From assembly GCA_029547805.1 (NCBI GenBank), contig JAKPOP010000003.1, forward strand, positions 124,001 through 188,000: 64,000 nt of DNA, in the 5' to 3' direction. The notes under the pieces are model-generated. The model was given only the letters and a program-made list of their open reading frames with translations, ran no database searches and was not told where the DNA came from. This DNA is from Deltaproteobacteria bacterium. Lineage in GTDB: Bacteria; Myxococcota_A; UBA9042; DTJE01. The position numbers and the translations under genes were made by a program. Within the stretch, counting starts at the first letter, position 1. Each line of letters starts with the position of its first letter. Below are positions 1-64,000 of this stretch, piece after piece.

Positions 1-1571
1 TCCTGGCGGTGCTGGCCCAGATCAAGGAATGTCACGCCAAGGGCCAGCCGGTGCTGGTGGGAACGACCTCGGTGGAGAAGTCCGAGCTGGTGAGCCGCCT
101 GCTGAAGAAGGAGAACATCCCCCACCACGTCCTGAACGCCAAGAACCACGCCCGGGAGGCCGACATCATCGCCCAGGCGGGCCGGAAGTTCGCCGTGACC
201 ATCTCCACCAACATGGCGGGACGCGGAACCGACATCCTGCTGGGAGGAAACCCCGAGGCCCTGGCCCGGACCCAGGCCGAGAGCACCGAGAGCGAGAAGT
301 TCCAGGAGGTCCTCCAGCAGTTCCGGCGGGTCTGCGCGGCGGAGCGGGAGGAGGTCCTGCAGGCCGGCGGCCTCATGATCATCGGCACCGAGCGCCACGA
401 GTCCCGGCGGGTGGACAACCAGTTGCGGGGCCGTGCGGGGCGCCAGGGCGACCCCGGCGAGTCCATCTTCTTCCTGTCCCTGGACGACGACCTGATGCGC
501 ATCTTCGGAGGCGACCAGATCAAGAAGATCATGGAGAGCCTCAACGTCCCGGACGACGAGCCCATCGTGCACCGCTGGGTCACCAAGGCCATCGAGAGCG
601 CCCAGAAACGGGTCGAGGGACGCAACTTCGACATCCGCAAGAACCTGCTGGAATACGACGACGTGATGAACCAGCAGCGGCAGAGCATCTACACCCTGCG
701 GCGCCGGGTGCTGGACCCCAGGGAGGACATCGGTGCCCTGGTCCGGACCACCATCGAGCAGTACGCCTACCGTCTCCTGGACCAGTTCTGTCCCGAGGGG
801 GTGAACCCCGAGCAGTGGGACTTCGTGGGCCTCGCGGCGGAACTGGCATCGAACCTCCGTCTCAAGGTGCCGCTCGAGGTCCTCTCGGAGGCCCCGGAGA
901 CCCTGACCTCCCGCCTGGTGAAACTCCTCCTCGATGCCTTCCAGCAGAAGGAGGACGCGACGGTTGAGCGGGCCGTGGAATCGAACCTCCCGCCGCCCGC
1001 CCCCGGGACCGTGGACTTCGATGCCGAGGCCTGGGAAAAGGACCGGAGCACCCTCCGGGACCGCATGCGCGAGGCCTGGTGGCAGTACGAGCGGGAACGA
1101 TACCTTCGGGCCATCGACCAGTTGTGGAAGAACCACCTCTACGCGATGGATCACCTGAAGGAGGGGATCTACCTCGAGGCCTATGCCCAGAAGGACCCGA
1201 AGGTCCTCTACAAGAAGGAAGGCTACGAACTGTTCAAGCAACTGCTGGACCTCATCAACACCCAGGTGGTGGAGACCCTCTTCCGGGTCGAGATCCAGGG
1301 AGAACGGGACGTGGAGCGGCTCCGGCGCCTCCGAAGCCGGGTCTCGATGACCTACGGCCGGGGTGTGATGCCCGAACTGGCCGCTGCCGGAAGTCCCGGC
1401 GAGGCACGAGAGGTGGCCTCCCAGGCCGCTGCCGCCTCGGGAGGAAAGGCCGGACCGGTGACCAGGGCCTTCCCGAAGGTCGGCCGCAACGACCCCTGTC
1501 CCTGCGGATCGGGCAAGAAGTACAAGAAATGTCATGGGGCCCACCTGGGCGATGGAGACCAGCCCGGATGA
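1..1571 (+). CDS. secA: Preprotein translocase ATPase SecA, C-terminal part
   Basis: The gene enters from the left edge, so only about 520 C-terminal residues are present; the first codons of the window are already in frame. The visible part holds the second nucleotide-binding (helicase-like) domain, with the GTTSVEKSE and [10 protein letters not shown] stretches and [10 protein letters not shown] (motif VI), then the helical scaffold/wing region. It ends in the SEC-C zinc-binding tail [14 protein letters not shown], which binds SecB and phospholipid in known SecA proteins. SecA drives protein export through SecYEG at the inner membrane. The stop overlaps the next start in an ATGA, which suggests translational coupling to the small membrane protein downstream. 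Identification is secure; only the missing N-terminus is uncertain. Confidence 0.97.
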
Positions 1572-1960
1572 GGAACGCCCGGCACCGGATCGCCTCGGGC
1601 CTGATGGCCGCCTGCCTGCTGTTCGGTCTGTTTCCGGCCCGCTCCCTTCGGGCCGCCCCGGCGGACTCCTGGGCCGGCAGGGACAAGGCCCTCCACTTCA
1701 CCGGGACCTTCGTCCTGTCGGCCTCCGGCTATGCCCTGGGGACCGGCCTGATCCGCTCCCGGGACGCGGGGGCGATCCTGGGGGCCTCGGTGGGACTGGG
1801 TTCCGGGGCCCTGAAGGAACTGGTGGACCTGGCAGGCGCCGGGCAGCCCTCGGCCCGGGACTTCGCCTGGAGCGCCGCCGGAACGGCCGTCGGATTGCTC
1901 TTCGGCTTCCTGATCGACCTCGCGGTCAACGGCTGGTCCCGTCCCGCGGCGCGTCGTTGA
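1568..1960 (+). CDS. Small exported DUF2279/YfiM-like membrane protein
   Basis: This 130-residue protein starts at an ATG overlapping the secA stop by 4 nt (ATGA). An N-terminal hydrophobic segment (about residues 9-30, ending ARSLRAA) looks like a signal peptide. Next comes [17 protein letters not shown], which resembles the DKxxHF motif of YfiM/DUF2279 proteins. Two further hydrophobic glycine-rich stretches follow, around residues 60-80 and 95-120, with the KELVDL and [11 protein letters not shown] pattern between them. YfiM-like proteins have no settled biochemical role. The tight coupling to secA is the only contextual hint. The start is chosen from the overlap, because no other in-frame ATG fits the hydrophobic leader. 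Confidence 0.7.
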
Positions 1961-2010
1961 CCTTCCCGACTCCGCCGGTAGAATGGGCCACCTTTTCCCC
2001 GGAGGCCCCC

Positions 2011-2898
2011 ATGTCCACGATCGTCCTTCGGACCGATCTCCCAGGATTTCCCTGTCGTTCCCGCGGGAAGGTGCGGGACATCTACGACCTGGGCGATTCC
2101 CTGCTGATTGTGGTCACCGACCGGATCTCGGCCTTTGACCACGTCCTGCCCAACGGCATTCCCGACAAGGGGCGGGTCCTGAACCTCCTGTCGGCCTTCT
2201 GGATGAACCGGACCGAAGGCCTGGTCCCGAACCACCTGATCAGCACCCGCATCGAGGACCTCCCGGAGGCCCTCCATGCGCACCGCGAGGTCCTGGAGGG
2301 GCGCTTCACGCTGGCCCGGAAGGCCCGGATGCTGCCGATGGAGTGCATCGTGCGGGGATACCTGGTCGGAAGCGGATGGAAGGACTACCAGGAGACCGGG
2401 GCCGTCTGTGGCATCTCCCTTCCCGAGGGCATCGTGGAAAGCGGCCGCCTGCCCGATCCCATCTTCACGCCGTCCACCAAGGCCGAGTCGGGACACGACC
2501 AGAACATCCCATTCGAGGAGGTCGTCCGGCAGATCGGGCCCGATCTGGCCCGGGAAGTCCGGGAGGCATCCATCGCCCTCTATCGCCATGCCGAGGAGTA
2601 TGGCCGCTCCCGCGGAATCATCATTGCCGACACCAAGTTCGAGTTCGGGATCGTCGACGGACGGCTGACCCTCTGTGACGAGGTCCTCACCCCCGACTCC
2701 AGCCGCTTCTGGCCCGCCGACTCCTACGAACCCGGCCGTTCCCAGCCCTCCTTCGACAAGCAGTACGTCCGGGACTACCTGCTGTCGATCCACTGGAACA
2801 AGGAGCCACCCATCCCGACGCTCCCCGAGGAGGTCGTGGATCAGACCGCGGACCGCTACCGCGAGGCCTACCGGCGCCTTGTGGGCCGCGATCTGTGA
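2011..2898 (+). CDS. purC: Phosphoribosylaminoimidazole-succinocarboxamide synthase
   Basis: The 295-residue product is SAICAR synthetase, which joins CAIR and aspartate with ATP in step 8 of purine synthesis. Recognisable signatures are GKVRDIYDLGD near the N-terminus (ATP loop), TDRISAFDHVLPNGIPDKG, IVRGYLVGSGWKDY, the substrate-binding STKAESGHDQNI and FEFGIVDG...DEVLTPDSSRFW. Length and motif order fit the roughly 300-residue family with extended loops rather than the short 237-residue E. coli form. A GGAGG Shine-Dalgarno at 2001-2005 lies five bases before the ATG, which fixes the start. No other purine gene is adjacent, so it appears to be an isolated purC. Cytoplasmic enzyme, secure call. 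Confidence 0.96.
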   Translation: MSTIVLRTDLPGFPCRSRGKVRDIYDLGDSLLIVVTDRISAFDHVLPNGIPDKGRVLNLLSAFWMNRTEGLVPNHLISTRIEDLPEALHAHREVLEGRFTLARKARMLPMECIVRGYLVGSGWKDYQETGAVCGISLPEGIVESGRLPDPIFTPSTKAESGHDQNIPFEEVVRQIGPDLAREVREASIALYRHAEEYGRSRGIIIADTKFEFGIVDGRLTLCDEVLTPDSSRFWPADSYEPGRSQPSFDKQYVRDYLLSIHWNKEPPIPTLPEEVVDQTADRYREAYRRLVGRDL

Positions 2899-2906
2899 CA
2901 CGTGCC

Positions 2907-2922
2907 CCCTTCCTTCGAAGGG
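2907..2922 (+). terminator. Weak hairpin after purC
   Basis: Six-base arms CCCTTC and GAAGGG enclose a CTTC loop, beginning 9 nt after the purC stop. No T-run follows, so intrinsic termination is doubtful, although the efp promoter lies just downstream. Confidence 0.3.
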
Positions 2923-2971
2923 CCTCTCCCGTCCTCCCCCCGGAAGACAAACACGACCTCCCGTCAAGGGC

Positions 2972-3000
2972 TTGCAACCCGCCGGGATCTGCTGTAAAAA
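2972..3000 (+). promoter_or_regulatory. Sigma-70-like promoter of efp
   Basis: A -35 TTGCAA (2972-2977) and a -10 TAAAAA (2995-3000) are separated by exactly 17 bp. The predicted start near 3007 gives a leader of about 20 nt carrying the AGGGAG ribosome site before the GTG at 3028. The AT-rich -10 stands out in this GC-rich DNA. Confidence 0.55.
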
Positions 3001-3027
3001 CGGCGCGCCTTGCGCAGGGAGTGGACG

Positions 3028-3591
3028 GTGTACGAGACCTCGGACATCCGGAAGGGCCTGAAGATCAAGATGGACGGCGATCCCTGGATCGTCGTGGACT
3101 TCCAGTTCGTGAAGCCCGGCAAGGGGACCGCCTTCACCCGGGTCCGCCTCAAGAACCTGCGCACGGGCCAGGTCCTGGAGCGGACCTTCAAGACCGGTGA
3201 ACGCCTCGAGGAGGCCAATCTCGAAGAGCACCGGGCCCAGTATCTCTACAACGACGGGGAAGACTTCCACTTCATGGACCAGGAGTCCTACGAGCAGATC
3301 AGCATCCCCCGGAAGGTGATGGGGGACGCTGCCCTGTTCCTCATGGAGAACATGGTGGTCGACATCCTCTTCTACGAGGGAACGCCCATGAACGTCGAAC
3401 TTCCGACCTTCATCGAGGCGGAGATCACCTACACGGAACCGGGGATGCGGGGGGACACGGCCACCGGCGCCACGAAGTCCGCGACGATCAACACCGGCGC
3501 CACCCTCCAGGTCCCCCTGTTCCTGAACCAGGGCGACTGGATTCGCATCGACACCCGGGACGGGACCTACGTCGAGCGCGTGAAGAAGTAG
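3028..3591 (+). CDS. efp: Elongation factor P
   Basis: This 187-residue protein is EF-P, which enters the ribosomal E site and relieves stalling at polyproline. The three-domain length and the N-terminus ETSDIRKGLKIKMDG are typical. The modification loop reads KPGKGTAF, placing the acceptor lysine at about residue 32, equivalent to K34 in E. coli. The C-terminal domain contains GDTATGATKSATINTGA, the EF-P/IF5A signature. The open frame extends upstream to a TTG at 3010, but AGGGAG at 3016-3021 sits six bases before the GTG at 3028 and gives the usual family N-terminus, so 3028 is preferred. The next gene is epmA, whose product beta-lysylates this lysine. The polyproline-rich GltJ-like protein at 61846 would be a natural client (inference). 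Confidence 0.96.
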   Translation: MYETSDIRKGLKIKMDGDPWIVVDFQFVKPGKGTAFTRVRLKNLRTGQVLERTFKTGERLEEANLEEHRAQYLYNDGEDFHFMDQESYEQISIPRKVMGDAALFLMENMVVDILFYEGTPMNVELPTFIEAEITYTEPGMRGDTATGATKSATINTGATLQVPLFLNQGDWIRIDTRDGTYVERVKK

Positions 3592-3614
3592 CCTCCCGTC
3601 GCTGGAGGCTCCCG

Positions 3615-4577
3615 ATGGCCCCCTCCTTCCCGCCGTCGACCCGAAGGGAACTGCTGCTGCGGAACCTTCCGCTCCGGGGGTCCCTGCTGCGGGCCCTCCG
3701 GGAGTTTTTCTGGGAGGAGGGGTTCCTGGAGGTGGAGACTCCGATTGCCTGCGCCTCGCCGGGCGTGGAGGTCCACCTCTCGCCCTTCCGGCTGGAGGGG
3801 CCGGGCCTGCGCCACGAATCCCGCTGGCTCACCACCAGCCCCGAGTTCCACATGAAGCGCCTGCTGGCGACCGGGATGGACCGCATCTTCCAGGTCACCC
3901 GTGCCTTCCGGGCCGGAGAGCGAGGAGACCGACACAATCCCGAGTTCACGATCGTCGAGTGGTACCGGGTGGGAGTGGACTACCGGGCCATCCAGGACGA
4001 CTGTGAGCGACTGGTGCAGCACCTCGCGCGGGTCCTGGGCATTCGGGAGTCCCCGGAGATTCCCTCGGTCCGGGCGGCCCTGATCCTCGAAGGCCCCTGG
4101 CCCCGGACCTCCTTCCAGGAGGCCTTCCGGCGCGCCGGAGCACCGGATCCCTTCCCGCTGGACCCGGAGGCCCGGGACCTGCTCCTGGTGGAACGGGTCG
4201 AGCCCACCCTGGGGAGGGGCCGGCCCGAGTTCCTGGTGGAGTACCCGGCGGACCAGGCCTCCCTGGCCCGCCTGTCCGAACGGGACCCGCGGGTGGCCGA
4301 GCGATTCGAGCTCTATGGGGCGGGCCTGGAACTGGCCAACGGGTTCACGGAGGTCCTGGACGCCGACGAGTACCTGCGGAGGTGCCGGGAGGATCTGGAG
4401 GCACGCCGGGCCCTGGGCCTCGTGGAGCCTCCCGTCGACATGCGGTACGTCGAGGCCCTCCGCAGCGGCCTGCCCCCCTGCGCCGGGGTCGCCCTGGGCT
4501 TCGATCGGGTGGCGATGCTCCTGTTGGGAGCCGCCCGGATCGACGAGGTCCTGGCCTTTCCGTTCGAGGACGCCTGA
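3615..4577 (+). CDS. epmA: EF-P--(R)-beta-lysine ligase (PoxA/GenX family)
   Basis: At 320 residues this is a class II lysyl-tRNA-synthetase catalytic core without the N-terminal anticodon-binding OB domain, as in EpmA (325 residues in E. coli). Motif 1 lies around FFWEEGFLEVETP (residues 34-46), motif 2 around QVTRAFRAGERGDRHNPEF followed by EWYR, and motif 3 in ALGFDRVAMLLLG near the C-terminus. Its reaction is adenylation of (R)-beta-lysine and transfer to the EF-P lysine. GGAGG at 3604-3608 precedes the ATG by six bases. It lies 23 nt after efp and is almost certainly cotranscribed with it. The partner 2,3-aminomutase EpmB, which makes the beta-lysine, is not in this window. Confidence 0.94.
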   Translation: MAPSFPPSTRRELLLRNLPLRGSLLRALREFFWEEGFLEVETPIACASPGVEVHLSPFRLEGPGLRHESRWLTTSPEFHMKRLLATGMDRIFQVTRAFRAGERGDRHNPEFTIVEWYRVGVDYRAIQDDCERLVQHLARVLGIRESPEIPSVRAALILEGPWPRTSFQEAFRRAGAPDPFPLDPEARDLLLVERVEPTLGRGRPEFLVEYPADQASLARLSERDPRVAERFELYGAGLELANGFTEVLDADEYLRRCREDLEARRALGLVEPPVDMRYVEALRSGLPPCAGVALGFDRVAMLLLGAARIDEVLAFPFEDA

Positions 4578-4583
4578 TTTTCC

Positions 4584-4612
4584 TTGACAGGTTTCCATTC
4601 CTGTCGTAAAAG
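4584..4612 (+). promoter_or_regulatory. Near-consensus promoter of the tRNA-Val/tRNA-Asp unit
   Basis: A perfect -35 TTGACA (4584-4589), a 17-bp spacer and a -10 TAAAAG (4607-4612) lie just upstream of the tRNA-Val gene, which begins at 4631. The predicted start near 4619 would give a short 5' leader for RNase P. This is among the best promoters in the window. Confidence 0.75.
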
Positions 4613-4630
4613 ACTCGCGCATTTGGCCCC

Positions 4631-4703
4631 GGGCGAATAGCTCAGCCGGAAGAGCAGCAGCCTTACACGCTGCGGGTCACAGGTTCGAGCCCTGTTTCGC
4701 CCA
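4631..4703 (+). tRNA. tRNA-Val (anticodon TAC)
   Basis: A full cloverleaf folds: acceptor GGGCGAA/TTCGCCC with discriminator A, D-stem GCTC/GAGC, anticodon stem GCAGC/GCTGC with loop CTTACAC, and T-arm ACAGG-TTCGAGC-CCTGT. The anticodon TAC reads GUA-type valine codons. The 3' CCA is not encoded (the bases after the discriminator are CAG). The gene follows a strong promoter and is 21 nt upstream of tRNA-Asp. Confidence 0.97.
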
Positions 4704-4724
4704 CAGGGCCACTCTTTGATCGTC

Positions 4725-4798
4725 GGGGTGGTAGTTAAGTCGGTTATAACGCTGGCCTGTCAAGCCAGAGGCCGCGGGTTCGAGTCCCGTCCACCCCG
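4725..4798 (+). tRNA. tRNA-Asp (anticodon GTC)
   Basis: Acceptor arms GGGGTGG/CCACCCC with discriminator G, anticodon stem CTGGC/GCCAG around loop CTGTCAA, and a T-arm with GCGGG-TTCGAGT-CCCGT. The anticodon is GTC. No CCA is encoded. The opposite strand of positions 4760-4798 is read as the last codons of the converging HAD gene, so the two genes overlap by 39 nt. No terminator hairpin is visible after the tRNA. Confidence 0.97.
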
Positions 4799-5416
4799 CT
4801 GAGAAGACAGGATTCCCCGTTCCTCCAGGTACCGCCGCAGCCCCTCGACCCCCGTGAAGCGAACCGCCTCGATCCCCAGTTCGCGGGCGCCGTTCACGTT
4901 TCGTTCCAGGTCGTCCACGAACAGGATCCGGTCCGGCGGCAGGTCCAGGCCGTGGATCAACGCCCGGTAGAGGCGATGATCGGGCTTCATGGCCCCGACC
5001 TCGTAGGACAGGACCCAGGTGGAAATCCGGCGCACCGCCGGGAAGTGGCGCTGGCACCAGGGAAAGTGCAGCGGGTCCGTGTCCGACAGTCCTCCCAGTC
5101 GGATCCCGGCGACCGCCAGGTCCTCCACCAGGTCCTCCATTCCGGGCACCGGGCTGAAGACATCGCACCAGCGGGATGCGAACTCCACAAACCCCATCGC
5201 GAGTCCCGTGCGCTGCAGGAAGGCCTCATGGAACTGCATCGGGTCCAGGTGCCCGCAGTCGAAGGCCACCAGCAGGTCGTTTTCCCGTAGACGGGAGATG
5301 TCGCCCGTGTCCCCGCCCCCGGCCTCGATCAGGGCCGGCCAGAGTCCGGCGTCCAGGTGGACACGGACCAGCACCTGGCCCAGGTCGAAGGCCACCGCCT
5401 CGATGCGCGCCGCCAT
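4760..5416 (-). CDS. HAD-superfamily phosphatase (YihX/HAD-IA type)
   Basis: The 218-residue protein has the HAD motifs in order: motif I FDLGQVLV (nucleophile Asp near residue 10, with Gly at +2 as in YihX-like enzymes), motif II LSDT, motif III lysine in KPDHRLYR and motif IV FVDDLERN. A helical cap occupies about residues 20-90. It probably hydrolyses a small phosphorylated metabolite; the substrate cannot be read from sequence. The last eleven residues (GGRDSNPRPLA) are antisense translation of tRNA-Asp, because the first in-frame stop lies inside the tRNA. The true fold ends near residue 205. The start is the ATG at 5416 with GGAG close by; a TAGAAT -10 lies upstream at 5448-5443 (complement). 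Confidence 0.85.
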   Translation of the reverse strand: MAARIEAVAFDLGQVLVRVHLDAGLWPALIEAGGGDTGDISRLRENDLLVAFDCGHLDPMQFHEAFLQRTGLAMGFVEFASRWCDVFSPVPGMEDLVEDLAVAGIRLGGLSDTDPLHFPWCQRHFPAVRRISTWVLSYEVGAMKPDHRLYRALIHGLDLPPDRILFVDDLERNVNGARELGIEAVRFTGVEGLRRYLEERGILSSQRGGRDSNPRPLA

Positions 5417-5442
5417 GTCTCCGCCCCGGAAGACGCGGAACC

Positions 5443-5475
5443 ATTCTAACGGGGAATCCTGGAATCCGTTATACT
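5443..5475. promoter_or_regulatory. Divergent promoter region with dyad AACGG/CCGTT
   Basis: Between the HAD gene (-) and the 5483 gene (+) two -10-like hexamers face outward: TAGAAT on the minus strand (5443-5448) and TATACT on the plus strand (5470-5475). Neither has a good -35. Between them an inverted repeat AACGG (5448-5452) / CCGTT (5466-5470) encloses two tandem GGAATCC copies, a plausible operator for a regulator of both genes. Confidence 0.35.
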
Positions 5476-5482
5476 GGCCGCC

Positions 5483-6709
5483 GTGGCATTCGACCTACAA
5501 CGCGCCCTGGTGGAGGGCCTCGGGAGCCGGATCCCCTTCCTGGACCGCCTGCTCTCCTACTGCTATTTCGCCGAGATGTCGGTGCTGGAGGTCGCCTCGA
5601 GCGATTCCCGGGGCCGGGGAGTGTCCCTGGTGGGGCGGGTCGGCCCCGAGGGTCCCGAGGAGGTGGTGCTTGTCTCCCCGCTGCCGTCCCAGGCCTCCCG
5701 CCGAGGACTCCTGGAGGACCCGCAGGACCAGCGACGGGCCCTTCGGCTCCTGGCCGCGACCTGGGCCATGGCCTCCCTCCAGCGACCCGGTCAGCCTGGG
5801 CCGGGAATCGCCGTCATCGCGGCCCACCCGGACCCGGATGGCGAGGCCCTGGCCGGGCTGGCCCGGGAAAGGGACCTCTTGCGCCCCAGGCGCGTCGTGT
5901 TGCTGGACGATTCCCCCATGGAGGACCCGCCTGGTCCCCTGGCGGAACCGGTTTCCCTGGACGGCCTGATCGTGCATCTCTCGGCCCCGCTGCCCGTGCA
6001 ACCCCTGCCTCGCCCCCTCCGGGACATCCAGGTCTGGCGCTGGGAAAAAGGCCGCGGCCCCCTCTTCCGCGGCCTGGAGGAGGTCTTCTCGCTCCACCAG
6101 GAAGGCCGGATCGTGCCCCTGCTGGTGCACCCTCGAAGCGGAGACTTGCTGGAGGAACCCCGCGATGCCGAGATGACCGTGGGACTGGCAGTTGAGGGCA
6201 TCGAACCGCCTCCGTCCTGGAGACACGTGGACAGCCCGATGCGTGTCCAGACCCTGGGCTCCTGGTCCCACCGGATGCAGGCCCTTTCGCAGGGTGTCGC
6301 CCTCGTGACCCAGGCAGTGCGTCAGGCCTGGAACGGGGCCTTCCCGGATGGGGCCATCCGGGTGGTCGGCATCGCCTCCCGGGACCCGGTCGGCATCGAC
6401 CTGTTGACCTGGGTCCCGTCGGGCACCCTGGATCAGGCCAAGACGGCCCTGGAGGGCCGGGGGGGCCGAGACCAGACGACCCTCTCCTTCTCCCTGGCCC
6501 GGAGAAGTGCCCCCGGATCCTCGCGAACCGGTTCCGATCTCCGTCTGCCCCCGGGAATGACCCTCGCCATTCCCGAGGGGATCCCGGTGGCGGTGCTGGG
6601 CTCTCGAAGGACCGCAGAGCCCGACGCGATCCAGGAGGCGGTCCTGCTGGCCGCTGACCTCAAGGCCCTGCTGGAAGGTCTGCCGGACTCCCTGGAGGGG
6701 CGGCCATGA
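5483..6709 (+). CDS. Uncharacterised cytoplasmic protein, 408 residues
   Basis: I do not recognise this family. The protein has no signal peptide or membrane segment. It contains alternating beta/alpha stretches such as EEVVLVSPLPS (about residue 60), GPGIAVIAAHPDPDGEALA (about 112), RRVVLLDD and a C-terminal IRVVGIASRDPVGIDLLTW. These suggest an alpha/beta enzyme fold, but I see no catalytic motif. It starts with GTG only 7-8 nt after a TATACT box and has no Shine-Dalgarno, so a leaderless message is possible; the next ATG is at 5576. The stop overlaps the NamZ-like gene in an ATGA, so the two are probably coupled and may share a pathway, perhaps handling muramidase products or a substrate upstream of it (inference). 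Confidence 0.75.
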   Translation: MAFDLQRALVEGLGSRIPFLDRLLSYCYFAEMSVLEVASSDSRGRGVSLVGRVGPEGPEEVVLVSPLPSQASRRGLLEDPQDQRRALRLLAATWAMASLQRPGQPGPGIAVIAAHPDPDGEALAGLARERDLLRPRRVVLLDDSPMEDPPGPLAEPVSLDGLIVHLSAPLPVQPLPRPLRDIQVWRWEKGRGPLFRGLEEVFSLHQEGRIVPLLVHPRSGDLLEEPRDAEMTVGLAVEGIEPPPSWRHVDSPMRVQTLGSWSHRMQALSQGVALVTQAVRQAWNGAFPDGAIRVVGIASRDPVGIDLLTWVPSGTLDQAKTALEGRGGRDQTTLSFSLARRSAPGSSRTGSDLRLPPGMTLAIPEGIPVAVLGSRRTAEPDAIQEAVLLAADLKALLEGLPDSLEGRP

Positions 6710-7884
6710 CGAGACCGGGCGCCAGTCGCTTCCTGCAGGAGGCCCACCGGAGGCTGTCTGGACGTCGTTGGGCCCTGCTGTGCCACGGCGCGTCGGTGGA
6801 CGACACCGGGCGGTCGATCCTCGACCCCCTCTGCGGGAACCCGGCGCTCCGGCCCGCCTTCCTGTTGGCACCGGAACATGGCCTGTGGGGAGATGCCCCG
6901 TACATGGTCGCCGTCGAGGACCAGGTCGACCCCTGGTGGGGGATCCCGATTCGCAGCCTGTATGGCCACGACGCGGCCTCCCTGGCGCCTTCCGCCGCAT
7001 CCCTGGCAGGCCTGGACCTGCTCGTGGTGGACCTCCAGGACATCGGGGCCCGCTACTACACCTACCTCGCCACGATGGCGATGACCCTGTCGGCGTGCGC
7101 CGAGGCCCGGGTCCCGGCCCTGGTCCTGGACCGCCCGAATCCGATTGGAGGTCTCCAGGTCGAAGGGAACCTGCCCCTGGCCCACCTCCGGTCCTTCGTG
7201 TCCTGGCTTCCCCTGCCCAATCGCCACGGTCTCACGGCCGGAGAGGCCGCCCGGATGCTGGTTCGCCGGGATCGCCTGTCCCTGGACCTGGAGGTCCTGC
7301 CCTGCGAGGGCTGGACCCGAGGGATGACCTGGCCCGACACCGGGCTCCCCTTCATCCCGCCCTCTCCGAACATCCCGGACTGGGAGACGGCCCTTGTCTA
7401 TCCGGGGATGTGCCTGCTGGAAGGCACGAACCTGAGCGAGGGACGGGGGACCCCCCTGCCCTTCCGGGTCTTCGGGGCCCCCTGGATCCGGGACCCCCGC
7501 CGGTTGTCCGATGCCCTGAACCGCCTGGAACTGCCGGGAACCCTCTTCCGGCCCCTGTGGTTCACCCCGGACAAGGACAAGCACCAGGGACTCCGCTGCG
7601 GGGGATGTCACCTGGTGATCCGGGACCTCCGCTCCTTCCTGCCCCTGCTGGTGGGATTCGCGGTGGTCTGGGCGGCGGCCACCCTCTGGCCCGAGGATTT
7701 CGCGCTCCGGACCGACCAGTACGAGTTCGTCGCCGATCGTCTGGCCCTGGACCTGCTCCTGGGTGACGAGGCCCTCCGCCGCCGCCTGCTGGAAGCACGG
7801 GACCCCCGAGAGGTCTGGGCCGATGCCGTGGCGGCCGGAACCCCCTTCCTCGAGGACCGACAACCGGACCTGATCTACCCCTGA
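6706..7884 (+). CDS. DUF1343 / NamZ-like exo-beta-N-acetylmuramidase
   Basis: This 392-residue protein carries the run of motifs that defines DUF1343: APEHGLWG (EHG carries the proposed catalytic Glu), DLQDIGARYYTY, VLDRPNPIGG, the TGLPFIPPSPNIP block, YPGMCLLEGTNLSEGRGTPLPF and FGAPW. Characterised NamZ enzymes release MurNAc from the non-reducing end of peptidoglycan fragments. Those are usually exported, whereas this one begins directly with the domain (GRRWALLCHGASVD near residue 20) and has no leader, so it should act in the cytoplasm on imported muropeptide sugars (inference). It is coupled by a 4-nt overlap to the unknown protein upstream. The C-terminal part ends normally (FALRTDQYEF, then a helical tail). 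Confidence 0.85.
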   Translation: MTRPGASRFLQEAHRRLSGRRWALLCHGASVDDTGRSILDPLCGNPALRPAFLLAPEHGLWGDAPYMVAVEDQVDPWWGIPIRSLYGHDAASLAPSAASLAGLDLLVVDLQDIGARYYTYLATMAMTLSACAEARVPALVLDRPNPIGGLQVEGNLPLAHLRSFVSWLPLPNRHGLTAGEAARMLVRRDRLSLDLEVLPCEGWTRGMTWPDTGLPFIPPSPNIPDWETALVYPGMCLLEGTNLSEGRGTPLPFRVFGAPWIRDPRRLSDALNRLELPGTLFRPLWFTPDKDKHQGLRCGGCHLVIRDLRSFLPLLVGFAVVWAAATLWPEDFALRTDQYEFVADRLALDLLLGDEALRRRLLEARDPREVWADAVAAGTPFLEDRQPDLIYP

Positions 7885-7984
7885 CAGTCGATCCCGCCCG
7901 GCCCGACGGTTGCACGGGAACGGCGGGCTGGCCCTGCCGACGATGCCACGGCGGAATCGTGCCCCGTCCATCCGTGCCGCCGTC

Positions 7985-7993
7985 TGGTATCAT
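7985..7993 (+). promoter_or_regulatory. Extended -10 promoter of nadD
   Basis: TGG-TATCAT (TGn extended -10 at 7985-7993) lies upstream of the nadD ribosome site. No convincing -35 is present 17 bp further up. The predicted start near 8000 leaves only about 10 nt of leader, so the transcript would start at or inside the GGAGG; treat with caution. Confidence 0.35.
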
Positions 7994-8009
7994 TCGCCCG
8001 GAGGCGTCC

Positions 8010-8585
8010 ATGGACCTCGGGTCCGCTCGACACGTCGGCATCTTCGGCGGTTCCTTTGACCCGCCCCACGTCGCGCACGTGATGGCCGTCGCCTGGGCCC
8101 TCTCCTGCACTCCCTGTCGTCAGGTCCTGATCCTGCCCTGCTTCGATCACCCCCTCGGGAAGGACGGGTCCCCGTTCGAGGCACGAGTCGCGATGGCCCG
8201 GCTGGCCTTTCGGACCTTCGGTCACGGGGCCCACGTCTCGACGCTCGAGTCCCGTCTCCCCAGCCCCTCCTTCACGATCCAGACCGTCCGGCACCTCGTG
8301 GACCGGAACCCCGGGACCCGGTTCCACCTGCTCCTGGGAACCGACATCCTGGACGAGCGGGATCGCTGGCGGTCCTTTGACGAGGTCGTGCGCCTTGCTC
8401 CTCCCTTCTGGCTGGCTCGAGGCGCCCGGGACCCCCGGGCCCACTCGCCGGCCCTTCCTGCCATCTCGTCCACGGAGATCCGGGCGGCCATCTCCCGGGG
8501 AGAGGACGTGTCGGACCGGGTTCCACTGTCCGTGCTGCAAGAGATTCGTCGCCGTGGTCTCTATCGCCGGGAGGATCGATCGTGA
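8010..8585 (+). CDS. nadD: Nicotinate-nucleotide adenylyltransferase
   Basis: The 191-residue product has the nucleotidyltransferase signature GIFGGSFDPPHVAHV (GxFDPxHxxH) at the N-terminus, a middle SFTIQTVRHL and the C-terminal ISSTEIR motif that binds the triphosphate. NadD converts nicotinate mononucleotide and ATP to deamido-NAD in the cytoplasm. The frame is open upstream to 7959, but GGAGG at 8000-8004 sits just before the ATG at 8010 and gives the family's N-terminus, so 8010 is chosen. It overlaps the DUF2520 gene by 4 nt (GTGA). In many bacteria nadD sits beside rsfS and obg; that arrangement is absent here. Confidence 0.93.
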   Translation: MDLGSARHVGIFGGSFDPPHVAHVMAVAWALSCTPCRQVLILPCFDHPLGKDGSPFEARVAMARLAFRTFGHGAHVSTLESRLPSPSFTIQTVRHLVDRNPGTRFHLLLGTDILDERDRWRSFDEVVRLAPPFWLARGARDPRAHSPALPAISSTEIRAAISRGEDVSDRVPLSVLQEIRRRGLYRREDRS

Positions 8586-9460
8586 AGGGGGCTCGGGATC
8601 CCGGTCCCGTCTTCATCGTGGGCGCGGGAAAGGCGGGCACGTCCCTGGCCTGCGCTCTGCGCGATGCGGGGTTCCCGGTTCTGCTGGTCCTTCGACACGC
8701 CCCCGCCCGGAACCTCCCCGTGCCGTTCCGGCATCTGGATTCCCTGGCATTCCCAGGAACCCGTCCGACGGTGGTGGTCCTGGCCGTGCCGGACCGGTGC
8801 CTTCCGGAGGTGGCCGACCGGATCGTCCTCCCGGCGGAGCCTGGATCGCGCCTGGTCCTGGGACACCTGTCGGGGGTGCTCCCCTCCTCGGGACTGGCTC
8901 CCGGATTTGCCGACCGAGTGGCGGGGCGCTTTTCCGCCCATCCCTTGTTCGCCTTTCCCCCGCCGGATCCGCCCCTTCCCATCCCCGGAGGCGTTCCCTT
9001 CCTGGTGGAGGGCGACGAGGCAGGGATCGCCATTGCCCAGGCGCTGGTCCTCGCCATCGAAGGGATGCCGATTCCCATCGATCCGGCCCGGAAGCCCCTG
9101 GCCCATGGGGCCGCCGTGCTGGCGGCGAACCTCCCGGCCGAACTCGTCTTCTGCGCGGCCGACGTCTTCCGGGACCTGGGTGTTCCCGACCCCCAACGGG
9201 TGGCGGCCCGACTCTTCCGCTCCCTGTCGGACAACCTCGAGAACCAGCCCTCCCCGTCGGCCCTCACCGGGCCTCTGGCCCGAGGGGATGCCGGGACCGT
9301 CAAGGCCAATCTCGCGGCGCTGAGGCAATGGGCCGGACGGTCCCGGGACATCCCCTCCCTCTACCGGCGACTCTCCTCGATGCTTGCGGCTCGGATGCGA
9401 CGCGCCGGCCTTCCGGGGCCGACCAGCGCCTGGAAGCGCCTGCGGGAGGTCCTGCGATGA
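8582..9460 (+). CDS. Rossmann-like DUF2520 oxidoreductase-type protein
   Basis: The 292-residue protein opens with a dinucleotide-binding GAGKAGTSLACAL motif (residues about 14-26), continues with VVVLAVPDRCLPEVA, and has HPLFAFP and TGPLARGDAGTV, the landmarks of Rossmann-like plus DUF2520 proteins. These resemble 6-phosphogluconate-dehydrogenase-type enzymes with an all-helical C-terminal domain. The substrate is unknown in most species. It begins with a GTG overlapping the nadD stop (GTGA) and ends overlapping the next gene (ATGA), so nadD, this gene and the small membrane protein form a translationally coupled trio. Cytoplasmic; the family call is strong, the function open. Confidence 0.85.
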   Translation: MKGARDPGPVFIVGAGKAGTSLACALRDAGFPVLLVLRHAPARNLPVPFRHLDSLAFPGTRPTVVVLAVPDRCLPEVADRIVLPAEPGSRLVLGHLSGVLPSSGLAPGFADRVAGRFSAHPLFAFPPPDPPLPIPGGVPFLVEGDEAGIAIAQALVLAIEGMPIPIDPARKPLAHGAAVLAANLPAELVFCAADVFRDLGVPDPQRVAARLFRSLSDNLENQPSPSALTGPLARGDAGTVKANLAALRQWAGRSRDIPSLYRRLSSMLAARMRRAGLPGPTSAWKRLREVLR

Positions 9461-9900
9461 ACGAGCAAGAAGTCCCTGAATCTTCTGGTTCCGTGCCTCC
9501 TGGCGACAACGGCGCTCCCTCGTCGGAGGACCCGTCGCCTCCTCGGGCCTTCGGGGAGGTCGTCTCCCGGCGGCCCTGGTACCTCGTCGTGCTGGTCTTC
9601 CCGTTCGGGATCCTGCTGGCGGCGGCTCCCTTCCTCTTCCACCTGGAACGGAACGACCTCCCTCGGGTCCTGTCGGCCTATGATGCCGCCTGCCAGGTCC
9701 CTTCCCCCGCGATCCGCTGCGTCAACCGCCAGGGCTTCCTTCCGCGGATCGAGTCCGTGGAGACGCCATCGGGGGCCACCGAGGCCTTCCGTTTGACCCT
9801 GACCCCTCGTGCCGGAAGGACCGGAGAGACGGAGGGGCGATGGATGGTGGTCCGGGAAGGGGCATCCTGGCAGGTCCGGGACGACCCGCCGACCCGGTAG
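9457..9900 (+). CDS. Small single-TM protein, unknown function
   Basis: This 147-residue protein begins at an ATG overlapping the preceding stop by 4 nt. The first 40 residues are acidic and proline/serine rich. One strong transmembrane segment follows (about residues 42-60, YLVVLVFPFGILLAAAPFLF). The remaining 85 residues, with two cysteines (CQVP, IRCV), are probably periplasmic with the N-terminus inside. Charge distribution around the TM (SRRPWY before it) supports that topology. No domain is recognised. The much longer frame upstream of 9457 lies over nadD and the DUF2520 gene and is rejected. The gene converges with the last gene of the minus-strand operon, only 4 bp away. Confidence 0.7.
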   Translation: MNEQEVPESSGSVPPGDNGAPSSEDPSPPRAFGEVVSRRPWYLVVLVFPFGILLAAAPFLFHLERNDLPRVLSAYDAACQVPSPAIRCVNRQGFLPRIESVETPSGATEAFRLTLTPRAGRTGETEGRWMVVREGASWQVRDDPPTR

Positions 9901-9904
9901 GACC

Positions 9905-10444
9905 TCACGGGGTCATGACGTCCAGGCGCCACTTCCCCTGCTCCAGGATCAGCACCGTGGGGGGGTCCGACTTCCGCGGGTCATTGCAACGAACGAAGAT
10001 CTTGACCCGGTCGGCCGCCAGGGGAACCCGGCGGCACAGGGTGTAGGCGGGCCTCCTGGGATCCGCGACATACTTGCCGACGTGCTCCCGCACCCGGGGC
10101 CAGATGTTGCCCAGGATGTGGTCCTTTGGAGCCCCCTGGGTGAAGAGTCGGTAGAAGGCCTCCCGGCCTTCCTCCGAGTCGTCCCCCAGTGCGAGGCGAT
10201 AGGCATCGTAGAGGACCCCCTCCGGGGTGTCGTCCCCTCCGGCGGCCACTTCCTTCTGATCCGGACAACTGGAGGCAACCCGTTCCAGCGCCGGGGGCGT
10301 CTCGCCAGGGGTGCCCGCTGCCCGGTCCTGGGTCTCCGTGGCAGCGACTGGCGCCTTGGTGGCCACGGGTTCCCCGGTGGCCGGCACATCCTTCCGACAT
10401 CCCCAGACCGATAGCAGCAGGAGGACGATCAGGGCGGCTCGCAT
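9905..10444 (-). CDS. Lipoprotein, last gene of the Glt-like operon
   Basis: The 179-residue product has a lipoprotein leader MRAALIVLLLLSVWGC with the acylated Cys at residue 16. A linker rich in Ala, Thr, Pro and Glu follows (to about residue 55), then a compact domain with four or more cysteines (SSCPDQ, TLCRRV, FVRCND). The C-terminal strand pattern VKIFVRCNDPRKSDPPTVLI...GKWRLDVM recalls SnoaL/NTF2-like or DUF4878-like folds, but I cannot assign it. GGAGG seven bases before the ATG at 10444 fixes the start; an upstream in-frame extension to 10768 lies over the neighbouring gene. Residue +2 is Arg, compatible with outer-membrane sorting. It is the 3'-most gene of the operon beginning at 20425. 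Confidence 0.75.
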   Translation of the reverse strand: MRAALIVLLLLSVWGCRKDVPATGEPVATKAPVAATETQDRAAGTPGETPPALERVASSCPDQKEVAAGGDDTPEGVLYDAYRLALGDDSEEGREAFYRLFTQGAPKDHILGNIWPRVREHVGKYVADPRRPAYTLCRRVPLAADRVKIFVRCNDPRKSDPPTVLILEQGKWRLDVMTP

Positions 10445-10503
10445 GGTCGGCACCTCCGGACGGCACGGGGAGACGCCTCGCGGGCGCGGGAATCTCTGGC
10501 GGA

Positions 10504-10761
10504 TCAGCGGAACACCTCTTCCTTGGCCGTCTGCATCATCGGGTCCAGAAACGACTTCTTGAGTCGCAGCAGGCGCTCGAACTTCACCTTCTGCCGGGCG
10601 TCGGTGTAGAGGGCCGTCGGCTTCTTGATGTCGCCGTCGATCAACTGGTCCGAAAAGTCGTAGAACTTCGATTTCACCCCGCCCTTGGGTGCCGACTGGG
10701 CCAGCAGCAGCCCCGGAAGCAGCAATCCCACGCAGAGAACCATCCAACCCAGGCGCTTCAT
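10504..10761 (-). CDS. Small secreted protein next to the GltE-like gene (possible GltF/CglF counterpart)
   Basis: Only 85 residues. A classical signal peptide MKRLGWMVLCVGLLLPGLLLA precedes QSAPKGG, leaving a mature protein of about 64 residues that is basic and helical (KKPTALYTDARQKVKFERLLRLKKSFLDPMM). GGAGG is well placed before the ATG at 10761. It lies 36 nt after the GltE-like TPR gene. In Myxococcus the small exported GltF/CglF is encoded beside gltE (remembered, not searched), so this may be its counterpart, but at this size similarity cannot be judged by eye. It would act in the periplasm. Confidence 0.65.
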   Translation of the reverse strand: MKRLGWMVLCVGLLLPGLLLAQSAPKGGVKSKFYDFSDQLIDGDIKKPTALYTDARQKVKFERLLRLKKSFLDPMMQTAKEEVFR

Positions 10762-10797
10762 CGTCCACCTCCCGTGAAGCAGGCCGTCTTCATCCTA

Positions 10798-12180
10798 TCA
10801 CTTCGCATCGGGTTCTGCCGAGGGAGCCGCCGGGGCCGGAGCCGGCTGGGTTCCCTGCTCCGGCTGGGCCCCCTGCTCCGGCTGGGCCCCCTGGGGAGCG
10901 GTTTCCTCCTGGGGCTCCGGCGGCATCATGATCCCACCGTTGGCCTTCATCTCCTTGAGCACCGGGAGCCGCCCCCGGATGGGGTCGTTGGCCGGCGGGC
11001 TCGCCCGTTCGAGGTACCAGTCGTAATACTGGATCGCCTGATCCAGGTCGTTGAGCGAACTCTCGTACACCTTGCCGATACGGGCGTAGAGGGGCCCCAG
11101 GTTCGGGTTCAGTTCCAGGGCCTTCTTCCAGCGCTCGACCGCCTCCTTGGGCTGGTGCAGGCCCAGCAGGCACGAACCGGAACCGACCCAGGCCTCGGCC
11201 TCCCCGGGAACGAGGCGGATCACCGCGTCATACTGTTCCAGGGCGGCCTGGTAGTGCAGGTATTCCAGATAGATCGCCGCCAGATTCATCCGGGCCTCGA
11301 AGTTGTCGGGGTCCACCACCAGGGCCTTCTCGAAGGAGGCGACGGCCTTGGGTGTCTCTCCCATCTTCAGGTAGGTCACCCCGAGGTTCGTGAGGGCCTC
11401 GGTGCTGTTGGGGTCCTCCCGGAGGGCCTTCTCCTCGAAGACCCACCGCGCGATGTTGAGCCGGCCGGCCTGGAGGTTGATCAGGCCCCGGGTGTTCAGG
11501 GCGACCACGTTCCGGGGCTGGAGCAGCAGCACCTTCTTGACGAAGTCCTCGGCCGTCTTCTGGTCACCCCGCATGAGCCAGTAGAGCGCCAGGGCGTTGT
11601 TCGCCTGGACATTGTCCGTGTCCTCGGAGATGACCTCGTCGAAGAGTCGCTTCGCCTCGCTCTCGTAGCGATCGGCCTTCTGGGTGTCCCGGGCCTCCCG
11701 GGCCCTCTTTGCCAGCGAGAGATAGACCTTGCCCACGGCGGCCTTGGCATCCCGGTTGCCCGGATTCTTCTGGAGGGCCTGCTGATAGACCTCCACGGCC
11801 TCCAGCGGCCGCCCGGTCCGCTCGAAGAGCATGCCAAGGTTGAACCAGGCCTCCAGGAAGGCCGGGTCTCGCCGGGTCGCCTCCTCGAAGGCGCTCCGGG
11901 CGGTGGCATAGTCCGGAGGGGTCTGGGACACGGCCCGGACACCCCGCCGGAAGGCATCCTGGGCTGCCCGGTCCACGCCATCGACGTACTCGGGCTCCTT
12001 GGGAGCCTCGACCACGCGCATGGTGACCTGCTCGCGCTGCTTCTTGCCACCGTCCTTCTTCGTCTCCGCGGTGGTGGCAGCCTCGGTCCCGTCTCCTCGG
12101 ACCTGGGCGGTCCCACCACCGCAGGCGACGACAAACACGGTTCCAAGGACCCCAAGACTGGCAACTCCGAGAATCCTCAT
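10798..12180 (-). CDS. TPR lipoprotein, GltE/AglT-like
   Basis: The 460-residue protein has a lipobox at VVAC (Cys 20), a polar linker to about residue 65 and then around eight TPR units (for example DPAFLEAWFNLGMLFERTG, ALTNLGVTYLKMGETPKA, ARIGKVYESSLNDLDQA). The C-terminus is a Gln/Pro/Ala-rich tail with tandem GAQPEQ repeats. Myxococcal GltE (AglT) is a periplasmic TPR protein of similar size needed for gliding motility, and the adjacent large TPR gene matches GltD, so this is the likely role; an Nfs-type paralogue is the alternative. The start codon overlaps the stop of the preceding gene by 4 nt (ATGA). It should be anchored to the outer membrane (Gly at +2). Confidence 0.8.
   Translation of the reverse strand: MRILGVASLGVLGTVFVVACGGGTAQVRGDGTEAATTAETKKDGGKKQREQVTMRVVEAPKEPEYVDGVDRAAQDAFRRGVRAVSQTPPDYATARSAFEEATRRDPAFLEAWFNLGMLFERTGRPLEAVEVYQQALQKNPGNRDAKAAVGKVYLSLAKRAREARDTQKADRYESEAKRLFDEVISEDTDNVQANNALALYWLMRGDQKTAEDFVKKVLLLQPRNVVALNTRGLINLQAGRLNIARWVFEEKALREDPNSTEALTNLGVTYLKMGETPKAVASFEKALVVDPDNFEARMNLAAIYLEYLHYQAALEQYDAVIRLVPGEAEAWVGSGSCLLGLHQPKEAVERWKKALELNPNLGPLYARIGKVYESSLNDLDQAIQYYDWYLERASPPANDPIRGRLPVLKEMKANGGIMMPPEPQEETAPQGAQPEQGAQPEQGTQPAPAPAAPSAEPDAK
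10853..10893. repeat. 18-bp tandem repeat in the GltE-like tail
   Basis: Two exact copies of an 18-bp unit (10853-10870 and 10871-10888) and a partial third encode repeated GAQPEQ hexapeptides in the proline-rich tail. This kind of repeat can vary in copy number between strains. Confidence 0.85.
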
Positions 12181-15100
12181 GGGGCCACCTCCTCCACCAT
12201 GCGCACCTCGACCCCCTGGCGCCGCAGCGTCCGGATGAAGGAAGTGGTCGCCAGGGTGTCCTTGGACCGGTTGTTCCGCGTCAGTTCATCCCCGACCACC
12301 GGGAAGGTGTCCGGGTTCACCCGCACCGCGTACTCGGCGCAGGCCCGCGACCACTTGTTGTACACCTTCTCCTCGTGGGCCAGGGACAGGGCCCGCTCGA
12401 AGGCCCGCAGGGACTTCTCCTGGACGGGCCGCATGATCTCCTCGAGGATGCTCCGGTACTGGTCCTGGAAGGTCGGTGCGACGCTGAGCCACTCCATGCC
12501 CCAGTCGTACTTCTGGATCGTGTCCAGGTCGCCGTTCCGGAAGGCCGCCTGCACGATCCGGCAATCCTTCTGGGGAACCCCCGGGCAGGGGCAGTCGGGA
12601 ATCGGGACGTTGTCCAGTTCCTTGTAGAACTCGTAGTAGAGCAGCCCCATCTTGAAGAGGGCTCCGGCGGACCATCCTCCGGACTTGTAGGACAGAACCG
12701 CGTCGAAGGCCTTCTCGGCCCGCTGCTGGGCCTCGGCCTTCGCCGCAAGGGCCTTCTTGAGCACGTTGGGATCCACCGTCGAGGGGATCCGGAGGGCCGA
12801 GAAGTCGTCGTAGAGATAGTCCGCCAGTTCGAATGCGGCCTGCGCGGCGTACTGCTTCGAGGTCCGCACCGCCTCGGCGTCCTGAAGGCGGTTGAAGATG
12901 TCCAGGGCCTGCTGGAAGAAGGCCACGGCGGCCTTCCGCTGCTTCTCCTTGTCCAGGCGCTTGAGGCAGTCTCCCGCACGGGTGGCCGCCTCGACCGCGA
13001 GGTCGGCCCGCTTGTAGCCCTTCTTGAGCCACGCGGCGTAGGTCTCGTGCGCCTTCCGGAGCCCCTCGGGCGTGTTCATGGCCTCGTAGGCCCGTCCGAT
13101 GCGGAGGTGCACCATCGGGGCGTCCGGGTGTTCAGGGAACTGCTTCAGGAACTTCTGGTACACCTCGATGGCATCCCGGTATTCCCCGAGGGCCTCCCGG
13201 ATCAGGCCGGCGTTCTGGAAGGCATCGGCCATCTGGGCCTGGACGTGCCGATAGTTCTCCTTCTTCTCCTCCGAGTCTCCGGCCTGGGGCGCCGGGATGG
13301 ACCGGAACTGCTCCATCGCCTCGAAGGTCTCGGCGGCCTTCTCGAACTCCGTCTGGGACTCATAGATCATCGCCACCGTGAACAGGGCCTCCGGGGCGAC
13401 GTCACTCTTCGGGAACTCCCGGACCACGCGCAGGTAGACCCGGATGGCCTTGTCCGGCTCCTTCTGGCTTTCATACAGCGCCGCGACGTTGAACAGGGCC
13501 TTCGAGGCCAGTTCCTCGTTGCCCCGGAACTCCTCGTAGACCCGCATGGCCTCGTCGGAGGCCTGCCCGTACTTCTTCTCGACCGACAGCAGTCGGGCGT
13601 TCTCGGTCATCGCGATGGCGACGATCTTCTTGAGGTCCTTCTCGGACCTGACCGTGAAGTTCCGGGCGGCGATCAGGCGCCGGGCCCACTCCTCGACCTT
13701 GGTCCACTGCTGGAGCCGCTGGTAGCAGTCCAGCAGCGTGAACACGGCATAGGCCGCAAACTTCGAGGAGGGGTCGTAGTCGAAGAGGACCTGGAGCCGT
13801 TCCACCGCGTCCTGGAACTTCCCGTGCCGGTAGAAGACCTGGGCCGCGATGAACATGATCTCGGGGATCTTCTCGCCCCGCTTCGGATTCTTCTTTCGGA
13901 CCTCGGGGTCCCGGATGAGGTCCGTCAGCAGCCGGACGTAGGTGTCCGCGGCGGCCACGTAGTCCACCTCCAGCGGGTGGAGGTCCGTCTCGGGGATGGG
14001 GGCCTCGGCCTTCTTCGGGTCCACCTTGACCACCTCGATGCCCTCGCCCCGCTTCGTCCCCTCGCTGATCCCCGCTGCAATCATCAGTTCCTGCGTCGCG
14101 TAGATGACGCCCAGGGCCGCATCCTCCACGTACTCGCCCTTCGTGTCGCGCTCGATCACCTTCTTGTACTGCTCGAGGGCCTGCTGGTAGTCCTTCATCT
14201 GGTCATAGAGGATCTCGGCGTAATAGAAGTTCACCACGTAGGCGTTCTTGCTGTCCGGGAAGCGCGACAGGTAGACCTGGTACTTCTCGGCGGCCTTCCG
14301 ATAGAGGTCCGCCCGGTTCAGTCGCTGGGCCTCCCGATGGTAGTAGTTCGCGATGTAGAGCAGGTGTTCCTCCGTGAGGGCGTCTGCCTCCTGGAGGACC
14401 TCCTCGTGGTTCCTGTTCGCGGTCCGCCAGGAACCGTTGGGCTTGAAGTACTCCAGGGCCTCCATCGTCACCCGGTCCAGCATGTCGTAATCGTTGGTGT
14501 TCTTGTAGAGGCTCAGCAGGATCTTGTAGTACTCGACGATGGCCGGCGTGGTCCGCTCCCGCTCGATGAAGTGCCGGAAGAGGGCCACCGCCTCGGGGAT
14601 CTTGTCCTGCCCGACGTAGAGGTCTCCCAGCATGCGCAGTTTCTTGTAGGCCTCCTCCTCGGACAGGACCTTCAGGAAGTAGTCCCGGGCTCGCTGCCAC
14701 CCGTTGTCCACCTCGGCGAAGGTCACCACAAGGTCGTTGAGGGCCTGATTCCGGAACTCGATGACGCCCTTGCCGGTTCCCTGCTTGCCCACGGCCGCCA
14801 CGACCTTCTGGAACATCTCGATGGCCGTGTCGTACTCCCGGAGGTTGAAATAGACCCACGCCAGTTTGTACATGGCGTAGTTGACCATGGCCGAGTTCGG
14901 AAACTGCTGGATGATCCGCTCGTAGTTGGTCTTGGCATAGAACAGGGAGTTCGTCTCGAAGTAGTACTCCGCCATGGCCAGCAGGGCCTCGGGGATCCAC
15001 TTGGACTTCGGATAGTCCTTCACGAGGCGGTTCAGGTACTCGACGCCCTCCTTCTGCAGGGCCCGGTTCTTCTTCGCCTTGCCCTCCTTCAGGGCGCCCT

Positions 15101-15638
15101 TCCCGAGGTAGTAGTAGACCTCGTCAATGCGGGCATACCCCGGAAATTCCTGGAGGATCCGTCGATAGAGGTCCAGGGACCGGGAATAGTCCTCGACCGG
15201 CTCCTGGGGAGGCTCGGTGAGGCGTCCCTGGTTGTAGGCCTCCATCGCCTTCTCCCACTCGGCCCGCTGCTGGAGGTACTGGTAGAGCTGCTCCTCCCAC
15301 CAGGCCTCGGCGAGCATGTGCATGACCTTCGGGGCCCGCTCCGGGTCCTTCCGGTAGTCGGGGTTCGCCAGCAACTGCTCGAGCTTGGCGATGTTCTCCC
15401 GGCGCTTCTCGCTGATGGCGCGCATCTTCGCCGCGAGCGACTCATTGGCCAGGGCCTCGGCCTGTTCCAGGCTGAACTTGCCGCTCCGGGCCGTCCCGGG
15501 TTGCCCCTGTTGCCCCTCGGCAGGGGAGCCGGCCTCCGGTGCCTTGCCAGGCGCGCCCTGGGGCTGTCCTCCCGTCTGGGCCGCCACCGGGGCAGCGATC
15601 AGCAGCGCCAGGCAAAGGGAAAAACGGCTTGTGCTCAT
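12177..15638 (-). CDS. Large periplasmic TPR protein, GltD-like
   Basis: The 1153-residue product has a signal peptide (residues 1-20, ending APVAA) and a proline/glycine linker. The rest is helical and packed with TPR-type pairs, including LYRRILQEFPGYARIDEVYYYL, KTNYERIIQQFPNSAMVNYA, KYQVYLSRFPDSKNAYVVNF and VYLRVVREFPKSDVAPEALF. The recurring FP(N/D/K)S turn is typical of outer-membrane TPR scaffolds such as BamD and YbgF. Near residue 1030 a small cysteine cluster (CPCPGVPQKDC) interrupts the repeats. Size, leader and position beside a GltE-like gene match GltD of the Myxococcus gliding machinery, which is periplasmic. The adjacent 641-residue gene upstream and the coupled GltE-like gene downstream indicate one complex. 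Confidence 0.82.
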   Translation of the reverse strand: MSTSRFSLCLALLIAAPVAAQTGGQPQGAPGKAPEAGSPAEGQQGQPGTARSGKFSLEQAEALANESLAAKMRAISEKRRENIAKLEQLLANPDYRKDPERAPKVMHMLAEAWWEEQLYQYLQQRAEWEKAMEAYNQGRLTEPPQEPVEDYSRSLDLYRRILQEFPGYARIDEVYYYLGKGALKEGKAKKNRALQKEGVEYLNRLVKDYPKSKWIPEALLAMAEYYFETNSLFYAKTNYERIIQQFPNSAMVNYAMYKLAWVYFNLREYDTAIEMFQKVVAAVGKQGTGKGVIEFRNQALNDLVVTFAEVDNGWQRARDYFLKVLSEEEAYKKLRMLGDLYVGQDKIPEAVALFRHFIERERTTPAIVEYYKILLSLYKNTNDYDMLDRVTMEALEYFKPNGSWRTANRNHEEVLQEADALTEEHLLYIANYYHREAQRLNRADLYRKAAEKYQVYLSRFPDSKNAYVVNFYYAEILYDQMKDYQQALEQYKKVIERDTKGEYVEDAALGVIYATQELMIAAGISEGTKRGEGIEVVKVDPKKAEAPIPETDLHPLEVDYVAAADTYVRLLTDLIRDPEVRKKNPKRGEKIPEIMFIAAQVFYRHGKFQDAVERLQVLFDYDPSSKFAAYAVFTLLDCYQRLQQWTKVEEWARRLIAARNFTVRSEKDLKKIVAIAMTENARLLSVEKKYGQASDEAMRVYEEFRGNEELASKALFNVAALYESQKEPDKAIRVYLRVVREFPKSDVAPEALFTVAMIYESQTEFEKAAETFEAMEQFRSIPAPQAGDSEEKKENYRHVQAQMADAFQNAGLIREALGEYRDAIEVYQKFLKQFPEHPDAPMVHLRIGRAYEAMNTPEGLRKAHETYAAWLKKGYKRADLAVEAATRAGDCLKRLDKEKQRKAAVAFFQQALDIFNRLQDAEAVRTSKQYAAQAAFELADYLYDDFSALRIPSTVDPNVLKKALAAKAEAQQRAEKAFDAVLSYKSGGWSAGALFKMGLLYYEFYKELDNVPIPDCPCPGVPQKDCRIVQAAFRNGDLDTIQKYDWGMEWLSVAPTFQDQYRSILEEIMRPVQEKSLRAFERALSLAHEEKVYNKWSRACAEYAVRVNPDTFPVVGDELTRNNRSKDTLATTSFIRTLRRQGVEVRMVEEVAP

Positions 15639-15672
15639 CGGACCCTCGCATTGAAAGGAGTGAGTCGTTGCC

Positions 15673-17598
15673 TCACTGCTCGGTGCACTGGCTGGTCAGC
15701 AGGCTTCGGAAATAGGGGATCTCGTCGACCCAGTATTCTCCCTCGAAGGGCCACACCGCGGTGTCGTCGCCGACAATGGCCACGCTGCGCCCCTGGACGA
15801 CCTTTCCTTCCTCTTCGGCCTCGCCTACCGAGACGCGGATCTCCCGCGTCATTCGGTCGATGTCGGCGGCATTGATGTCCACCTCGATCTCGGTCTGCTG
15901 GACCTGCGCATCGGCGATGTTCTGCTGGACCTCGGTGAGGATCTGCTGGACCTTCACGCCGGCCCGGATGATGCCGTCCTTCTTCAACACGGCCAGTTTC
16001 ACCAGCATCTCCTGGGCGAAGGTCCCCAGGGACCCGGCGTTGGCCCGGAGCAGCCGGTCCTCCCGCTCGATCTGCCGGATGGTCCGATAGAGGTTGTAGA
16101 ACTCCACGTTGGAGAGGACGGGCCATTGCAACTGCAACGGAAGCCGCACGGTGGCGGACCCGGGCTCGTTCACGGACCGGACGAAGGCCATGTAGAACTC
16201 CTCGGGGCTCCGCTGGGCGTTGATGAATCGCCGCAGGGGCTCGATGTTCACGGCGATCTCCTGATCGAACTGCTTGAGCGCCTGGTAGGCCCGGTCATAG
16301 CGACACAGGTCCCCGAAGGCCCGGGCCTCCAGGATCCAGAGTTCCGGGTAGAAGGTGGTCCCGAAGACCGGCGAATGAAGGATCTGGAAGGCCCCGAGGG
16401 CGCGGCTGTAATCGCCCTTCATCAGGTAGGTCCAGGCCAGTTCATAGAAGACGGTCCCGGCCCGGATGGAGTCCCGGGGGATCTTCTTGTAGTAGAAGAT
16501 GGCCGCGTCGAAGTTCTCCGATTCGTAGGAGATCCGGGCCAGTGCCATGTAGGCGAGGTCCAGGATGTCGTTGCCGGCATGGGTCTTCTCGGCGATCTCG
16601 ATGGACTTCTGGAGGTTCTCGACCGCCGACTTGAACATCTTGTAGCGGACCTGGACCAGGGCGGTCAGGTAGAGGGCCTTCGCGGCATCCGGCGACTCGG
16701 GGGAGGTGGCCTCGAAGTGCTTCAGGGCTCGCTGGTAGTTCGCGGCGTCATAGAAGTACTCCCCCATCACGTAGTTGAACTCGTCCTGGAACTTCTGGCT
16801 GAAGCCCGTAAGCGGAAAGCGGGTCAATTCCTCGAGGTCCGGCGGATTGTAGATGACCTCCTGGCGCAGTCTGCGGAGGCGTGCGAAGGCCTCCTGGAAG
16901 AAGGGCCGATCCGGTCCCTCCAGCAGCACCTCGACGAGCAGTCTCGCCGCGGACTGGTAGAGCCCCGCCTGGGTCAGGGCCGAGGCCATGCCGTACTTGG
17001 CGTTGTAGGCCTCGAGGCTCCCCGGACCAAAGTTGCCCTCGGCGAGGAAGCGCTGGAAGGTCTGGATCGACTCGACCCACTTCCCCGAGTCGGCCAGTTC
17101 GAGCCCTCGGCGCAGCACTCCCCGGGCGTAGGCGGCCTTTCGGGCCTCCTCCGCCTTGCGCTGTTCCTCGGCCAGGCGTCGGGCCTCTTCCCGCCGCTTC
17201 TCCTCCTCGGCCTGCAGTTCCTCGGCGGTCTTTTCCCGGACCGGAGCCGGTGTCGCTGCTGCAGGCGTTGCTTCCGGCTTCCCCGCCGATGGTGCCGCCG
17301 GAGTCGCCCCGGGGGCCGCCTGACCCGCCTGAGGTGCCTGTCCCTGCCCGGTGGCCAGCATGTACCGGATCACGCCATCGGGGACCCCGGCCTTCTTGAG
17401 TTCCAGGATGTCCTGGATGTTCAACTGGAAGACCGTCTTGTCCTTCTCGATGGCCTTGATGACGTCGGCCTCGGGGATCCCGAGACGCACCAGGGTGATG
17501 ACCTCCTCCTTGGTGATGGCCCGGGCCTCCTCGGAAAACGCCGCGAGACAGCCCCAGAGGATCCCGACTGTCGCCGCCAGCCTGATGGTTCTCTTCAT
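15673..17598 (-). CDS. Periplasmic coiled-coil/TPR protein, GltC-like
   Basis: The 641-residue protein starts with a signal peptide (residues 1-27, cut after EARA). The mature N-terminus, ITKEEVITLVRLGIPEADVI...LKKAGVPDGVIRYML, contains two short helical modules of the GVPDxVI type seen in many secreted proteins. A proline/alanine linker and a very charged helix (EELQAEEEKRREEARRLAEE, about residues 125-165) follow, then TPR-like pairs to the end. GltC of Myxococcus is a periplasmic TPR protein of about this length encoded beside the outer-membrane barrels GltA/GltB (remembered), and here the neighbour upstream is also a barrel. A lipobox-like LWGC inside the leader is followed by more hydrophobic residues, so signal peptidase I is favoured. 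Confidence 0.75.
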   Translation of the reverse strand: MKRTIRLAATVGILWGCLAAFSEEARAITKEEVITLVRLGIPEADVIKAIEKDKTVFQLNIQDILELKKAGVPDGVIRYMLATGQGQAPQAGQAAPGATPAAPSAGKPEATPAAATPAPVREKTAEELQAEEEKRREEARRLAEEQRKAEEARKAAYARGVLRRGLELADSGKWVESIQTFQRFLAEGNFGPGSLEAYNAKYGMASALTQAGLYQSAARLLVEVLLEGPDRPFFQEAFARLRRLRQEVIYNPPDLEELTRFPLTGFSQKFQDEFNYVMGEYFYDAANYQRALKHFEATSPESPDAAKALYLTALVQVRYKMFKSAVENLQKSIEIAEKTHAGNDILDLAYMALARISYESENFDAAIFYYKKIPRDSIRAGTVFYELAWTYLMKGDYSRALGAFQILHSPVFGTTFYPELWILEARAFGDLCRYDRAYQALKQFDQEIAVNIEPLRRFINAQRSPEEFYMAFVRSVNEPGSATVRLPLQLQWPVLSNVEFYNLYRTIRQIEREDRLLRANAGSLGTFAQEMLVKLAVLKKDGIIRAGVKVQQILTEVQQNIADAQVQQTEIEVDINAADIDRMTREIRVSVGEAEEEGKVVQGRSVAIVGDDTAVWPFEGEYWVDEIPYFRSLLTSQCTEQ

Positions 17599-17676
17599 GG
17601 TCTTACCACCTCGCTCCAGAAGGGGTCGGAACCCCGTTCCGCTCCCGGGCGCCCATCGCGTGGGAACAGCGCCCTG

Positions 17677-18459
17677 CTACTTCGGGGCGGGGGTCAGGTA
17701 CCCCAGCCCCAGGGTGATCTCGGCCAGGGACCGGACGCCGTCGGACCACTCGCTGTTCCCCTTCCCCGGCCAGGCCGGAAAGATGTAGTGCCGATAGTCC
17801 AGCCGGAGAGCCAGGTAGTCCGTCAGGAACAGGTGCGCCCCGAGGCCCAGGTTCATCATCAGGTTGAACGGGACGTTGCCGCTGTAGGACCACCGCGTCG
17901 TCCACTTCTTCTTCAGGTTGTCGTAGATCTCAGACCCCATCACCCCGAGGCCGATCAGGACCCCGATGTCGAAGGAGGTCAGCTTGGCATTGAAGATGCT
18001 CAACTTGCCGTGAATGGGGGCCCAGAAGGCATTGAGCCCCGCATACCACTGCACCCGCTCGGGGATCTGGACCGTCGAGATGGCATTCCCCGAGAACTTC
18101 AGCAGGTCCTTCCGGAGGTTGCTGTCCGAGGAGGGCACGTAGGCCCCGGCGATCTCCAGCGCCACCGACTCCAGGAAGAAGTAGTCGTAGCGCAGACCCA
18201 CCGGGAAATAATTGAAGAAGGAATCGTTCGGAATGATCCCGACCAGCAGCCCGATCTCGTGCCGCTGATTCTTCTCGTAGATCCGCTTCTGGATCACGCG
18301 GACCTCCCGCTCCTTCCCCCACACGCGGTCCAGATTGCGGTCCAGCGTCGTCCGCTCCTCTGCGGGAGCCTCCGTGGCGGCCTCCTGCGCCAGACCGGAA
18401 ACCCCGCTGGTCAGGACGACCAGCCCCAAGACCATCCCAAAGGCCCACCTGCCGTTCAT
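17677..18459 (-). CDS. Outer-membrane beta-barrel protein (OMP_myx type, GltA/GltB-like)
   Basis: The 260-residue protein has a signal peptide (cut near GLA-Q25), a charged periplasmic stretch (ERTTLDRNLDRVWGKEREV...) and then alternating-hydrophobicity strands separated by short turns: HEIGLLVGIIPNDSFFNYFPVGLRYDYF, ESVALEIAGAYV, VQWYAGLNAFWAP, TSFDIGVLIGLG, NLMMNLGLGAHLFLTDYLALRLDYRHYI, ending SLAEITLGLGYL. This matches the myxobacterial outer-membrane barrel domain that includes GltA and GltB. The ATG at 18459 is preferred over the upstream in-frame start at 18501 because it begins the leader cleanly. It lies between the VWA lipoprotein and the GltC-like gene in one operon and presumably forms the outer-membrane part of the complex. 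Confidence 0.8.
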   Translation of the reverse strand: MNGRWAFGMVLGLVVLTSGVSGLAQEAATEAPAEERTTLDRNLDRVWGKEREVRVIQKRIYEKNQRHEIGLLVGIIPNDSFFNYFPVGLRYDYFFLESVALEIAGAYVPSSDSNLRKDLLKFSGNAISTVQIPERVQWYAGLNAFWAPIHGKLSIFNAKLTSFDIGVLIGLGVMGSEIYDNLKKKWTTRWSYSGNVPFNLMMNLGLGAHLFLTDYLALRLDYRHYIFPAWPGKGNSEWSDGVRSLAEITLGLGYLTPAPK

Positions 18460-18525
18460 GACTGTCCTCGCTGATGGTGACCGTCCCACGGTGCCCTCCA
18501 AGGCCCCGATGAGTCCAACACGCCT

Positions 18526-18542
18526 GGCCCGCGGTGCGGGCC
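18526..18542 (-). terminator. Perfect hairpin after the VWA lipoprotein gene
   Basis: Seven-base arms GGCCCGC/GCGGGCC with a 3-nt loop begin 17 nt after the VWA stop. No T-run follows on the minus strand, so it may attenuate or stabilise the message rather than end it, tuning the downstream genes of the operon. Confidence 0.4.
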
Positions 18543-18559
18543 TTCCCCCGAAAAGGATC

Positions 18560-20425
18560 CTACCCTGCCGGCTGGCAGACCCCGTCCGTGCAGGTCCCGC
18601 CGGTGCAGGGGGTCCCGTTCTCCACGTTCACCGGGTTGCAGAGCGCGTTGAGCGTCTTGCAGGGCCCCGGATCCCGGCACTGGCCGAAACAGCAGACGCT
18701 GCCCCCGTCCTGGCACGCAGTCTGATCGGCCTTCCAGTCCGTCACGCAGGTCCGATCGCCGGACCGGCACCCGACGTTCTCACAGGAACCGACCTGGGAC
18801 CGCCATTCGCACGAGTCCCCGGCGGCACAGGGGACCCGGAAGGCCAGTCGGGTATCCCACTTCGGGATGTTGCGACCGGTGGCGGTCTGGTCCACGTAGC
18901 CCACTCGCATCTCCTGCTGGGCGTTCGGGTTCACCGACCCTTCAATCATCTTGATGCTGCCACCGGCGGCCACCTGGGCCCCGGGCCACAGGCGATTGTT
19001 GGCCAGGTCTGCGACGTCCAGGGCCAGGATCCAGGCCCCCGCCATCACGCTGCGAAACCGCTGGACGACCAGGGTGAGGGCCGTCAGGAGGTCCCCCTGG
19101 GTCTGATCGGTCCGGGAGAAGTCCCAGGAGTTCAGGAACAGGTAGTGGCCGCCGGTCCGGCAGGCGATCTCCTGCTGGCGGGCGTCCCGCTCCCGGTACC
19201 CCTGGGCCTGGAACTGGATGAAGGAGATGTGCACCGGGACCCGCTCGGGGTCGAGCCAGTTCCCAGAACCGTCCTTCAGGTCCGGCTCCAGGGCCGCCAG
19301 GAAGTCCTCGAAGGAGACGTCGCTGCACGAGTCGTTCTGCTTGTACTCCCGATAGGAACTGCCCGTCTTCTTCAACAGCACCGGCTGAAAATCCGGAGAG
19401 TCCGGATGGCAGGTGTCGGGGCCGTCGTTGATCACCAGGATGTGGCGGACCCGGCTGGTGCTGGATGTCTTCATGAACTCGTAGATGTCCTTCACCGCGG
19501 CCCAGAGCGGCGTGCGCCCACCGGGGCTCTGGACCAGTTTGCTGAAGGCCCGACTCTCGGTGATGATCGTCCGATTCGTGCCGAAGCAGTTCCGGCGCTT
19601 CTCCGCCTCGGTCGCGCCATAGGTGTCGTCACAGACGATCGTCGGTCGGAGTCCAACGGCCTCGCTGTACTGGAAGACGCCCGCCCGGTCCCCGGGGTTC
19701 AACAGGCTGAAGAGGGATCGGACGGCCGAGACCCGCTGCCCGTCGGAATCGGAGGCGTGGTCCTTGAAGTTCTGGCTGTCCCAGGCATTGGACTTGTCCT
19801 TTGCCTCCAGGCCCGTCTCGGGCTCCACGAAGCCCTTCATGGACCCCGACTGGTCGATCAGCACGGCCAGAGAGAGCGCCTCCCGATCCGATGCCGCCGG
19901 ACGGTATTCCCCTTCGTAGTAGGACCGGTAGTCGATCTTCTGGGGGGTGGCGTTCCGGGGTCCCGCGAGGCCCTGACACTGGGCCGTCGTCTTGAGGTCC
20001 TCGTCCGGGTACGGCTCGAAGCACTCCAGGTCCACCTGGAACAGCGACTCGGTCACCGTGTTGCCGACCTCCACGACGGCCCGCTGGTCCCGTCCCTTCT
20101 TGACCAGATCCCCGGGGCGGATGGAGGTGTCGTTGTCCTTCTCGGTGGGGTCCGTGGCCGTTCCCACCTCGGTGCCGATCATGGCCACCGAGAACAGCAG
20201 AGCGTCCACCGGGGCTCCATCGCGGTCCTCCGGCGTGCACTGGCGCTGGTAGGTCCCCGATTCGCCACGATGTGCGGGAAAGACCGAGACGATCTCCAGC
20301 CGGTTGAACTGGAAGGTGCTCAGGACGGCAATCCAGCGGTAGTTGCAAGCCGTGAGGGCCAGGATCGCCAGGGCGATCAGCCCCAGCATCGACCTGCCAC
20401 CCGGACGTCCCAGAAGGCGCGACAT
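18560..20425 (-). CDS. VWA-domain cysteine-rich lipoprotein (CglB-like adhesin candidate)
   Basis: This 621-residue protein has a lipobox LTAC (Cys 27; +2 Asn). A von Willebrand A domain runs from about residue 185 to 400, with a complete MIDAS: DQSGS at residues 191-195, the Thr of GGRTPLW and the Asp of VINDGPDT. Two beta-sandwich-like flanks and a C-terminal cysteine-rich tail follow (CQDGGSVCCFGQC, CTGGTCTDGVC). In Myxococcus the outer-membrane lipoprotein CglB has an integrin-like VWA/MIDAS fold and couples the Glt machinery to the substratum; position here, first in an operon with GltA/C/D/E-like genes, supports the analogous role. CglB is shorter (about 416 residues), so orthology is uncertain. 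The start at 20425 has GGAG eight bases upstream. Confidence 0.8.
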   Translation of the reverse strand: MSRLLGRPGGRSMLGLIALAILALTACNYRWIAVLSTFQFNRLEIVSVFPAHRGESGTYQRQCTPEDRDGAPVDALLFSVAMIGTEVGTATDPTEKDNDTSIRPGDLVKKGRDQRAVVEVGNTVTESLFQVDLECFEPYPDEDLKTTAQCQGLAGPRNATPQKIDYRSYYEGEYRPAASDREALSLAVLIDQSGSMKGFVEPETGLEAKDKSNAWDSQNFKDHASDSDGQRVSAVRSLFSLLNPGDRAGVFQYSEAVGLRPTIVCDDTYGATEAEKRRNCFGTNRTIITESRAFSKLVQSPGGRTPLWAAVKDIYEFMKTSSTSRVRHILVINDGPDTCHPDSPDFQPVLLKKTGSSYREYKQNDSCSDVSFEDFLAALEPDLKDGSGNWLDPERVPVHISFIQFQAQGYRERDARQQEIACRTGGHYLFLNSWDFSRTDQTQGDLLTALTLVVQRFRSVMAGAWILALDVADLANNRLWPGAQVAAGGSIKMIEGSVNPNAQQEMRVGYVDQTATGRNIPKWDTRLAFRVPCAAGDSCEWRSQVGSCENVGCRSGDRTCVTDWKADQTACQDGGSVCCFGQCRDPGPCKTLNALCNPVNVENGTPCTGGTCTDGVCQPAG

Positions 20426-20485
20426 GTTCAAACTCCGCCAAAGAAGCACGAGGCGCTGTCCCTCGCCCCCGATTTGCGCGCGTAG

Positions 20486-20514
20486 TTTATCCCGGTCCGA
20501 CTCGGCCTTGTCAA
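20486..20514 (-). promoter_or_regulatory. Promoter of the Glt-like operon
   Basis: Read on the minus strand: perfect -35 TTGACA (20514-20509), 17-bp spacer, -10 GATAAA (20491-20486). It lies 61 bp upstream of the VWA start codon and is the only clear promoter before seven closely spaced same-strand genes. Confidence 0.7.
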
Positions 20515-20588
20515 CGGCTTTTTCTCCTGTCGGAGACTTCCTGGCGAAAACCCCTCACCCGGGATTCGTGTTGCCCTCCCGAGGCCCG

Positions 20589-22796
20589 TCAGTACCAGGA
20601 CGCGGTGACGATATGCTGCACCGCGTCGACCTGGTAGACCGATCGGGTCGCCGCATCGAGGACGAAGAGGAACTTCCCTGCCTGGACGTGGTCCACCGGG
20701 GCCCCGCCCAGAGCCAGGGACTTCGGCTGGAACCCCGAGGTGACCTGGAAGGTGAGACGCTGATCCCGACGGGGAGGCACCACGACGGGGCGGAAACGGG
20801 AATCGATCCGGCACCCCGGGACGACGTTCAGGGAGAAGGCTGGGTTCTGGAAGCGCTGGAGGGCGAAGTTCTCCCCGATCCGGGCATCCCCCAGGCGAAC
20901 AGGGCAGGCCTGGAGCACCTCGCCGCCGTCGACAGGCATCGTGGTCCGTGCCCTGCCCGTGAACTGAGGAGAGGAGTCCCCACGAGGCACGCAGATGCCC
21001 CCGGAGGAGGTCCGGTTGTGCAGGAAGCCGCTCGTGGATCCGACGACCAGCCAGTGGCCCGAGGCCCGGATCTCGTACCGCAGGCGCCTTCCTTCCAGGC
21101 ACCCCGCCGGCGGAAGCGGCAGCGAGGCAAAGGCGGGCTCCAGCAGCAGACGCGTGGCCTCCACCGAGGCGATCCGATACTCCAGGCTCTCCAGCGAAGC
21201 GATGTCGCAGCCCGCCTCCGGGTCGGGACGGATCACCACGTGGTCCCCCGGGAGGTCCTCGTTTCCCTCCTGGACGCCCAACTCGCAGAAGTCCTGCGAG
21301 GGGTCTTCAAAGACGGAGACTGCCCCGTCCACGGGCCCTTCCCGGAAGGTCCCACATCCCGTGGCATGGGGCAGGACCCCCTCATAGACGACCTCCCAGG
21401 ACTCCGAGAGTTCCCGGGTCGGTTCCCCCTCGAACCGGATCCCGTAGTAGATCGAGTGCCCCGGTCGGTCCTGGTCCGACTGGATGTCCGACATCCCGAA
21501 GGAGGGCCAGTCGGCCCGCTGGAGGATCCCCAGGACCTGGAGGTCCTCCCCTTCGATGGTCACGGGCATCGTGGCGACGCTCTCGACGTCCGTGGAGGCC
21601 TCCTCGACCCGGTGGAGGGACTGCCCCGTCCTCGCCGGATCGACGACGATTCGCTCGACGAGCCCCGATGCGAGCACCGCGTATGCCCGCAGGCCCTTCT
21701 CGGCGTCCTCGGACTCCGGGTCGTCCGGTTCCGGGAGGACGAAGAAGGCCACCCCGCGCACTGGCGCGCTGACGGGGAGATGACGCACTCCCAGGCGCTC
21801 CAGCAGGGAGTTGCCGGACCCGGGAGCCTCGGGCTGGGGGGCCTGGACGTCGATGACCTGGAGGGTCGCGGCGTCGAGAACCATCACCCCCTCGGGCGTC
21901 TCCAGAGGAAGGTAGAGGAACCGCCCGTCGGGGCTCGGCGCGGGAGGTCCCCCGACCCGGTATTCGCGGTCGGGAGTCCACGGGGAGACGTCGCAGCCGG
22001 GAAGGGGGTCCCCCCGAGGAGCCGCATCGGGGCCCAGGATCGCGTGCATCCGACCGTCCTTGGGGCCCGGGGCGCCAAGGTCGATGCGCTCGACAACGTC
22101 CCGCCCCTCTCCCCTCAGTGCCACGTAGAGCGCCGTTCCGTCCGGCGCGACAGAGACCCCCAGGGGACGTGCCGACAGGCCGTATCGCCTGGGATCGGGA
22201 AGAGTGACCCCGTCCCGGGTCAGGGCCGAGACCGGAACCAGGAGGATCGACCATGCGCCCTGGCAGGTCGAGGGCAGGACCAGGGTTTCCTCCCGGGTGC
22301 TCCCGTCGGTGCCGACGACCTCGCCGATCTCCATCCAGGAGGGTTCGCAGGGAAGCGCCGCCCGAGGGAGTCGGATGCCTGGAGCGATGGACCGGGGGTC
22401 CAGCCAGGCGATGGCAGGACCCGTCCCGAGGTCGTCCCGGCGGATCGCGACCAGGACCCGGTCGGAGGCGGCGGTCGATCGGACGGTGACCCCGTCCCCG
22501 TCGATGGCGATGGGGGTCCATCCGGGAACGAAGGGGTCGGCATCGAACCGGTCGGTGCTGGACCCGTGGGCCACCACGATCCCCCGCGCGTCCCCGTCCA
22601 GGGACCAGGAGGTCCAGACCCCTTCCCGGTCGGAGCACTCCTCCCGGGGGATTGGCTCCCCGGTGGAGGAGGCACAGGTGACCGCCAGGGACAGGGGTCT
22701 TCGGATCACCGGGATGGACGGTGCCGAGGTGCTGTCGCATCCAGCGACGATGGCCGGAAGCCACAGGAGTCCGGGAAGCCAGGAGAGGCGCCTCAT
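20589..22796 (-). CDS. Large lipoprotein, probable beta-propeller, unknown role
   Basis: The 735-residue product starts MRRLSWLPGLLWLPAIVAGC (acylated Cys 20), followed by Asp at +2, the inner-membrane retention residue under the classic Lol rule and the only such case among the lipoproteins here. The body has repeating strand patterns such as GLSARPLGVSVAPDGTALYVAL, PSPDGRFLYLPLETPEGVMVLDAATLQV and a C-terminal AGKFLFVLDAATRSVYQVDAV, typical of YVTN/Lgl-type propeller blades. Scattered cysteines probably form disulfides. The much longer open frame above 22796 is a shadow of the next genes. It overlaps the upstream lipoprotein gene by 4 nt (ATGA), so the pair is coupled and likely acts together. 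Confidence 0.8.
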   Translation of the reverse strand: MRRLSWLPGLLWLPAIVAGCDSTSAPSIPVIRRPLSLAVTCASSTGEPIPREECSDREGVWTSWSLDGDARGIVVAHGSSTDRFDADPFVPGWTPIAIDGDGVTVRSTAASDRVLVAIRRDDLGTGPAIAWLDPRSIAPGIRLPRAALPCEPSWMEIGEVVGTDGSTREETLVLPSTCQGAWSILLVPVSALTRDGVTLPDPRRYGLSARPLGVSVAPDGTALYVALRGEGRDVVERIDLGAPGPKDGRMHAILGPDAAPRGDPLPGCDVSPWTPDREYRVGGPPAPSPDGRFLYLPLETPEGVMVLDAATLQVIDVQAPQPEAPGSGNSLLERLGVRHLPVSAPVRGVAFFVLPEPDDPESEDAEKGLRAYAVLASGLVERIVVDPARTGQSLHRVEEASTDVESVATMPVTIEGEDLQVLGILQRADWPSFGMSDIQSDQDRPGHSIYYGIRFEGEPTRELSESWEVVYEGVLPHATGCGTFREGPVDGAVSVFEDPSQDFCELGVQEGNEDLPGDHVVIRPDPEAGCDIASLESLEYRIASVEATRLLLEPAFASLPLPPAGCLEGRRLRYEIRASGHWLVVGSTSGFLHNRTSSGGICVPRGDSSPQFTGRARTTMPVDGGEVLQACPVRLGDARIGENFALQRFQNPAFSLNVVPGCRIDSRFRPVVVPPRRDQRLTFQVTSGFQPKSLALGGAPVDHVQAGKFLFVLDAATRSVYQVDAVQHIVTASWY

Positions 22797-24016
22797 GGAA
22801 TCCTCGCGATCTCGGTGGCCCGGTCCGGATCCGCCGGGTCCAGGGCCAGGACGCTGACGTCCTGGGACTCGAAGTTGGTCACCACGGCCCGGTCCCCGGC
22901 AATGGTGATGCCGTAGGGTCCCTCTCCGACCGGCACCCGGACGAGCACCCTTCCCTGCTCCGGATCGACACCATAGACCGAGTCCCCGGCAAAGTCCGTG
23001 ACCCATACCGTCTCCTGAGGGCCCGGGCCCCGGTGGACGGCCAGTTGCCCCGGAGAACCCGCGAGGGGAATCACCTGGCGCATCGCCAGCAGGCCCTCCC
23101 GGTCCAGGTCCAGCACCAGCAGCGCTGCGGGAGAACGCCAGGACACGTAGAGTCGGGACCAGTCGGACGAGGCGGCGATGCCGCGCCCGTAGTCGCCCGA
23201 TGCCGCGATGGTGGGGACCGTCCAGGGCATCCGGGGCAGCAGGCGGAAGGTCCCGTCTTCCCGGGTGACCACGGCGCTGTGGATCGCGTTGCGGTTTCGT
23301 GTGGTTCCGAAGACGGCCCGCCCCCCGTTCCCCAGGGGGACCTCGACCAGGGAATGGAGCCCCGGGTCCCAGGCCAGATGGCCCTGGACGACGGGGGTCC
23401 CCTCCTCCGGGACATCCAGCACGATCAGGATTCCGTCCTGGAGGCTGCCGACGTAGAGGGGGCGATGACGATGCCCTGCCCCTTCGGCGTCCTCTTCCAT
23501 CACCGGCGCCCCCAGGGCCATGGCGAAGGGGTCCCGGTTGTCCACGGAGTCCCCTTCCGGATCGCGGATCGTTCCCTGGAGGACAAGGGCATCGTCTTCC
23601 AGGCAGATGGACGCGTCCGCCGGGGACCCGGGAAGTTCGCAGGCCAGTCGGGGTTCCTGCCCCTCTCCCTGCCGCCGGATGCCGAACCACGCCAGGGCGT
23701 CCCCGTCCCGGAGGGAGAGATATCCCCGGGTCGTCCCGTCGGGCCTCGAGTCCAGGACCAGGTCCCCCCCGAAGGACCCGACCTGGAGGATCCCCTCGGC
23801 GACGATGCCGGGGGGATCCAGGCGGACGGGCGTGACCCAGCCGCGTTGCCAGAAACTGTCGAAGTTGGTCGACACGACGTAGGCGAAATCCCCCTCGGGG
23901 TCGGCCGCCACGGCTGTCGGAAAGGAGAACCGGCTTCCATCGGGGACCTCCCCCCGGACGTTGTTGCAGGCCACGAGGCCCGCCAACAGGCACCAACGGA
24001 GGGGGGTCCCCTTCAT
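22793..24016 (-). CDS. Beta-propeller (YVTN-type) lipoprotein
   Basis: The 407-residue protein has the lipobox LVAC (Cys 17, +2 Asn). Repeats include FPTAVAADPEGDFAYVVSTNFD, GIAASSDWSRLYVSWRSPAALLVLDLDREG, ETVWVTDFAGDSVYGVDPEQGRVLVRVPVGEGPYGITIAGDRAVVTNF and DVSVLALDP, clear blades of a seven-bladed propeller. Such proteins bind partners or glycans on the outer surface; nothing here gives a ligand. Three successive possible starts (GTG 24022, ATG 24019, ATG 24016) exist; 24016 gives the best distance from AGAGG. It is followed with a 4-nt overlap by the Asp+2 lipoprotein and lies 51 nt after ppdK, with no clear promoter of its own. Confidence 0.8.
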   Translation of the reverse strand: MKGTPLRWCLLAGLVACNNVRGEVPDGSRFSFPTAVAADPEGDFAYVVSTNFDSFWQRGWVTPVRLDPPGIVAEGILQVGSFGGDLVLDSRPDGTTRGYLSLRDGDALAWFGIRRQGEGQEPRLACELPGSPADASICLEDDALVLQGTIRDPEGDSVDNRDPFAMALGAPVMEEDAEGAGHRHRPLYVGSLQDGILIVLDVPEEGTPVVQGHLAWDPGLHSLVEVPLGNGGRAVFGTTRNRNAIHSAVVTREDGTFRLLPRMPWTVPTIAASGDYGRGIAASSDWSRLYVSWRSPAALLVLDLDREGLLAMRQVIPLAGSPGQLAVHRGPGPQETVWVTDFAGDSVYGVDPEQGRVLVRVPVGEGPYGITIAGDRAVVTNFESQDVSVLALDPADPDRATEIARIP

Positions 24017-24067
24017 CATCACCTCTCGAACGACCGGAACAGGCGCCCCGCGGGCAGGGATATCGTC

Positions 24068-26818
24068 CTAGGCATCGGGCAAATCTGCAAGGGCCGCCTG
24101 GGCCGCCGCGACCCGGGCGACGGGCACCCGGTAGGGGCTGCACGACACATAGTTGAGCCCGATGCGATGGCACTTCGTGATCGAGTGGGGCTCGCCTCCG
24201 TGCTCCCCGCAGATTCCCAACTTGATGTTCGGGCGGGTCTTCCGGCCCCGCTCCACGGCCAGCCGGACCAGTTCCGCGATCCCGTCGTCGAGGCTCACGA
24301 AGGGGTCCACCTTGAGGATTCCCTTCTCGTTGGACAGGTAGATCGGCATGAACTTGCCGTAGTCGTCGCGGCTCATCCCGAAGCCCATCTGGGTCAGGTC
24401 GTTGGTGCCGAAGCTGAAGAACTCCGCCGCCTCGGCGATCTGGTCCGCCATGACCGCCGCCCGGGGCACCTCGATCATCGTGCCGACCAGGTAGTCCACG
24501 CGGATGCCCTTCTCGGCGAAGACCTTCTCGGCGGTCTCCCGGACGATCCGCTCCTGGTGCCGCAACTCGTTCACGTGGCCCACCAGGGGGATCATGATCT
24601 CGGGGTGGACCTCCTTGCCCTCCTTCCGGACGTCGCAGGCGGCCTCCAGGATGGCCCGGGCCTGCATCTCGGTGATCTCGGGGTAGGTGATCCCCAGGCG
24701 GCATCCGCGGTGCCCGAGCATCGGGTTGAACTCGTGGAGTTCCTCGACCCGGCGCTGGATGCGCTCCATCGAGATGCCGGTCTTCTGGCTGAACTCCCGC
24801 TGCTTCTCCTCCCCCTGAGGCAGGAACTCGTGGAGCGGCGGGTCCAGGGTCCGGATCGTGACCGGACGGCCCTCCATGGCCAGGAAGATGCCGTGGAAAT
24901 CGGACCGCTGGAGCGGCAGCAGTTCCTCGAGGGCCCGACGTCGTTCCTCCTCTGTCTCGGCCATGATCATCTTCCGCATCGAGGTGATGCGGTCCCCCTC
25001 GAAGAACATGTGCTCGGTCCGGCAGAGGCCGATCCCCTGGGCACCGAAGGCCACCGCCAGGGCCGCCTCGGCCGGGCTGTCGGCGTTGGTCCGCACCCCC
25101 AGGCGCCGATACTTGTCCGCCAGGGCCATGAGGCGGGCGAACCGCTGGTAGTCCGGGGCCTCCTCGGGGCGCAACGTGTGGTCCTTCAGGACCTGGAGCA
25201 CCTCGGAGGGAGCCGTCTCGATGGCCCCCAGGAAGACCTCGCCCGTGCTCCCGTCCAGGGAGATCCAGTCCCCTTCCCGCACCAGATGTGGTCCGATGCG
25301 CATCTGCCGCGCGCCGTAGTCCACCTCGATGTCGCTGCATCCCGCGACGCAGACCTTTCCCCGCTGGCGGGCCACCAGCGCTGCATGGGAGGTCATGCCG
25401 CCCCGGGCCGTCAAGATGCCCTCGGCCTTCTCCATCCCCTTGATGTCCTCGGGAGACGTCTCGATGCGCACCAGGATGGTCTTCCCCGGAACCTTCTTCC
25501 CATGGGAGTCGGTGGTGGCCCACTCACTGCGCCGGGCATCCATCTCGTCGCTGAAGAAGACGACCCGACCCGATGCCGCCCCGGGACCCGCATTGAGCCC
25601 CTTCGCGACGAGCCTCCCCTCCTTCACCGCCTGTTTCCTCGCCTCTCGGTGGAAGATCGGCCGGAGCAGGTAGGTCACGCCGTCGGCCTCCACGTGCTCC
25701 AGGAACTTCCGCTCCGTGGTGAGGCCCTCGTCCAGCATCTCGATGCCGATCCGGATGGCCGCCAGGGGGGTGGACTTCCCGTCCCGGCACTGGAGGAAAT
25801 AGAGGTGCTTCCGCTCGATCGTGAACTCCAGGTCCTGCATCCAGCCGTAGTGCTTCTCCAGCACGGCCTTCGTGGCCACGAGGTCCCGGTACGATTCGGG
25901 AAGGATGCCTTCCAGTTCCTGGACCTTGTTGGGGGTCCGGATGCCGGCGACCACGTCCTCTCCCTGGGCGTTCATGAGGAACTCGCCGGTGAAGACGTTC
26001 TCCCCGGTTCCCGGGTCCCGGGTGAAGCACACGCCGGTCCCCGAGTCCTCGCCCATGTTCCCGAAGACCATCGTCTGGACGTTCACCGCCGTGCCCCAGT
26101 CCTCGGGGATCCGGTAGATCCGCCGGTACTCGATGGCCCGGTCGTTCATCCACGATGCGAACACGGCGTCGATGGCCAGCATCAACTGCTGCCAGGGGTC
26201 CGTCGGGAAGGGCTTCCCGGTCTTCCGGGCCACGTAGTCCTTCTCGCGCCGGACGATCTCCTCCAGTTCCCTCTCGTCCAGTTCCGTGTCCTGGTGCTTC
26301 CCCGATCGCTTCTTGACGTCCTCCAGGATCGTCTCGAAGGGGTCCTCCTCGCCCTTCTCCGCCTTCAACCCCAGCACCACGTCGCCGAACATCTTGACGA
26401 AGCGCCGGTAGGAGTCGAGGGCGAAGCGACGATTGCCCGTGAGCCGCGCCAGTCCCTCCAGGGTGGTCTCGTTGAGGCCCAGGTTCAGCACGGTGTCCAT
26501 CATGCCCGGCATCGAGGCCCGGGCCCCGGACCGAACGGAGACGAGCAGGGGGTTCTCGGGACGTCCCAGGCCCTTCCCCGTGGCCTCCTCGAGCCAGGCG
26601 ACGGCGGAGCGGACCTGTTCCTCGAGGCCCTCGGGCCAGACCTTGTGCTGCATCGTATGGACGCAGGCCTCGGTGGTGATGGTGAAGCCCGGAGGAACCG
26701 GCAGGCCCAGCCGGCACATCTCATGGAGATTCGCCCCCTTGCCTCCCAGCAGGTTCCTCTGGTCCTTGTCTCCCTCCACCAGGTCCTTCGAGAATCGGTA
26801 CACGTACTTCTTCGCCAT
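24068..26818 (-). CDS. ppdK: Pyruvate, phosphate dikinase
   Basis: The 916-residue enzyme interconverts pyruvate, ATP and phosphate with PEP, AMP and pyrophosphate. The N-terminal ATP-grasp part shows LLGGKGANLHEM and SGARASMPGMMDTVLN. The central swivelling domain has the phospho-histidine motif GGMTSHAALVARQRG (His about 478). The C-terminal TIM barrel has the PEP-site GICGEHGGEPHS (Cys about 869) and GTNDLTQMGFGMSRDD. Length and the typical PPDK spacing exclude PEP synthase. The ATG at 26818 follows GAGGT by seven bases; an upstream open extension lies over glyS. It is only 5 nt from glyS, so it is cotranscribed with glyQS, an unusual pairing of glycolysis/gluconeogenesis with tRNA charging. 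Confidence 0.96.
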   Translation of the reverse strand: MAKKYVYRFSKDLVEGDKDQRNLLGGKGANLHEMCRLGLPVPPGFTITTEACVHTMQHKVWPEGLEEQVRSAVAWLEEATGKGLGRPENPLLVSVRSGARASMPGMMDTVLNLGLNETTLEGLARLTGNRRFALDSYRRFVKMFGDVVLGLKAEKGEEDPFETILEDVKKRSGKHQDTELDERELEEIVRREKDYVARKTGKPFPTDPWQQLMLAIDAVFASWMNDRAIEYRRIYRIPEDWGTAVNVQTMVFGNMGEDSGTGVCFTRDPGTGENVFTGEFLMNAQGEDVVAGIRTPNKVQELEGILPESYRDLVATKAVLEKHYGWMQDLEFTIERKHLYFLQCRDGKSTPLAAIRIGIEMLDEGLTTERKFLEHVEADGVTYLLRPIFHREARKQAVKEGRLVAKGLNAGPGAASGRVVFFSDEMDARRSEWATTDSHGKKVPGKTILVRIETSPEDIKGMEKAEGILTARGGMTSHAALVARQRGKVCVAGCSDIEVDYGARQMRIGPHLVREGDWISLDGSTGEVFLGAIETAPSEVLQVLKDHTLRPEEAPDYQRFARLMALADKYRRLGVRTNADSPAEAALAVAFGAQGIGLCRTEHMFFEGDRITSMRKMIMAETEEERRRALEELLPLQRSDFHGIFLAMEGRPVTIRTLDPPLHEFLPQGEEKQREFSQKTGISMERIQRRVEELHEFNPMLGHRGCRLGITYPEITEMQARAILEAACDVRKEGKEVHPEIMIPLVGHVNELRHQERIVRETAEKVFAEKGIRVDYLVGTMIEVPRAAVMADQIAEAAEFFSFGTNDLTQMGFGMSRDDYGKFMPIYLSNEKGILKVDPFVSLDDGIAELVRLAVERGRKTRPNIKLGICGEHGGEPHSITKCHRIGLNYVSCSPYRVPVARVAAAQAALADLPDA

Positions 26819-26823
26819 CGTTG

Positions 26824-28965
26824 CTACCTCGTTGAGATCCTTCCGAAGTCGGCGTATCCATCGAAGAGGGCCGCCACCCGGGCCAGCAATGCCAGCCGCC
26901 GCAGGCGGAGGCCCTCGTCGGCCTCGATCAGCACGGGGACCCCATCCTTCCCCGTCCCGAAGAACCGGGCCAGGGGGTCCCGGAAGGAGAAGAGGGCCCG
27001 GAGCACCTCCTCCACGTCCTGTTCCTCCGTCCGAGCGCCCAGTCGCGTCTGGACCTCCAGGCGGAGGGACTCCACGTCGGTCTCCTGGGGGGTATCGGTC
27101 GGGACCCGATGGTCCCGTCCCTCCTCGAGGAGCCCTTCCCGGAGGGCTCGTTCCCGCCACCCCGACCAGTCCTCGTCGGCCTTCCGGAGCAGGTTGCCCA
27201 CCCGCTTGAAGACCTGATCCAGGAATTCCCCGAAGCCCCGGTTCTCCCTGATGAAGGACACGAGGGCCCGCCCCCGTCGCACCAGGGTTCCGGGAGGCGC
27301 TCCCGAGAACAGGCGGGCGCCGACGGCCTGGGCCACGTCCGTGGGGATGCCCTCCTCATCGGTCAGGTGCCCCCGAAACCGGTCCGACAGGAACGCCTCG
27401 ACCCGACTCCGGACCTCCGGGTCCCAGCCTTCCACCGTGTCGAGCCACCCCCCGAGCGGCAGTCGCGCCAGGTCCGCGACCTCCATCGAGATCCGGATCA
27501 GGCCGAGGGCTGCCCTCCGGAGACCCAGGGGGTCCTTGCTGCCCGTCGGGACGACCCCCACCCCGAAGCAGGTGGCCAGCGTGTCCAGTCGGTCCGCCGC
27601 GGCCAGCACGGCCCCCGCGAGGGTCGCCGGGACCACATCCCCCGCATGGCGCGGGAGGTAGTGTTCGCGGATGGCCTGGGCCACGGGCTCGTCCGCCCCG
27701 GCAGCCCGGGCGTAGTACATCCCCATCGTTCCCTGCAACTCCGGGAACTCCCCGACCATCGCCGACATGAGGTCGGCCTTGCACCAGTCGGCAGCCTGGC
27801 AGAGGATGTCCAGGCCGACCTCCGGGAGTTCCAGGGCCTTCCAGACCCGCCGGGCGATCTCCCGGACCCGGACGCTCTTCTGGGCCATGTCCCCGGCGTC
27901 TTTCAGGAAGAGCCGCTCCGGCAACCGCCGGGCCATCTCCCCGATTCCGTGCCGGAGGTCCTGCTGGTAGAAGAACCGCGCGTCGTAGAGCCGGGCGGCC
28001 AGGACCCGCTCGTTTCCCCGGATGACCACGGCAGGGTCCCGGGCCGGCGTGTTGCTCACGACGCCGAACCGTGGCCGGAGGGCGCCATCCTCCCCCGCCA
28101 GGGCGAAGAAGCGCTGGTGGCTCGCCATCGCGGTAACCAGCACCTCCGGCGGGAGTTCCAGGAACGCAGGGTCGTAGCCCCCCAGGCCAAAGACCGGCCA
28201 CTCGACCAGGTTGGCCACCTCGCCGATGAGGTCGTCCCCGGCGATGAACCGGCCCCGGTGTTCCCGTTCGGCCGTGGCGATGGCCTCCCGGATGATTCGC
28301 AGACGCTCCTCGGGGTCAGGCTCGACGAACCGGTTTCGAAGCAGCCCCTCGTAGTCCTCGGGTCGCGGCACCGGCACTTCCTCCGGGGCCAGGAAGCGAT
28401 GACCCCGAGTGACGCCTCGGGCCGTCACGCCTGCAAAGGAGAACGGGACGACCTCCTCGCCGAATCGGGCCAGGATCCAGTGGACGGGACGCACGAAGGG
28501 CCCGATTCCCTCCCCCCAGCGCATGCTCTTCGGAAAGGAGAGCCGCCCCAGCACGCCGGGTAGCGTCCGGGCCAGCCAGTCCATCGTGGCGATGCCTACC
28601 CGGGTCTTCCGAACGGCCACGACCTCCCCCCTGGGGCCCGGGACGCGAACCAGGGACTCCGGGGACACGCCCTGGGAGCGGGCAAATCCCTCGGCGGCCT
28701 TGGTGGGACGCCCGTCGGGACCAACGGCGGCCATCACCGGGGGCCCATACACCCACTCCTCCCGATCGGCCTGGGCGGTCGGGATTCCACTGGCTCGCAC
28801 CGCCATGCGCCTGGGCGTGGCGAAGGTCCGGATCGAGGTCGCCGGAAGTCCCGCCTCCCGGAGGGCCTCGTCCAGCAACCGGGCCAGGTCCGCCACCCCG
28901 GCGCCGATCATCCGGGCGGGAATCTCCTCGGTCCCGATCTCCAGCAGAAGGTCCCGGGCTTCCAT
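26824..28965 (-). CDS. glyS: Glycyl-tRNA synthetase beta subunit
   Basis: The 713-residue protein begins LLLEIGTEEIPARM, the hallmark N-terminus of GlyS, and contains SMRWGEGIGPFVRPVHWI, RFIAGDDLIGEVANLVEWP and the HD-like region around EFPELQGTMGMYYARAAG. The C-terminal anticodon-binding-like domain ends near FFGTGKDGVPVLI. It forms an alpha2beta2 enzyme with GlyQ that charges tRNA-Gly. The ATG at 28965 is preceded by GAGGAGG and gives the family N-terminus; the open frame upstream overlaps glyQ. It lies 13 nt after glyQ and 5 nt before ppdK. The tetrameric type is normal for Proteobacteria and relatives. Confidence 0.96.
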   Translation of the reverse strand: MEARDLLLEIGTEEIPARMIGAGVADLARLLDEALREAGLPATSIRTFATPRRMAVRASGIPTAQADREEWVYGPPVMAAVGPDGRPTKAAEGFARSQGVSPESLVRVPGPRGEVVAVRKTRVGIATMDWLARTLPGVLGRLSFPKSMRWGEGIGPFVRPVHWILARFGEEVVPFSFAGVTARGVTRGHRFLAPEEVPVPRPEDYEGLLRNRFVEPDPEERLRIIREAIATAEREHRGRFIAGDDLIGEVANLVEWPVFGLGGYDPAFLELPPEVLVTAMASHQRFFALAGEDGALRPRFGVVSNTPARDPAVVIRGNERVLAARLYDARFFYQQDLRHGIGEMARRLPERLFLKDAGDMAQKSVRVREIARRVWKALELPEVGLDILCQAADWCKADLMSAMVGEFPELQGTMGMYYARAAGADEPVAQAIREHYLPRHAGDVVPATLAGAVLAAADRLDTLATCFGVGVVPTGSKDPLGLRRAALGLIRISMEVADLARLPLGGWLDTVEGWDPEVRSRVEAFLSDRFRGHLTDEEGIPTDVAQAVGARLFSGAPPGTLVRRGRALVSFIRENRGFGEFLDQVFKRVGNLLRKADEDWSGWRERALREGLLEEGRDHRVPTDTPQETDVESLRLEVQTRLGARTEEQDVEEVLRALFSFRDPLARFFGTGKDGVPVLIEADEGLRLRRLALLARVAALFDGYADFGRISTR

Positions 28966-28978
28966 CTCGGTCGCCTCC

Positions 28979-29827
28979 TCAGCCGCCACAGTACTGCTCC
29001 AGGTAGGTCCTCGCGACACCCCGAGCCAGGGCCCTCACCCTCCCGATGTAGGCCTGGCGCTCGGAGACCGAGATGGCGTTCCGGGCGTCCAGCACGTTGA
29101 AGGCGTGGGAGCATTTCATGCAGAAGTCGTAGGCCGGAAGCGGCAGGCGATCCTCCAGGAGGCGACGGCACTCCCGTTCGTAGCGATCGAACAGGTCCAG
29201 ATAGAGGGCCACGTCGGCCTTCTCGAAGTGGTAGGTGCTGAACTCCACCTCCGTGCGGTGGTGGATCTGCCGGTAGCGCACCCCGTGTGCCCACTCGAGG
29301 TCGAAGACGTTGTCGATCCCCGAGAGGTACATCGTGATGCGTTCCAACCCGTAGGTCAGTTCGGCGGTGATGGGTGCCAGGTCGATGCCGCCGCACTGCT
29401 GGAAGTAGGTGAACTGGGTGACCTCCATCCCGTCCACCCAGACCTCCCAGCCCAGGCCCCAGGCCCCAAGCGTCGGGCTCTCCCAGTCGTCCTCCACGAA
29501 TCGGATGTCGTGGTCCCGGGGATCGATCCCGAGGCTCCGGAGACTCTCCAGGTAGAGGTCCTGGACGTCCAGGGGAGCGGGCTTCAGCACCACCTGGAAC
29601 TGGTAGTAGTGCTGCAAGCGGAAGGGGTTGTCGCCGTATCGCCCGTCGGTGGGGCGACGGGAAGGCTCCACGTAGGCCGCCTTCCAGGGGTCCGGCCCCA
29701 GACACCGGAGGAAGGTATGGGGATTGAAGGTCCCCGCGCCCTTCTCCAGGTCGTAGGGCTGAACGACCAGGCAGCCCTGGCGGGCCCAGAAGTCCTGCAG
29801 TCGGAGGATGACTTCCTGGAAGGTCAT
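28979..29827 (-). CDS. glyQ: Glycyl-tRNA synthetase alpha subunit
   Basis: The 282-residue catalytic subunit shows [69 protein letters not shown] and [20 protein letters not shown], all diagnostic of GlyQ. It binds glycine and ATP and needs GlyS for tRNA. GGAGG five bases before the ATG at 29827 sets the start, although the frame is open for almost 900 nt upstream. A promoter at 29851-29879 lies just above it, so glyQ appears to be the first gene of a glyQ-glyS-ppdK unit. Confidence 0.97.
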
Positions 29828-29850
29828 GGACGCCTCCAAAGGCCGGCGGG

Positions 29851-29879
29851 AGAATAGCCGAGGGCGCGAACCGGTGCAA
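29851..29879 (-). promoter_or_regulatory. Promoter of glyQ-glyS-ppdK
   Basis: On the minus strand: -35 TTGCAC (29879-29874), 17-bp spacer, -10 TATTCT (29856-29851). The predicted start near 29845 gives a short leader ending in GGAGG before the glyQ ATG. It is moderate in quality, but position and spacing fit. Confidence 0.45.
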
Positions 29880-29883
29880 GGCA

Positions 29884-30936
29884 TCACGGGCCCGGATCCG
29901 GGGATTGCGCAGGTTCCTGCATCGGACGGTGATGCCGATGGGATTCGCTGGCCTGCTTGCGGAGGACCGCGGCCCCGTCCGGATCTCCTCCGTCCTCCCG
30001 GATCGACGCGGCCTCCTCGAGCAGGTCCCGGGCCTGCCGGGGTCGTTCCCGCGCCAGGATCTCCAGCGCCCGGGACGCCTCCCGGTGACGGCCGAGGCCC
30101 AGGAAGGCCCGGGCCATTCCCCGCAAGGCCTCCTGGTACAACGGCCTCTCGTAGGACCCGAACAGGAAGGACCACTCGCGGAGCCCCCGGAGGTCCACGA
30201 AGCACTCCAGGGCCTCCCGGGGGTCCCCAAGTTCCAGCGCCAGGTTCCCGGCGGCCCAGAGGGCATCGTCCCGGAGACCCGACCGGGGATACCGGCGGGC
30301 CAGCAGGCGATACAGGCCCAGGGCCTCCAGGCGATAGGCCTCGGCCGGTTCCGCCGCCAGGAGCCGCGCCGCCTCCCAGAGGATCACCGGTGCCACCTCC
30401 CGGCCCTCGGTCCGCCGGTGGAGTTCCCGCAACCGGGCGACCGTTCGCCGGACCTCCTCGGAACCCCGCGCCTTCGCCGCCAGTTCCCGGACGGCCCGAG
30501 CCGCAGCGGGCTGGTCCGGGAACCACGAGGCCACCCGCTCCAGGACCTCCTGCTCCGATCCGGGATGCAGGCGAGCCGTGATCGACGCCACCTCCCAGAG
30601 GGCCTCCGAGGAGGTCCGGGGCAAGGAGGCGCATTCCCGCCCGACCCGTGCCAGCCACTCGAGGGCCTCGGCCAGGGTCCCCTCCCGGGCCCCGATTCGT
30701 CCCAGTGCGAGCCACGCCGCACAGCGGACCTCCAGATCCGATGACGCATCGGCAAGGGCCCTCCGGGCCACCTCGGCGCTACCGGGACTTCCGGTGGCCC
30801 CGACGACCTCCAGGTCCACTGCGAGACGCGAGGACCGGGTGCCCTGGGATCCGCAGCAGGCCGTCAGGAGGGCCCCCATGGTGGCGACCAGGACGGTCCG
30901 GCGGCGTTGCCGCCCGGTTGATCGGACCAGGAGCAT
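29884..30936 (-). CDS. Lipoprotein with helical (HEAT/TPR-like) repeats
   Basis: The 350-residue protein has an arginine-rich n-region and lipobox LTAC (Cys 27, followed by a second Cys). The mature part is almost entirely helical: [30 protein letters not shown] resembles a HEAT repeat, while [35 protein letters not shown] and [24 protein letters not shown] are TPR-like. No catalytic signature is seen. A role as a periplasmic scaffold is likely but unproven. ATG 30936 with AGGAG is favoured over the in-frame start at 30993, which would put a charged stretch before the leader. It lies 59 nt downstream of xseB and ends just before the glyQ promoter. Confidence 0.7.
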
Positions 30937-30995
30937 GCCTCTCCTCTCCGCCGCCGCCCCACTGGAGGACCGTTCGCGAACAGCGCGTTGCAAGA

Positions 30996-31259
30996 CTACT
31001 GGCGTTCCTTGAGGAATTCCTCGGGGTCCAGGGGGCGAGTCGTGAGCCCGTCGGCCCCGGCCATCAGGACCTCCAGGCGACTCTGGGCGTCATCCAGCAG
31101 CTTCCGGGCGGCCTGGTACAGCGTGGTGGCGTGTCCGTAGAGGCAGATGGACTCCTCCAGGGAGAGGTTCCCCCTCTCCAGTTTCTCCATCGTGGCGTTG
31201 AGGTCCCGCAGCAGTCCCTCGAAGTCCGCCGCCTTCTCTTCCTGCATCTCCTCGTTCAT
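30996..31259 (-). CDS. xseB: Exodeoxyribonuclease VII small subunit
   Basis: The 87-residue protein fits XseB in length and in its core pattern FEGLLRDLNATMEKLERGNLSLEES followed by YGHATTLYQAARKLLDDAQSRLEVL. In the family, several XseB copies wrap the long XseA helix to make the ssDNA exonuclease. GGAGG eight bases before the ATG at 31259 fixes the start. The large-subunit gene xseA and the isoprenoid genes (ispA, dxs) that often accompany xseB are not in the window, so the enzyme must be completed from another locus. About 280 bp of non-coding DNA separate it from the divergent gene at 31544; besides the promoter I see nothing there. Confidence 0.9.
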   Translation of the reverse strand: MNEEMQEEKAADFEGLLRDLNATMEKLERGNLSLEESICLYGHATTLYQAARKLLDDAQSRLEVLMAGADGLTTRPLDPEEFLKERQ

Positions 31260-31284
31260 TGCCGCAACCTCCTTCCGCCGGTGC

Positions 31285-31314
31285 AGCATACCGGCATTCC
31301 GGGGTCGTTCTCAA
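31285..31314 (-). promoter_or_regulatory. Promoter of xseB
   Basis: On the minus strand: -35 TTGAGA (31314-31309), 18-bp spacer, -10 TATGCT (31290-31285). The predicted start near 31278 lies just before the xseB ribosome site. Confidence 0.45.
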
Positions 31315-31543
31315 CCCCCGTCCTCGCCCGATGCCTGGGAACACGGTGTCGTCTTCGGCGGCGTCAGCGGCGTTCCAGGCCGATGGGCTGCTGTCCGCCC
31401 CGGGGATCGGACGCGCCACCGGAACGCCCTCCCAATCCTCGTCCTGGGCCCACCACTTCGGATCGGACTCGGGGCCCCTTCCGCTTTCCCATTTTTCGGC
31501 GCTTCCATTACCATCAGGGCGTGGTGATGGATCCGGAGGTCTC

Positions 31544-33229
31544 ATGCTGCGTCGGCGGACGTTGGCCCTCTGGCTGGTCCTGGGCGGTCTGTTGACCGTC
31601 CTCTCCTGCGTGGTCGTCCGGCATCTCCAGAAGGGCCTGCTGGTCCGGACCGAACAACGGATCGCAGGCATCCGCCCCGCTGCGGATCGGCTGGTGGAGC
31701 AGCGTCTCTTGCGTCAGGCCTTCCTGGGTTCCGCCCTGGCCCGGGGACGCCTGGCTGCGATCCTGGAGTTCCTGGAAGAGTCCCGTGGAGACTTCCTCCA
31801 GGCCTGGAGGAAGGCCGAGGAGGCCGGCCCCGCCGGGTCTGCTCCCGAGGTCCGGGAGCGACGGCAGGAGGCCGTTGCGGCCTTCCGCCGGGGTGGCGCC
31901 CCCGTGGTGGACATGACCTCGGAGCGACTGGCAGACGCCCTCGCGGAGCACTTCGGCACGAGGGCCTTCGGGGAACAGGGCCGCGAAGGGTTCGTGGCCA
32001 ACGAGAAGGCCCACCTGGTTCAGTGCCTTTCCGTCGAGCCGAGTTTCTGCTCCTGGGACTACACCTACGCGACCCTGATGGAGGAACTGGCCGACCTGAG
32101 CCGGGACTGGAAACTCCCGGTGGGATGCCGGGTCCTGGTGGTGGATGGTCACGGCACCGGCCTGGCGGACAGCCGGAAGGACGGATGGTCCAACGTCCCG
32201 GGCTTCTGTGACTCTCTTCCCTTCTGCCGCGGCGCCCTGGAGAGTCGCTCCCCTCGCCGGGACGTCATGCAACTGGACGGCACCTGGCACCTGGGCACGG
32301 CCGTTCCGATCCTCTCCCGGGATCACCTCATCGGGGCCATCCTGATCCTGGACCCCTTCAACCACGACCTCGTGAAGGAGGACGCCTCGATCCTGGGGAC
32401 GGAGGTCGCCTACTCGGTGAAGGGCGCGGCGGTGGAGTTCACCCCCCCCCTCTCCTCTCCCGAGACGGTCCGTCGGGTCCTCCAGGGCGGCCCCACCTCC
32501 TCGTCCTTCATCGCTTCCTCCTTCCCCCTCTTCGGGATCCCCCAGAGTTCCGAGGCGACGATGCTGGTGGCCGTGTCCCGGGACGTCCTGTCGGCCCCCT
32601 TCCAGACGGCCCGGCAGGTGCTGATCTCGCTGGGTCTGCTGGCCCTGCTGCTGGGCTTCGCCCTGTTCTTTCTGATCATCGAGAAGTACCTCCAGCAGAT
32701 CGAAGGGCTCTACCAGGGGGTCCACGAGGTCATCCATGGCAATGCCGACTATCGCTTCCCGACCGACATGAAGGACGAGACCCTCCGAAACCTGGGCATG
32801 ACCCTCAACGTGATGGGCCTCCTGGCCCAGGGCCGGCCCCTCGTGGACGAGGAAGAGGATGCCCTGCCCGACCCCTGGATCGGCGCCGCCTCCTGGGAAT
32901 CGCTGGACAGCGCGACCGATACCCTGGAATCGGCCCTGGCAGGCGCCGACGAGTCCGTGGAGGAACTCCAGGTGGACATCGGCGCCCTGGCCGCGGAACC
33001 GGCGGAGTCCTATCACCGGCGGCTGTTCCAGGAGTTCCTGGGTGCCCACCGGGAGGCGGGACTTCCCCCGCCGGCGGTCTCCCAGGAGGACTTCCTCACG
33101 CGGGTCGTGCACCTGGAGCAGAAACTACGGCGCCGCTACGGAGTCCCCCAGGTCCGCTTCATCGTCTCCCGGAAGCGTGGACAGGTGGTGCTGACCCCCG
33201 TCCGCATCCGATCCCCCCGGGAGTCCTGA
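31544..33229 (+). CDS. Two-TM sensor-like protein with MXAN_5187-type C-terminus
   Basis: The 561-residue protein has an N-terminal TM helix (about residues 8-26) and a 330-residue extracytoplasmic region that resembles a Cache-type sensor (VLVVDGHGTGLADSRKDGW, HLGTAVPILSRDHLIGAILILDPF). A second TM follows (about residues 359-379, LISLGLLALLLGFALFFLII), then a short HAMP-like linker (GNADYRFPTDMKDETLRNLGMTLN). The cytoplasmic end, from about residue 480 (YHRRLFQEFLGAHREAG...RYGVPQVRFIVSRKRGQVVLTPVRI), matches my memory of the MXAN_5187 C-terminal domain known mainly from myxobacteria. No kinase, cyclase or methyl-accepting domain is present, so the signal output is unknown. GGAGG at 31535-31539 precedes the ATG. 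It is monocistronic and converges with the giant TPR gene. Confidence 0.75.
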   Translation: MLRRRTLALWLVLGGLLTVLSCVVVRHLQKGLLVRTEQRIAGIRPAADRLVEQRLLRQAFLGSALARGRLAAILEFLEESRGDFLQAWRKAEEAGPAGSAPEVRERRQEAVAAFRRGGAPVVDMTSERLADALAEHFGTRAFGEQGREGFVANEKAHLVQCLSVEPSFCSWDYTYATLMEELADLSRDWKLPVGCRVLVVDGHGTGLADSRKDGWSNVPGFCDSLPFCRGALESRSPRRDVMQLDGTWHLGTAVPILSRDHLIGAILILDPFNHDLVKEDASILGTEVAYSVKGAAVEFTPPLSSPETVRRVLQGGPTSSSFIASSFPLFGIPQSSEATMLVAVSRDVLSAPFQTARQVLISLGLLALLLGFALFFLIIEKYLQQIEGLYQGVHEVIHGNADYRFPTDMKDETLRNLGMTLNVMGLLAQGRPLVDEEEDALPDPWIGAASWESLDSATDTLESALAGADESVEELQVDIGALAAEPAESYHRRLFQEFLGAHREAGLPPPAVSQEDFLTRVVHLEQKLRRRYGVPQVRFIVSRKRGQVVLTPVRIRSPRES

Positions 33230-33253
33230 TTCCATCCCCGCGCCGTCCCGACA

Positions 33254-33373
33254 CGAGGTCGCCTGACGCTTCACCGAAGGCATCCGCCCGGGTTCCGCCG
33301 GTGGCAAGGACATGCCGGATGGTGGTCCCGCGTTGCCGGGCGCCTCGCCGGGGCGACCTCGCGCGTCCTTGCC
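33254..33373. other. Two interlaced perfect inverted repeats (pseudoknot-like) between convergent genes
   Basis: Ten-base arms at 33254-33263 and 33352-33361 (CGAGGTCGCC/GGCGACCTCG) and nine-base arms at 33303-33311 and 33365-33373 (GGCAAGGAC/GTCCTTGCC) interlock as in an H-type pseudoknot. The 226-bp gap lies between the 3' ends of the MXAN_5187-like and giant TPR genes. It could be a structured 3' region or small RNA, or chance in GC-rich DNA. I recognise no known RNA family. Confidence 0.3.
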
Positions 33374-33455
33374 TGGGAAAGGCGAGGCGGGTCTTGTCTG
33401 CATTCACAGGGCGGGACGGACGGAGGCAGGAGGGGCGACAGTCCGCCTGTCCAGG

Positions 33456-36400
33456 TCAGGAGGACTGGAGCGTTCCTTCCTCGGCCCCCACGGCCCGCCG
33501 AAGGGCGAAGTGCTCCTCCGAGACCGTGAAGCGGACCAGTTCCTCCATCCGCTCCTTCAGGGCCAGGCCGCTGAAGGAGACGTCCTCGGTGCGGAGGATG
33601 TCCATGGCCACCGGAAGGCTGCCGCAGACCAGCATGCCCGCCCGCAACGAGGTCAATTCCAGGCCCTTCACGAAGTCGCTGTAGATGGCCTCGAAGTCCA
33701 TCGTCCCCTGGCGCCGGACCAGCTCCGTGACGGTCTGTGTCAGCGCGCTGCGCTGCTGCTGGGGCATCCGCCTCTCCATCGTCCGGACCAGGGTCAGGAT
33801 GACCTCGGCCCCGGCCCCGATCTGCATGTCCGGATAGGTCAGTTTCAGCGCCGCTGCCAGGTAGACCTTCACCTCGGTGCGGGACTTCACCGCCGCCAGG
33901 AAGTTGCCGGGCTGGAGGAACGCCAGCTGTCGGCCCAGCAGGAACGCCAGTTCCCGCTCTTCCTTGCCCGTGAGCATGTCGTTGCCGACCACCAGGGCCG
34001 GGATCGGGGACAGGAACTCCACCCGGAGCCCCGAGGGCTTTTCGTCGCGGAAGACCTTGTGGTTCATGGGCGACAGGGTCTTCGTGACCGCCCGATAGAC
34101 CTCGTTGAAGGCCAGCTTCACCGAGACATCCAGTTCGTCCTTCTTCCGGAGGCCGATGTCCTTGAGTTCCTTCGCACCCAGTTCCGTCCCCATCTGGGTG
34201 AAGATCATCGCGAGCAGGCGGGTCACCAGGGGATTCTGCCGCGGCGAGGTCAACTGGGTCTCCCACCGGAGGGCGTCCAGTCCGACCTTGAACCATGGCA
34301 GCGACGGGTCCAGGTTCTTCTCGAAGAAGTCCCGATCCTCCGGGTCCGCCCAACCCATCGCCACCAGCACCGACGACACCATGAAGGCCTTGTCCAGGGC
34401 CTTCATCCGCTTGAACAGACGGGCCATGGCCTTGTAGGACGGGGCCACCTCCGGGCTCATCGGGGACAGGGCGACGATGGCCCGGTGGGCCTCCAGAGCC
34501 TTGTCCCATTGCTCCTGGCCCTCCATCTCGTAGAGTTGCGCCAGGATCTCGTGGGTCCGGCGGTCCTGGGGCTTGAGCCGGGCCGCCTCCCCGAAGGCCG
34601 TGATGGCGTAGTCCGGCTGGTGGAGGCGGCTCCGATAGATCTCCCCCAGGGCCGAGTAGAGGGTGAACTCCAGTTCCGGGTTGGCCCGGGACCGCAGCCG
34701 ATCCAGCATCCTCCGGTAGTTCTCGGCCTCGTCGTCCCACTTCCGGGCCCGGGTCAGGATCTCGTCGATCTGCCGGAAGGCCTCCAGGAACTCGGGGTCC
34801 TCGTCCAGGGCCTGGTTGAGGCACTCGACGGCCTTCCTGTCGTCGCCGAGCTTCTCCCGGTAGATGGCCGCCATGGTCTGGTAGTGTCGGGCCCTCTTCT
34901 CCGGGGCGTCCTCGGCCCTGGCCAGCAGTTCCAGCATGTAAAGGGCGTCGTCGATCGACCCGCTGCTCAGGTAGATGTCGAAGAGTTTCAGCAGGGCGAC
35001 CTTCGCATTCGGATTGACCTCCAGGGCCTCCTTGTATGCGGCGACGGCTCCGAAGACGTTGCCCAGTTTCTCCCGGTAGATATCGCCACACTCCAGCAGG
35101 ATCCGGAAGCGCTCGAAGGGATCGGCCTTGGCCTCGGCCAGGGCCTGCTTGTGCCGGATCACCGCGGACCAGTCCTGCTTCTTCTCGCAGACGGCGATCA
35201 GGCGTTCCAACACGGGAATCCGGGACGGATCGGCATCCAGGATTCCCTCCAGGTGGCGGACGGCCTCATCCAGGCGTCCGTCCTCGATGCAGGCCTCCGC
35301 CAGGACGTACTGGGCCCCGATCCGTTCGTCGGGCCCCATGAGGTCCCCGCCGACCTCCAGGGCCTTCTCGAACTGGTCCTTCGCCAGCGCCCAGAGGCGC
35401 CGGGTCGAGTAGATGCGTCCCAGTCCCAGGAGCGCCCCGGGATGGTTGGGGTTGCTCTTCAGGGCCGCCTGGTATTCCCGGAGGGCCCGATCCTGGTCCA
35501 ACAGGTGTTCGGCGCAGAGCCCCAGCAGGTGGTGGACCTCGGCCAGCCGTGACGGGTCCGCCTCGGACCCGGTGGACCGCATGAGGAACTCCAGCAGGGG
35601 CATCGCCCGCTCCCACTGTTGCGCCTCGGTGTGGGCCCGAGCCAGGAAGAAGGAGATGTCGGGCAACCGGGGGTCCAGTTCCAGGGCCTTCTCGAAGTGC
35701 AGGATGGCCGTGTTCCGGTCCTTCAGTCGCTCCAGGTAGATTCGTCCCGCCAGCGCCCGGTGCCGGGCCCGTTCCTCGTCGGTCGTCGCTGCGGCCTCCT
35801 GCCGCAGGTGGACCGCCGCCACCTTCTCCCAGTCGCCCATCTCCTCGTAGATGCCCCGGAGCGTGTCGGCCGCCTCCTCGTTCCCCGGGTCCAGCATCAG
35901 GACGTCCTGGAGCATCTTGATCGTGCGGTCCAGGTTCTCCAGTTTCCGGTAGAGGACCCCGGCGGCCTGGAGCATCAGGGAGGCGATCTCCCGGGGCTCC
36001 TCGACGTGCTCCTTCCACCGGATCAGGGCCTGCACCTGCTCCTCCCAGGACTCCATGGCCCCGAAGAGGCGCACCAGTTCCGAGTAGGCGAGGCGGCTCC
36101 CGGGGTCGATCTCCAGGATGCGCTGCTGGACCGAGACGGTCGCGTTGAGGTCCTCCAGTTGCCGCTCGTAGACCATCGCCAGCCGACGCAGGAGTTCGAT
36201 CCGGTCGCCCTCCTTCTGCGCCTGGGCGATCCCACCCTCCAGGTGGTTCACCAGTCCGTTCCAGTCCTCCGTCTCGGCCAGCAGGCGGGCGACGTTCTCG
36301 AAGGCCTCCCGGTTCTCCGGGTCCAGGTCCCGGAACTGCTGCCAGAAATCGAGGGCCTTGGCCTTGTCCCCCAGCAGGTTCTCGTGGAGGATCGCCAGCC

Positions 36401-39400
36401 GCTCACAGAAGAGCGCCCGGTCCGGCACGCTCTGGGAGACGTCGAGCAGGCGCTCGTAGACCTCCGCCAGGCCCCGCCAGTCCTCCTCTTCCCCGTAGAG
36501 GGTCTGGAGCCGGTCCAGGGCCTCCTGGTGCGTGGGCTCCAGGTTCGCCACGTAGTTCCACGCCGCGATCGAACGACGGTTGTCCCGGAACCGGGCGTCT
36601 GCCAACCGGGCCATCCGGACCCGGATCTCCAGTTCGCTGGCCGGATCCACCTGGGAGGTCAGGTCCAGCACCTTCCACAGGTCCTCCCATTCCTCGCGCT
36701 GTTCATGGAGCCTCGCCAGCGCGGCCAGGGCCTCCAGGTTCTGTTCGTCGAGTTCCAGGACCTTGCGCCAGGCCTCCAGTGCCCGATCCGATCCCAGCGT
36801 CTCCGAGACCTGGGCCAGTTCGGTCTGGAAGGCGACCTTTTCCAGGAAGTCCGGCGTCTGCTCGACTCGCAGGCCCAGAATCCGCACCAGGTCCTCGCCA
36901 CGGTTCATCTGCCGGTAGAGGTCCGTCAGGGCCGTCAAGGCCGTCTCGTCATCGGGGGCGATCTGAAGGGCCTTCTCGAAGACCTCGGCCGCCCGGGTGG
37001 GCTGACCCAGTTCCCTGGCAATCACGGTTCCGCAGCGGGTCAGGTGCTCCCGGCGCTGCCCCTCCGGCATCCGATCCACCAGGTCCAGCACGGAGTCCAC
37101 GTAGTCCTGCCAGGACCCCGTCGCCTGGGTGATCCGCCAGAGTTCCGCCTGGACGTCCTCGTTTCCCGGGGCCAGGTCCAGCGCCTTGACCAGGATGATG
37201 AACGCTGCGGCCGGGTCCTGCTTCTCCAGTTCGTAGATCCGGGCCAGTTCCTGGAGGTTCGCCGTGCGCTCCTCCACGTCCTGGAGGATCCCGTCCCGCC
37301 GCAGGAGGACCTCGGCCAGGCGGTCCCAGTCCCGCATCCCCTGATAGAGGAACTGGAGGCGATGGTTCACCTCCAGGTCCGTCGGTCGGTAGGCGGTGAC
37401 CTGTTCCAGCAGCGCCGCGGCTCCGGCCGTATCCTGGATCCGGTCCGCCAGCATCTCTGCCGCCTTCGACAGCAGGGCCGCCTTGCCATCGACGCTCGCC
37501 TCCAGGTCGGCGCGACGCCGCACGATCCCGACGCACTCCGCGATCCGGTTGGTGTCCTCGTAGAGTCTCTCCAGGGCCACCAGTGCCTTCGGGTCATCCC
37601 GTCGGCGCTCCAGCACTCGGTTCCACCACTCGATGGCCTCGGGCAACCGCCCCATCTCCTCGGAGAGCAGCAGCGCCTGCTCCTCGCAATACGCGGTCCT
37701 GTCCTCCTCGGGAACCTCGGGATTCTGGTAGAGGGACTCCAGGGTGCGGGACAACCCGTCGAGGTCTCCCGACTCCCGGTAGAGTCGCCGGAGGGCGAGC
37801 AGCGCCTCCACGTCCTGCGGCTGTCGTTCGATGACCCGCCGCCAGGCGGCCTGGGCGCGGTAGGAGTCCTCCAGCCGCTCCTCGGCGACCCGGGCGATCT
37901 TCCGCAGCAACTCGATGGCCCTGGACTCGGTCGTGGTCGGTAGCAGGATCTCCCGTTCGCAGGCATCCAGCAGCCCCTCCCAGTCCTCACGGAGGGCCAG
38001 CAGTCGCTGGAGTTCCTGGAGGGGCTCCGGGTCCTCCAGGTCCACGCGGCTGATCTCCTCCCACAGGGCCAGGGCGCCCTGGGCGTCGCCAAGGTGCTGG
38101 TCCGCGATGGCAGCCATCCTCCGCTGGATCCGGACCCGCTCCGCGGCGTCCGTCGAGATGTCCGCCAGCGTGGACAGCACCCGGAAGAGGTCCCGGTGCT
38201 CGTTGCGCATCTCGTGGAGTTCTGCCAGGGACTGCAGGGCGGGCACGTACATGTCGTCCAGTTTGAGCACGGCGCGGAACGCCTCCACGGCCCCGTCCAG
38301 GTCTTCCAGGTGATCCCGCAGGACGTTCGCCGCCCGCATCCGGAAATCGATCTGCTCCTGGAGATACGGCGCGCTGACCGCCTCCCGCTCGAGGACCTCC
38401 AGCAGGTTCGCCCACCGCTGGTCCTTCTGGTACAGCCGGTCCAGGGCGGCCAGGGCCTCCCGGTCCTCCTCGTTCAGTTTCAGGATCCAGAGGCAGACGG
38501 CCTCGGCCCGCTGGGAGTCCCCCAGGCGATCCGAGAGGGTCCGGGCCGCCAGGTGCCACAGGTGGATCTTCCGCTCCTCGTCCTCGGCGGCCTCCGCTGC
38601 CGCCAGCAGGATCTCGCTCTGCGTCCCGAAGGCCCCGAGGCTCTCGGAGAGGTCCAGGACCCGCTGCAGCAGGCCGTCGTCCGAGGGGTCGGCCTCCAGG
38701 GCCTTTCCCATCCACTGGAGGGCGGCCTCCCGGTGCCCGAGCCGGTCGTGCTCCACGTCGATCAGGTGCAGCAGCGTCGTCTTCCGGTCCTCGCCGTCCA
38801 GGTCCCCCAGCACCGTCCGGTAGACCTCCGCCAGGTCCTCCCAGGCCTCGGCTGCCTGATACGCCGGCTCCAGGATCTCCAGGATCGCCCGTCGCAGGTG
38901 TCCCTCCTGGAACATCCGCCGCAACGCCCCCAGGACCTCGGGGTGTCCAGGGGACAGGTAGTAGGCCTCGCTCAGGGACTCGAAGGACTGCTGGATCTTC
39001 CCCAGCGCCTCCTTCTGGGTCGCCGCGAGCCGGACCAGGAACGCCACCTTCGCCTCGGGGTCCCGGACCGAGTCCACCTCCATCCGGATCACCCGCTCCA
39101 GGTCCTCCCAGCGCCGGAGGTCCTGGTAGATGCGGTCCAGGCGCGCGAGGGCCTCCTCGTGATCCGGGTGGTCCTCGACGATCGCCTCCAGGGAGGCCGC
39201 AGCCGCCAGGGGGTCCTGGAGGCGGCCCCTCTGGATCTCCGCCGCGTGTAGCCGCAACGCCAGGGCCTCCTCGACGTCCGGCTGGGCCCGGGCGGCCTCC
39301 AGCAGCAATGAGGGCACGTTTTCCCAGTTCGAGCAGGCCTCCGCCAGCGCCTCGACCTTGTCCAGGGCATCCCGACGGGAGGGCATCCCGACGAAGGCCT

Positions 39401-42400
39401 TGCCGTAACACTCGAAGGCCGTGAGGGGACGTTCGAGTCGGTTCTCCGCGATTCCCCCCATCACCATCCAGTTCTCGACGCGGACGACCGGGTCCTCCTC
39501 CCGCTCGGTGATGACCTCGTAGACCAGATAGAGCCGATCCCAGTCCCCCCGCTGCTCCAGTTCGGGTGCCAGGACCGCAAAGGCATGCAGCGCCGCGACG
39601 TCGGACCGGATCATCCGTTCCAGGGCCGCGACGGCCTCCATGTCCCCGGGATGGTCCCGCAAGATTCCCTGGTAGACCTCCACCGCCCGGTCATGCTCCT
39701 CCAGGCGCTGTTCCAGCAGGGTTCCGATCCGGAGACGGATCCCCTTCCGGTCCTCGTCGTCCACCACCGACGACAGGCTCTCCAGGACCTCGAGCAGGCT
39801 CGGATGGTCCTCCTCCGCCGTGTAGAGCACGTCGAGCATCCGCAGGGCATCCACGTCGCCGGGGTGAAGGGCCAGGACTTCCCGGAAGGTCTCGATGGCG
39901 TCCCTCGCCGCTTCCAGGTGTTCCCACTGCACCCGCCCCTTCTGCTTGAGGGCCTCGACCTTGGCCTCCAGGTCCGGGGCGTAATCCGCCTTGCGCTGGA
40001 GCAGGTCCACGAGGTCCTCGTAGCGCTCCAGCGACCGATCGATCTCCTCCAGCGCGGCGATCGCCTCGGCATTTCCCGGGTCCTCGTCCAGCGCCGCCGA
40101 GAAGGTCCTGATGGCCGCCACGGGGTCCTTCAGCTCCCGGGCCTGGAGGCTTCCGGCCTGAAGGAGCAACGCGACCCGTTCCCCGAGGTCCGACAGCAGG
40201 TCATGTTTCTGCAGCAACCGGGACACCCAGGACCCGACCTCCCCATCCTCCCGGTGCAGGAGGATCAGGGCGTCCAGCGCCGCCAGGTCCCCCTCGTCCA
40301 TGGCCAGGACGGCGGCGAAGTGGCGCTTCGCCAGTGACCGCTGGTTCGATTCCTGGGCCTCCCGGGCGATGACCCGGTGGGTCTCCCGCTTCCGGACGGG
40401 GTCCTCGATCTCCTCCACCTTGCCGCAAAGGAGGTCCAGGGCACTGGTCGTGTCTCCCATCTGCCGGGAGACCCGCAGCAGCTCCGTCACCAGGTCCTCC
40501 CGAGAGGGAGCCTCCTGGAAGGCCCTCGCCCAGACCTGGAAGGCCCTTGCCGGATCGCCGATCCGTTCCTCGAGGATGGCGGCCAGCGTCCGGTACTGGG
40601 TGATTCGCGCCTCGGGATCGCTCTCCGCCCCGAGGATCACCTCCCGGACGGTCACCTCTTCCTCACGCCGTTCCTGGGCCTCGTAGGAGGGAAGCAGGAT
40701 GCCCGCCACGGTCACCCGCACGTCGGGATTCTCGAAGAGCCGTTCCAGTTGCCGGACCGCCTCTTCGTGGGTCGGGTCCTCCCCCAGGATCTCCCGGTAG
40801 ACCTCCACGGCCTCCGGGAGGTTCTCCAGTTTCTCCTCCAGCACCTCGGCCAGCCGGATCCGCAGGAGATTCCGCTCCTCCCGTTCCGTCGCGAGGCGAA
40901 TCCGCTCCCGGATGACCGTTGCCAGGTCGTACCAGCGCTCCGCCTGGATGTAGAGGCTGTCCAGTTGTCTCCAGGCCGCGATGCTCTCGGGCTCCCAGGC
41001 GAGGATCTGGCGGACCGTGACGATGGCCCCCTCGACGTCGTCCATCTTCTCGGCGAGTTCGGACGCCACCTTGAACGCGTAGGCGATCTTCTCCCCGACG
41101 TAGGGCGAGACATCCATCCGCCACCGGTAGATCCGGAGCAATTCCGGATGGTTCTTCTCGTCCTCGTAGATCGACTCCAGGGCCTCCAGGGCCTCCTCGT
41201 TGCTCCGGTCCAGGTCCAGCACCTGCGAATAGAAGTGCTTCGCCCGGTCCACCTGATTCAGGCGCTGGTAGTGGAGCCGGCTCAGGCGCGTGAGCAGCTC
41301 GACCCGGACTCCCGCCTCGGCAAGTCCCTCCAGCCCCCGGGTCCAGAGATCAGCCAGTTCCTTCCAGGCGTCGAGGGCGCCGGCGACCTCCTCCAACTGG
41401 TCCCAGCAATCCCGCCGGGTGGGATCCACCTGGAAGATCCGAGCCAGCACCCGGAAACGCCGGGCATCATCGGGCACCTCGGATGCATACAGGCCGTTCA
41501 GTTCCTCCAGGATCGGAAGGGTCTCGGGACTGTCCCCCCGATGACGCAGTTCGATCTCCAGCAGGTCCGCCAGGTCCGCCTTCCGCCCACTCCGGGCGAA
41601 GGGGCCCTTGAGCAGTTCCACCAGCCGGGGCTGAAGGTCCTCGATCCCCAGCAGGCCCTCGAGGAACTCCACCGCCTCGGGGTGATCCGGGACCTGTTCC
41701 AGCGCCCGGGCCAGGCCCTCGACCACCACCTCGTCGGGTCCATCGATTCCGGCGGTCAGGATGGCCACGCGGGTGTGGAGGTCCGCCAGCACCGCCGGAT
41801 CCCCTCCACCCTGGCCCTCCAGGACCTCCAGTTGCCGCGCCAGGAGCCCCCGAAGGGCCTCGAAGCGCCTCTCCTGGAGCAGGAGGTTGCCGAGGTCGTC
41901 CGCTGCCGCCCGATCCAGGGGGTCCCCGTCCAGGACCTCCTGGTAGGCCCGAATCGCCTCATCCACCCGGCCCAGTTTCTGGTACAGGATCCGGGCGATC
42001 TCGAGCCGGACCGCCCGGACCTCCTGGGCCCGGCGCTCCAGCGGCAGACGACGGTTCAGCACCTCCACCAGCTCGGCCCATCGCTGGTGGGCCCGGTAGA
42101 GCGCCTCCAGGGACTCGATGGCCTTCCGGTGGCCGGGGTCGATGGACAGGACCTTCTGGAACGCCGCCTGGGCCTGTTCCATGTTGCCCAGGTGCTCGTT
42201 GTAGATCTCGCCCGCCCGGAGCCAGGCCTGCACCTTCCGTTCCGGTTCGTCGAGGATCTCGGCGGCCTGCTCCAGCACCGCCGCGAAGGTCTCCCAGTTG
42301 TCCGTCGGCCCCGCGAGGCGCTCCAGTTGTTCCCTGAGGGAATCGTCCTGGAGGTCCTCCTTGTAGGCCTCCACGTAGTGGAAGAAGGCCCGTTCGGGAT

Positions 42401-44216
42401 TCGAGAGGTGCTTTTCCTGGACCTCCGCCGCCTCGATCAGCCACTGGCGATGCTGGGTCGCATCCCGGGTATTCGCAATGGCCACCTCGTACACCGCCGG
42501 GAGACTCCGCCAGGCCGAGAGTTCCCGGTAGAGGGTGATCAACTCCGAGGCGGCCCGCAGGTCGTTCGGAACCAGTGCCAGCACCTGCTCCAGGACCTTC
42601 ACCGCCCGGACCGGCTGGTGCAGCTCGTCCCGCCAGACCGCGGCGGTCTTGAGCAGCAGCGCCCTCCGTTCGACCGGGTCCTCGACGTTCGAGGCCTGCC
42701 CTTCGAGGGTCCGGGCCAGTTCCTCCACGGTTGCGTAGGTCCGGAGGAACCACTCCAGGTCCTCCCACCGACGCTCGGCCAGATACCGGGTCCGCAGTTC
42801 CCGCTTGGCCCGTTCGTGGTTCGGCTGGATGTCCAGGATCCGCCGCCAGATGGCCGTGGCCCCCGCCGGGTCCTGGATCCGGGTCCCCTTCAGCAGGGCG
42901 AGGCGCTCCAGCAATGCCACCTGCTCTACCGGGCTCGAGGCCTTCTCGACCCGGGCCGCCAGGATCCGTGCCTGGTCCTCGTACCGCTTCTCCCTCTCGT
43001 AGAGTCCTTCCAGGGCCTGGAGGGCCTCGTCATGGCCCGGGTCCAGGTCCAGCACCTGCTCCCAGAACTCGATGGCCAGCGGGAACTTGCGCAGACGCTC
43101 CGTGGCCGTGACCGCCAGTTCCCGGTAGATGGCCGCTCGCTCCACGGGGTCGGCCAGGCGCTCGGCCTCCCGTTTCCGCAGGCGCAACAGCGCGTCGAAG
43201 TCCCGTCGCCGCTCGTAGAGGTCCTTGAGTCGGTCCGCGATGTCCTTTCGCTCCGGCTCTGCGTCGAGAATCGCCTCCAGGCAGGCGATGGCCTCGGGGA
43301 ATTTCGCCAGCCGGGTCTCGAGCAACTGGGCCTGCTGCTCCAGCAGCGCCACCCGTTCGGCCCGGTCGGTCACCACCTCGATCTTGCGCCCGAGGACCTT
43401 CACGTAGTCCGGCCATCGTCCCCCGGCCTCGTATCGCTTCAACAGGGCGTCCATCGCCTCCAGGCATCCCGGGTCGGTGTCCAGCATGGTCTGGTAGGTC
43501 GCCATCACCTTCGGCTCGGCCCGCATCTTCTGGTCGTAGATCTCCACCAGGCGGCGGAGGATCGCCATCCGCTCCTCCCGGGCGTCCTCGGGCAGGGACT
43601 TGATCCTCTTCTGGAGCAGGTCCGCCAGCGACGGCCATCGCTCCAGGCGGGTGTACAGCCGCTCCAGTTCCCGGTCCGCCTCCGCATCCCCCGGGATCTC
43701 TTCGTGAACCACCTGCCAGTAGGAGAGTTCCTTGGACGGATTGTTGAATTCCGAGGCCGTCCGGGCCAGCAGTCGCCGGATCTCCGCCGGGGGAGTCCCC
43801 TGACGCGCCCCGGCCTCCTCCAGGAACTGCTCCAGCCGCATCCAGTTGCCCCGAGAGGCATAGAAGGATCGATAGAACTCCATCCATTCCCCGGGGTGGT
43901 CCCCGCCGTGTTCCAGGGCCCGGAAGTAGACCTCGGCCTTCACCAGGTCTCCGATGCCCTTCCATGCCAGGAGGCCCGCCGGCCAGGCGATCCGGGCCTC
44001 CCAGGGCGTGTTTCGATGGCGTCGAAAGGCGGCATCCAGCACCCGGATCACGGCCTCCCGGGCCTCGGGGGTTCGCAGTCCCTCCACCACCGTCTCCAGC
44101 AGGGTGGTCACCTGTCCGGGGTCTTCGGCCGCGATGGCCTGCTGCAGGGCCTCCTCCAAGAGGGCTGCGCGACTGGGATCATCGTGGATCTGCTGGAGCA
44201 GTTCGTTCCCTTCCAT
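33456..44216 (-). CDS. Giant cytoplasmic TPR protein (GltI/AgmK-like) with degenerate M48-like C-terminal domain
   Basis: At 3586 residues (10.8 kb, a sixth of the window) this is the largest gene. It has no signal peptide or TM helix. About thirty blocks of 105-115 residues repeat a pattern of W/F-x-x-L, then ARV.../R-x-x-LL, a helix with E.RL.D...A...W..VL..DP.., then AL..L..LY, that is, three TPR-like helix pairs per block. Myxococcus GltI/AgmK is a similarly huge (about 3800 residues) TPR protein of the gliding machinery. From about residue 3290 the repeats stop; a segment ELAFLLGRQLAFL (about 3420-3433) aligns with the M48 zinc-protease ELxFxxGHELxH but lacks His, Glu and His, and ELTSLRAGML (about 3519) matches the second M48 motif. 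AAGGAG precedes the ATG. Probably a scaffold. Confidence 0.88.
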   Translation of the reverse strand: MEGNELLQQIHDDPSRAALLEEALQQAIAAEDPGQVTTLLETVVEGLRTPEAREAVIRVLDAAFRRHRNTPWEARIAWPAGLLAWKGIGDLVKAEVYFRALEHGGDHPGEWMEFYRSFYASRGNWMRLEQFLEEAGARQGTPPAEIRRLLARTASEFNNPSKELSYWQVVHEEIPGDAEADRELERLYTRLERWPSLADLLQKRIKSLPEDAREERMAILRRLVEIYDQKMRAEPKVMATYQTMLDTDPGCLEAMDALLKRYEAGGRWPDYVKVLGRKIEVVTDRAERVALLEQQAQLLETRLAKFPEAIACLEAILDAEPERKDIADRLKDLYERRRDFDALLRLRKREAERLADPVERAAIYRELAVTATERLRKFPLAIEFWEQVLDLDPGHDEALQALEGLYEREKRYEDQARILAARVEKASSPVEQVALLERLALLKGTRIQDPAGATAIWRRILDIQPNHERAKRELRTRYLAERRWEDLEWFLRTYATVEELARTLEGQASNVEDPVERRALLLKTAAVWRDELHQPVRAVKVLEQVLALVPNDLRAASELITLYRELSAWRSLPAVYEVAIANTRDATQHRQWLIEAAEVQEKHLSNPERAFFHYVEAYKEDLQDDSLREQLERLAGPTDNWETFAAVLEQAAEILDEPERKVQAWLRAGEIYNEHLGNMEQAQAAFQKVLSIDPGHRKAIESLEALYRAHQRWAELVEVLNRRLPLERRAQEVRAVRLEIARILYQKLGRVDEAIRAYQEVLDGDPLDRAAADDLGNLLLQERRFEALRGLLARQLEVLEGQGGGDPAVLADLHTRVAILTAGIDGPDEVVVEGLARALEQVPDHPEAVEFLEGLLGIEDLQPRLVELLKGPFARSGRKADLADLLEIELRHRGDSPETLPILEELNGLYASEVPDDARRFRVLARIFQVDPTRRDCWDQLEEVAGALDAWKELADLWTRGLEGLAEAGVRVELLTRLSRLHYQRLNQVDRAKHFYSQVLDLDRSNEEALEALESIYEDEKNHPELLRIYRWRMDVSPYVGEKIAYAFKVASELAEKMDDVEGAIVTVRQILAWEPESIAAWRQLDSLYIQAERWYDLATVIRERIRLATEREERNLLRIRLAEVLEEKLENLPEAVEVYREILGEDPTHEEAVRQLERLFENPDVRVTVAGILLPSYEAQERREEEVTVREVILGAESDPEARITQYRTLAAILEERIGDPARAFQVWARAFQEAPSREDLVTELLRVSRQMGDTTSALDLLCGKVEEIEDPVRKRETHRVIAREAQESNQRSLAKRHFAAVLAMDEGDLAALDALILLHREDGEVGSWVSRLLQKHDLLSDLGERVALLLQAGSLQARELKDPVAAIRTFSAALDEDPGNAEAIAALEEIDRSLERYEDLVDLLQRKADYAPDLEAKVEALKQKGRVQWEHLEAARDAIETFREVLALHPGDVDALRMLDVLYTAEEDHPSLLEVLESLSSVVDDEDRKGIRLRIGTLLEQRLEEHDRAVEVYQGILRDHPGDMEAVAALERMIRSDVAALHAFAVLAPELEQRGDWDRLYLVYEVITEREEDPVVRVENWMVMGGIAENRLERPLTAFECYGKAFVGMPSRRDALDKVEALAEACSNWENVPSLLLEAARAQPDVEEALALRLHAAEIQRGRLQDPLAAAASLEAIVEDHPDHEEALARLDRIYQDLRRWEDLERVIRMEVDSVRDPEAKVAFLVRLAATQKEALGKIQQSFESLSEAYYLSPGHPEVLGALRRMFQEGHLRRAILEILEPAYQAAEAWEDLAEVYRTVLGDLDGEDRKTTLLHLIDVEHDRLGHREAALQWMGKALEADPSDDGLLQRVLDLSESLGAFGTQSEILLAAAEAAEDEERKIHLWHLAARTLSDRLGDSQRAEAVCLWILKLNEEDREALAALDRLYQKDQRWANLLEVLEREAVSAPYLQEQIDFRMRAANVLRDHLEDLDGAVEAFRAVLKLDDMYVPALQSLAELHEMRNEHRDLFRVLSTLADISTDAAERVRIQRRMAAIADQHLGDAQGALALWEEISRVDLEDPEPLQELQRLLALREDWEGLLDACEREILLPTTTESRAIELLRKIARVAEERLEDSYRAQAAWRRVIERQPQDVEALLALRRLYRESGDLDGLSRTLESLYQNPEVPEEDRTAYCEEQALLLSEEMGRLPEAIEWWNRVLERRRDDPKALVALERLYEDTNRIAECVGIVRRRADLEASVDGKAALLSKAAEMLADRIQDTAGAAALLEQVTAYRPTDLEVNHRLQFLYQGMRDWDRLAEVLLRRDGILQDVEERTANLQELARIYELEKQDPAAAFIILVKALDLAPGNEDVQAELWRITQATGSWQDYVDSVLDLVDRMPEGQRREHLTRCGTVIARELGQPTRAAEVFEKALQIAPDDETALTALTDLYRQMNRGEDLVRILGLRVEQTPDFLEKVAFQTELAQVSETLGSDRALEAWRKVLELDEQNLEALAALARLHEQREEWEDLWKVLDLTSQVDPASELEIRVRMARLADARFRDNRRSIAAWNYVANLEPTHQEALDRLQTLYGEEEDWRGLAEVYERLLDVSQSVPDRALFCERLAILHENLLGDKAKALDFWQQFRDLDPENREAFENVARLLAETEDWNGLVNHLEGGIAQAQKEGDRIELLRRLAMVYERQLEDLNATVSVQQRILEIDPGSRLAYSELVRLFGAMESWEEQVQALIRWKEHVEEPREIASLMLQAAGVLYRKLENLDRTIKMLQDVLMLDPGNEEAADTLRGIYEEMGDWEKVAAVHLRQEAAATTDEERARHRALAGRIYLERLKDRNTAILHFEKALELDPRLPDISFFLARAHTEAQQWERAMPLLEFLMRSTGSEADPSRLAEVHHLLGLCAEHLLDQDRALREYQAALKSNPNHPGALLGLGRIYSTRRLWALAKDQFEKALEVGGDLMGPDERIGAQYVLAEACIEDGRLDEAVRHLEGILDADPSRIPVLERLIAVCEKKQDWSAVIRHKQALAEAKADPFERFRILLECGDIYREKLGNVFGAVAAYKEALEVNPNAKVALLKLFDIYLSSGSIDDALYMLELLARAEDAPEKRARHYQTMAAIYREKLGDDRKAVECLNQALDEDPEFLEAFRQIDEILTRARKWDDEAENYRRMLDRLRSRANPELEFTLYSALGEIYRSRLHQPDYAITAFGEAARLKPQDRRTHEILAQLYEMEGQEQWDKALEAHRAIVALSPMSPEVAPSYKAMARLFKRMKALDKAFMVSSVLVAMGWADPEDRDFFEKNLDPSLPWFKVGLDALRWETQLTSPRQNPLVTRLLAMIFTQMGTELGAKELKDIGLRKKDELDVSVKLAFNEVYRAVTKTLSPMNHKVFRDEKPSGLRVEFLSPIPALVVGNDMLTGKEERELAFLLGRQLAFLQPGNFLAAVKSRTEVKVYLAAALKLTYPDMQIGAGAEVILTLVRTMERRMPQQQRSALTQTVTELVRRQGTMDFEAIYSDFVKGLELTSLRAGMLVCGSLPVAMDILRTEDVSFSGLALKERMEELVRFTVSEEHFALRRAVGAEEGTLQSS

Positions 44217-44247
44217 CGCTCATCTCCTTCCGGCTTTGGTCCAAGGC

Positions 44248-44262
44248 GAACCCTTTGGGTTC
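44248..44262. promoter_or_regulatory. 15-bp palindrome at the giant-TPR transcription start
   Basis: GAACCC-TTT-GGGTTC is a perfect dyad with 6-bp arms, beginning two bases downstream of the -10 hexamer on the minus strand and covering the predicted start point near 44258. Placement suggests a repressor operator or a 5' hairpin in the message. Confidence 0.5.
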
Positions 44263-44264
44263 TG

Positions 44265-44293
44265 GGTATATCAGATTGATTGGCAAGGAACAA
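44265..44293 (-). promoter_or_regulatory. Promoter of the giant TPR gene
   Basis: On the minus strand: extended -10 TGA-TATACC (hexamer 44270-44265), 17-bp spacer and a weak -35 TTGTTC (44293-44288). This AT-rich patch in a GC-rich genome separates the giant gene from the ASH lipoprotein operon upstream. Confidence 0.55.
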
Positions 44294-44373
44294 GCATCGG
44301 GACCGTTCCAACAGGGTCCTGGCAGGGGCTCTCGTCCACTCGGAACGGACAGGCCCCGGGGGCGGGCCGGAGG

Positions 44374-46515
44374 TCAGGGGGCGACGGTGATTTCGAGGGT
44401 CGCTTCGTCGCTGAAGAAGGCCAGTCGGCTGTCGCTGTCGTAGGAGAAGACGACCAGACGGAAGCCGTAGGTTCCCGGGACGTCGGGGATGAAGGAGACC
44501 TGGGCGGGCCCCGGACCAGGATTCACAAAGACCTTGCTGGTCGCGGGCTTCCGGTCCATGAACCAGAGGTAGCCGCCCTGGGGGGGGATCCCGTAGGTCC
44601 CCCCGACGCTGGCCCCACCGTCCAGGATCTCGGTCTTCCCGACCGTCGCGCCGGCATGATTGGCCGGGGTTCCTGGGTTCGCCGTCGGCAGCGTGACGTC
44701 CTTCACGTTGGTCCACCCGATCAGGTTCACCGTCTCCCGGAGCGTCCCGGTCGAGAAGGGGTCCTGGTAGTCGATGTGGAGGAAGCCGTTGAGTACGATG
44801 ACGCCTGTTTCCTCGGTGACCTCGTAGACCGTGCCGTCGAACTCCACGGTCAGGGACAGCAGTCCGTTGGGCGGAAGGTCCAGGGCCGCTCCCGTGGGCG
44901 GGTCGATCAGGTGGAAGGCCTCCGGGTCCACGCCGGGGTTCTGGGGCGCCACCGCGAATCCCTGGAGGTGCAGCACGTCGTTGCCCCGATTGGCCAGCAC
45001 GACGGTCTTCCGGGCCTTCCCCGTGGGGGGCATCGCGAACATCGTCACATTGACGGCCCTGGGCGGCGGCGCCGTCTCCAGTTCCCCCTTCCGGAAGCCG
45101 GCGCAGATGGGCACCTTCTCCTCGCCGGCATAGGGGGCGTTGTAGGACACCACCAACTGGCCGTTCGGGTCGTTGCTTCCGGTCACGGTGTAGGTCACCG
45201 CGACCTTCACCGGGGAGTTCTGCTCCGTGAGGCTGTACCGAGGCTCCGAAATCGCCGTCCCGGTCACCGGGCCACACTCCTGGCTCTGGGTGGCCCCGAG
45301 GCGGTACCACTCGACGGAGTAGGGGCTCGTGCGGCCCTCCGGGACCGTGACCTGGGGCTTCGTGAGGACCACGAGCCCGGGCCCTTCGGCCCGAAGGTCC
45401 ACCAGTTTCGTGCACGAGGAACCGGGCTCGGTGACCTCCGTGAAGTCGATGCAGCCGGTCAGGTAGTCCCCGTAGCCGACCTTCAGTTGCCCCGGCTTCA
45501 CGTCCCCCTTGAGCCGGACGCGGGTCTTCTGGGGCTTCCGGCAGACCCCGGTCAGGCACCGGTAGTCCGCCGCGTCAGCCTCTGCGGCGGCCCAGGCCTG
45601 GCAGTCGCTGTCCTTCAGGCACATGCACCGACCGTTGCCGCAGGAATAGGGGCACGGGACCTGGGAGTTCCCGCAGAGTTTCGTGTCGTTCTGACAGGTG
45701 GCGTTCTGGCTGCACGTGACTCCCGTGTCGCGGACGGCGTCCCACTCGATGACGAGATTGTCCTCGTCGGGGGGATTCTGGGGCGTGTACTCGACCCGCA
45801 CCATCACGGATTCCTTGCCGCTCCCGGTCCCGACCGGGTCGATCCGGGAGTCCCGATTGGGCTCCCCTCCCAGGAAGCGGTAGGCCTTGCTCCCGGATTC
45901 GAAGTAGACCTTCGCCAGGGCCAGGGGCGCGAGACCCGTGTTGGTCAGGACGAAGTCCTGGTTGTCGGGCTGGGTGGCCGTGGCGTTCAGGAAGGTGTAG
46001 TTGGGCGGGTTCACCGTCAACTCGGGGACCTTCTCCTGGGGGACGAAGCGCATCGTGAAGACCCCGTCCAGGTAGGTGTCGTCGTTGGTATGGAGGCGGA
46101 TCTCGGTGGCCGAGTCGTCGGGCTGGGAACCTGGGGTGAAGTGGACGGACATGCGCAGCGGGGTTGCCTCGGTGGACTGGAATTCCCCGGCGTTGATCCG
46201 CCGAGGGAACGAGATGCCCGCCAGATTGGGCTGGACATCCATCTGGGAGTTGACGTGGACCAGTTCCACCTGGTCCAGCACCAGTTCCGCATCCCCGGTG
46301 TTCCCGATCACCAGCTGGATCGCGCCGCCACCCGGTGCGAAGACGAGGGTCTGCCCGTCCTGGACCGAGGTGACCGGTGACAGAAGCGCACCGGTGGCCG
46401 TGACGTAGAGGGAGGGGGCCTGGGTGCTGCTCGCCCTCTGGCACGACACCGCCAGCGTGGCCGCCATCGCTGCCAGGAGCCCCCAGGAAACCGTTCCGAA
46501 GCGTCGCCGTACCAT
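44374..46515 (-). CDS. ASH (choice-of-anchor D) lipoprotein with cysteine module
   Basis: The 713-residue lipoprotein (lipobox AVSC, Cys 25, +2 Gln) carries several ASH-like immunoglobulin-type beta-sandwiches: VIGNTGDAELVLDQVEL, NQDFVLTNTGLAPLALAKVYF and TVVLANRGNDVLHLQGFAV mark successive modules. Between them, residues 263-297 form a cysteine module (DTGVTC...CPYSCGNGRC) shared with the next protein upstream. The last 90 residues (GGYLWFMDRKPATSKVFV...PGTYGFRLVVF) look like a PKD-type domain. Export and surface binding are likely; the ligand is unknown. ATG 46515 is preferred over 46518 by its six-base distance from GGAGG. It is the third gene of the operon driven from 52035. Confidence 0.8.
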   Translation of the reverse strand: MVRRRFGTVSWGLLAAMAATLAVSCQRASSTQAPSLYVTATGALLSPVTSVQDGQTLVFAPGGGAIQLVIGNTGDAELVLDQVELVHVNSQMDVQPNLAGISFPRRINAGEFQSTEATPLRMSVHFTPGSQPDDSATEIRLHTNDDTYLDGVFTMRFVPQEKVPELTVNPPNYTFLNATATQPDNQDFVLTNTGLAPLALAKVYFESGSKAYRFLGGEPNRDSRIDPVGTGSGKESVMVRVEYTPQNPPDEDNLVIEWDAVRDTGVTCSQNATCQNDTKLCGNSQVPCPYSCGNGRCMCLKDSDCQAWAAAEADAADYRCLTGVCRKPQKTRVRLKGDVKPGQLKVGYGDYLTGCIDFTEVTEPGSSCTKLVDLRAEGPGLVVLTKPQVTVPEGRTSPYSVEWYRLGATQSQECGPVTGTAISEPRYSLTEQNSPVKVAVTYTVTGSNDPNGQLVVSYNAPYAGEEKVPICAGFRKGELETAPPPRAVNVTMFAMPPTGKARKTVVLANRGNDVLHLQGFAVAPQNPGVDPEAFHLIDPPTGAALDLPPNGLLSLTVEFDGTVYEVTEETGVIVLNGFLHIDYQDPFSTGTLRETVNLIGWTNVKDVTLPTANPGTPANHAGATVGKTEILDGGASVGGTYGIPPQGGYLWFMDRKPATSKVFVNPGPGPAQVSFIPDVPGTYGFRLVVFSYDSDSRLAFFSDEATLEITVAP

Positions 46516-46579
46516 CATTCTCCTCCTTCCGGTGCCATGGAGTCCCTCCGGGGACGGAACCACTCGTTCGTGAGCCGCG

Positions 46580-49500
46580 TCACGACGTCAGGCAGAGGGT
46601 CTCGTAGTCGATGACCACCTCGTCCCCCGGCTGGGGCATGCATGTCCCCTTCTCGTCGAAAATGACGCTGTTGGACGGGGCGTCATAGGTCCAGCCGCTG
46701 GCGCACGAGGCGCCCTTCACCCGGACCTGGACCGTGTTCGGGTCGGCCAGCCGGGACAGGTAGAACTGGACCTTGAGCCCGAAGGCCTGGGCGCCGATCT
46801 GGTTCATCACCGTCGCGAAGTTCGGGTCGCAGATGCTGCCCTTCTTGCCTCCGGTCTGGTCGGCCACCTCCAGGTAGCGCTTGCCGACCTCGGCGGTGGT
46901 GGACCCGTCCGGGCTGCTGCACGTCTGGTCGCCGGCATTGGCAGGCATCCCGACGATCACGTTCACGTGCATCATGTTCACGTTGTAGTAGCCCTTGATG
47001 TTCTTGAAGAAGTCGATGTAGTAGGACGGTGCGCCGTTGGACTGGTCCTCCTCGTCCGACAGGATGATGATCTCCAGCTGGGCGTCCTTCCGCAGGAACG
47101 ACTTGTTGAAGCCGCCGCAGGTCCCCTCGACGCAGAGGTACGGGCAGCCCGTGGGCGAGGCGCAGAGACTCTTGTCGTTGCGGCACTGGTCGTCATTCGT
47201 GCAGGCGATCCCCGTGTCGGAGATCAGCGGCGCCGAGAGGGCGGCCTCGGCGGCCTGAAGCGCCGCCTCCTGGGAGTCCGATCCGCCGTCGCAACCCAGT
47301 TTCGCGAGGCGCTCGAACTGGCTCTGGGCCTGGCTGTTCGGGGTGATGAACCGGGGCGTGACATTCTTGTTTCCCCGGTTCAGACGCCCCTTCACGTTGT
47401 CATTGGTCACCATCACGCTGATGACCCCGATGTGGTAGTCGTTGTTCCAGAGCGTGGACTGGCGGATGAACTCGGCGAAGTTCGACACGAGCCGGTCCTG
47501 CTCCTCGCACATGGACCCCGAGTCGTCGATCACAAAGAGGATATCCACCTCCTGCCCCGAGACCTGCTTGAACCGGTCCGTCTGGTGGGTCTCGTAGGTC
47601 CCGGTCCCCGACAGGGCCACGTTGAGGGACGGCAGGCTCTGGTCGTTGCTGGCGATCTGCATCACGCACTCGTCCGTCCCCTCGTCCTGGGGCGCGTAGG
47701 CCACCTCGAAGCAGAACGGCACGTTGGGCGCCACCTGCTTCGGAAGCCCCGGGACGTTCTTCTTCTTGAACTCCGGCGTGCATCCCTGGAACTTGATGTC
47801 CGTGACCTCCAGGGCGACGCTGCCGGTGTTGTAGACGCAGACCCGCTGGCCCTTCGACCAGCATCCGACCGTGACCAGCCCGAAGTCGATCGTGTCTGGA
47901 ATCACCTTGACCCGCGCAATGCCGCCGGTGCCGGTCAGGTTCGGATTGTAGGTCGTCCCGCCGACGCCGCCCCCCGCCGGCAGGAGGATGTCGGTCTTGT
48001 TGTTCGCGTCATAGGCCTTGACCCAGAGGAGGGCCGCGTAGTTCGCCAGTTCGCCCCAGACCGTCGCGACATTCCGCGGAATGAAGCGGATCCGGATGGG
48101 CACCGAGGCCCCCTGGGGAATCCCGTTCAGGGTCGCCGCCGGGAGCCCGGCGAACTGGAAGATCGACGATGGCCCCGTCGTGCCGGGGGCCTGGCAGACC
48201 ACGGGCATCCCTGCAAAGGAGACGCAGTCCTCGATCCGGGCCTGCTTGAAACTGCACGGGCCGCTGCCGACGTTCACCAGATTGATGGGAAGTTCCCGGT
48301 AGAATCCCTCTGCAACGGTCCCGAAGTTCAGGCTCCCGGGCATCAGCTGGATCTTGCACTCGGGGGACCCGGTCCGGCTCACGGTCATCGGCACCACGAC
48401 TCGAGGGTTGCCGGGGCTGTTGGAGGTGATGACCAGGTTCGCACTCACGGTGCCCACGGCAGGGCCCTTGTTCAGGAAGGTCACCACCAGGGGGGCGGCC
48501 GTGTTGCCCGGCAGCGACCAGCCGCTCCCGGACTGGTACTGGGAGTCCATCTGGAAGGACCACTCGGTGCCGTGGCTCGTGTCACTGACGTCCTCGATGG
48601 TGATGGACGAGATCTCCAGGGGGCCGTGGCCGTCGTTCCGCAACGTCACGGTTCGGGACGAGGTCTGGTTCTGCGGCGCGAAGCCCAGGTCCACCACGTC
48701 GGGCACCACGGTCAGGTAGGGGGCGTCCACCCGGCCGAAGACCTGGATCAGGGTCGGACTGGTGCTGTCGTTCGAGGTGATCGCAACGGCCCCGATGGGG
48801 TCCGCGCCGGCGGGCTTCGGGTCATCGGCGGTCCACTCGACGTGGAACTCGGCGCTTCGGCCCGTGGCCACCACGACCTCGCTGTCGGGGGCGTCGGTGA
48901 TCCGCAGGGACGCATCGCCCCCCGGGGGGACGTAGAGGCCCTGGATGCGCAGGTCCGCGTTCCCCTCGTTGCTGATCATGAGCAGCTGGGTCCGGGTCTC
49001 GTCCAGGGGGACCCATCCGAAGTCGATCACGCCCGGATAGGCGATCAGTCGGGGCCCCAACTCCGTTCCCAGCAGGTCGTAGGTCCAGCGCCCGACCTCG
49101 CCGCGGCTCTCCCCCTCCGCGACCAGACGACCGACGTCCTCGTCCCCTCCCTTCGGGGTGTAACGCAGCACCAGGCCGATCTCCTCGTTGGGCTCCAGGC
49201 GGAAGGGCAGGATGCTCCCCTCCGGGAGGACCACCGCCTCCAGGCGGAAGTCCGGGCTCCCCTCCGGGTCCAGGTAGAGGGTCCGAAGTTCCACCGCGTC
49301 GGAACCCACGTTGCGCAGTCGGACGTCCTGGGCCAGGGAGTCCCCGGCCAGGACCTCGCCGAAGTCGATGGGGTTCGGGATCGCGATCAGGTCCGCGAAC
49401 TGGCCGTTGGCCGTGATGGGGATCCGGGTCTCCGAGAGCGGCGGGACGTTGTGCCGGATCACCACGGTCCCCCCGTCGTCCTGGCTGTCCATCGGGGAGT

Positions 49501-49807
49501 AGGTGACCGTCACGGTGGTCTCCTCCCCGGGAGCCAGGGAGGTGGTGCCGGGCTCGGTGACCTGGAACTCGGTGCTCCGGCTCTCGATGCGCACCGAATC
49601 GATCTGGATGACCCCCGAGGTTCCGACGTGGCGCATCACCAGCGTTCGGGAGGCCGAGGTCTGGATCGGGACGGTCCCGAAGTCCAGCGACGGCGGCGTC
49701 ACGAGCAGGTTCAGGTCATCGGCGGCCTGTCCTCCCTCGCGGCAGGAGCATCCGGGATTCAGAGCCATCGCTCCCACCACCATCATCCATCCGATCCGTC
49801 TGGTCAT
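46580..49807 (-). CDS. Lipoprotein with six ASH modules and a C-terminal VWA domain
   Basis: This 1075-residue protein has a lipoprotein-like leader ending in NPGC (Cys 20; the -3 residue is unusual). Six ASH sandwiches follow, recognisable by their first strands: SLDFGTV, PIDFGEV, VIDFGWV, VVDLGFA, SLNFGTV and TIDFGLV. A VWA domain starts near residue 755, with MIDAS DDSGS at 761-765 and a later acidic LSDEEDQ. Inside the VWA domain, residues 864-898, lies a disulfide-rich insert (DTGIAC...CPYLCVEGTC) almost identical in spacing to one in the downstream protein. Together they suggest a long surface stalk presenting an integrin-like head. AAGGAGG precedes the ATG at 49807; the upstream in-frame extension is rejected. 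Confidence 0.85.
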   Translation of the reverse strand: MTRRIGWMMVVGAMALNPGCSCREGGQAADDLNLLVTPPSLDFGTVPIQTSASRTLVMRHVGTSGVIQIDSVRIESRSTEFQVTEPGTTSLAPGEETTVTVTYSPMDSQDDGGTVVIRHNVPPLSETRIPITANGQFADLIAIPNPIDFGEVLAGDSLAQDVRLRNVGSDAVELRTLYLDPEGSPDFRLEAVVLPEGSILPFRLEPNEEIGLVLRYTPKGGDEDVGRLVAEGESRGEVGRWTYDLLGTELGPRLIAYPGVIDFGWVPLDETRTQLLMISNEGNADLRIQGLYVPPGGDASLRITDAPDSEVVVATGRSAEFHVEWTADDPKPAGADPIGAVAITSNDSTSPTLIQVFGRVDAPYLTVVPDVVDLGFAPQNQTSSRTVTLRNDGHGPLEISSITIEDVSDTSHGTEWSFQMDSQYQSGSGWSLPGNTAAPLVVTFLNKGPAVGTVSANLVITSNSPGNPRVVVPMTVSRTGSPECKIQLMPGSLNFGTVAEGFYRELPINLVNVGSGPCSFKQARIEDCVSFAGMPVVCQAPGTTGPSSIFQFAGLPAATLNGIPQGASVPIRIRFIPRNVATVWGELANYAALLWVKAYDANNKTDILLPAGGGVGGTTYNPNLTGTGGIARVKVIPDTIDFGLVTVGCWSKGQRVCVYNTGSVALEVTDIKFQGCTPEFKKKNVPGLPKQVAPNVPFCFEVAYAPQDEGTDECVMQIASNDQSLPSLNVALSGTGTYETHQTDRFKQVSGQEVDILFVIDDSGSMCEEQDRLVSNFAEFIRQSTLWNNDYHIGVISVMVTNDNVKGRLNRGNKNVTPRFITPNSQAQSQFERLAKLGCDGGSDSQEAALQAAEAALSAPLISDTGIACTNDDQCRNDKSLCASPTGCPYLCVEGTCGGFNKSFLRKDAQLEIIILSDEEDQSNGAPSYYIDFFKNIKGYYNVNMMHVNVIVGMPANAGDQTCSSPDGSTTAEVGKRYLEVADQTGGKKGSICDPNFATVMNQIGAQAFGLKVQFYLSRLADPNTVQVRVKGASCASGWTYDAPSNSVIFDEKGTCMPQPGDEVVIDYETLCLTS

Positions 49808-49853
49808 CGGAGACCTCCTTGACAGGGCTGCGTGGGCCGATTTCCGTTTCCGC

Positions 49854-51968
49854 CTACGGTTGGCCGCAGGAACCGCCCCCGACCACGACAAAGGCCGGGT
49901 CCATGTAGTTCGAGGTGATCTTGAGGCTCCCGTCGGGCTTCTGGACCGCCTCCACCCGCCCCGAGGGCCAGGAGATCGTGGCCGCTTCCCAGAAGTCGCA
50001 CTTGTACATCTTGCGGCCCATCGCCTTGAGGTCCCGGTCGAAGACCAGTTGCCCCAGGATGTAGCACTTGAGCCGGGGATAACTGAACCCGAATCCGTGG
50101 TCGTCCCAGTAGTGGACCCCGACCCGGTAGAGCCGGTTGTTGGCCGGCTGGTCCAGGTTCACGTTCTCGGGCCCGGCACCGTCGGTGTCGTCCCGGTCCA
50201 GGGAGGGGTTGTCCGGGATGTTGGGGTTCACGCTCTCCCACTCGGGATTCCGGTTGTACCAGAAGCAGTCATAGGGGATGTCGAACCAGGGGTCGGGCGT
50301 CCCGTCACCGTCCAGGTCCGATCGGCTGGCGAAGGGATGGGCGAAGTGCAGGTCCATGTCGGCCCCGGCGTCCTCTCCGTCGTCGAACTGGTCCGGGTCG
50401 CCGGGGGTGTCCCAGGTCAACTCGCAGTGGATGGCCTGGTCGGGAACCACCGTGACCTCGAGGCAGGCCGTGGTGTTGCACTGGGGGTCCGACGAGCAGA
50501 ACTGGGCATCGCAGACATCCAGGCAGTACTTGTAGGTCCCGGCGACGTTCACCTCGTGGATCGGCTGGTCGAAGTTGGCCGCCGGGACGAAGGCGAACTT
50601 GTTGTCCGCCGGCTGCTCCACGGTCCAGGAATACCGCGTGATGGTGCCGCTGGCCGGTTCCGAGTTCTCCCCGTGCAGGTGCAGGCGGGTCTGGGGCCGG
50701 ACCTCCTCCCCCTCCTCGATCTGGATTACCGGGAGGGGACACTCCACCTCGACTCCGAAGCCGCTCACGGGGACATCGGTCACGGGGCTGAAGGCGTTGC
50801 TCTGGATCAGCACCAGACCATGGTCCTGGTCCGGAACCCCGCCCACGACGGGGTTCTTCCCGTCCGGAGTGAAGACGACGGTGAAGGTGGCCGTGTCGTT
50901 GGGCTGCAGTTCCAGCGGGGCATCGGGCGAGGGGGCGACCTGCCCCGGGAGGCTGTCATATCGCAGGGCGAAGTCCGGGCTGCTGTCAGGCGTCTTCATG
51001 GCGATGCCCGTGATCACCAGGGGCTCGGTCCCGACGGAGCGGATCACCACGTCCACCGCGGCGGAACGGCCGATGACCTTTCCCCCGAACTGGACCTCCG
51101 GCGGCTCGACCCGGATCCGTGGGCCCGTGCTGTTCCCCACGAGGGCCACCTCCCGGAGCCCGTCCGGCAGGTCCACCTCGTTGGTGTGGAGGGTCAGGGT
51201 CGCCCGGGCCGGCTCCCCGTCCTTCGGCGTGAAGGTCGCATTCCACGCGATCCCCGTGTTGGAATCGATGGCCACCGGGGGGTTCAGTTCGAGTTTCTGT
51301 CCCGGCTCCATGGGGCGCAGCAGGACTCCCCCGCCCAGGTCCACCTCGAAGACGTCGTCCCCGACCAGGGAGACCCAGTCGACGACCAGCTGGCAGGACC
51401 CCACGTTGGTCAACTGGAACTCCTCGGTCCGGGAACCCTGGTCCATGGTCACCAGCAGGAAGTCCACCGTCGCCGGGACCTGGAGGACCGGGTCGCAGGC
51501 CCGGGTGGAGAAGACGATCTGCAACTCCCGGCGGGCGGCCTCGGTGTCGTTGTCGTTGACGATGGTGACCGTCGCGGTCCTCTGGAGATTGTCCCCCTGG
51601 GGATGGAAGCGCACCACGAAGGTGAACGACTCGGGCCCGGTTCCTTCCCCCTGGGGGTGCACCTCGGCCGGCAGGGCCGGCGTGTCCAGTTCGAAGGCCT
51701 GCGTCCCGGCGGCCTCCTGGTCCGTCACCGGGGTGTAGTCCAGCCGGATCTCCTGGAGATTCAAGACTTTGCCCTGCCCGGTGTTCCGGATCACGACCGG
51801 GTACTCCAGGAAGATGGAGGAGTCGATCTCCACCGACAGTTGCGGAGGGTCGATCTCGATGGTCGAATTGGACCGGACCTGGCCCGAGTCCTTCTTGCAC
51901 CCGGTCACCAGGACGAAGACGGATGCAGCCACCCAGGCCGCCGCCGTCCACTTTCGGTGTCGATTCAT
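49854..51968 (-). CDS. ASH lipoprotein with PKD-like and YfaP/DUF2135-like C-terminus
   Basis: The 704-residue lipoprotein has lipobox VTGC (Cys 24) followed by Lys-Lys; Lys at +2 has been linked in Myxococcus to export to the extracellular matrix (remembered). Three ASH sandwiches are visible (VVIRNTGQGKVLNLQEI, FQLTNVGSCQLVVDWVSL, VVIRSVGTEPLVITGIAM). A PKD-like domain with paired cysteines (RYSWTVEQP...CLDVCDAQFC) comes next. The final 200 residues (LTWDTPGDPDQFD...GADMDLHFAHP...GAGPENVNL...YRVGVHYWDD) resemble the metal-binding-looking DUF2135/YfaP fold. It is the first gene of the operon, with a near-consensus promoter 39 bp upstream. GGGAGG lies eight bases before the ATG at 51968. Confidence 0.82.
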   Translation of the reverse strand: MNRHRKWTAAAWVAASVFVLVTGCKKDSGQVRSNSTIEIDPPQLSVEIDSSIFLEYPVVIRNTGQGKVLNLQEIRLDYTPVTDQEAAGTQAFELDTPALPAEVHPQGEGTGPESFTFVVRFHPQGDNLQRTATVTIVNDNDTEAARRELQIVFSTRACDPVLQVPATVDFLLVTMDQGSRTEEFQLTNVGSCQLVVDWVSLVGDDVFEVDLGGGVLLRPMEPGQKLELNPPVAIDSNTGIAWNATFTPKDGEPARATLTLHTNEVDLPDGLREVALVGNSTGPRIRVEPPEVQFGGKVIGRSAAVDVVIRSVGTEPLVITGIAMKTPDSSPDFALRYDSLPGQVAPSPDAPLELQPNDTATFTVVFTPDGKNPVVGGVPDQDHGLVLIQSNAFSPVTDVPVSGFGVEVECPLPVIQIEEGEEVRPQTRLHLHGENSEPASGTITRYSWTVEQPADNKFAFVPAANFDQPIHEVNVAGTYKYCLDVCDAQFCSSDPQCNTTACLEVTVVPDQAIHCELTWDTPGDPDQFDDGEDAGADMDLHFAHPFASRSDLDGDGTPDPWFDIPYDCFWYNRNPEWESVNPNIPDNPSLDRDDTDGAGPENVNLDQPANNRLYRVGVHYWDDHGFGFSYPRLKCYILGQLVFDRDLKAMGRKMYKCDFWEAATISWPSGRVEAVQKPDGSLKITSNYMDPAFVVVGGGSCGQP

Positions 51969-52006
51969 CCGGAAGCCCTCCCGCGGATGCCATTTCAAGA
52001 CAGGGG

Positions 52007-52035
52007 ATTATCGAAGTTGGCAACGGTCCTGTCAA
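52007..52035 (-). promoter_or_regulatory. Near-consensus promoter of the ASH lipoprotein operon
   Basis: On the minus strand: perfect -35 TTGACA (52035-52030), 17-bp spacer, -10 GATAAT (52012-52007), eleven of twelve consensus bases. This is the strongest protein-gene promoter in the window and implies abundant expression of three large surface lipoproteins. Confidence 0.8.
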
Positions 52036-52137
52036 CGCGTCGGGCAATGCGAACGCCTCCCGCCTTCGAGAGGATCCCCCTGAGGAATCCGGGATGAGGG
52101 CTGGCCCTCGGGCGCCCGGTGGCCTAGGATCGCTTCG

Positions 52138-53868
52138 ATGGACCGCGCGCCACCACCTCCCCGGCCTCCCCCGTCCTCCCGGCGACGGCGGGTCCTGGCC
52201 TTCCTGGCCGTCGCGTCGGCGTCGGTGCTTCCCTGGGCGCCGGGGCTGGACTTCCCCTTCTCCCTCGACGATCAGGTCGGGGTCGTCCAGAACCCGGTGG
52301 TGGACGGATCGGTGTCCCTGATCCGGATCCTCCGGACCAACTCCTGGGGAAGCCCCCCGGAGTTTCGCCACACCCCGAACTACCGTCCTCTCTCGGTGGC
52401 CACCCTGGCGGTCACCCGGGCCCTCTGGGACCTCCGGCCCGCGGCCTACCGGGCCTTCAACGCCCTGGTCCTGGCGGGCCTCTCGATGCTTCTCCTGGCC
52501 CTGCTGTTCCGCCTCGGGCAGCCCCTGTGGCCTGCCCTGCTGGCGACGACCTGGTTCGCCCTCCATCCCCTCCACGTCGAGGTGGCGATGTTCGCGGTGA
52601 ACCGGGAGGAGGCCCTGGTCGGCCTGTTCCTGCTGGCGTTCCTGTGGATCACCCTCGACGGGACCTCCCTGGTCCCGGAACCCGCCCGGCGTCCGTGCGC
52701 TCCGGGTCTTCGATGGGCCGGGTGCTTCCTGCTGGCCCTGGCAGCGGCCCTCAGCAAGGAGAACGGGGTCCTGGCCCTGGGGATCGCGGCCCTCGTGCCG
52801 CTGGCCTGGCCCCGGCGGACCGTCCCGGGCCTCCTGCGATGGGTTCCCCTGCTGGCGGCCCTGGGGGCCCTGTCCCTCTATGTGCCGATGCGCCTCGGGG
52901 CCCTGGGGCACCTGGGAGCCTCCTTCATTCCTCTCCAGGACAACCCCCTGGCCGCGACCCCGATGCCCGGGCGCCTGGCCCCGGCCCTGGGAGTCCTGGC
53001 GATGGCCCTGGGCCTGACCCTCTGGCCGGACCGGCTCACCGTGGACTGGAGCGGCTCGGTGATGCCCCTGGCCCGGGACTGGGGAGACCCGCTGGCCTGG
53101 GCGGGACTGGCCATCGTGACCGCTGCGGTGGGGATCTTTCTGCTCTGCCGGAGACGCCGCCCCGTGATCGCCCTGGGCCTCCTGGTGGCGGCCCTGGGCT
53201 GGCTGCCATCGTCCCATCTTCTCTTCCCCTCTTCCATCGTGTTCGGAGAGCGGCTTCTTCTGCTCCCCCATGCGGGGCTGGCCATCGCCCTGTCGGGGGT
53301 CCTGACCCGATGGCGACCCGATTCGCTGCCTCGGGGAATCCGGGTGATCCCGGTGGCTCTGGCGGCAGGCGCCCTCTTCCTCCTGGGACTCCGGACCGCG
53401 GCCCGGGCCTCGGACCATGCCTCCCCGGAACGCCTCTACGCCGCCTCCCTGGCAGCCCGGCCCGGAAGCCCACGGCTCTGGGTCAACCTCGGGGTCGAGC
53501 GGTTCCGGGCGAACCGGAATCCCGAGGCCGAGGCAGCCTTCCGGCGGGCACTGGACCTGGACCCGGAGGATGCCGAGGCCCACCTGGGCCTGGGACGCGC
53601 TCTGGCCAGACGGGGGCGGGGTCGAGAGGCCGAGGCGGAGTTCCGGGAGGCCCTTCGGCTCCGACCGCGCTTCCCGGTGGCCTGGGCCAACCTGTGCCTG
53701 GTCCTGGCCTCCCAGGGCCGCGACGAGGAGGCCCTTCCGGCCTGCGACCTGGCCTGTCGCGAAGGAGTCGACGTGGAGGAGGCACTCTCCCACCTTGAGA
53801 CCGCCGGCCAGTGCCGGATGGGGGTTCCCCCGACGGATCCCGGAGGGGTCAGGGATTCACGACCGTGA
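52138..53868 (+). CDS. TMTC-like multi-TM glycosyltransferase with C-terminal TPRs
   Basis: The 576-residue protein has about eleven hydrophobic helices in residues 18-425. Early motifs are LDFPFSLDDQ (the acidic pair expected in GT-C enzymes), NYRPLSVATLA and FALHPLHVEVAMFAVNREE, matching the DUF1736/TMTC family of dolichol-phosphate-sugar-dependent mannosyltransferase-like proteins. The C-terminus (about residues 435-550) holds at least three TPRs (PRLWVNLGVERFRANRN, AEAHLGLGRALARRGR, PVAWANLCLVLASQGR). It probably transfers a lipid-linked sugar to exported proteins or glycans in the periplasm (inference). A weak AGGA lies before the ATG. The 3' end overlaps the converging CrtC-like gene by 20 nt. 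Confidence 0.82.
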   Translation: MDRAPPPPRPPPSSRRRRVLAFLAVASASVLPWAPGLDFPFSLDDQVGVVQNPVVDGSVSLIRILRTNSWGSPPEFRHTPNYRPLSVATLAVTRALWDLRPAAYRAFNALVLAGLSMLLLALLFRLGQPLWPALLATTWFALHPLHVEVAMFAVNREEALVGLFLLAFLWITLDGTSLVPEPARRPCAPGLRWAGCFLLALAAALSKENGVLALGIAALVPLAWPRRTVPGLLRWVPLLAALGALSLYVPMRLGALGHLGASFIPLQDNPLAATPMPGRLAPALGVLAMALGLTLWPDRLTVDWSGSVMPLARDWGDPLAWAGLAIVTAAVGIFLLCRRRRPVIALGLLVAALGWLPSSHLLFPSSIVFGERLLLLPHAGLAIALSGVLTRWRPDSLPRGIRVIPVALAAGALFLLGLRTAARASDHASPERLYAASLAARPGSPRLWVNLGVERFRANRNPEAEAAFRRALDLDPEDAEAHLGLGRALARRGRGREAEAEFREALRLRPRFPVAWANLCLVLASQGRDEEALPACDLACREGVDVEEALSHLETAGQCRMGVPPTDPGGVRDSRP

Positions 53869-54967
53869 AATAGTAGGACCCCTTGCCCCGGACCTCCTTC
53901 TTCTGCCCGTCCGGAGCCAGGGTCTCCAGGGCAAAGGTTCCATCGAAGTAGTACTGGACAGGCTTCGCGAACTTCCCGACGACGAAGCGGACCATCGTGC
54001 TCGAGTCCTCCAGGAAGTCCTCTCGGCCCGTCATGCGGGTGGCCTTGATGGCTCCCCGCAATCGCAGGTCGCCGCCGGCGGCACGGAATTCCAGCAGCCG
54101 AGGCGCCTGGTATCCCTCCCGGTCCGGGTCCTGGTAGAAGTCGGAGGCCCGGACCTCGGGGGCCAGGCTCTGGAAGGCCACCTTCCCGTCCCGGAACAGC
54201 ACCAGGAATCGCACCGGGGCCCCGTCGTACTCCGGCGGAGTCTCCACGTCGTGGAACAGGAAGACCTCTCGCTCCCCGATCTCCCGGAATCGGGCCATCC
54301 GCCGGGCCTGCTCGTGGGTCCCGACGGACAGGACCTGGTGCTCCACCTGGGCGAGCCCCCGAACCTCGTGGCGGGACCCGTCCTCCTTCAGCACCACGGT
54401 CCCCTCCACCCGGGCCGCCGGCGCCGGGAGGTGGAACATCCAGTAGCGTCGGGCAGATCGCCCATACTGGGCCCGACCGCTGCCGGGCTTCCAGGGCGGA
54501 AAGAGATTGGCCAGTCGGAAATCCGCCTGGAAGGACTCGTTCTCCAGGTGCAGCACGAGGGCATCCATCGGCCCCGACAGGCGATTGGCCCCGACGGAGA
54601 CCTCGAACCGATCCGTCGCGAAGGACCATCCCTTCCGGTCCGTTTCGTACCGGTCCCGGACCCGGTCCTTCCCGGGCTGCTTGAACTCGGCGGTCACCGC
54701 CGCTCGTCCCTCCTCGACCCCCATGTTGGTGACCAGGAACTGGACGTAGGCGTTGTACCCGCCCTCCAGACGGAACACCACGGACCACCACTCGGAATAG
54801 AAGCGGTTGCCACGGTTCTCCGGCGCGTCGGCATGGGGCAGCAGGTCCTCCAGCGCGACCTCCTCCGGGTCCCCCGTGAAGGGTTTGAGCGGATCCCCGA
54901 CCGCCGCCCGAGACAGGAACCCCACGGCCACCATCGTCCCGATGGCCCATCCCCGAATGCCCCTCAT
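53849..54967 (-). CDS. Exported CrtC/AttH (lipocalin-like)-type protein
   Basis: The 372-residue product has a probable signal peptide (residues 1-23, ending SRAAVG). Two similar beta-rich halves follow. RFYSEWWSVVFRLEGGYNAYVQFLVTN and YWMFHLPAPAARVEGTVVLKEDGSRHEVRGLAQVEHQ are in the style of the hydroxyneurosporene-synthase/AttH/Svf1 lipocalin-like family, whose members bind or hydrate lipophilic molecules. The usual catalytic residues cannot be verified by eye, so a lipid-binding role is as likely as an enzymatic one. AAGGAG five bases before the ATG at 54967 sets the start. A perfect hairpin sits just upstream of that ribosome site. The gene runs convergently into the TMTC-like gene with a 20-nt overlap. 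Confidence 0.65.
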   Translation of the reverse strand: MRGIRGWAIGTMVAVGFLSRAAVGDPLKPFTGDPEEVALEDLLPHADAPENRGNRFYSEWWSVVFRLEGGYNAYVQFLVTNMGVEEGRAAVTAEFKQPGKDRVRDRYETDRKGWSFATDRFEVSVGANRLSGPMDALVLHLENESFQADFRLANLFPPWKPGSGRAQYGRSARRYWMFHLPAPAARVEGTVVLKEDGSRHEVRGLAQVEHQVLSVGTHEQARRMARFREIGEREVFLFHDVETPPEYDGAPVRFLVLFRDGKVAFQSLAPEVRASDFYQDPDREGYQAPRLLEFRAAGGDLRLRGAIKATRMTGREDFLEDSSTMVRFVVGKFAKPVQYYFDGTFALETLAPDGQKKEVRGKGSYYFTVVNP

Positions 54968-54981
54968 GGCTTCTCCTTCCG

Positions 54982-54996
54982 GGGGGCGCTGCCCCC
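54982..54996 (-). promoter_or_regulatory. 5'-UTR hairpin of the CrtC/AttH-like gene
   Basis: Perfect 6-bp arms GGGGGC/GCCCCC with a 3-nt loop lie four bases upstream of the AAGGAG ribosome site on the minus strand. This very stable GC hairpin could limit ribosome loading. Confidence 0.35.
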
Positions 54997-55051
54997 GAGT
55001 GTCATGGCCCAGGATTGTGCCGCGAGGTCCCCTCGAACTGCAAACCGGGCC

Positions 55052-55080
55052 TTGAACCAGGCGGGCAGGCGGCGCAAGAT
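55052..55080 (+). promoter_or_regulatory. Possible promoter of hutU
   Basis: -35 TTGAAC (55052-55057) and -10 CAAGAT (55075-55080) with a 17-bp spacer. The -10 is weak (three of six), so confidence is modest. The leader would be about 22 nt with GGGAGGA. Confidence 0.35.
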
Positions 55081-55109
55081 CCGGCTCGCCCTGCGTCGGG
55101 AGGACAGCG

Positions 55110-56747
55110 ATGCCACCGGTCGAACCCTTGACGGGGACCGCCCTGCACTGCCGAGGGTGGCAGCAGGAGGCCGCCCTGCGGATGCTCCACAACAACCTGC
55201 ACCCGGACGTGGCCGAGCGTCCCGAGGACCTGGTCGTCTATGGGGGCATCGGAAAGGCCGCCCGGAACTGGGACTGCTTTCATCGCATCGACGCCGCCCT
55301 GCGGGAACTGCGGGACGACGAGACCCTGCTGGTCCAGTCGGGAAAGCCGGTAGGGGTGGTCCCGACCCATCCCGAGGCCCCCCGGGTCCTGCTGGCCAAC
55401 AGCAACCTGGTCCCGGCCTGGGCCACCTGGGAGGTCTTCCGGGAACTGGACCGGAAGGGCCTCATCATGTACGGCCAGATGACCGCCGGGTCCTGGATCT
55501 ACATCGGGACCCAGGGCATCCTCCAGGGAACCTACGAGACCTTCGCCTCGGCGGCCCGGACCCATTTCTCCGGAGACCTCGAGGGGCGCCTGGTCCTGTC
55601 GGCGGGCCTGGGGGGCATGGGGGGGGCCCAGCCCCTGGCGGTGACGATGAATGGCGGGGTCTTCGTGGGAGTCGAGGTGGACCCCCGGCGAATCGAACGC
55701 CGGATCGCGACCCGCTACCTGGACCGCTGGACCGACTCCCTGGACGAGGCCTGGCAATGGGCCCGGACCGCGACCCGAGACCGGATTCCCCTCTCCATCG
55801 GGCTCCTGGGCAACGCGGCGCAGGTCTTCCCGGAGGTGCTCCGTCGGGGCGACCTGCCGGACCTGGTGACGGACCAGACCTCGGCCCATGACCTGCTCAA
55901 CGGCTACGTGCCGGATCACGTTTCGCTGGAGGAGGCGATCCGCCTGCGGCGGGACGACCCGGAGGCCTATCTGGCCGCGGCCCGGGACGCGGTGGCGCGC
56001 CACGTGACCGCGATGGTCGGCTTTCATCGGGCCAGCGTCCCGGTCTTCGACTATGGCAACAACATCCGCACCCAGGCCTTCCAGGCCGGGGTCCGGGACG
56101 CCTACGCCTTCCCGGGATTCGTCCCGGCATACATCCGGCCCCTGTTCTGCGAGGGCAAGGGGCCCTTCCGCTGGGTGGCCCTCTCGGGGGACCCGGCGGA
56201 CATCGCGGCGACCGACGAGGCGATCCTGGACCTCTTCCCCCAGGACGACGGCCTGTCCCGATGGATCCGCCTCGCCCGGGAGAAGGTCGCCTTCCAGGGC
56301 CTTCCGGCCCGGATCTGCTGGCTGGGGTACGGGCAACGAGACCTCGCCGGACTGCGGTTCAACGATCTGGTCCGGGCGGGCAGGGTCCAGGCCCCCATCG
56401 TCATCGGCCGGGACCACCTGGATGCCGGGTCCGTGGCGTCCCCCTACCGGGAGACCGAGGCGATGCGGGACGGTTCCGATGCCATCGCCGACTGGCCCAT
56501 CCTGAATGCCCTGCTCAACACCGCCAACGGGGCCACCTGGGTCTCGCTCCACCACGGTGGCGGAGTCGGGATGGGCTACTCGATCCATGCCGGGGTGGTG
56601 ATCGTGGCCGATGGCACCCCGGGACAGGCGGCGCGGATCCGGCGGGTCCTTTCGGGAGACCCCCTGATGGGCATCCTTCGCCACCTCGACGCCGGCTACC
56701 CCGAGGCCCAGGAGGCGGCCCGGCGACATGGCATCCGGATCCCGTGA
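55110..56747 (+). CDS. hutU: Urocanate hydratase
   Basis: The 545-residue enzyme converts urocanate to imidazolonepropionate in histidine degradation, using tightly bound NAD. Signatures are [70 protein letters not shown] and the PROSITE-type active-site block [10 protein letters not shown], with the catalytic Cys at about residue 403. The end [13 protein letters not shown] is also typical. GGGAGGA precedes the ATG. It is complete and cytoplasmic, but the other hut genes (hutH, hutI, hutG) are absent nearby, so the pathway must be dispersed. An NAD-dependent enzyme of a different pathway is excluded by the motif set. Confidence 0.96.
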
Positions 56748-56930
56748 CCGCCGTTCCGGGAGACGCCCGTCCGGTCCGCCGCAGGGGCGGGCCGCTGGGG
56801 CATGGCGGCCGGATGGCCGCGAACGAAGCGCGGAGAATGGCGTGCGGCGCGACCCGTGCGCCATGCAAACGAGGGACGGAGCCGTTTCCCTGTCGAGGCG
56901 ACTCCGGAGAGCCGAACGGTCTCTTCCCGG

Positions 56931-57776
56931 TCACTGGAGCGACTGGAGTCCTTCGCAGACCCGGGCCGAGGTGGCCACCAGTCCGGCGTATCCGACGACC
57001 CGGCTCTCGTCGCCGTCGCAGTCCACGCTGGTCCGGTAGGACACCAGCACCCCCGATCGTGCCCCGAGGGCCCGTGCCGCCACCAGCATCGCCACCGCCC
57101 CCGCCAGTCCGCACATCGACACGTGGTGCTCCACCGCAGCCCCGTAGAGACCCTTGGGGTCCAGCAACTGCAGTCGATTCAGCACCATGCGGTCCTTTCG
57201 CCTCGCCACCTGGACGGGTTCCCGGTGGGACAGGTCGCTGCTGGCCACGATGACCGCCCGTCCTCCCGATGCCCTGACCTGTTCCGCCAGGGCCGCTCCC
57301 AGCTCCTCTGCCAGGCTGTAAGACATGGTGCGCATGCAGATGGCCACCAGCCGCGCCGCCGGATTCCGGGCCAGCAGGTATGGCAGGTGGACCTCGACGC
57401 CATGCTCCTCCCGGTGGGCGTCGTCGTCGAACCGGGCCTCCGGGAACCGATCGACCAGGGCCTCCGAGAGGTCCGCGTCCAGTTCCACGGCACCGGCAGG
57501 AGTCAGGAAGGGGCCGTCCCGGGCGACCGAGATGCGCCCCCCGATGCCAGTGTGGTTGGGCGACAGGATGATCACCCGGTCGGGAACCTCGACGGCCCCC
57601 CAGGTGGCGCCGGCCGTCATCCCCGAATAGGCCAGCGTCGCGTGGGGGACCAGGAGGCCCAGTGCGGTTCCCGGGACCCGGACCGGCGGCGACCGGGTCA
57701 GGCGGTCCACCTCCCGTCGCAGTTCCAGGGGGTCCCGCGGATAGAATCGCCCCGCCAGACACGCCTCCCGGGCCAT
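56931..57776 (-). CDS. MEMO1-family protein (AmmeMemoRadiSam system protein B type)
   Basis: The 281-residue protein begins REACLAGRFYP, the usual MEMO N-terminus, followed by LLVPHATLAYSGMTAG (normally PHAGYxYSG; here Gly is Thr), VIILSPNHTG, the EEHGVEVHLPYL block with His residues for metal or substrate, VIVASSDLSHR and C-terminal SYRTSVDCDGDESRVVGYAG. The fold is related to class III extradiol dioxygenases. In many prokaryotes it is encoded with an AMMECR1 protein and a radical-SAM enzyme; neither is adjacent here. The molecular function is still unclear in the family. It lies downstream of the two tRNA-Ser genes and converges with hutU across 183 bp in which I see only a loose ATGGCG/CGCCAT inverted repeat (56837-56864). 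Confidence 0.85.
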   Translation of the reverse strand: MAREACLAGRFYPRDPLELRREVDRLTRSPPVRVPGTALGLLVPHATLAYSGMTAGATWGAVEVPDRVIILSPNHTGIGGRISVARDGPFLTPAGAVELDADLSEALVDRFPEARFDDDAHREEHGVEVHLPYLLARNPAARLVAICMRTMSYSLAEELGAALAEQVRASGGRAVIVASSDLSHREPVQVARRKDRMVLNRLQLLDPKGLYGAAVEHHVSMCGLAGAVAMLVAARALGARSGVLVSYRTSVDCDGDESRVVGYAGLVATSARVCEGLQSLQ

Positions 57777-57876
57777 CGGATCGTCCCCTTCTTCCTGCGG
57801 GGGCGGGAGGGACTCCCGCCGGGGACAAGCCTACTCCCCGACCTCCGGAATTTCCAACCAGACCAGGATGACGCGG

Positions 57877-57962
57877 CGGAGAGAGAGGGATTCGAACCCC
57901 CGGTGAGCGATGCCCACACCTGATTTCGAGTCAGGCGCCTTCGACCTCTCGGCCATCTCTCC
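57877..57962 (-). tRNA. tRNA-Ser (anticodon CGA)
   Basis: Long-variable-arm tRNA: acceptor GGAGAGA/TCTCTCC with discriminator G, anticodon stem CCTGA/TCAGG with loop CTCGAAA, variable arm TGGGCATCGCTCA, and T-arm GGGGG-TTCGAAT-CCCTC. It reads UCG. No CCA is encoded (bases after the discriminator are CCG). It lies 25 nt downstream of tRNA-Ser(GGA) on the same strand. Confidence 0.96.
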
Positions 57963-57987
57963 GTGTCAATGCGAACAGGACGGAACC

Positions 57988-58080
57988 TGGCGGAGAGAGG
58001 GGGATTCGAACCCCCGGTGACGGTTTTGCCGCCACACGCGATTTCCAGTCGCGCACCTTCGACCGCTCGGTCATCTCTCC
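57988..58080 (-). tRNA. tRNA-Ser (anticodon GGA) with encoded CCA
   Basis: Acceptor GGAGAGA/TCTCTCC with discriminator G, anticodon stem CGCGA/TCGCG and loop CTGGAAA, long variable arm GGCGGCAAAACCGTC, T-arm GGGGG-TTCGAAT-CCCCC. The next three bases are CCA, unlike the other three tRNAs here. Its first ten bases overlap the end of tadA, whose stop TGA lies at the acceptor/D-arm junction. Confidence 0.96.
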
Positions 58081-58565
58081 GGTTCCGGGGTCCCCCTTTC
58101 CGCGGTCTTCCGCGCGAGGGACCTCCGCTTCTCAAAGAACGATCGCAACAGGGAGGCGGCCTCTTCCGCGGCCACCCCTCCCTGGACCCGGCACCGATGA
58201 TTCAGGCGATCATCGGTGAGGATCGTGAACAGGCTCGAGGCCGCTCCCGCCTTCGGGTCCTCGCAGCCATAGACCACCCGCCCCACCTTGGCGAGGACCA
58301 GGGCCCCGGCGCACATGGGACAGGGCTCCATCGTGACCCACAGCGTCGCCCCCCGGACCGCACCGGCCCCGTGGCGCACCATCGCCATCCGGAGGGCGAG
58401 CACCTCGGCATGGGCGGTGGGATCCCCGAGTCCGCGGGTGCGGTTGTGGGCCCTGGCGAGCAGCCTCTCCCCCTGGAAGAGGACCGCTCCCACCGGGACC
58501 TCGTCCTCCTGCAGCGCCTGCCGGGCCTCCTCCAATGCCAGTTCCATGGCACGCCGATCTTCCAC
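58071..58565 (-). CDS. tadA: tRNA(adenine34) deaminase / nucleoside deaminase family
   Basis: The 164-residue deaminase shows EDEVPVGAVLF, the catalytic HAEVLALR and the zinc-binding EPCPMCAGALVLAKVGRVVYG block, with DPKAGAASSL downstream as in TadA, which makes inosine at the wobble base of tRNA-Arg(ACG). The basic C-terminus also fits. The frame starts with GTG at 58565; an internal ATG at 58547 is the alternative, with neither having a strong ribosome site. The last three codons and the stop fall inside the 5' end of tRNA-Ser(GGA), so the messenger and tRNA overlap in sense by 10 nt. tadA and the two tRNA-Ser genes probably form one transcript from 58626. Confidence 0.92.
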   Translation of the reverse strand: MEDRRAMELALEEARQALQEDEVPVGAVLFQGERLLARAHNRTRGLGDPTAHAEVLALRMAMVRHGAGAVRGATLWVTMEPCPMCAGALVLAKVGRVVYGCEDPKAGAASSLFTILTDDRLNHRCRVQGGVAAEEAASLLRSFFEKRRSLARKTAERGTPEPER

Positions 58566-58596
58566 GATCCGCTCGTTTCCAAGGAGCCGGGGGCGG

Positions 58597-58626
58597 ATGA
58601 TACCGGAGGCTCCCGCAGTTCGTCAA
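58597..58626 (-). promoter_or_regulatory. Promoter of tadA and the tRNA-Ser genes
   Basis: On the minus strand: -35 TTGACG (58626-58621), 18-bp spacer, -10 TATCAT (58602-58597), ten of twelve consensus bases. It lies back to back with the promoter of the divergent PATAN gene. Confidence 0.65.
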
Positions 58627-58661
58627 ATCCGATTTGTCCGCCGTCGCTGGCACCCGCTGGA

Positions 58662-58691
58662 TTGCCATGGGACACTTTCCCCGCCTATCAT
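58662..58691 (+). promoter_or_regulatory. Promoter of the PATAN/J-like gene
   Basis: -35 TTGCCA (58662-58667), 18-bp spacer, -10 TATCAT (58686-58691), ten of twelve consensus bases, 30 bp upstream of the ATG at 58721. Confidence 0.6.
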
Positions 58692-58720
58692 TCGATCGTC
58701 CGGACCGACCTGGGGAAGCG

Positions 58721-59986
58721 ATGGCCGAGATTCCCGAGAGCGGGAGGATCGTGAATCACGGGGACGTCCGGGACTTCCGGACCGGCGTGATCCACGCCAC
58801 GGAGACGCCCGATGTGCTCCGAGAGACCTCGGGAATGACGCTCCTGGCGACCCTGGGCGTCCAGAAGTCCTCGGGGCGCTTGTTCTATCGGGACACCGGG
58901 GGGTCGATCGAGATCCACGTCCAGGGAGGAATGGCGATCCGGGTCGAGGTCCCGGACGTGCCCTTCGAGTCCCTGATCGCCCGCTGGCTCACCGAACAGG
59001 GCATCGCCTCCCAGGAGGTCCAGGAGAAGTCCCGGACCAGGCACCCGGGTGCCCCCCTGCTCCAGGCCCTCTACCAGGATGGCATCTGCGGGGCAGAGGA
59101 CCTCGTCGGGGCCCTGCGATCGATCCGGGAGGACCTGCTGGGGCGCTTCGCCGCTCCGGGATCCGCCACCTATTCCTGGGCCGCCGGGACGCCACCCCGG
59201 CGCCCGGACCCTGTGGGCGTGGACCTGGTCCTCTTCGCCGCGAACTCCCTGCGGACCATGACCCGCACTGCCTACTCCCAGGACCTGGACGGGATCCTGA
59301 GCCCCTTCCTGGGCCGATACGTCTTCCCCTCCCCTCGGATGACTCCTGCCCTGGTCCGGGCCATTCTCCAGGAGAAGGAGCGCCTGGTCATCGAACAGGT
59401 CGTGGACGGCACCTCGACCCTCAAGGAGGCCATCTCGCAGAGCCTGCTGACCCGAATCCAGACGTCCCGTCTCTTCCTGCTCTGCACCTTCCTGGGGCTG
59501 CTGGAGTTCCGGGAACAGGGGCTTCCCAAGGGGGGCATCGAGCAACTGGAGAAGGAACTCAAGACCGAACTGGAACGTATGAAGAGCGTGGACTTCTTCC
59601 AGCGCCTGGGGCTTCACTGGACCACCCACCCCCGGCACTACGACGATGCCTGGCGCAAGATGGCGTCCCGCTACGGTCCCGAATCGCCCGTGCGCGGCTA
59701 CTCGCCCAGGTGCGCCGAACTGGCTGCGCAGCTCTACGACCTGTGCCAGGAGGCCTACCGGACCCTCTCGGACCCTGCGGCCCGTCGCGTCTACCGGGTC
59801 GATCGCCTGGGTCCCGAGGTCCTGCGCTTCGGTTGCGATTTCCTTTACAAGCAGGCCCACATCTCGGCCTTCCGGGAGGACTGGGACCTGGCCCTGGAGA
59901 CCATCGAGTCTGCCCTGGACGTCGTCGAGCGCCCGGATTTTGTGGAGTTGCGGCGGCAGATCCTCCAGCGCAGGGTGACTTCCTGA
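58721..59986 (+). CDS. PATAN (DUF4388) protein with degenerate J-like domain
   Basis: The 421-residue cytoplasmic protein begins with a PATAN/DUF4388 domain (about residues 38-145: LLATLGVQKSSGRLFYRDTG then EIHVQGGMAIRVE), a module common in myxobacterial signalling and motility proteins that mediates protein contacts. A helical middle follows. Around residues 291-353, FFQRLGLHWTTHPRHYDDAW...MASRYGPES...CQEAYRTLSDPAARRVYR follows the J-domain pattern, but the HPD tripeptide is GPE, so it should not stimulate Hsp70 normally. A TPR-like pair ends the protein (SAFREDWDLALETIESALDV). The ATG at 58721 follows a weak GGGGAAG; the upstream in-frame start at 58634 lies inside the promoter region and is rejected. 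Partners are unknown. Confidence 0.78.
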   Translation: MAEIPESGRIVNHGDVRDFRTGVIHATETPDVLRETSGMTLLATLGVQKSSGRLFYRDTGGSIEIHVQGGMAIRVEVPDVPFESLIARWLTEQGIASQEVQEKSRTRHPGAPLLQALYQDGICGAEDLVGALRSIREDLLGRFAAPGSATYSWAAGTPPRRPDPVGVDLVLFAANSLRTMTRTAYSQDLDGILSPFLGRYVFPSPRMTPALVRAILQEKERLVIEQVVDGTSTLKEAISQSLLTRIQTSRLFLLCTFLGLLEFREQGLPKGGIEQLEKELKTELERMKSVDFFQRLGLHWTTHPRHYDDAWRKMASRYGPESPVRGYSPRCAELAAQLYDLCQEAYRTLSDPAARRVYRVDRLGPEVLRFGCDFLYKQAHISAFREDWDLALETIESALDVVERPDFVELRRQILQRRVTS

Positions 59987-60023
59987 CGTCGGAAACGGGC
60001 TCCGCTCCTGCCCCCACGTCACG

Positions 60024-60085
60024 CAGGAGGTGTCCCGCCCGCCTCCTGGCACCCCGATCGCGGCCATCCGGTTTCTGCGATCGGG
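60024..60085. terminator. Two consecutive hairpins between convergent genes
   Basis: Stem 1: CAGGAGG (60024-60030)/CCTCCTG (60042-60048). Stem 2: nine-base CCCGATCGC (60053-60061)/GCGATCGGG (60077-60085) with a 15-nt loop. They sit between the stops of the PATAN gene (+) and the cysteine-rich lipoprotein (-), where a bidirectional terminator is expected. No T-runs are present, so they may act as transcript-end stabilisers. Confidence 0.5.
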
Positions 60086-60148
60086 CGGCCCGTCCATCCC
60101 GGGAGCGGCGACATCGCCAATGCAGCATCCTCGGGGCCGGATCGTCTG

Positions 60149-61627
60149 CTACGGGATGCAGACCGGCAGCGGCTGGGCATCCTGGTTGCAGCGGGTCCCG
60201 GCGGGGCAGTCGCCGTCCTTCTGGCATCGATGCAGGCAGAGGCTCTCCCCCTCGTGGAGAGTGCAGGTCGTCGGGAAGGGACAACGGGCGTTCAGGAGGG
60301 TGGCACAGCCGACGGTGCAGTAGCCGGCGGTACCGTCCGGGGTCTTCAGGCAACGGCCGAACCGACAGTCGCCATTCTCCCGGCACCGGCTCCCGGGGTC
60401 GCCCGTCGGGATCCGCACGCAGGCGTACTTTCCCGGGACGATCAGGGGGTCTCCGTACCGGCACTCCATCGCCGCCTCGGTCCGGCAAGGGGTGTCGGCG
60501 CAGCCCGGCATGCACCATCCCTGGACCGCGTTGAGGGACCCCAGCGTCTCCAGGCACAGGGCCTGGCCCTGGCAGGGCTGGGAGTTGCTGCACAAAGCGG
60601 TACAGAAACCGGCGGCCACGTCGGGACTGGTCCTGCAGTACTCCGCGACGTTGCAGTCCCGGGGCTCGACACAGGGCGTCCCGGTCGAGGAGCAGGTCCC
60701 CAGTACCGTCACCTGGCAGAACTGGGAAGCGCACTCGGTGTCGTTGAGGCACTGGGCGCCGATGGGGCTCCCGGTCACGGCCGATCCACAGGCCCCGACC
60801 CGGTCGCCGGTCACGGCGTCCCGGAGCATCAGGCAGGATCGCGGCAGGTCTCCGGGCACCCGGCAGTCGTCGGAGGTCTCGCAGGCCCGGAGGCAGATCG
60901 GCTTGCCCGACAGGCGAACGCAGCGGGCCCCCTCGGGACAGGGAAGGTCCGGGCCGCAGGTGACCTGGGCGCAGTACCCGCCGTTGAACTGGGCCAGGCA
61001 CTCCTGGGTCCCCTGGCACTCCGAGGCACTGGCGCAGCCCTCCCCCGGGAGACCCGGACGGGTGACCTCATGACAGATGCGCTGCACGCCTCCCTGGAGG
61101 TCCGGGAGGATCTTGCAGGCATAGCCGTCTCCGACACGACAGTCCCCGTCCCCCTCGCAGGCCTTCACGCAGGTGGGTTGATCCAGGGAGACCCCCATGC
61201 AGAGGGCCCCCTCGGGGCAGGTGATCCCCCCCTCCCCACATCCCTTCACCGCACAGTAGCCCTTCTTCCAATCCAGGCAGGACCCGGTCCACTGGTCATT
61301 CCTGCAGTCGCCGGACTTCTGGCAGGCCTTCCCGATGACCCCGCCCGGAAAGACATCCGCCTGGGCGGTGTCGGGGCCCGGGTCCGCCGGGTGATCGTCC
61401 CCCGCCTGCCCGTCATCGCCTGCCTCGGACGGTCCCTCGTCCCCCATCTCGCCGGAGGGATCGGCGACGGAGAAGTCGGGCAACAGGATGTCAGGCACCG
61501 GACCGAGGTCCTGGGGAATCGCCCGGCACGTGTCTCCGTATCGCTCGGTTCCCGGGGGGCAACGGTCCGATTTGCAGGCAGCCGTCGCTCCCGACAGGAG
61601 CATCAGGAGGAGGAGGGTCCTTCGCAT
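60149..61627 (-). CDS. Cysteine-rich lipoprotein with repeated disulfide modules
   Basis: The 492-residue lipoprotein (Cys 18 in ATAAC, Lys at +2) has a short CPPGTERYGDTC module, an acidic low-complexity linker (about residues 45-85) and then around forty cysteines in recurring C-x4-DC / C-x5-C-x6-C units, for example CQKSGDCRNDQW, CPEGALCMGVS, CEGDGDCRVGDGYAC, CRENGDCRFGRC. Such modules are frequent in myxobacterial surface lipoproteins. They stabilise extracellular proteins; no enzymatic motif is present. Lys at +2 has been associated with matrix export in Myxococcus (remembered). ATG 61627 starts the leader; an upstream start at 61654 is less likely. About 218 bp separate it from the divergent GltJ-like gene. 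Confidence 0.82.
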   Translation of the reverse strand: MRRTLLLLMLLSGATAACKSDRCPPGTERYGDTCRAIPQDLGPVPDILLPDFSVADPSGEMGDEGPSEAGDDGQAGDDHPADPGPDTAQADVFPGGVIGKACQKSGDCRNDQWTGSCLDWKKGYCAVKGCGEGGITCPEGALCMGVSLDQPTCVKACEGDGDCRVGDGYACKILPDLQGGVQRICHEVTRPGLPGEGCASASECQGTQECLAQFNGGYCAQVTCGPDLPCPEGARCVRLSGKPICLRACETSDDCRVPGDLPRSCLMLRDAVTGDRVGACGSAVTGSPIGAQCLNDTECASQFCQVTVLGTCSSTGTPCVEPRDCNVAEYCRTSPDVAAGFCTALCSNSQPCQGQALCLETLGSLNAVQGWCMPGCADTPCRTEAAMECRYGDPLIVPGKYACVRIPTGDPGSRCRENGDCRFGRCLKTPDGTAGYCTVGCATLLNARCPFPTTCTLHEGESLCLHRCQKDGDCPAGTRCNQDAQPLPVCIP

Positions 61628-61845
61628 CCCATGCCCTCGATGCCGGTCGTCCATGGACGGGTCCCCCCGCTGGGCGGCTGGGCCCTATCCTACCCAATTT
61701 TCCCGATTTCCGATCCGGGGCGGGATCCCCCTTGGGCCGTCACCAATTCCTTCCCATTGCGCCTTTTGTGGTATCGTCATTCAGGCGCCCATCCGGGATC
61801 GCCTCCTCCGCGGCGCCGCCCGGTGGGACAACGGGAAAGGAAGAG

Positions 61846-63669
61846 ATGGTCTTCACGTGCTCGGGTTGCGGTTCCCGATATCGAATCGACGATGATCGCC
61901 TGACCGGGAAATCCCTGCGGGTGGTCTGCAAGAAGTGCCACCAGGGCCACCGCATCCGGGATACGGGGCAGGGGTCCTTCATCATCGACATCCTCGCGCC
62001 CGGCGAGGCCTCGGACGCCCGGGGGCTCCCGGACGTGGCCCGTCCCACCCGGTCGATGCCTTCGGCGGCGGCAGCCGTTCCGAACCGGGCGGCCCAGGTC
62101 CAGGAACCGGACCAGCCCCCGCCGCCTCCCGCGGCGCTCCGGGTCCCCGAGACCTGGTACGTCCTCCGAAAAGGGGTCCGCAGCGGCCCCTTCGACCGGG
62201 AGTCCCTCCTGCGGCTGCTGGTCGAGGGCCAGATCCTCCCATCCAGTTTCGTCTGGCGTCCCACGATGGCCTCCTGGCAGCGAATGGAGGGAGTCCCGGA
62301 ACTGGCGGAACTCGTTCGGAAGTTCCTGGAGTCGCCCCGGGGGCCCGCGGCAACCCCCGCCGTCCCCCGGACCACACCCGATTCCCGGGCAAGTCCTCCA
62401 CCGCCACCCTCACGGATTCCCGGTCCGCCTCCGGCACCTCCGGCTCCCCGGGACACGGCCCCGATTCCCTCGGCACCCGAGGAGACGCCCCCTCCCCTGC
62501 CCCCGAAGGCCCGGGAATCGGGCCGCCCATCTCCCCTGGGCACGGGGCCCTCGGCGGGAGGCCGCCTGGCCGACGACCTCTTCCTGGACCTTTCGCGACC
62601 CACCATCGACCTTCGACGGGCATCGGAGATCCAGCCCGAGGAGCCCGAGCAGGTCCCTCGCCAGCGCATGCGGCCCCTGTCTTCCCAGGCCCCCCGTCCC
62701 TCGGCTCCTCCCTCCCAGGCGACCCCGCCTGCCAGGCCCCGGACCACCGAGTCCGGGTCCTCGGACGAGATGCCCCTGTTCCCCGACGAGTGGATGGGGC
62801 ACGAGGGAGAGGCAGGACCCGACCTGGTGGTCCAGGTCGCCCCACGGGCCCAGGTTCCCGTCGCCCCGGACCCCCACATGGGCGTCCGAGACTTCAGCGT
62901 GATGATCCGGCACCTGGGACGGAAGGACCGCCGTCGAAACCTCACGGTGGCCATCGTGGCGGGGGGCATCCTGCTGGTCGCCGGTGGCGGGCTGCTCGCC
63001 TGGACCTGGTTCTCGGGTCCCAAGGGGGGAGCCCTTCCCATCGAGGAGGCCTCGGCCCACGCTCCCAGGTTCGAGACGCCCCCTCCGGCCGAGGCCCCGC
63101 GCCCCCGTGAGTTGCCGCGCATCTCGTTGCTGGAATCGCCTCCCGACCCCTCCCTGGCGGGAGGACGGCCCCGCCCCTCGGGGGCCGAACCCCCGTCTCC
63201 CGGGAGTGGTCCCCGAGTCGAAGATCCCCTTCCCAGGGCGCCGGTGCCGCCGCGCCTCCCGGAGGCCGTCGACGAGGAGGTCCGGAAGGACGCGGCCCGC
63301 TACGGCTCCCTCATCGCCCGGGTCGAGACGGGCCGCCGGGAGGACGGTCCCTCCTCCGATGCCCCGAAGACCCTGGAGACGATCCCTCGAACTCGGATGA
63401 ACCAGGAACTGATGAATGAGTTCCTGGAGAAGAAGCACCGGCGGTTCGAGGCCTGCAGGACCCAGATGAAGAAGCCCCACGAGGGGCAGATCCTGGTAGG
63501 GATCGCCTTCGAGGTCACGGCGACGGGACAGGTGCAGAACGTCCAGGTGGTCCCGAAGAACGGCATCTGGGACGGCAACCTCACCCGGTGCATCCGGGAG
63601 GTGATCCTGGAATGGGCCTTCCCGCCTCAGCCCGAGACGATGTTCTACCAGACGAGCCTGATGCTCTGA
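61846..63669 (+). CDS. Zinc-ribbon–GYF–TM–TonB-C protein, AgmX/GltJ-like
   Basis: The 607-residue protein has the full architecture of myxobacterial GltJ (AgmX). An N-terminal MJ0042-type zinc ribbon has cysteines 5, 8, 28 and 31. A GYF_2 domain spans about residues 103-157 (TWYVLRKGVRSGPFDRESL...VWRPTMASW). A long proline-rich cytoplasmic linker runs from about 165 to 340, one TM helix lies at about 366-388 (NLTVAIVAGGILLVAGGGLL), a proline-rich periplasmic linker follows, and a TonB-C/AgmX-type domain occupies about 518-607 (FEACRTQMKKPHEGQILVGI...REVILEWAFPP). In Myxococcus GltJ links cytoplasmic MglA/AglZ to the periplasmic gliding machinery. An extended -10 TGG-TATCGT (61769-61777) lies upstream. 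ATG 61846 follows AAGGAAGAG. The upstream in-frame extension is rejected because it precedes the zinc ribbon and overlaps the promoter. Confidence 0.85.
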   Translation: MVFTCSGCGSRYRIDDDRLTGKSLRVVCKKCHQGHRIRDTGQGSFIIDILAPGEASDARGLPDVARPTRSMPSAAAAVPNRAAQVQEPDQPPPPPAALRVPETWYVLRKGVRSGPFDRESLLRLLVEGQILPSSFVWRPTMASWQRMEGVPELAELVRKFLESPRGPAATPAVPRTTPDSRASPPPPPSRIPGPPPAPPAPRDTAPIPSAPEETPPPLPPKARESGRPSPLGTGPSAGGRLADDLFLDLSRPTIDLRRASEIQPEEPEQVPRQRMRPLSSQAPRPSAPPSQATPPARPRTTESGSSDEMPLFPDEWMGHEGEAGPDLVVQVAPRAQVPVAPDPHMGVRDFSVMIRHLGRKDRRRNLTVAIVAGGILLVAGGGLLAWTWFSGPKGGALPIEEASAHAPRFETPPPAEAPRPRELPRISLLESPPDPSLAGGRPRPSGAEPPSPGSGPRVEDPLPRAPVPPRLPEAVDEEVRKDAARYGSLIARVETGRREDGPSSDAPKTLETIPRTRMNQELMNEFLEKKHRRFEACRTQMKKPHEGQILVGIAFEVTATGQVQNVQVVPKNGIWDGNLTRCIREVILEWAFPPQPETMFYQTSLML

Positions 63670-63683
63670 CCCGGGAGGATGCC

Positions 63684-64000
63684 ATGAGGCCCCTCGTCTT
63701 CGCCTGGCTCTGGATCGCGGTCTCTGTCGCGGGGATTCCCTGGGCCCGGGCCGAGGGAACCATCCGGAAGGAGATGACCTTCCTGGGATTCACCGAGGAC
63801 GGATCCCGCTTCCTGCTGCAGATCCACGATGCCAACACGGGGGACTCCCTCTCGTTCCGATCCGTGGAAACGGGCAAGGCGGAGAAGACGATTCCCGTCG
63901 AGTCCCCCGGGGACCTGGAGCCCGCCGTCGCGAAGGCCAGGAAGTCCCTCCGGATCCGGGACGCCGGGGTCGAGGGTCCGACATCCCCCGACGGTCGCTA
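63684..64000 (+). CDS. Secreted protein, 5' part (runs off the window)
   Basis: An ATG at 63684, five bases after GGGAGG (63673-63678), opens a frame that is unbroken to the right edge (105 residues visible). Residues 1-23 form a signal peptide (MRPLVFAWLWIAVSVAG...ARA). The mature part reads TIRKEMTFLGFTEDGSRFLLQIHDANTGDSLSFRSVETGKAE, a strand-rich start recalling propeller blades (xFTxDGSRFLL). It lies 14 nt after the GltJ-like gene and is very likely cotranscribed with it, so it may belong to the same envelope complex. No family can be assigned from this fragment. Confidence 0.75.
   Translation, partial: MRPLVFAWLWIAVSVAGIPWARAEGTIRKEMTFLGFTEDGSRFLLQIHDANTGDSLSFRSVETGKAEKTIPVESPGDLEPAVAKARKSLRIRDAGVEGPTSPDGR

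Follow-up and report, generated by a model that had tools for sequence, protein, structure and literature searches.

A seven-gene operon in a 64,000-nucleotide stretch of DNA from a Deltaproteobacteria bacterium (hereafter the window) encodes products that sequence comparison supports as gene-for-gene homologues of the Glt/Nfs machinery, with a VWA lipoprotein gene at its head. The operon is probably a paralogue found only in one class of the Myxococcota, and it may represent a specialization of Glt/Nfs particular to this class, one that carries its own VWA adhesin and is probably driven by a motor. The function discussed for it is a proposal.

The seven ORFs of the operon were all intact and located on the minus strand at positions 9905 to 20425 of the window. 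The intergenic distances from the VWA gene to the last lipoprotein gene were 100, 78, 34, -4 (an overlap), 36, and 59 nt. The features of the operon and its upstream region are as follows.

22793 to 24022, minus strand: upstream lipoprotein 1, 409 aa; a neighbor conserved in family f1 only
20589 to 22796, minus strand: upstream lipoprotein 2, 735 aa; no Pfam match; a neighbor in the nearest relatives and a candidate operon member
20484 to 20514, minus strand: promoter-like site TTGACA-N19-TAAACT, with its downstream edge 58 nt before the VWA ATG
18560 to 20425, minus strand: VWA lipoprotein, 621 aa, with lipobox and MIDAS; first gene of the operon
17677 to 18459, minus strand: OMP_myx_plus outer-membrane beta-barrel of the GltA/B and NfsA/B kind, 260 aa (TIGR04565)
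15673 to 17598, minus strand: GltC-like periplasmic TPR protein (C), 641 aa (NF033756 and BLAST)
12177 to 15638, minus strand: GltD-like periplasmic TPR protein (D), 1153 aa (BLAST)
10798 to 12180, minus strand: GltE-like TPR lipoprotein (E), 460 aa (NF033758 and BLAST); 4-nt overlap with the end of gene D
10504 to 10761, minus strand: GltF/CglF-like secreted protein (F), 85 aa (NF033764 and BLAST)
9905 to 10444, minus strand: small lipoprotein, 179 aa, with no family match; last gene

An earlier sequence-only reading of this DNA had described seven same-strand genes with small gaps or overlaps behind one TTGACA promoter, and the gene layout was as described, with gaps from -4 to 100 nt. The promoter part of that claim held only partly. 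The TTGACA-N19-TAAACT pattern occurs once in the window versus 0.01 matches expected, but a sigma-70 scan did not report the site. Given this long spacer of 19 nt and the negative scan, a promoter at this site ahead of the VWA gene is only plausible. The two upstream lipoprotein genes (20589 to 24022) overlap each other by 4 nt, and the pair was seen in the nearest family only.

We compared the operon products with NCBIfam models and, by BLAST, with Glt-like clusters of the Myxococcota genome G002, using as the anchor the cluster whose GltC passes the NCBI cutoff (482.8 bits). The barrel scored 91.5 bits against TIGR04565 (OMP_myx_plus), which passed the cutoff of 60, and matched the barrels of two G002 clusters with E values of 2e-24 and 3e-12 (the latter in the anchor cluster). 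Protein C scored 172 bits (E 2e-50) against the GltC model NF033756, below the cutoff of 450, and 173 bits (E 6e-50) against the anchor GltC. Protein D matched the GltD adjoining the anchor GltC with 317 bits (E 2e-94) over 1056 residues. Protein E scored 99.9 bits against the GltE model NF033758, below the cutoff of 225, and 94 to 103 bits against the GltE-like proteins of G002 (E 3e-23 in the anchor cluster). Protein F scored 44.6 bits (E 1.1e-11) against the CglF model NF033764, below the cutoff of 90, and matched the F proteins of two G002 clusters with E values of 1e-9 and 3e-9 (the latter in the anchor cluster).

As a control for the TPR background, an unrelated 3586-residue TPR protein of the window gave only 27 to 32 bits with C, D, and E (27 with C and 30 with D). 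Since each protein scored far higher with its own counterpart, generic TPR similarity was excluded as the source of the Glt matches. The earlier assignment of a VWA lipoprotein, an OMP_myx barrel, and GltC-, GltD-, and GltE-like TPR proteins was upheld. The control protein (33456 to 44216) itself has about the size of GltI, a giant protein of M. xanthus, and did not match the GltI model.

The last two genes had been considered to lack a counterpart. This is correct for the last gene but not for gene 6, which the NF033764 match removes from the orphans. We take CglF of NCBIfam to be the GltF of the literature. The CglF model, with 88 positions, agrees in size with GltF (89 aa; PMC3169522). The last lipoprotein had no family match in Pfam or NCBIfam, and its structural model, helices followed by four strands, was weak (pLDDT 41.5) and too poor for a fold. 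It was found only in the nearest families, f1 and f2, and in part of their members. The similarities give good support for placing the operon in the wider Glt/Nfs trans-envelope family, save for gltG, which was absent from it in every neighborhood read.

The product of the first gene contains a signal peptide, a lipobox (LTAC/N), a MIDAS motif (DQSGS...GRTPLW...DGPDTC), and a Cys-rich C terminus. The lipobox Cys was conserved in 21 of 21 aligned VWA sequences and the MIDAS in nearly all of them; the protein thus has the CglB-type feature of a VWA domain with MIDAS on a lipoprotein. Pfam VWA_2 matched the window protein weakly (E 0.045, under the cutoff) and its best class relative with an E value of 1.5e-5. 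A search of NCBIfam with the window protein and a PDB profile search with the class VWA alignment each returned no match. AlphaFold and Foldseek did not confirm the VWA fold, as the model was too poor (pLDDT 40) and gave no match under E 0.001; the weak Foldseek matches of this model included RGLG1, whose entry title names its MIDAS. The VWA lipoprotein is a candidate surface adhesin, whose exposure at the surface we infer.

Relatives of the VWA gene were found in 47 of the 50 class genomes searched, with two weak matches among the 219 other Myxococcota searched. When the profile of the class family was applied to 20 other Glt-like neighborhoods (L117 to L136), no relative was found. The module was present in 19 of the 20 class neighborhoods fetched; the remaining one (L106) holds a second VWA copy alone. 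The order VWA-OMP-C-D-E-F was kept in all 14 neighborhoods that were complete to gene F (families f1, f2, f3, f5, and f9), and the readable part of the five incomplete ones (one f4 locus and some f1 loci) had the same order. In some families, the barrel gene and the F gene are each present twice. All VWA-OMP-C-D-E-F neighborhoods lie within one Myxococcota class, and the order kept in relatives of several families excludes a chance grouping of genes. A sequence titled Oligoflexales (DUVQ01000082.1) shares gene content with a contig in the window's own family and is probably a mislabelled MAG.

Trees of proteins C and D were built by quick searches with SH-aLRT support only and without the M. 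xanthus Nfs sequences. In both trees, the operon proteins of the class formed a single clade with a support of 100, and the relatives grouped largely by family. When the window clade was joined with the G002 Glt protein, the AU test gave p-AU values of 0.066 (C) and 0.11 (D). The operon had also been suggested to be ancestral; the trees do not bear this out, as they give a class-specific clade without placing it securely with either Glt or Nfs. Because of this loose placement and the missed strict cutoffs, membership in Glt or Nfs proper cannot be claimed.

The window's own genome, a MAG of 32 contigs that is 96.7% complete, contains three Glt-like sets: the operon, a set on contig C23, and a set on contig C9. 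The C23 set comprises C, D fused with E, F, G, and an extra TPR lipoprotein. The fusion is a 1386-aa GltD-like protein whose C-terminal part matches GltE (L022:11283-15443), and a relative of equal length was observed in another genome (L127). The C23 cluster falls in the phylum-wide clade, apart from the window clade, and its GltC-like protein scores 286 bits on the GltC model versus 172 for protein C of the operon. The operon was therefore rejected as the evident Glt orthologue.

The C9 set has the order C-D-E-F-G and adjoins EpsL-like and Wza/EpsE-like genes, which resemble exopolysaccharide export genes (L024:2213-14251). C9 moreover encodes a GltJ-like protein together with two OMP_myx barrels. 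A set resembling that of C9, followed by AglR- and AglQ-like motor genes, was observed in G002 (L120). The position of the polysaccharide genes bears on the idea that the operon encodes an Nfs-like machine which moves polysaccharide or coat around the cell surface. The gene order is that of nfsA-F, likewise in one cluster (PMC3858216), and the C tree does not reject a grouping with the second G002 cluster (p-AU 0.31), which may or may not itself be an Nfs cluster. However, no polysaccharide genes were noticed beside the operon, such genes adjoining the C9 set instead; no VWA gene is reported among nfsA-H, and no sporulation is known in the lineage. We consider this explanation quite improbable.

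We searched the same genome for a motor. An AglRQS-type motor with one TolQ-like and two TolR-like proteins is encoded on contig C5 (103 bits for MotA_ExbB and 70 and 49 bits for ExbD), and among the five MotA/TolQ loci of the genome, by gene calls, only this one has one TolQ and two TolR genes. The products of the operon are thus Glt/Nfs homologues in a genome with an AglRQS-type motor, so the sequence-only reading falls neither on similarity nor on the motor. The C5 motor genes directly follow a GltG variant. This variant (L021:14713-16473) apparently has several transmembrane helices before the usual body and a TonB-like tail.

The GltG variant is conserved across the class and lies beside an AglRQS-type motor in many genomes. 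Among loci with sufficient flank, this holds for most of those from f1 and f2; two f5 loci also show it, with the motor genes ahead of GltG. The adjacency was not seen in f9, f4, and some other loci, whose flanks are short. In no locus read did the motor locus adjoin the operon. One G002 cluster (L119) unites the motor and GltG with the barrel, C, and D, which shows that the motor and transducer halves can form one locus; a relationship of this cluster to the window clade depends on a long branch and is not secure.

Since gltG and the motor genes are missing from the operon in every neighborhood read, the operon might encode an outer-membrane assembly without a motor, in which the VWA lipoprotein is only displayed, as a static adhesin. 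We regard this as very unlikely, since C, D, and E are homologous to parts of the Glt force-transducing complex and the class keeps the GltG variant, in many genomes beside the motor. In M. xanthus, one AglRQS motor drives two modules, Glt and Nfs; two-hybrid tests show an interaction of AglR with GltG or NfsG, and parts of Glt or Nfs move by the proton motive force (PMC3858216). The C23 and C9 sets each have their own GltG, both without a motor, so the C5 motor may serve those sets instead.

MglA is the switch needed for M. xanthus gliding. The Roadblock/MglB search of the window's genome gave no match for MglB, and in the search for MglA, the Arf model found only larger GTPases there. The same Arf probe recovered MglA in four other Myxococcota. 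With an MglA query from another Myxococcota genome, the window's genome gave only a 342-aa GTPase (E 2.7e-4), and a clear relative was found in only 1 of 52 class genomes (L173); it is divergent, with 40% identity to canonical MglA. One further genome had two matches that were weaker and lay in longer ORFs. Failure to find MglA in a single MAG would be weak evidence, which cannot be said of its absence from nearly the whole class.

The sequence-only reading had proposed a Glt/Nfs-like machine perhaps for gliding. The homologues and the motor agree with the machine, but gliding is weakened because searches for MglA found none in this genome and almost none across the class. Gliding of the Glt kind would use the VWA lipoprotein as a CglB-like adhesin under a polarity control other than MglA. 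The genome does encode a C-D-E-F-barrel set, a VWA lipoprotein, an AglRQS-type motor, and a GltJ-like protein; CglB serves M. xanthus as its gliding adhesin and is held by the outer-membrane complex of Glt (PMC13104615, PMC12288465), and Luciano et al. speculated that bacteria with AglRQS and GltD, E, F, G, C, A, and B may glide (PMC3169522). Against this, neither MglA nor MglB was found, the C23 set is the better Glt candidate, C, E, and F are below the Glt cutoffs (172/450, 99.9/225, and 44.6/90 bits), and the VWA protein, which resembles CglB in domain type, is only a putative homologue of it. A gliding machine is therefore an unlikely explanation.

Taken as a whole, the explanation we lean toward, with slight confidence in its favor, is that the operon supplies one half of a Glt/Nfs-type machine, the half in the periplasm and outer membrane, and that the machine is for motor-driven adhesion or surface transport and not for MglA-controlled gliding. 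An AglRQS-type proton-driven motor and a GltG-type linker, both encoded elsewhere, would exert a pull on C, D, and E across the periplasm. These TPR proteins would couple to the outer-membrane barrel that holds the MIDAS-type VWA lipoprotein at the surface; by analogy with M. xanthus, the connection from a GltG to the barrel and the VWA lipoprotein would run through C, D, E, and F. The VWA lipoprotein may grip a surface, a neighboring cell, or a polymer. Motor-driven adhesion or surface transport would be a likelier output than gliding of the M. xanthus kind because of the lack of MglA. We infer that the C5 motor serves the operon, that the VWA protein is surface exposed, and that the output is adhesion or transport. 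On the other hand, VWA proteins can also act inside the envelope. More tentatively, the operon could be a third specialization of the Glt/Nfs family, for neither gliding nor sporulation, kept across the class, in which a dedicated VWA adhesin at the outer membrane is driven without MglA control by an adhesin-transducer operon and a separate motor-GltG locus.

A VWA gene at the head of a Glt-like operon offers independent support for a working link of VWA adhesin, barrel, and TPR transducer. As MglA was not detected in almost all of the lineage, one can test whether the force-transducing core is able to work without the polarity switch. The apparent novelty lies in a VWA-led set that is kept class-wide, lacks gltG, and occurs in a lineage without detectable MglA; no report of such a set was found in the open-licence literature searched.

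In M. xanthus, different loci encode CglB and the Glt proteins. The Glt system (G1 gltD-J, G2 gltKBAC, CglB, and AglRQS) has counterparts of the operon's barrel, C, D, E, and F genes, arranged in the same relative order (B-A-C and D-E-F), and likewise includes a VWA lipoprotein; the window's genome also encodes an AglRQS-type motor and a GltG variant. The VWA gene would occupy the position of gltK if the G2 and G1 orders were fused. Unlike Glt, the operon is one joined set with the VWA gene first and without gltG, MglA/MglB were not found, and C, E, and F are under the equivalog cutoffs. The M. xanthus G4, G5, and M2 clusters, which have no known function and are compared by description only, likewise add Glt-like sets to a genome that already has Glt and Nfs. 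To our knowledge, two further Glt-like clusters of M. xanthus are without known function. Nfs, the spore-coat machine of M. xanthus (nfsA-H), similarly unites homologues of the barrel and of C, D, E, and F in one cluster, with its motor encoded elsewhere, whereas the operon has a VWA lipoprotein first and no G homologue.

The joining of the parts had been presented as notable. This does not hold, since nfsA-H is one cluster in M. xanthus, and joined Glt-like clusters (also in Anaeromyxobacter and Bdellovibrio) and multiple paralogous sets have been published (PMC3169522, PMC3858216). The only reported occurrences of CglB are in Myxococcales, with none in Anaeromyxobacter (PMC3169522). Like the operon, the joined clusters of Anaeromyxobacter and Bdellovibrio (Bd0828-0838) group G1- and G2-type genes, but the published description of the Bdellovibrio cluster includes Agl components and most of the glt homologues.
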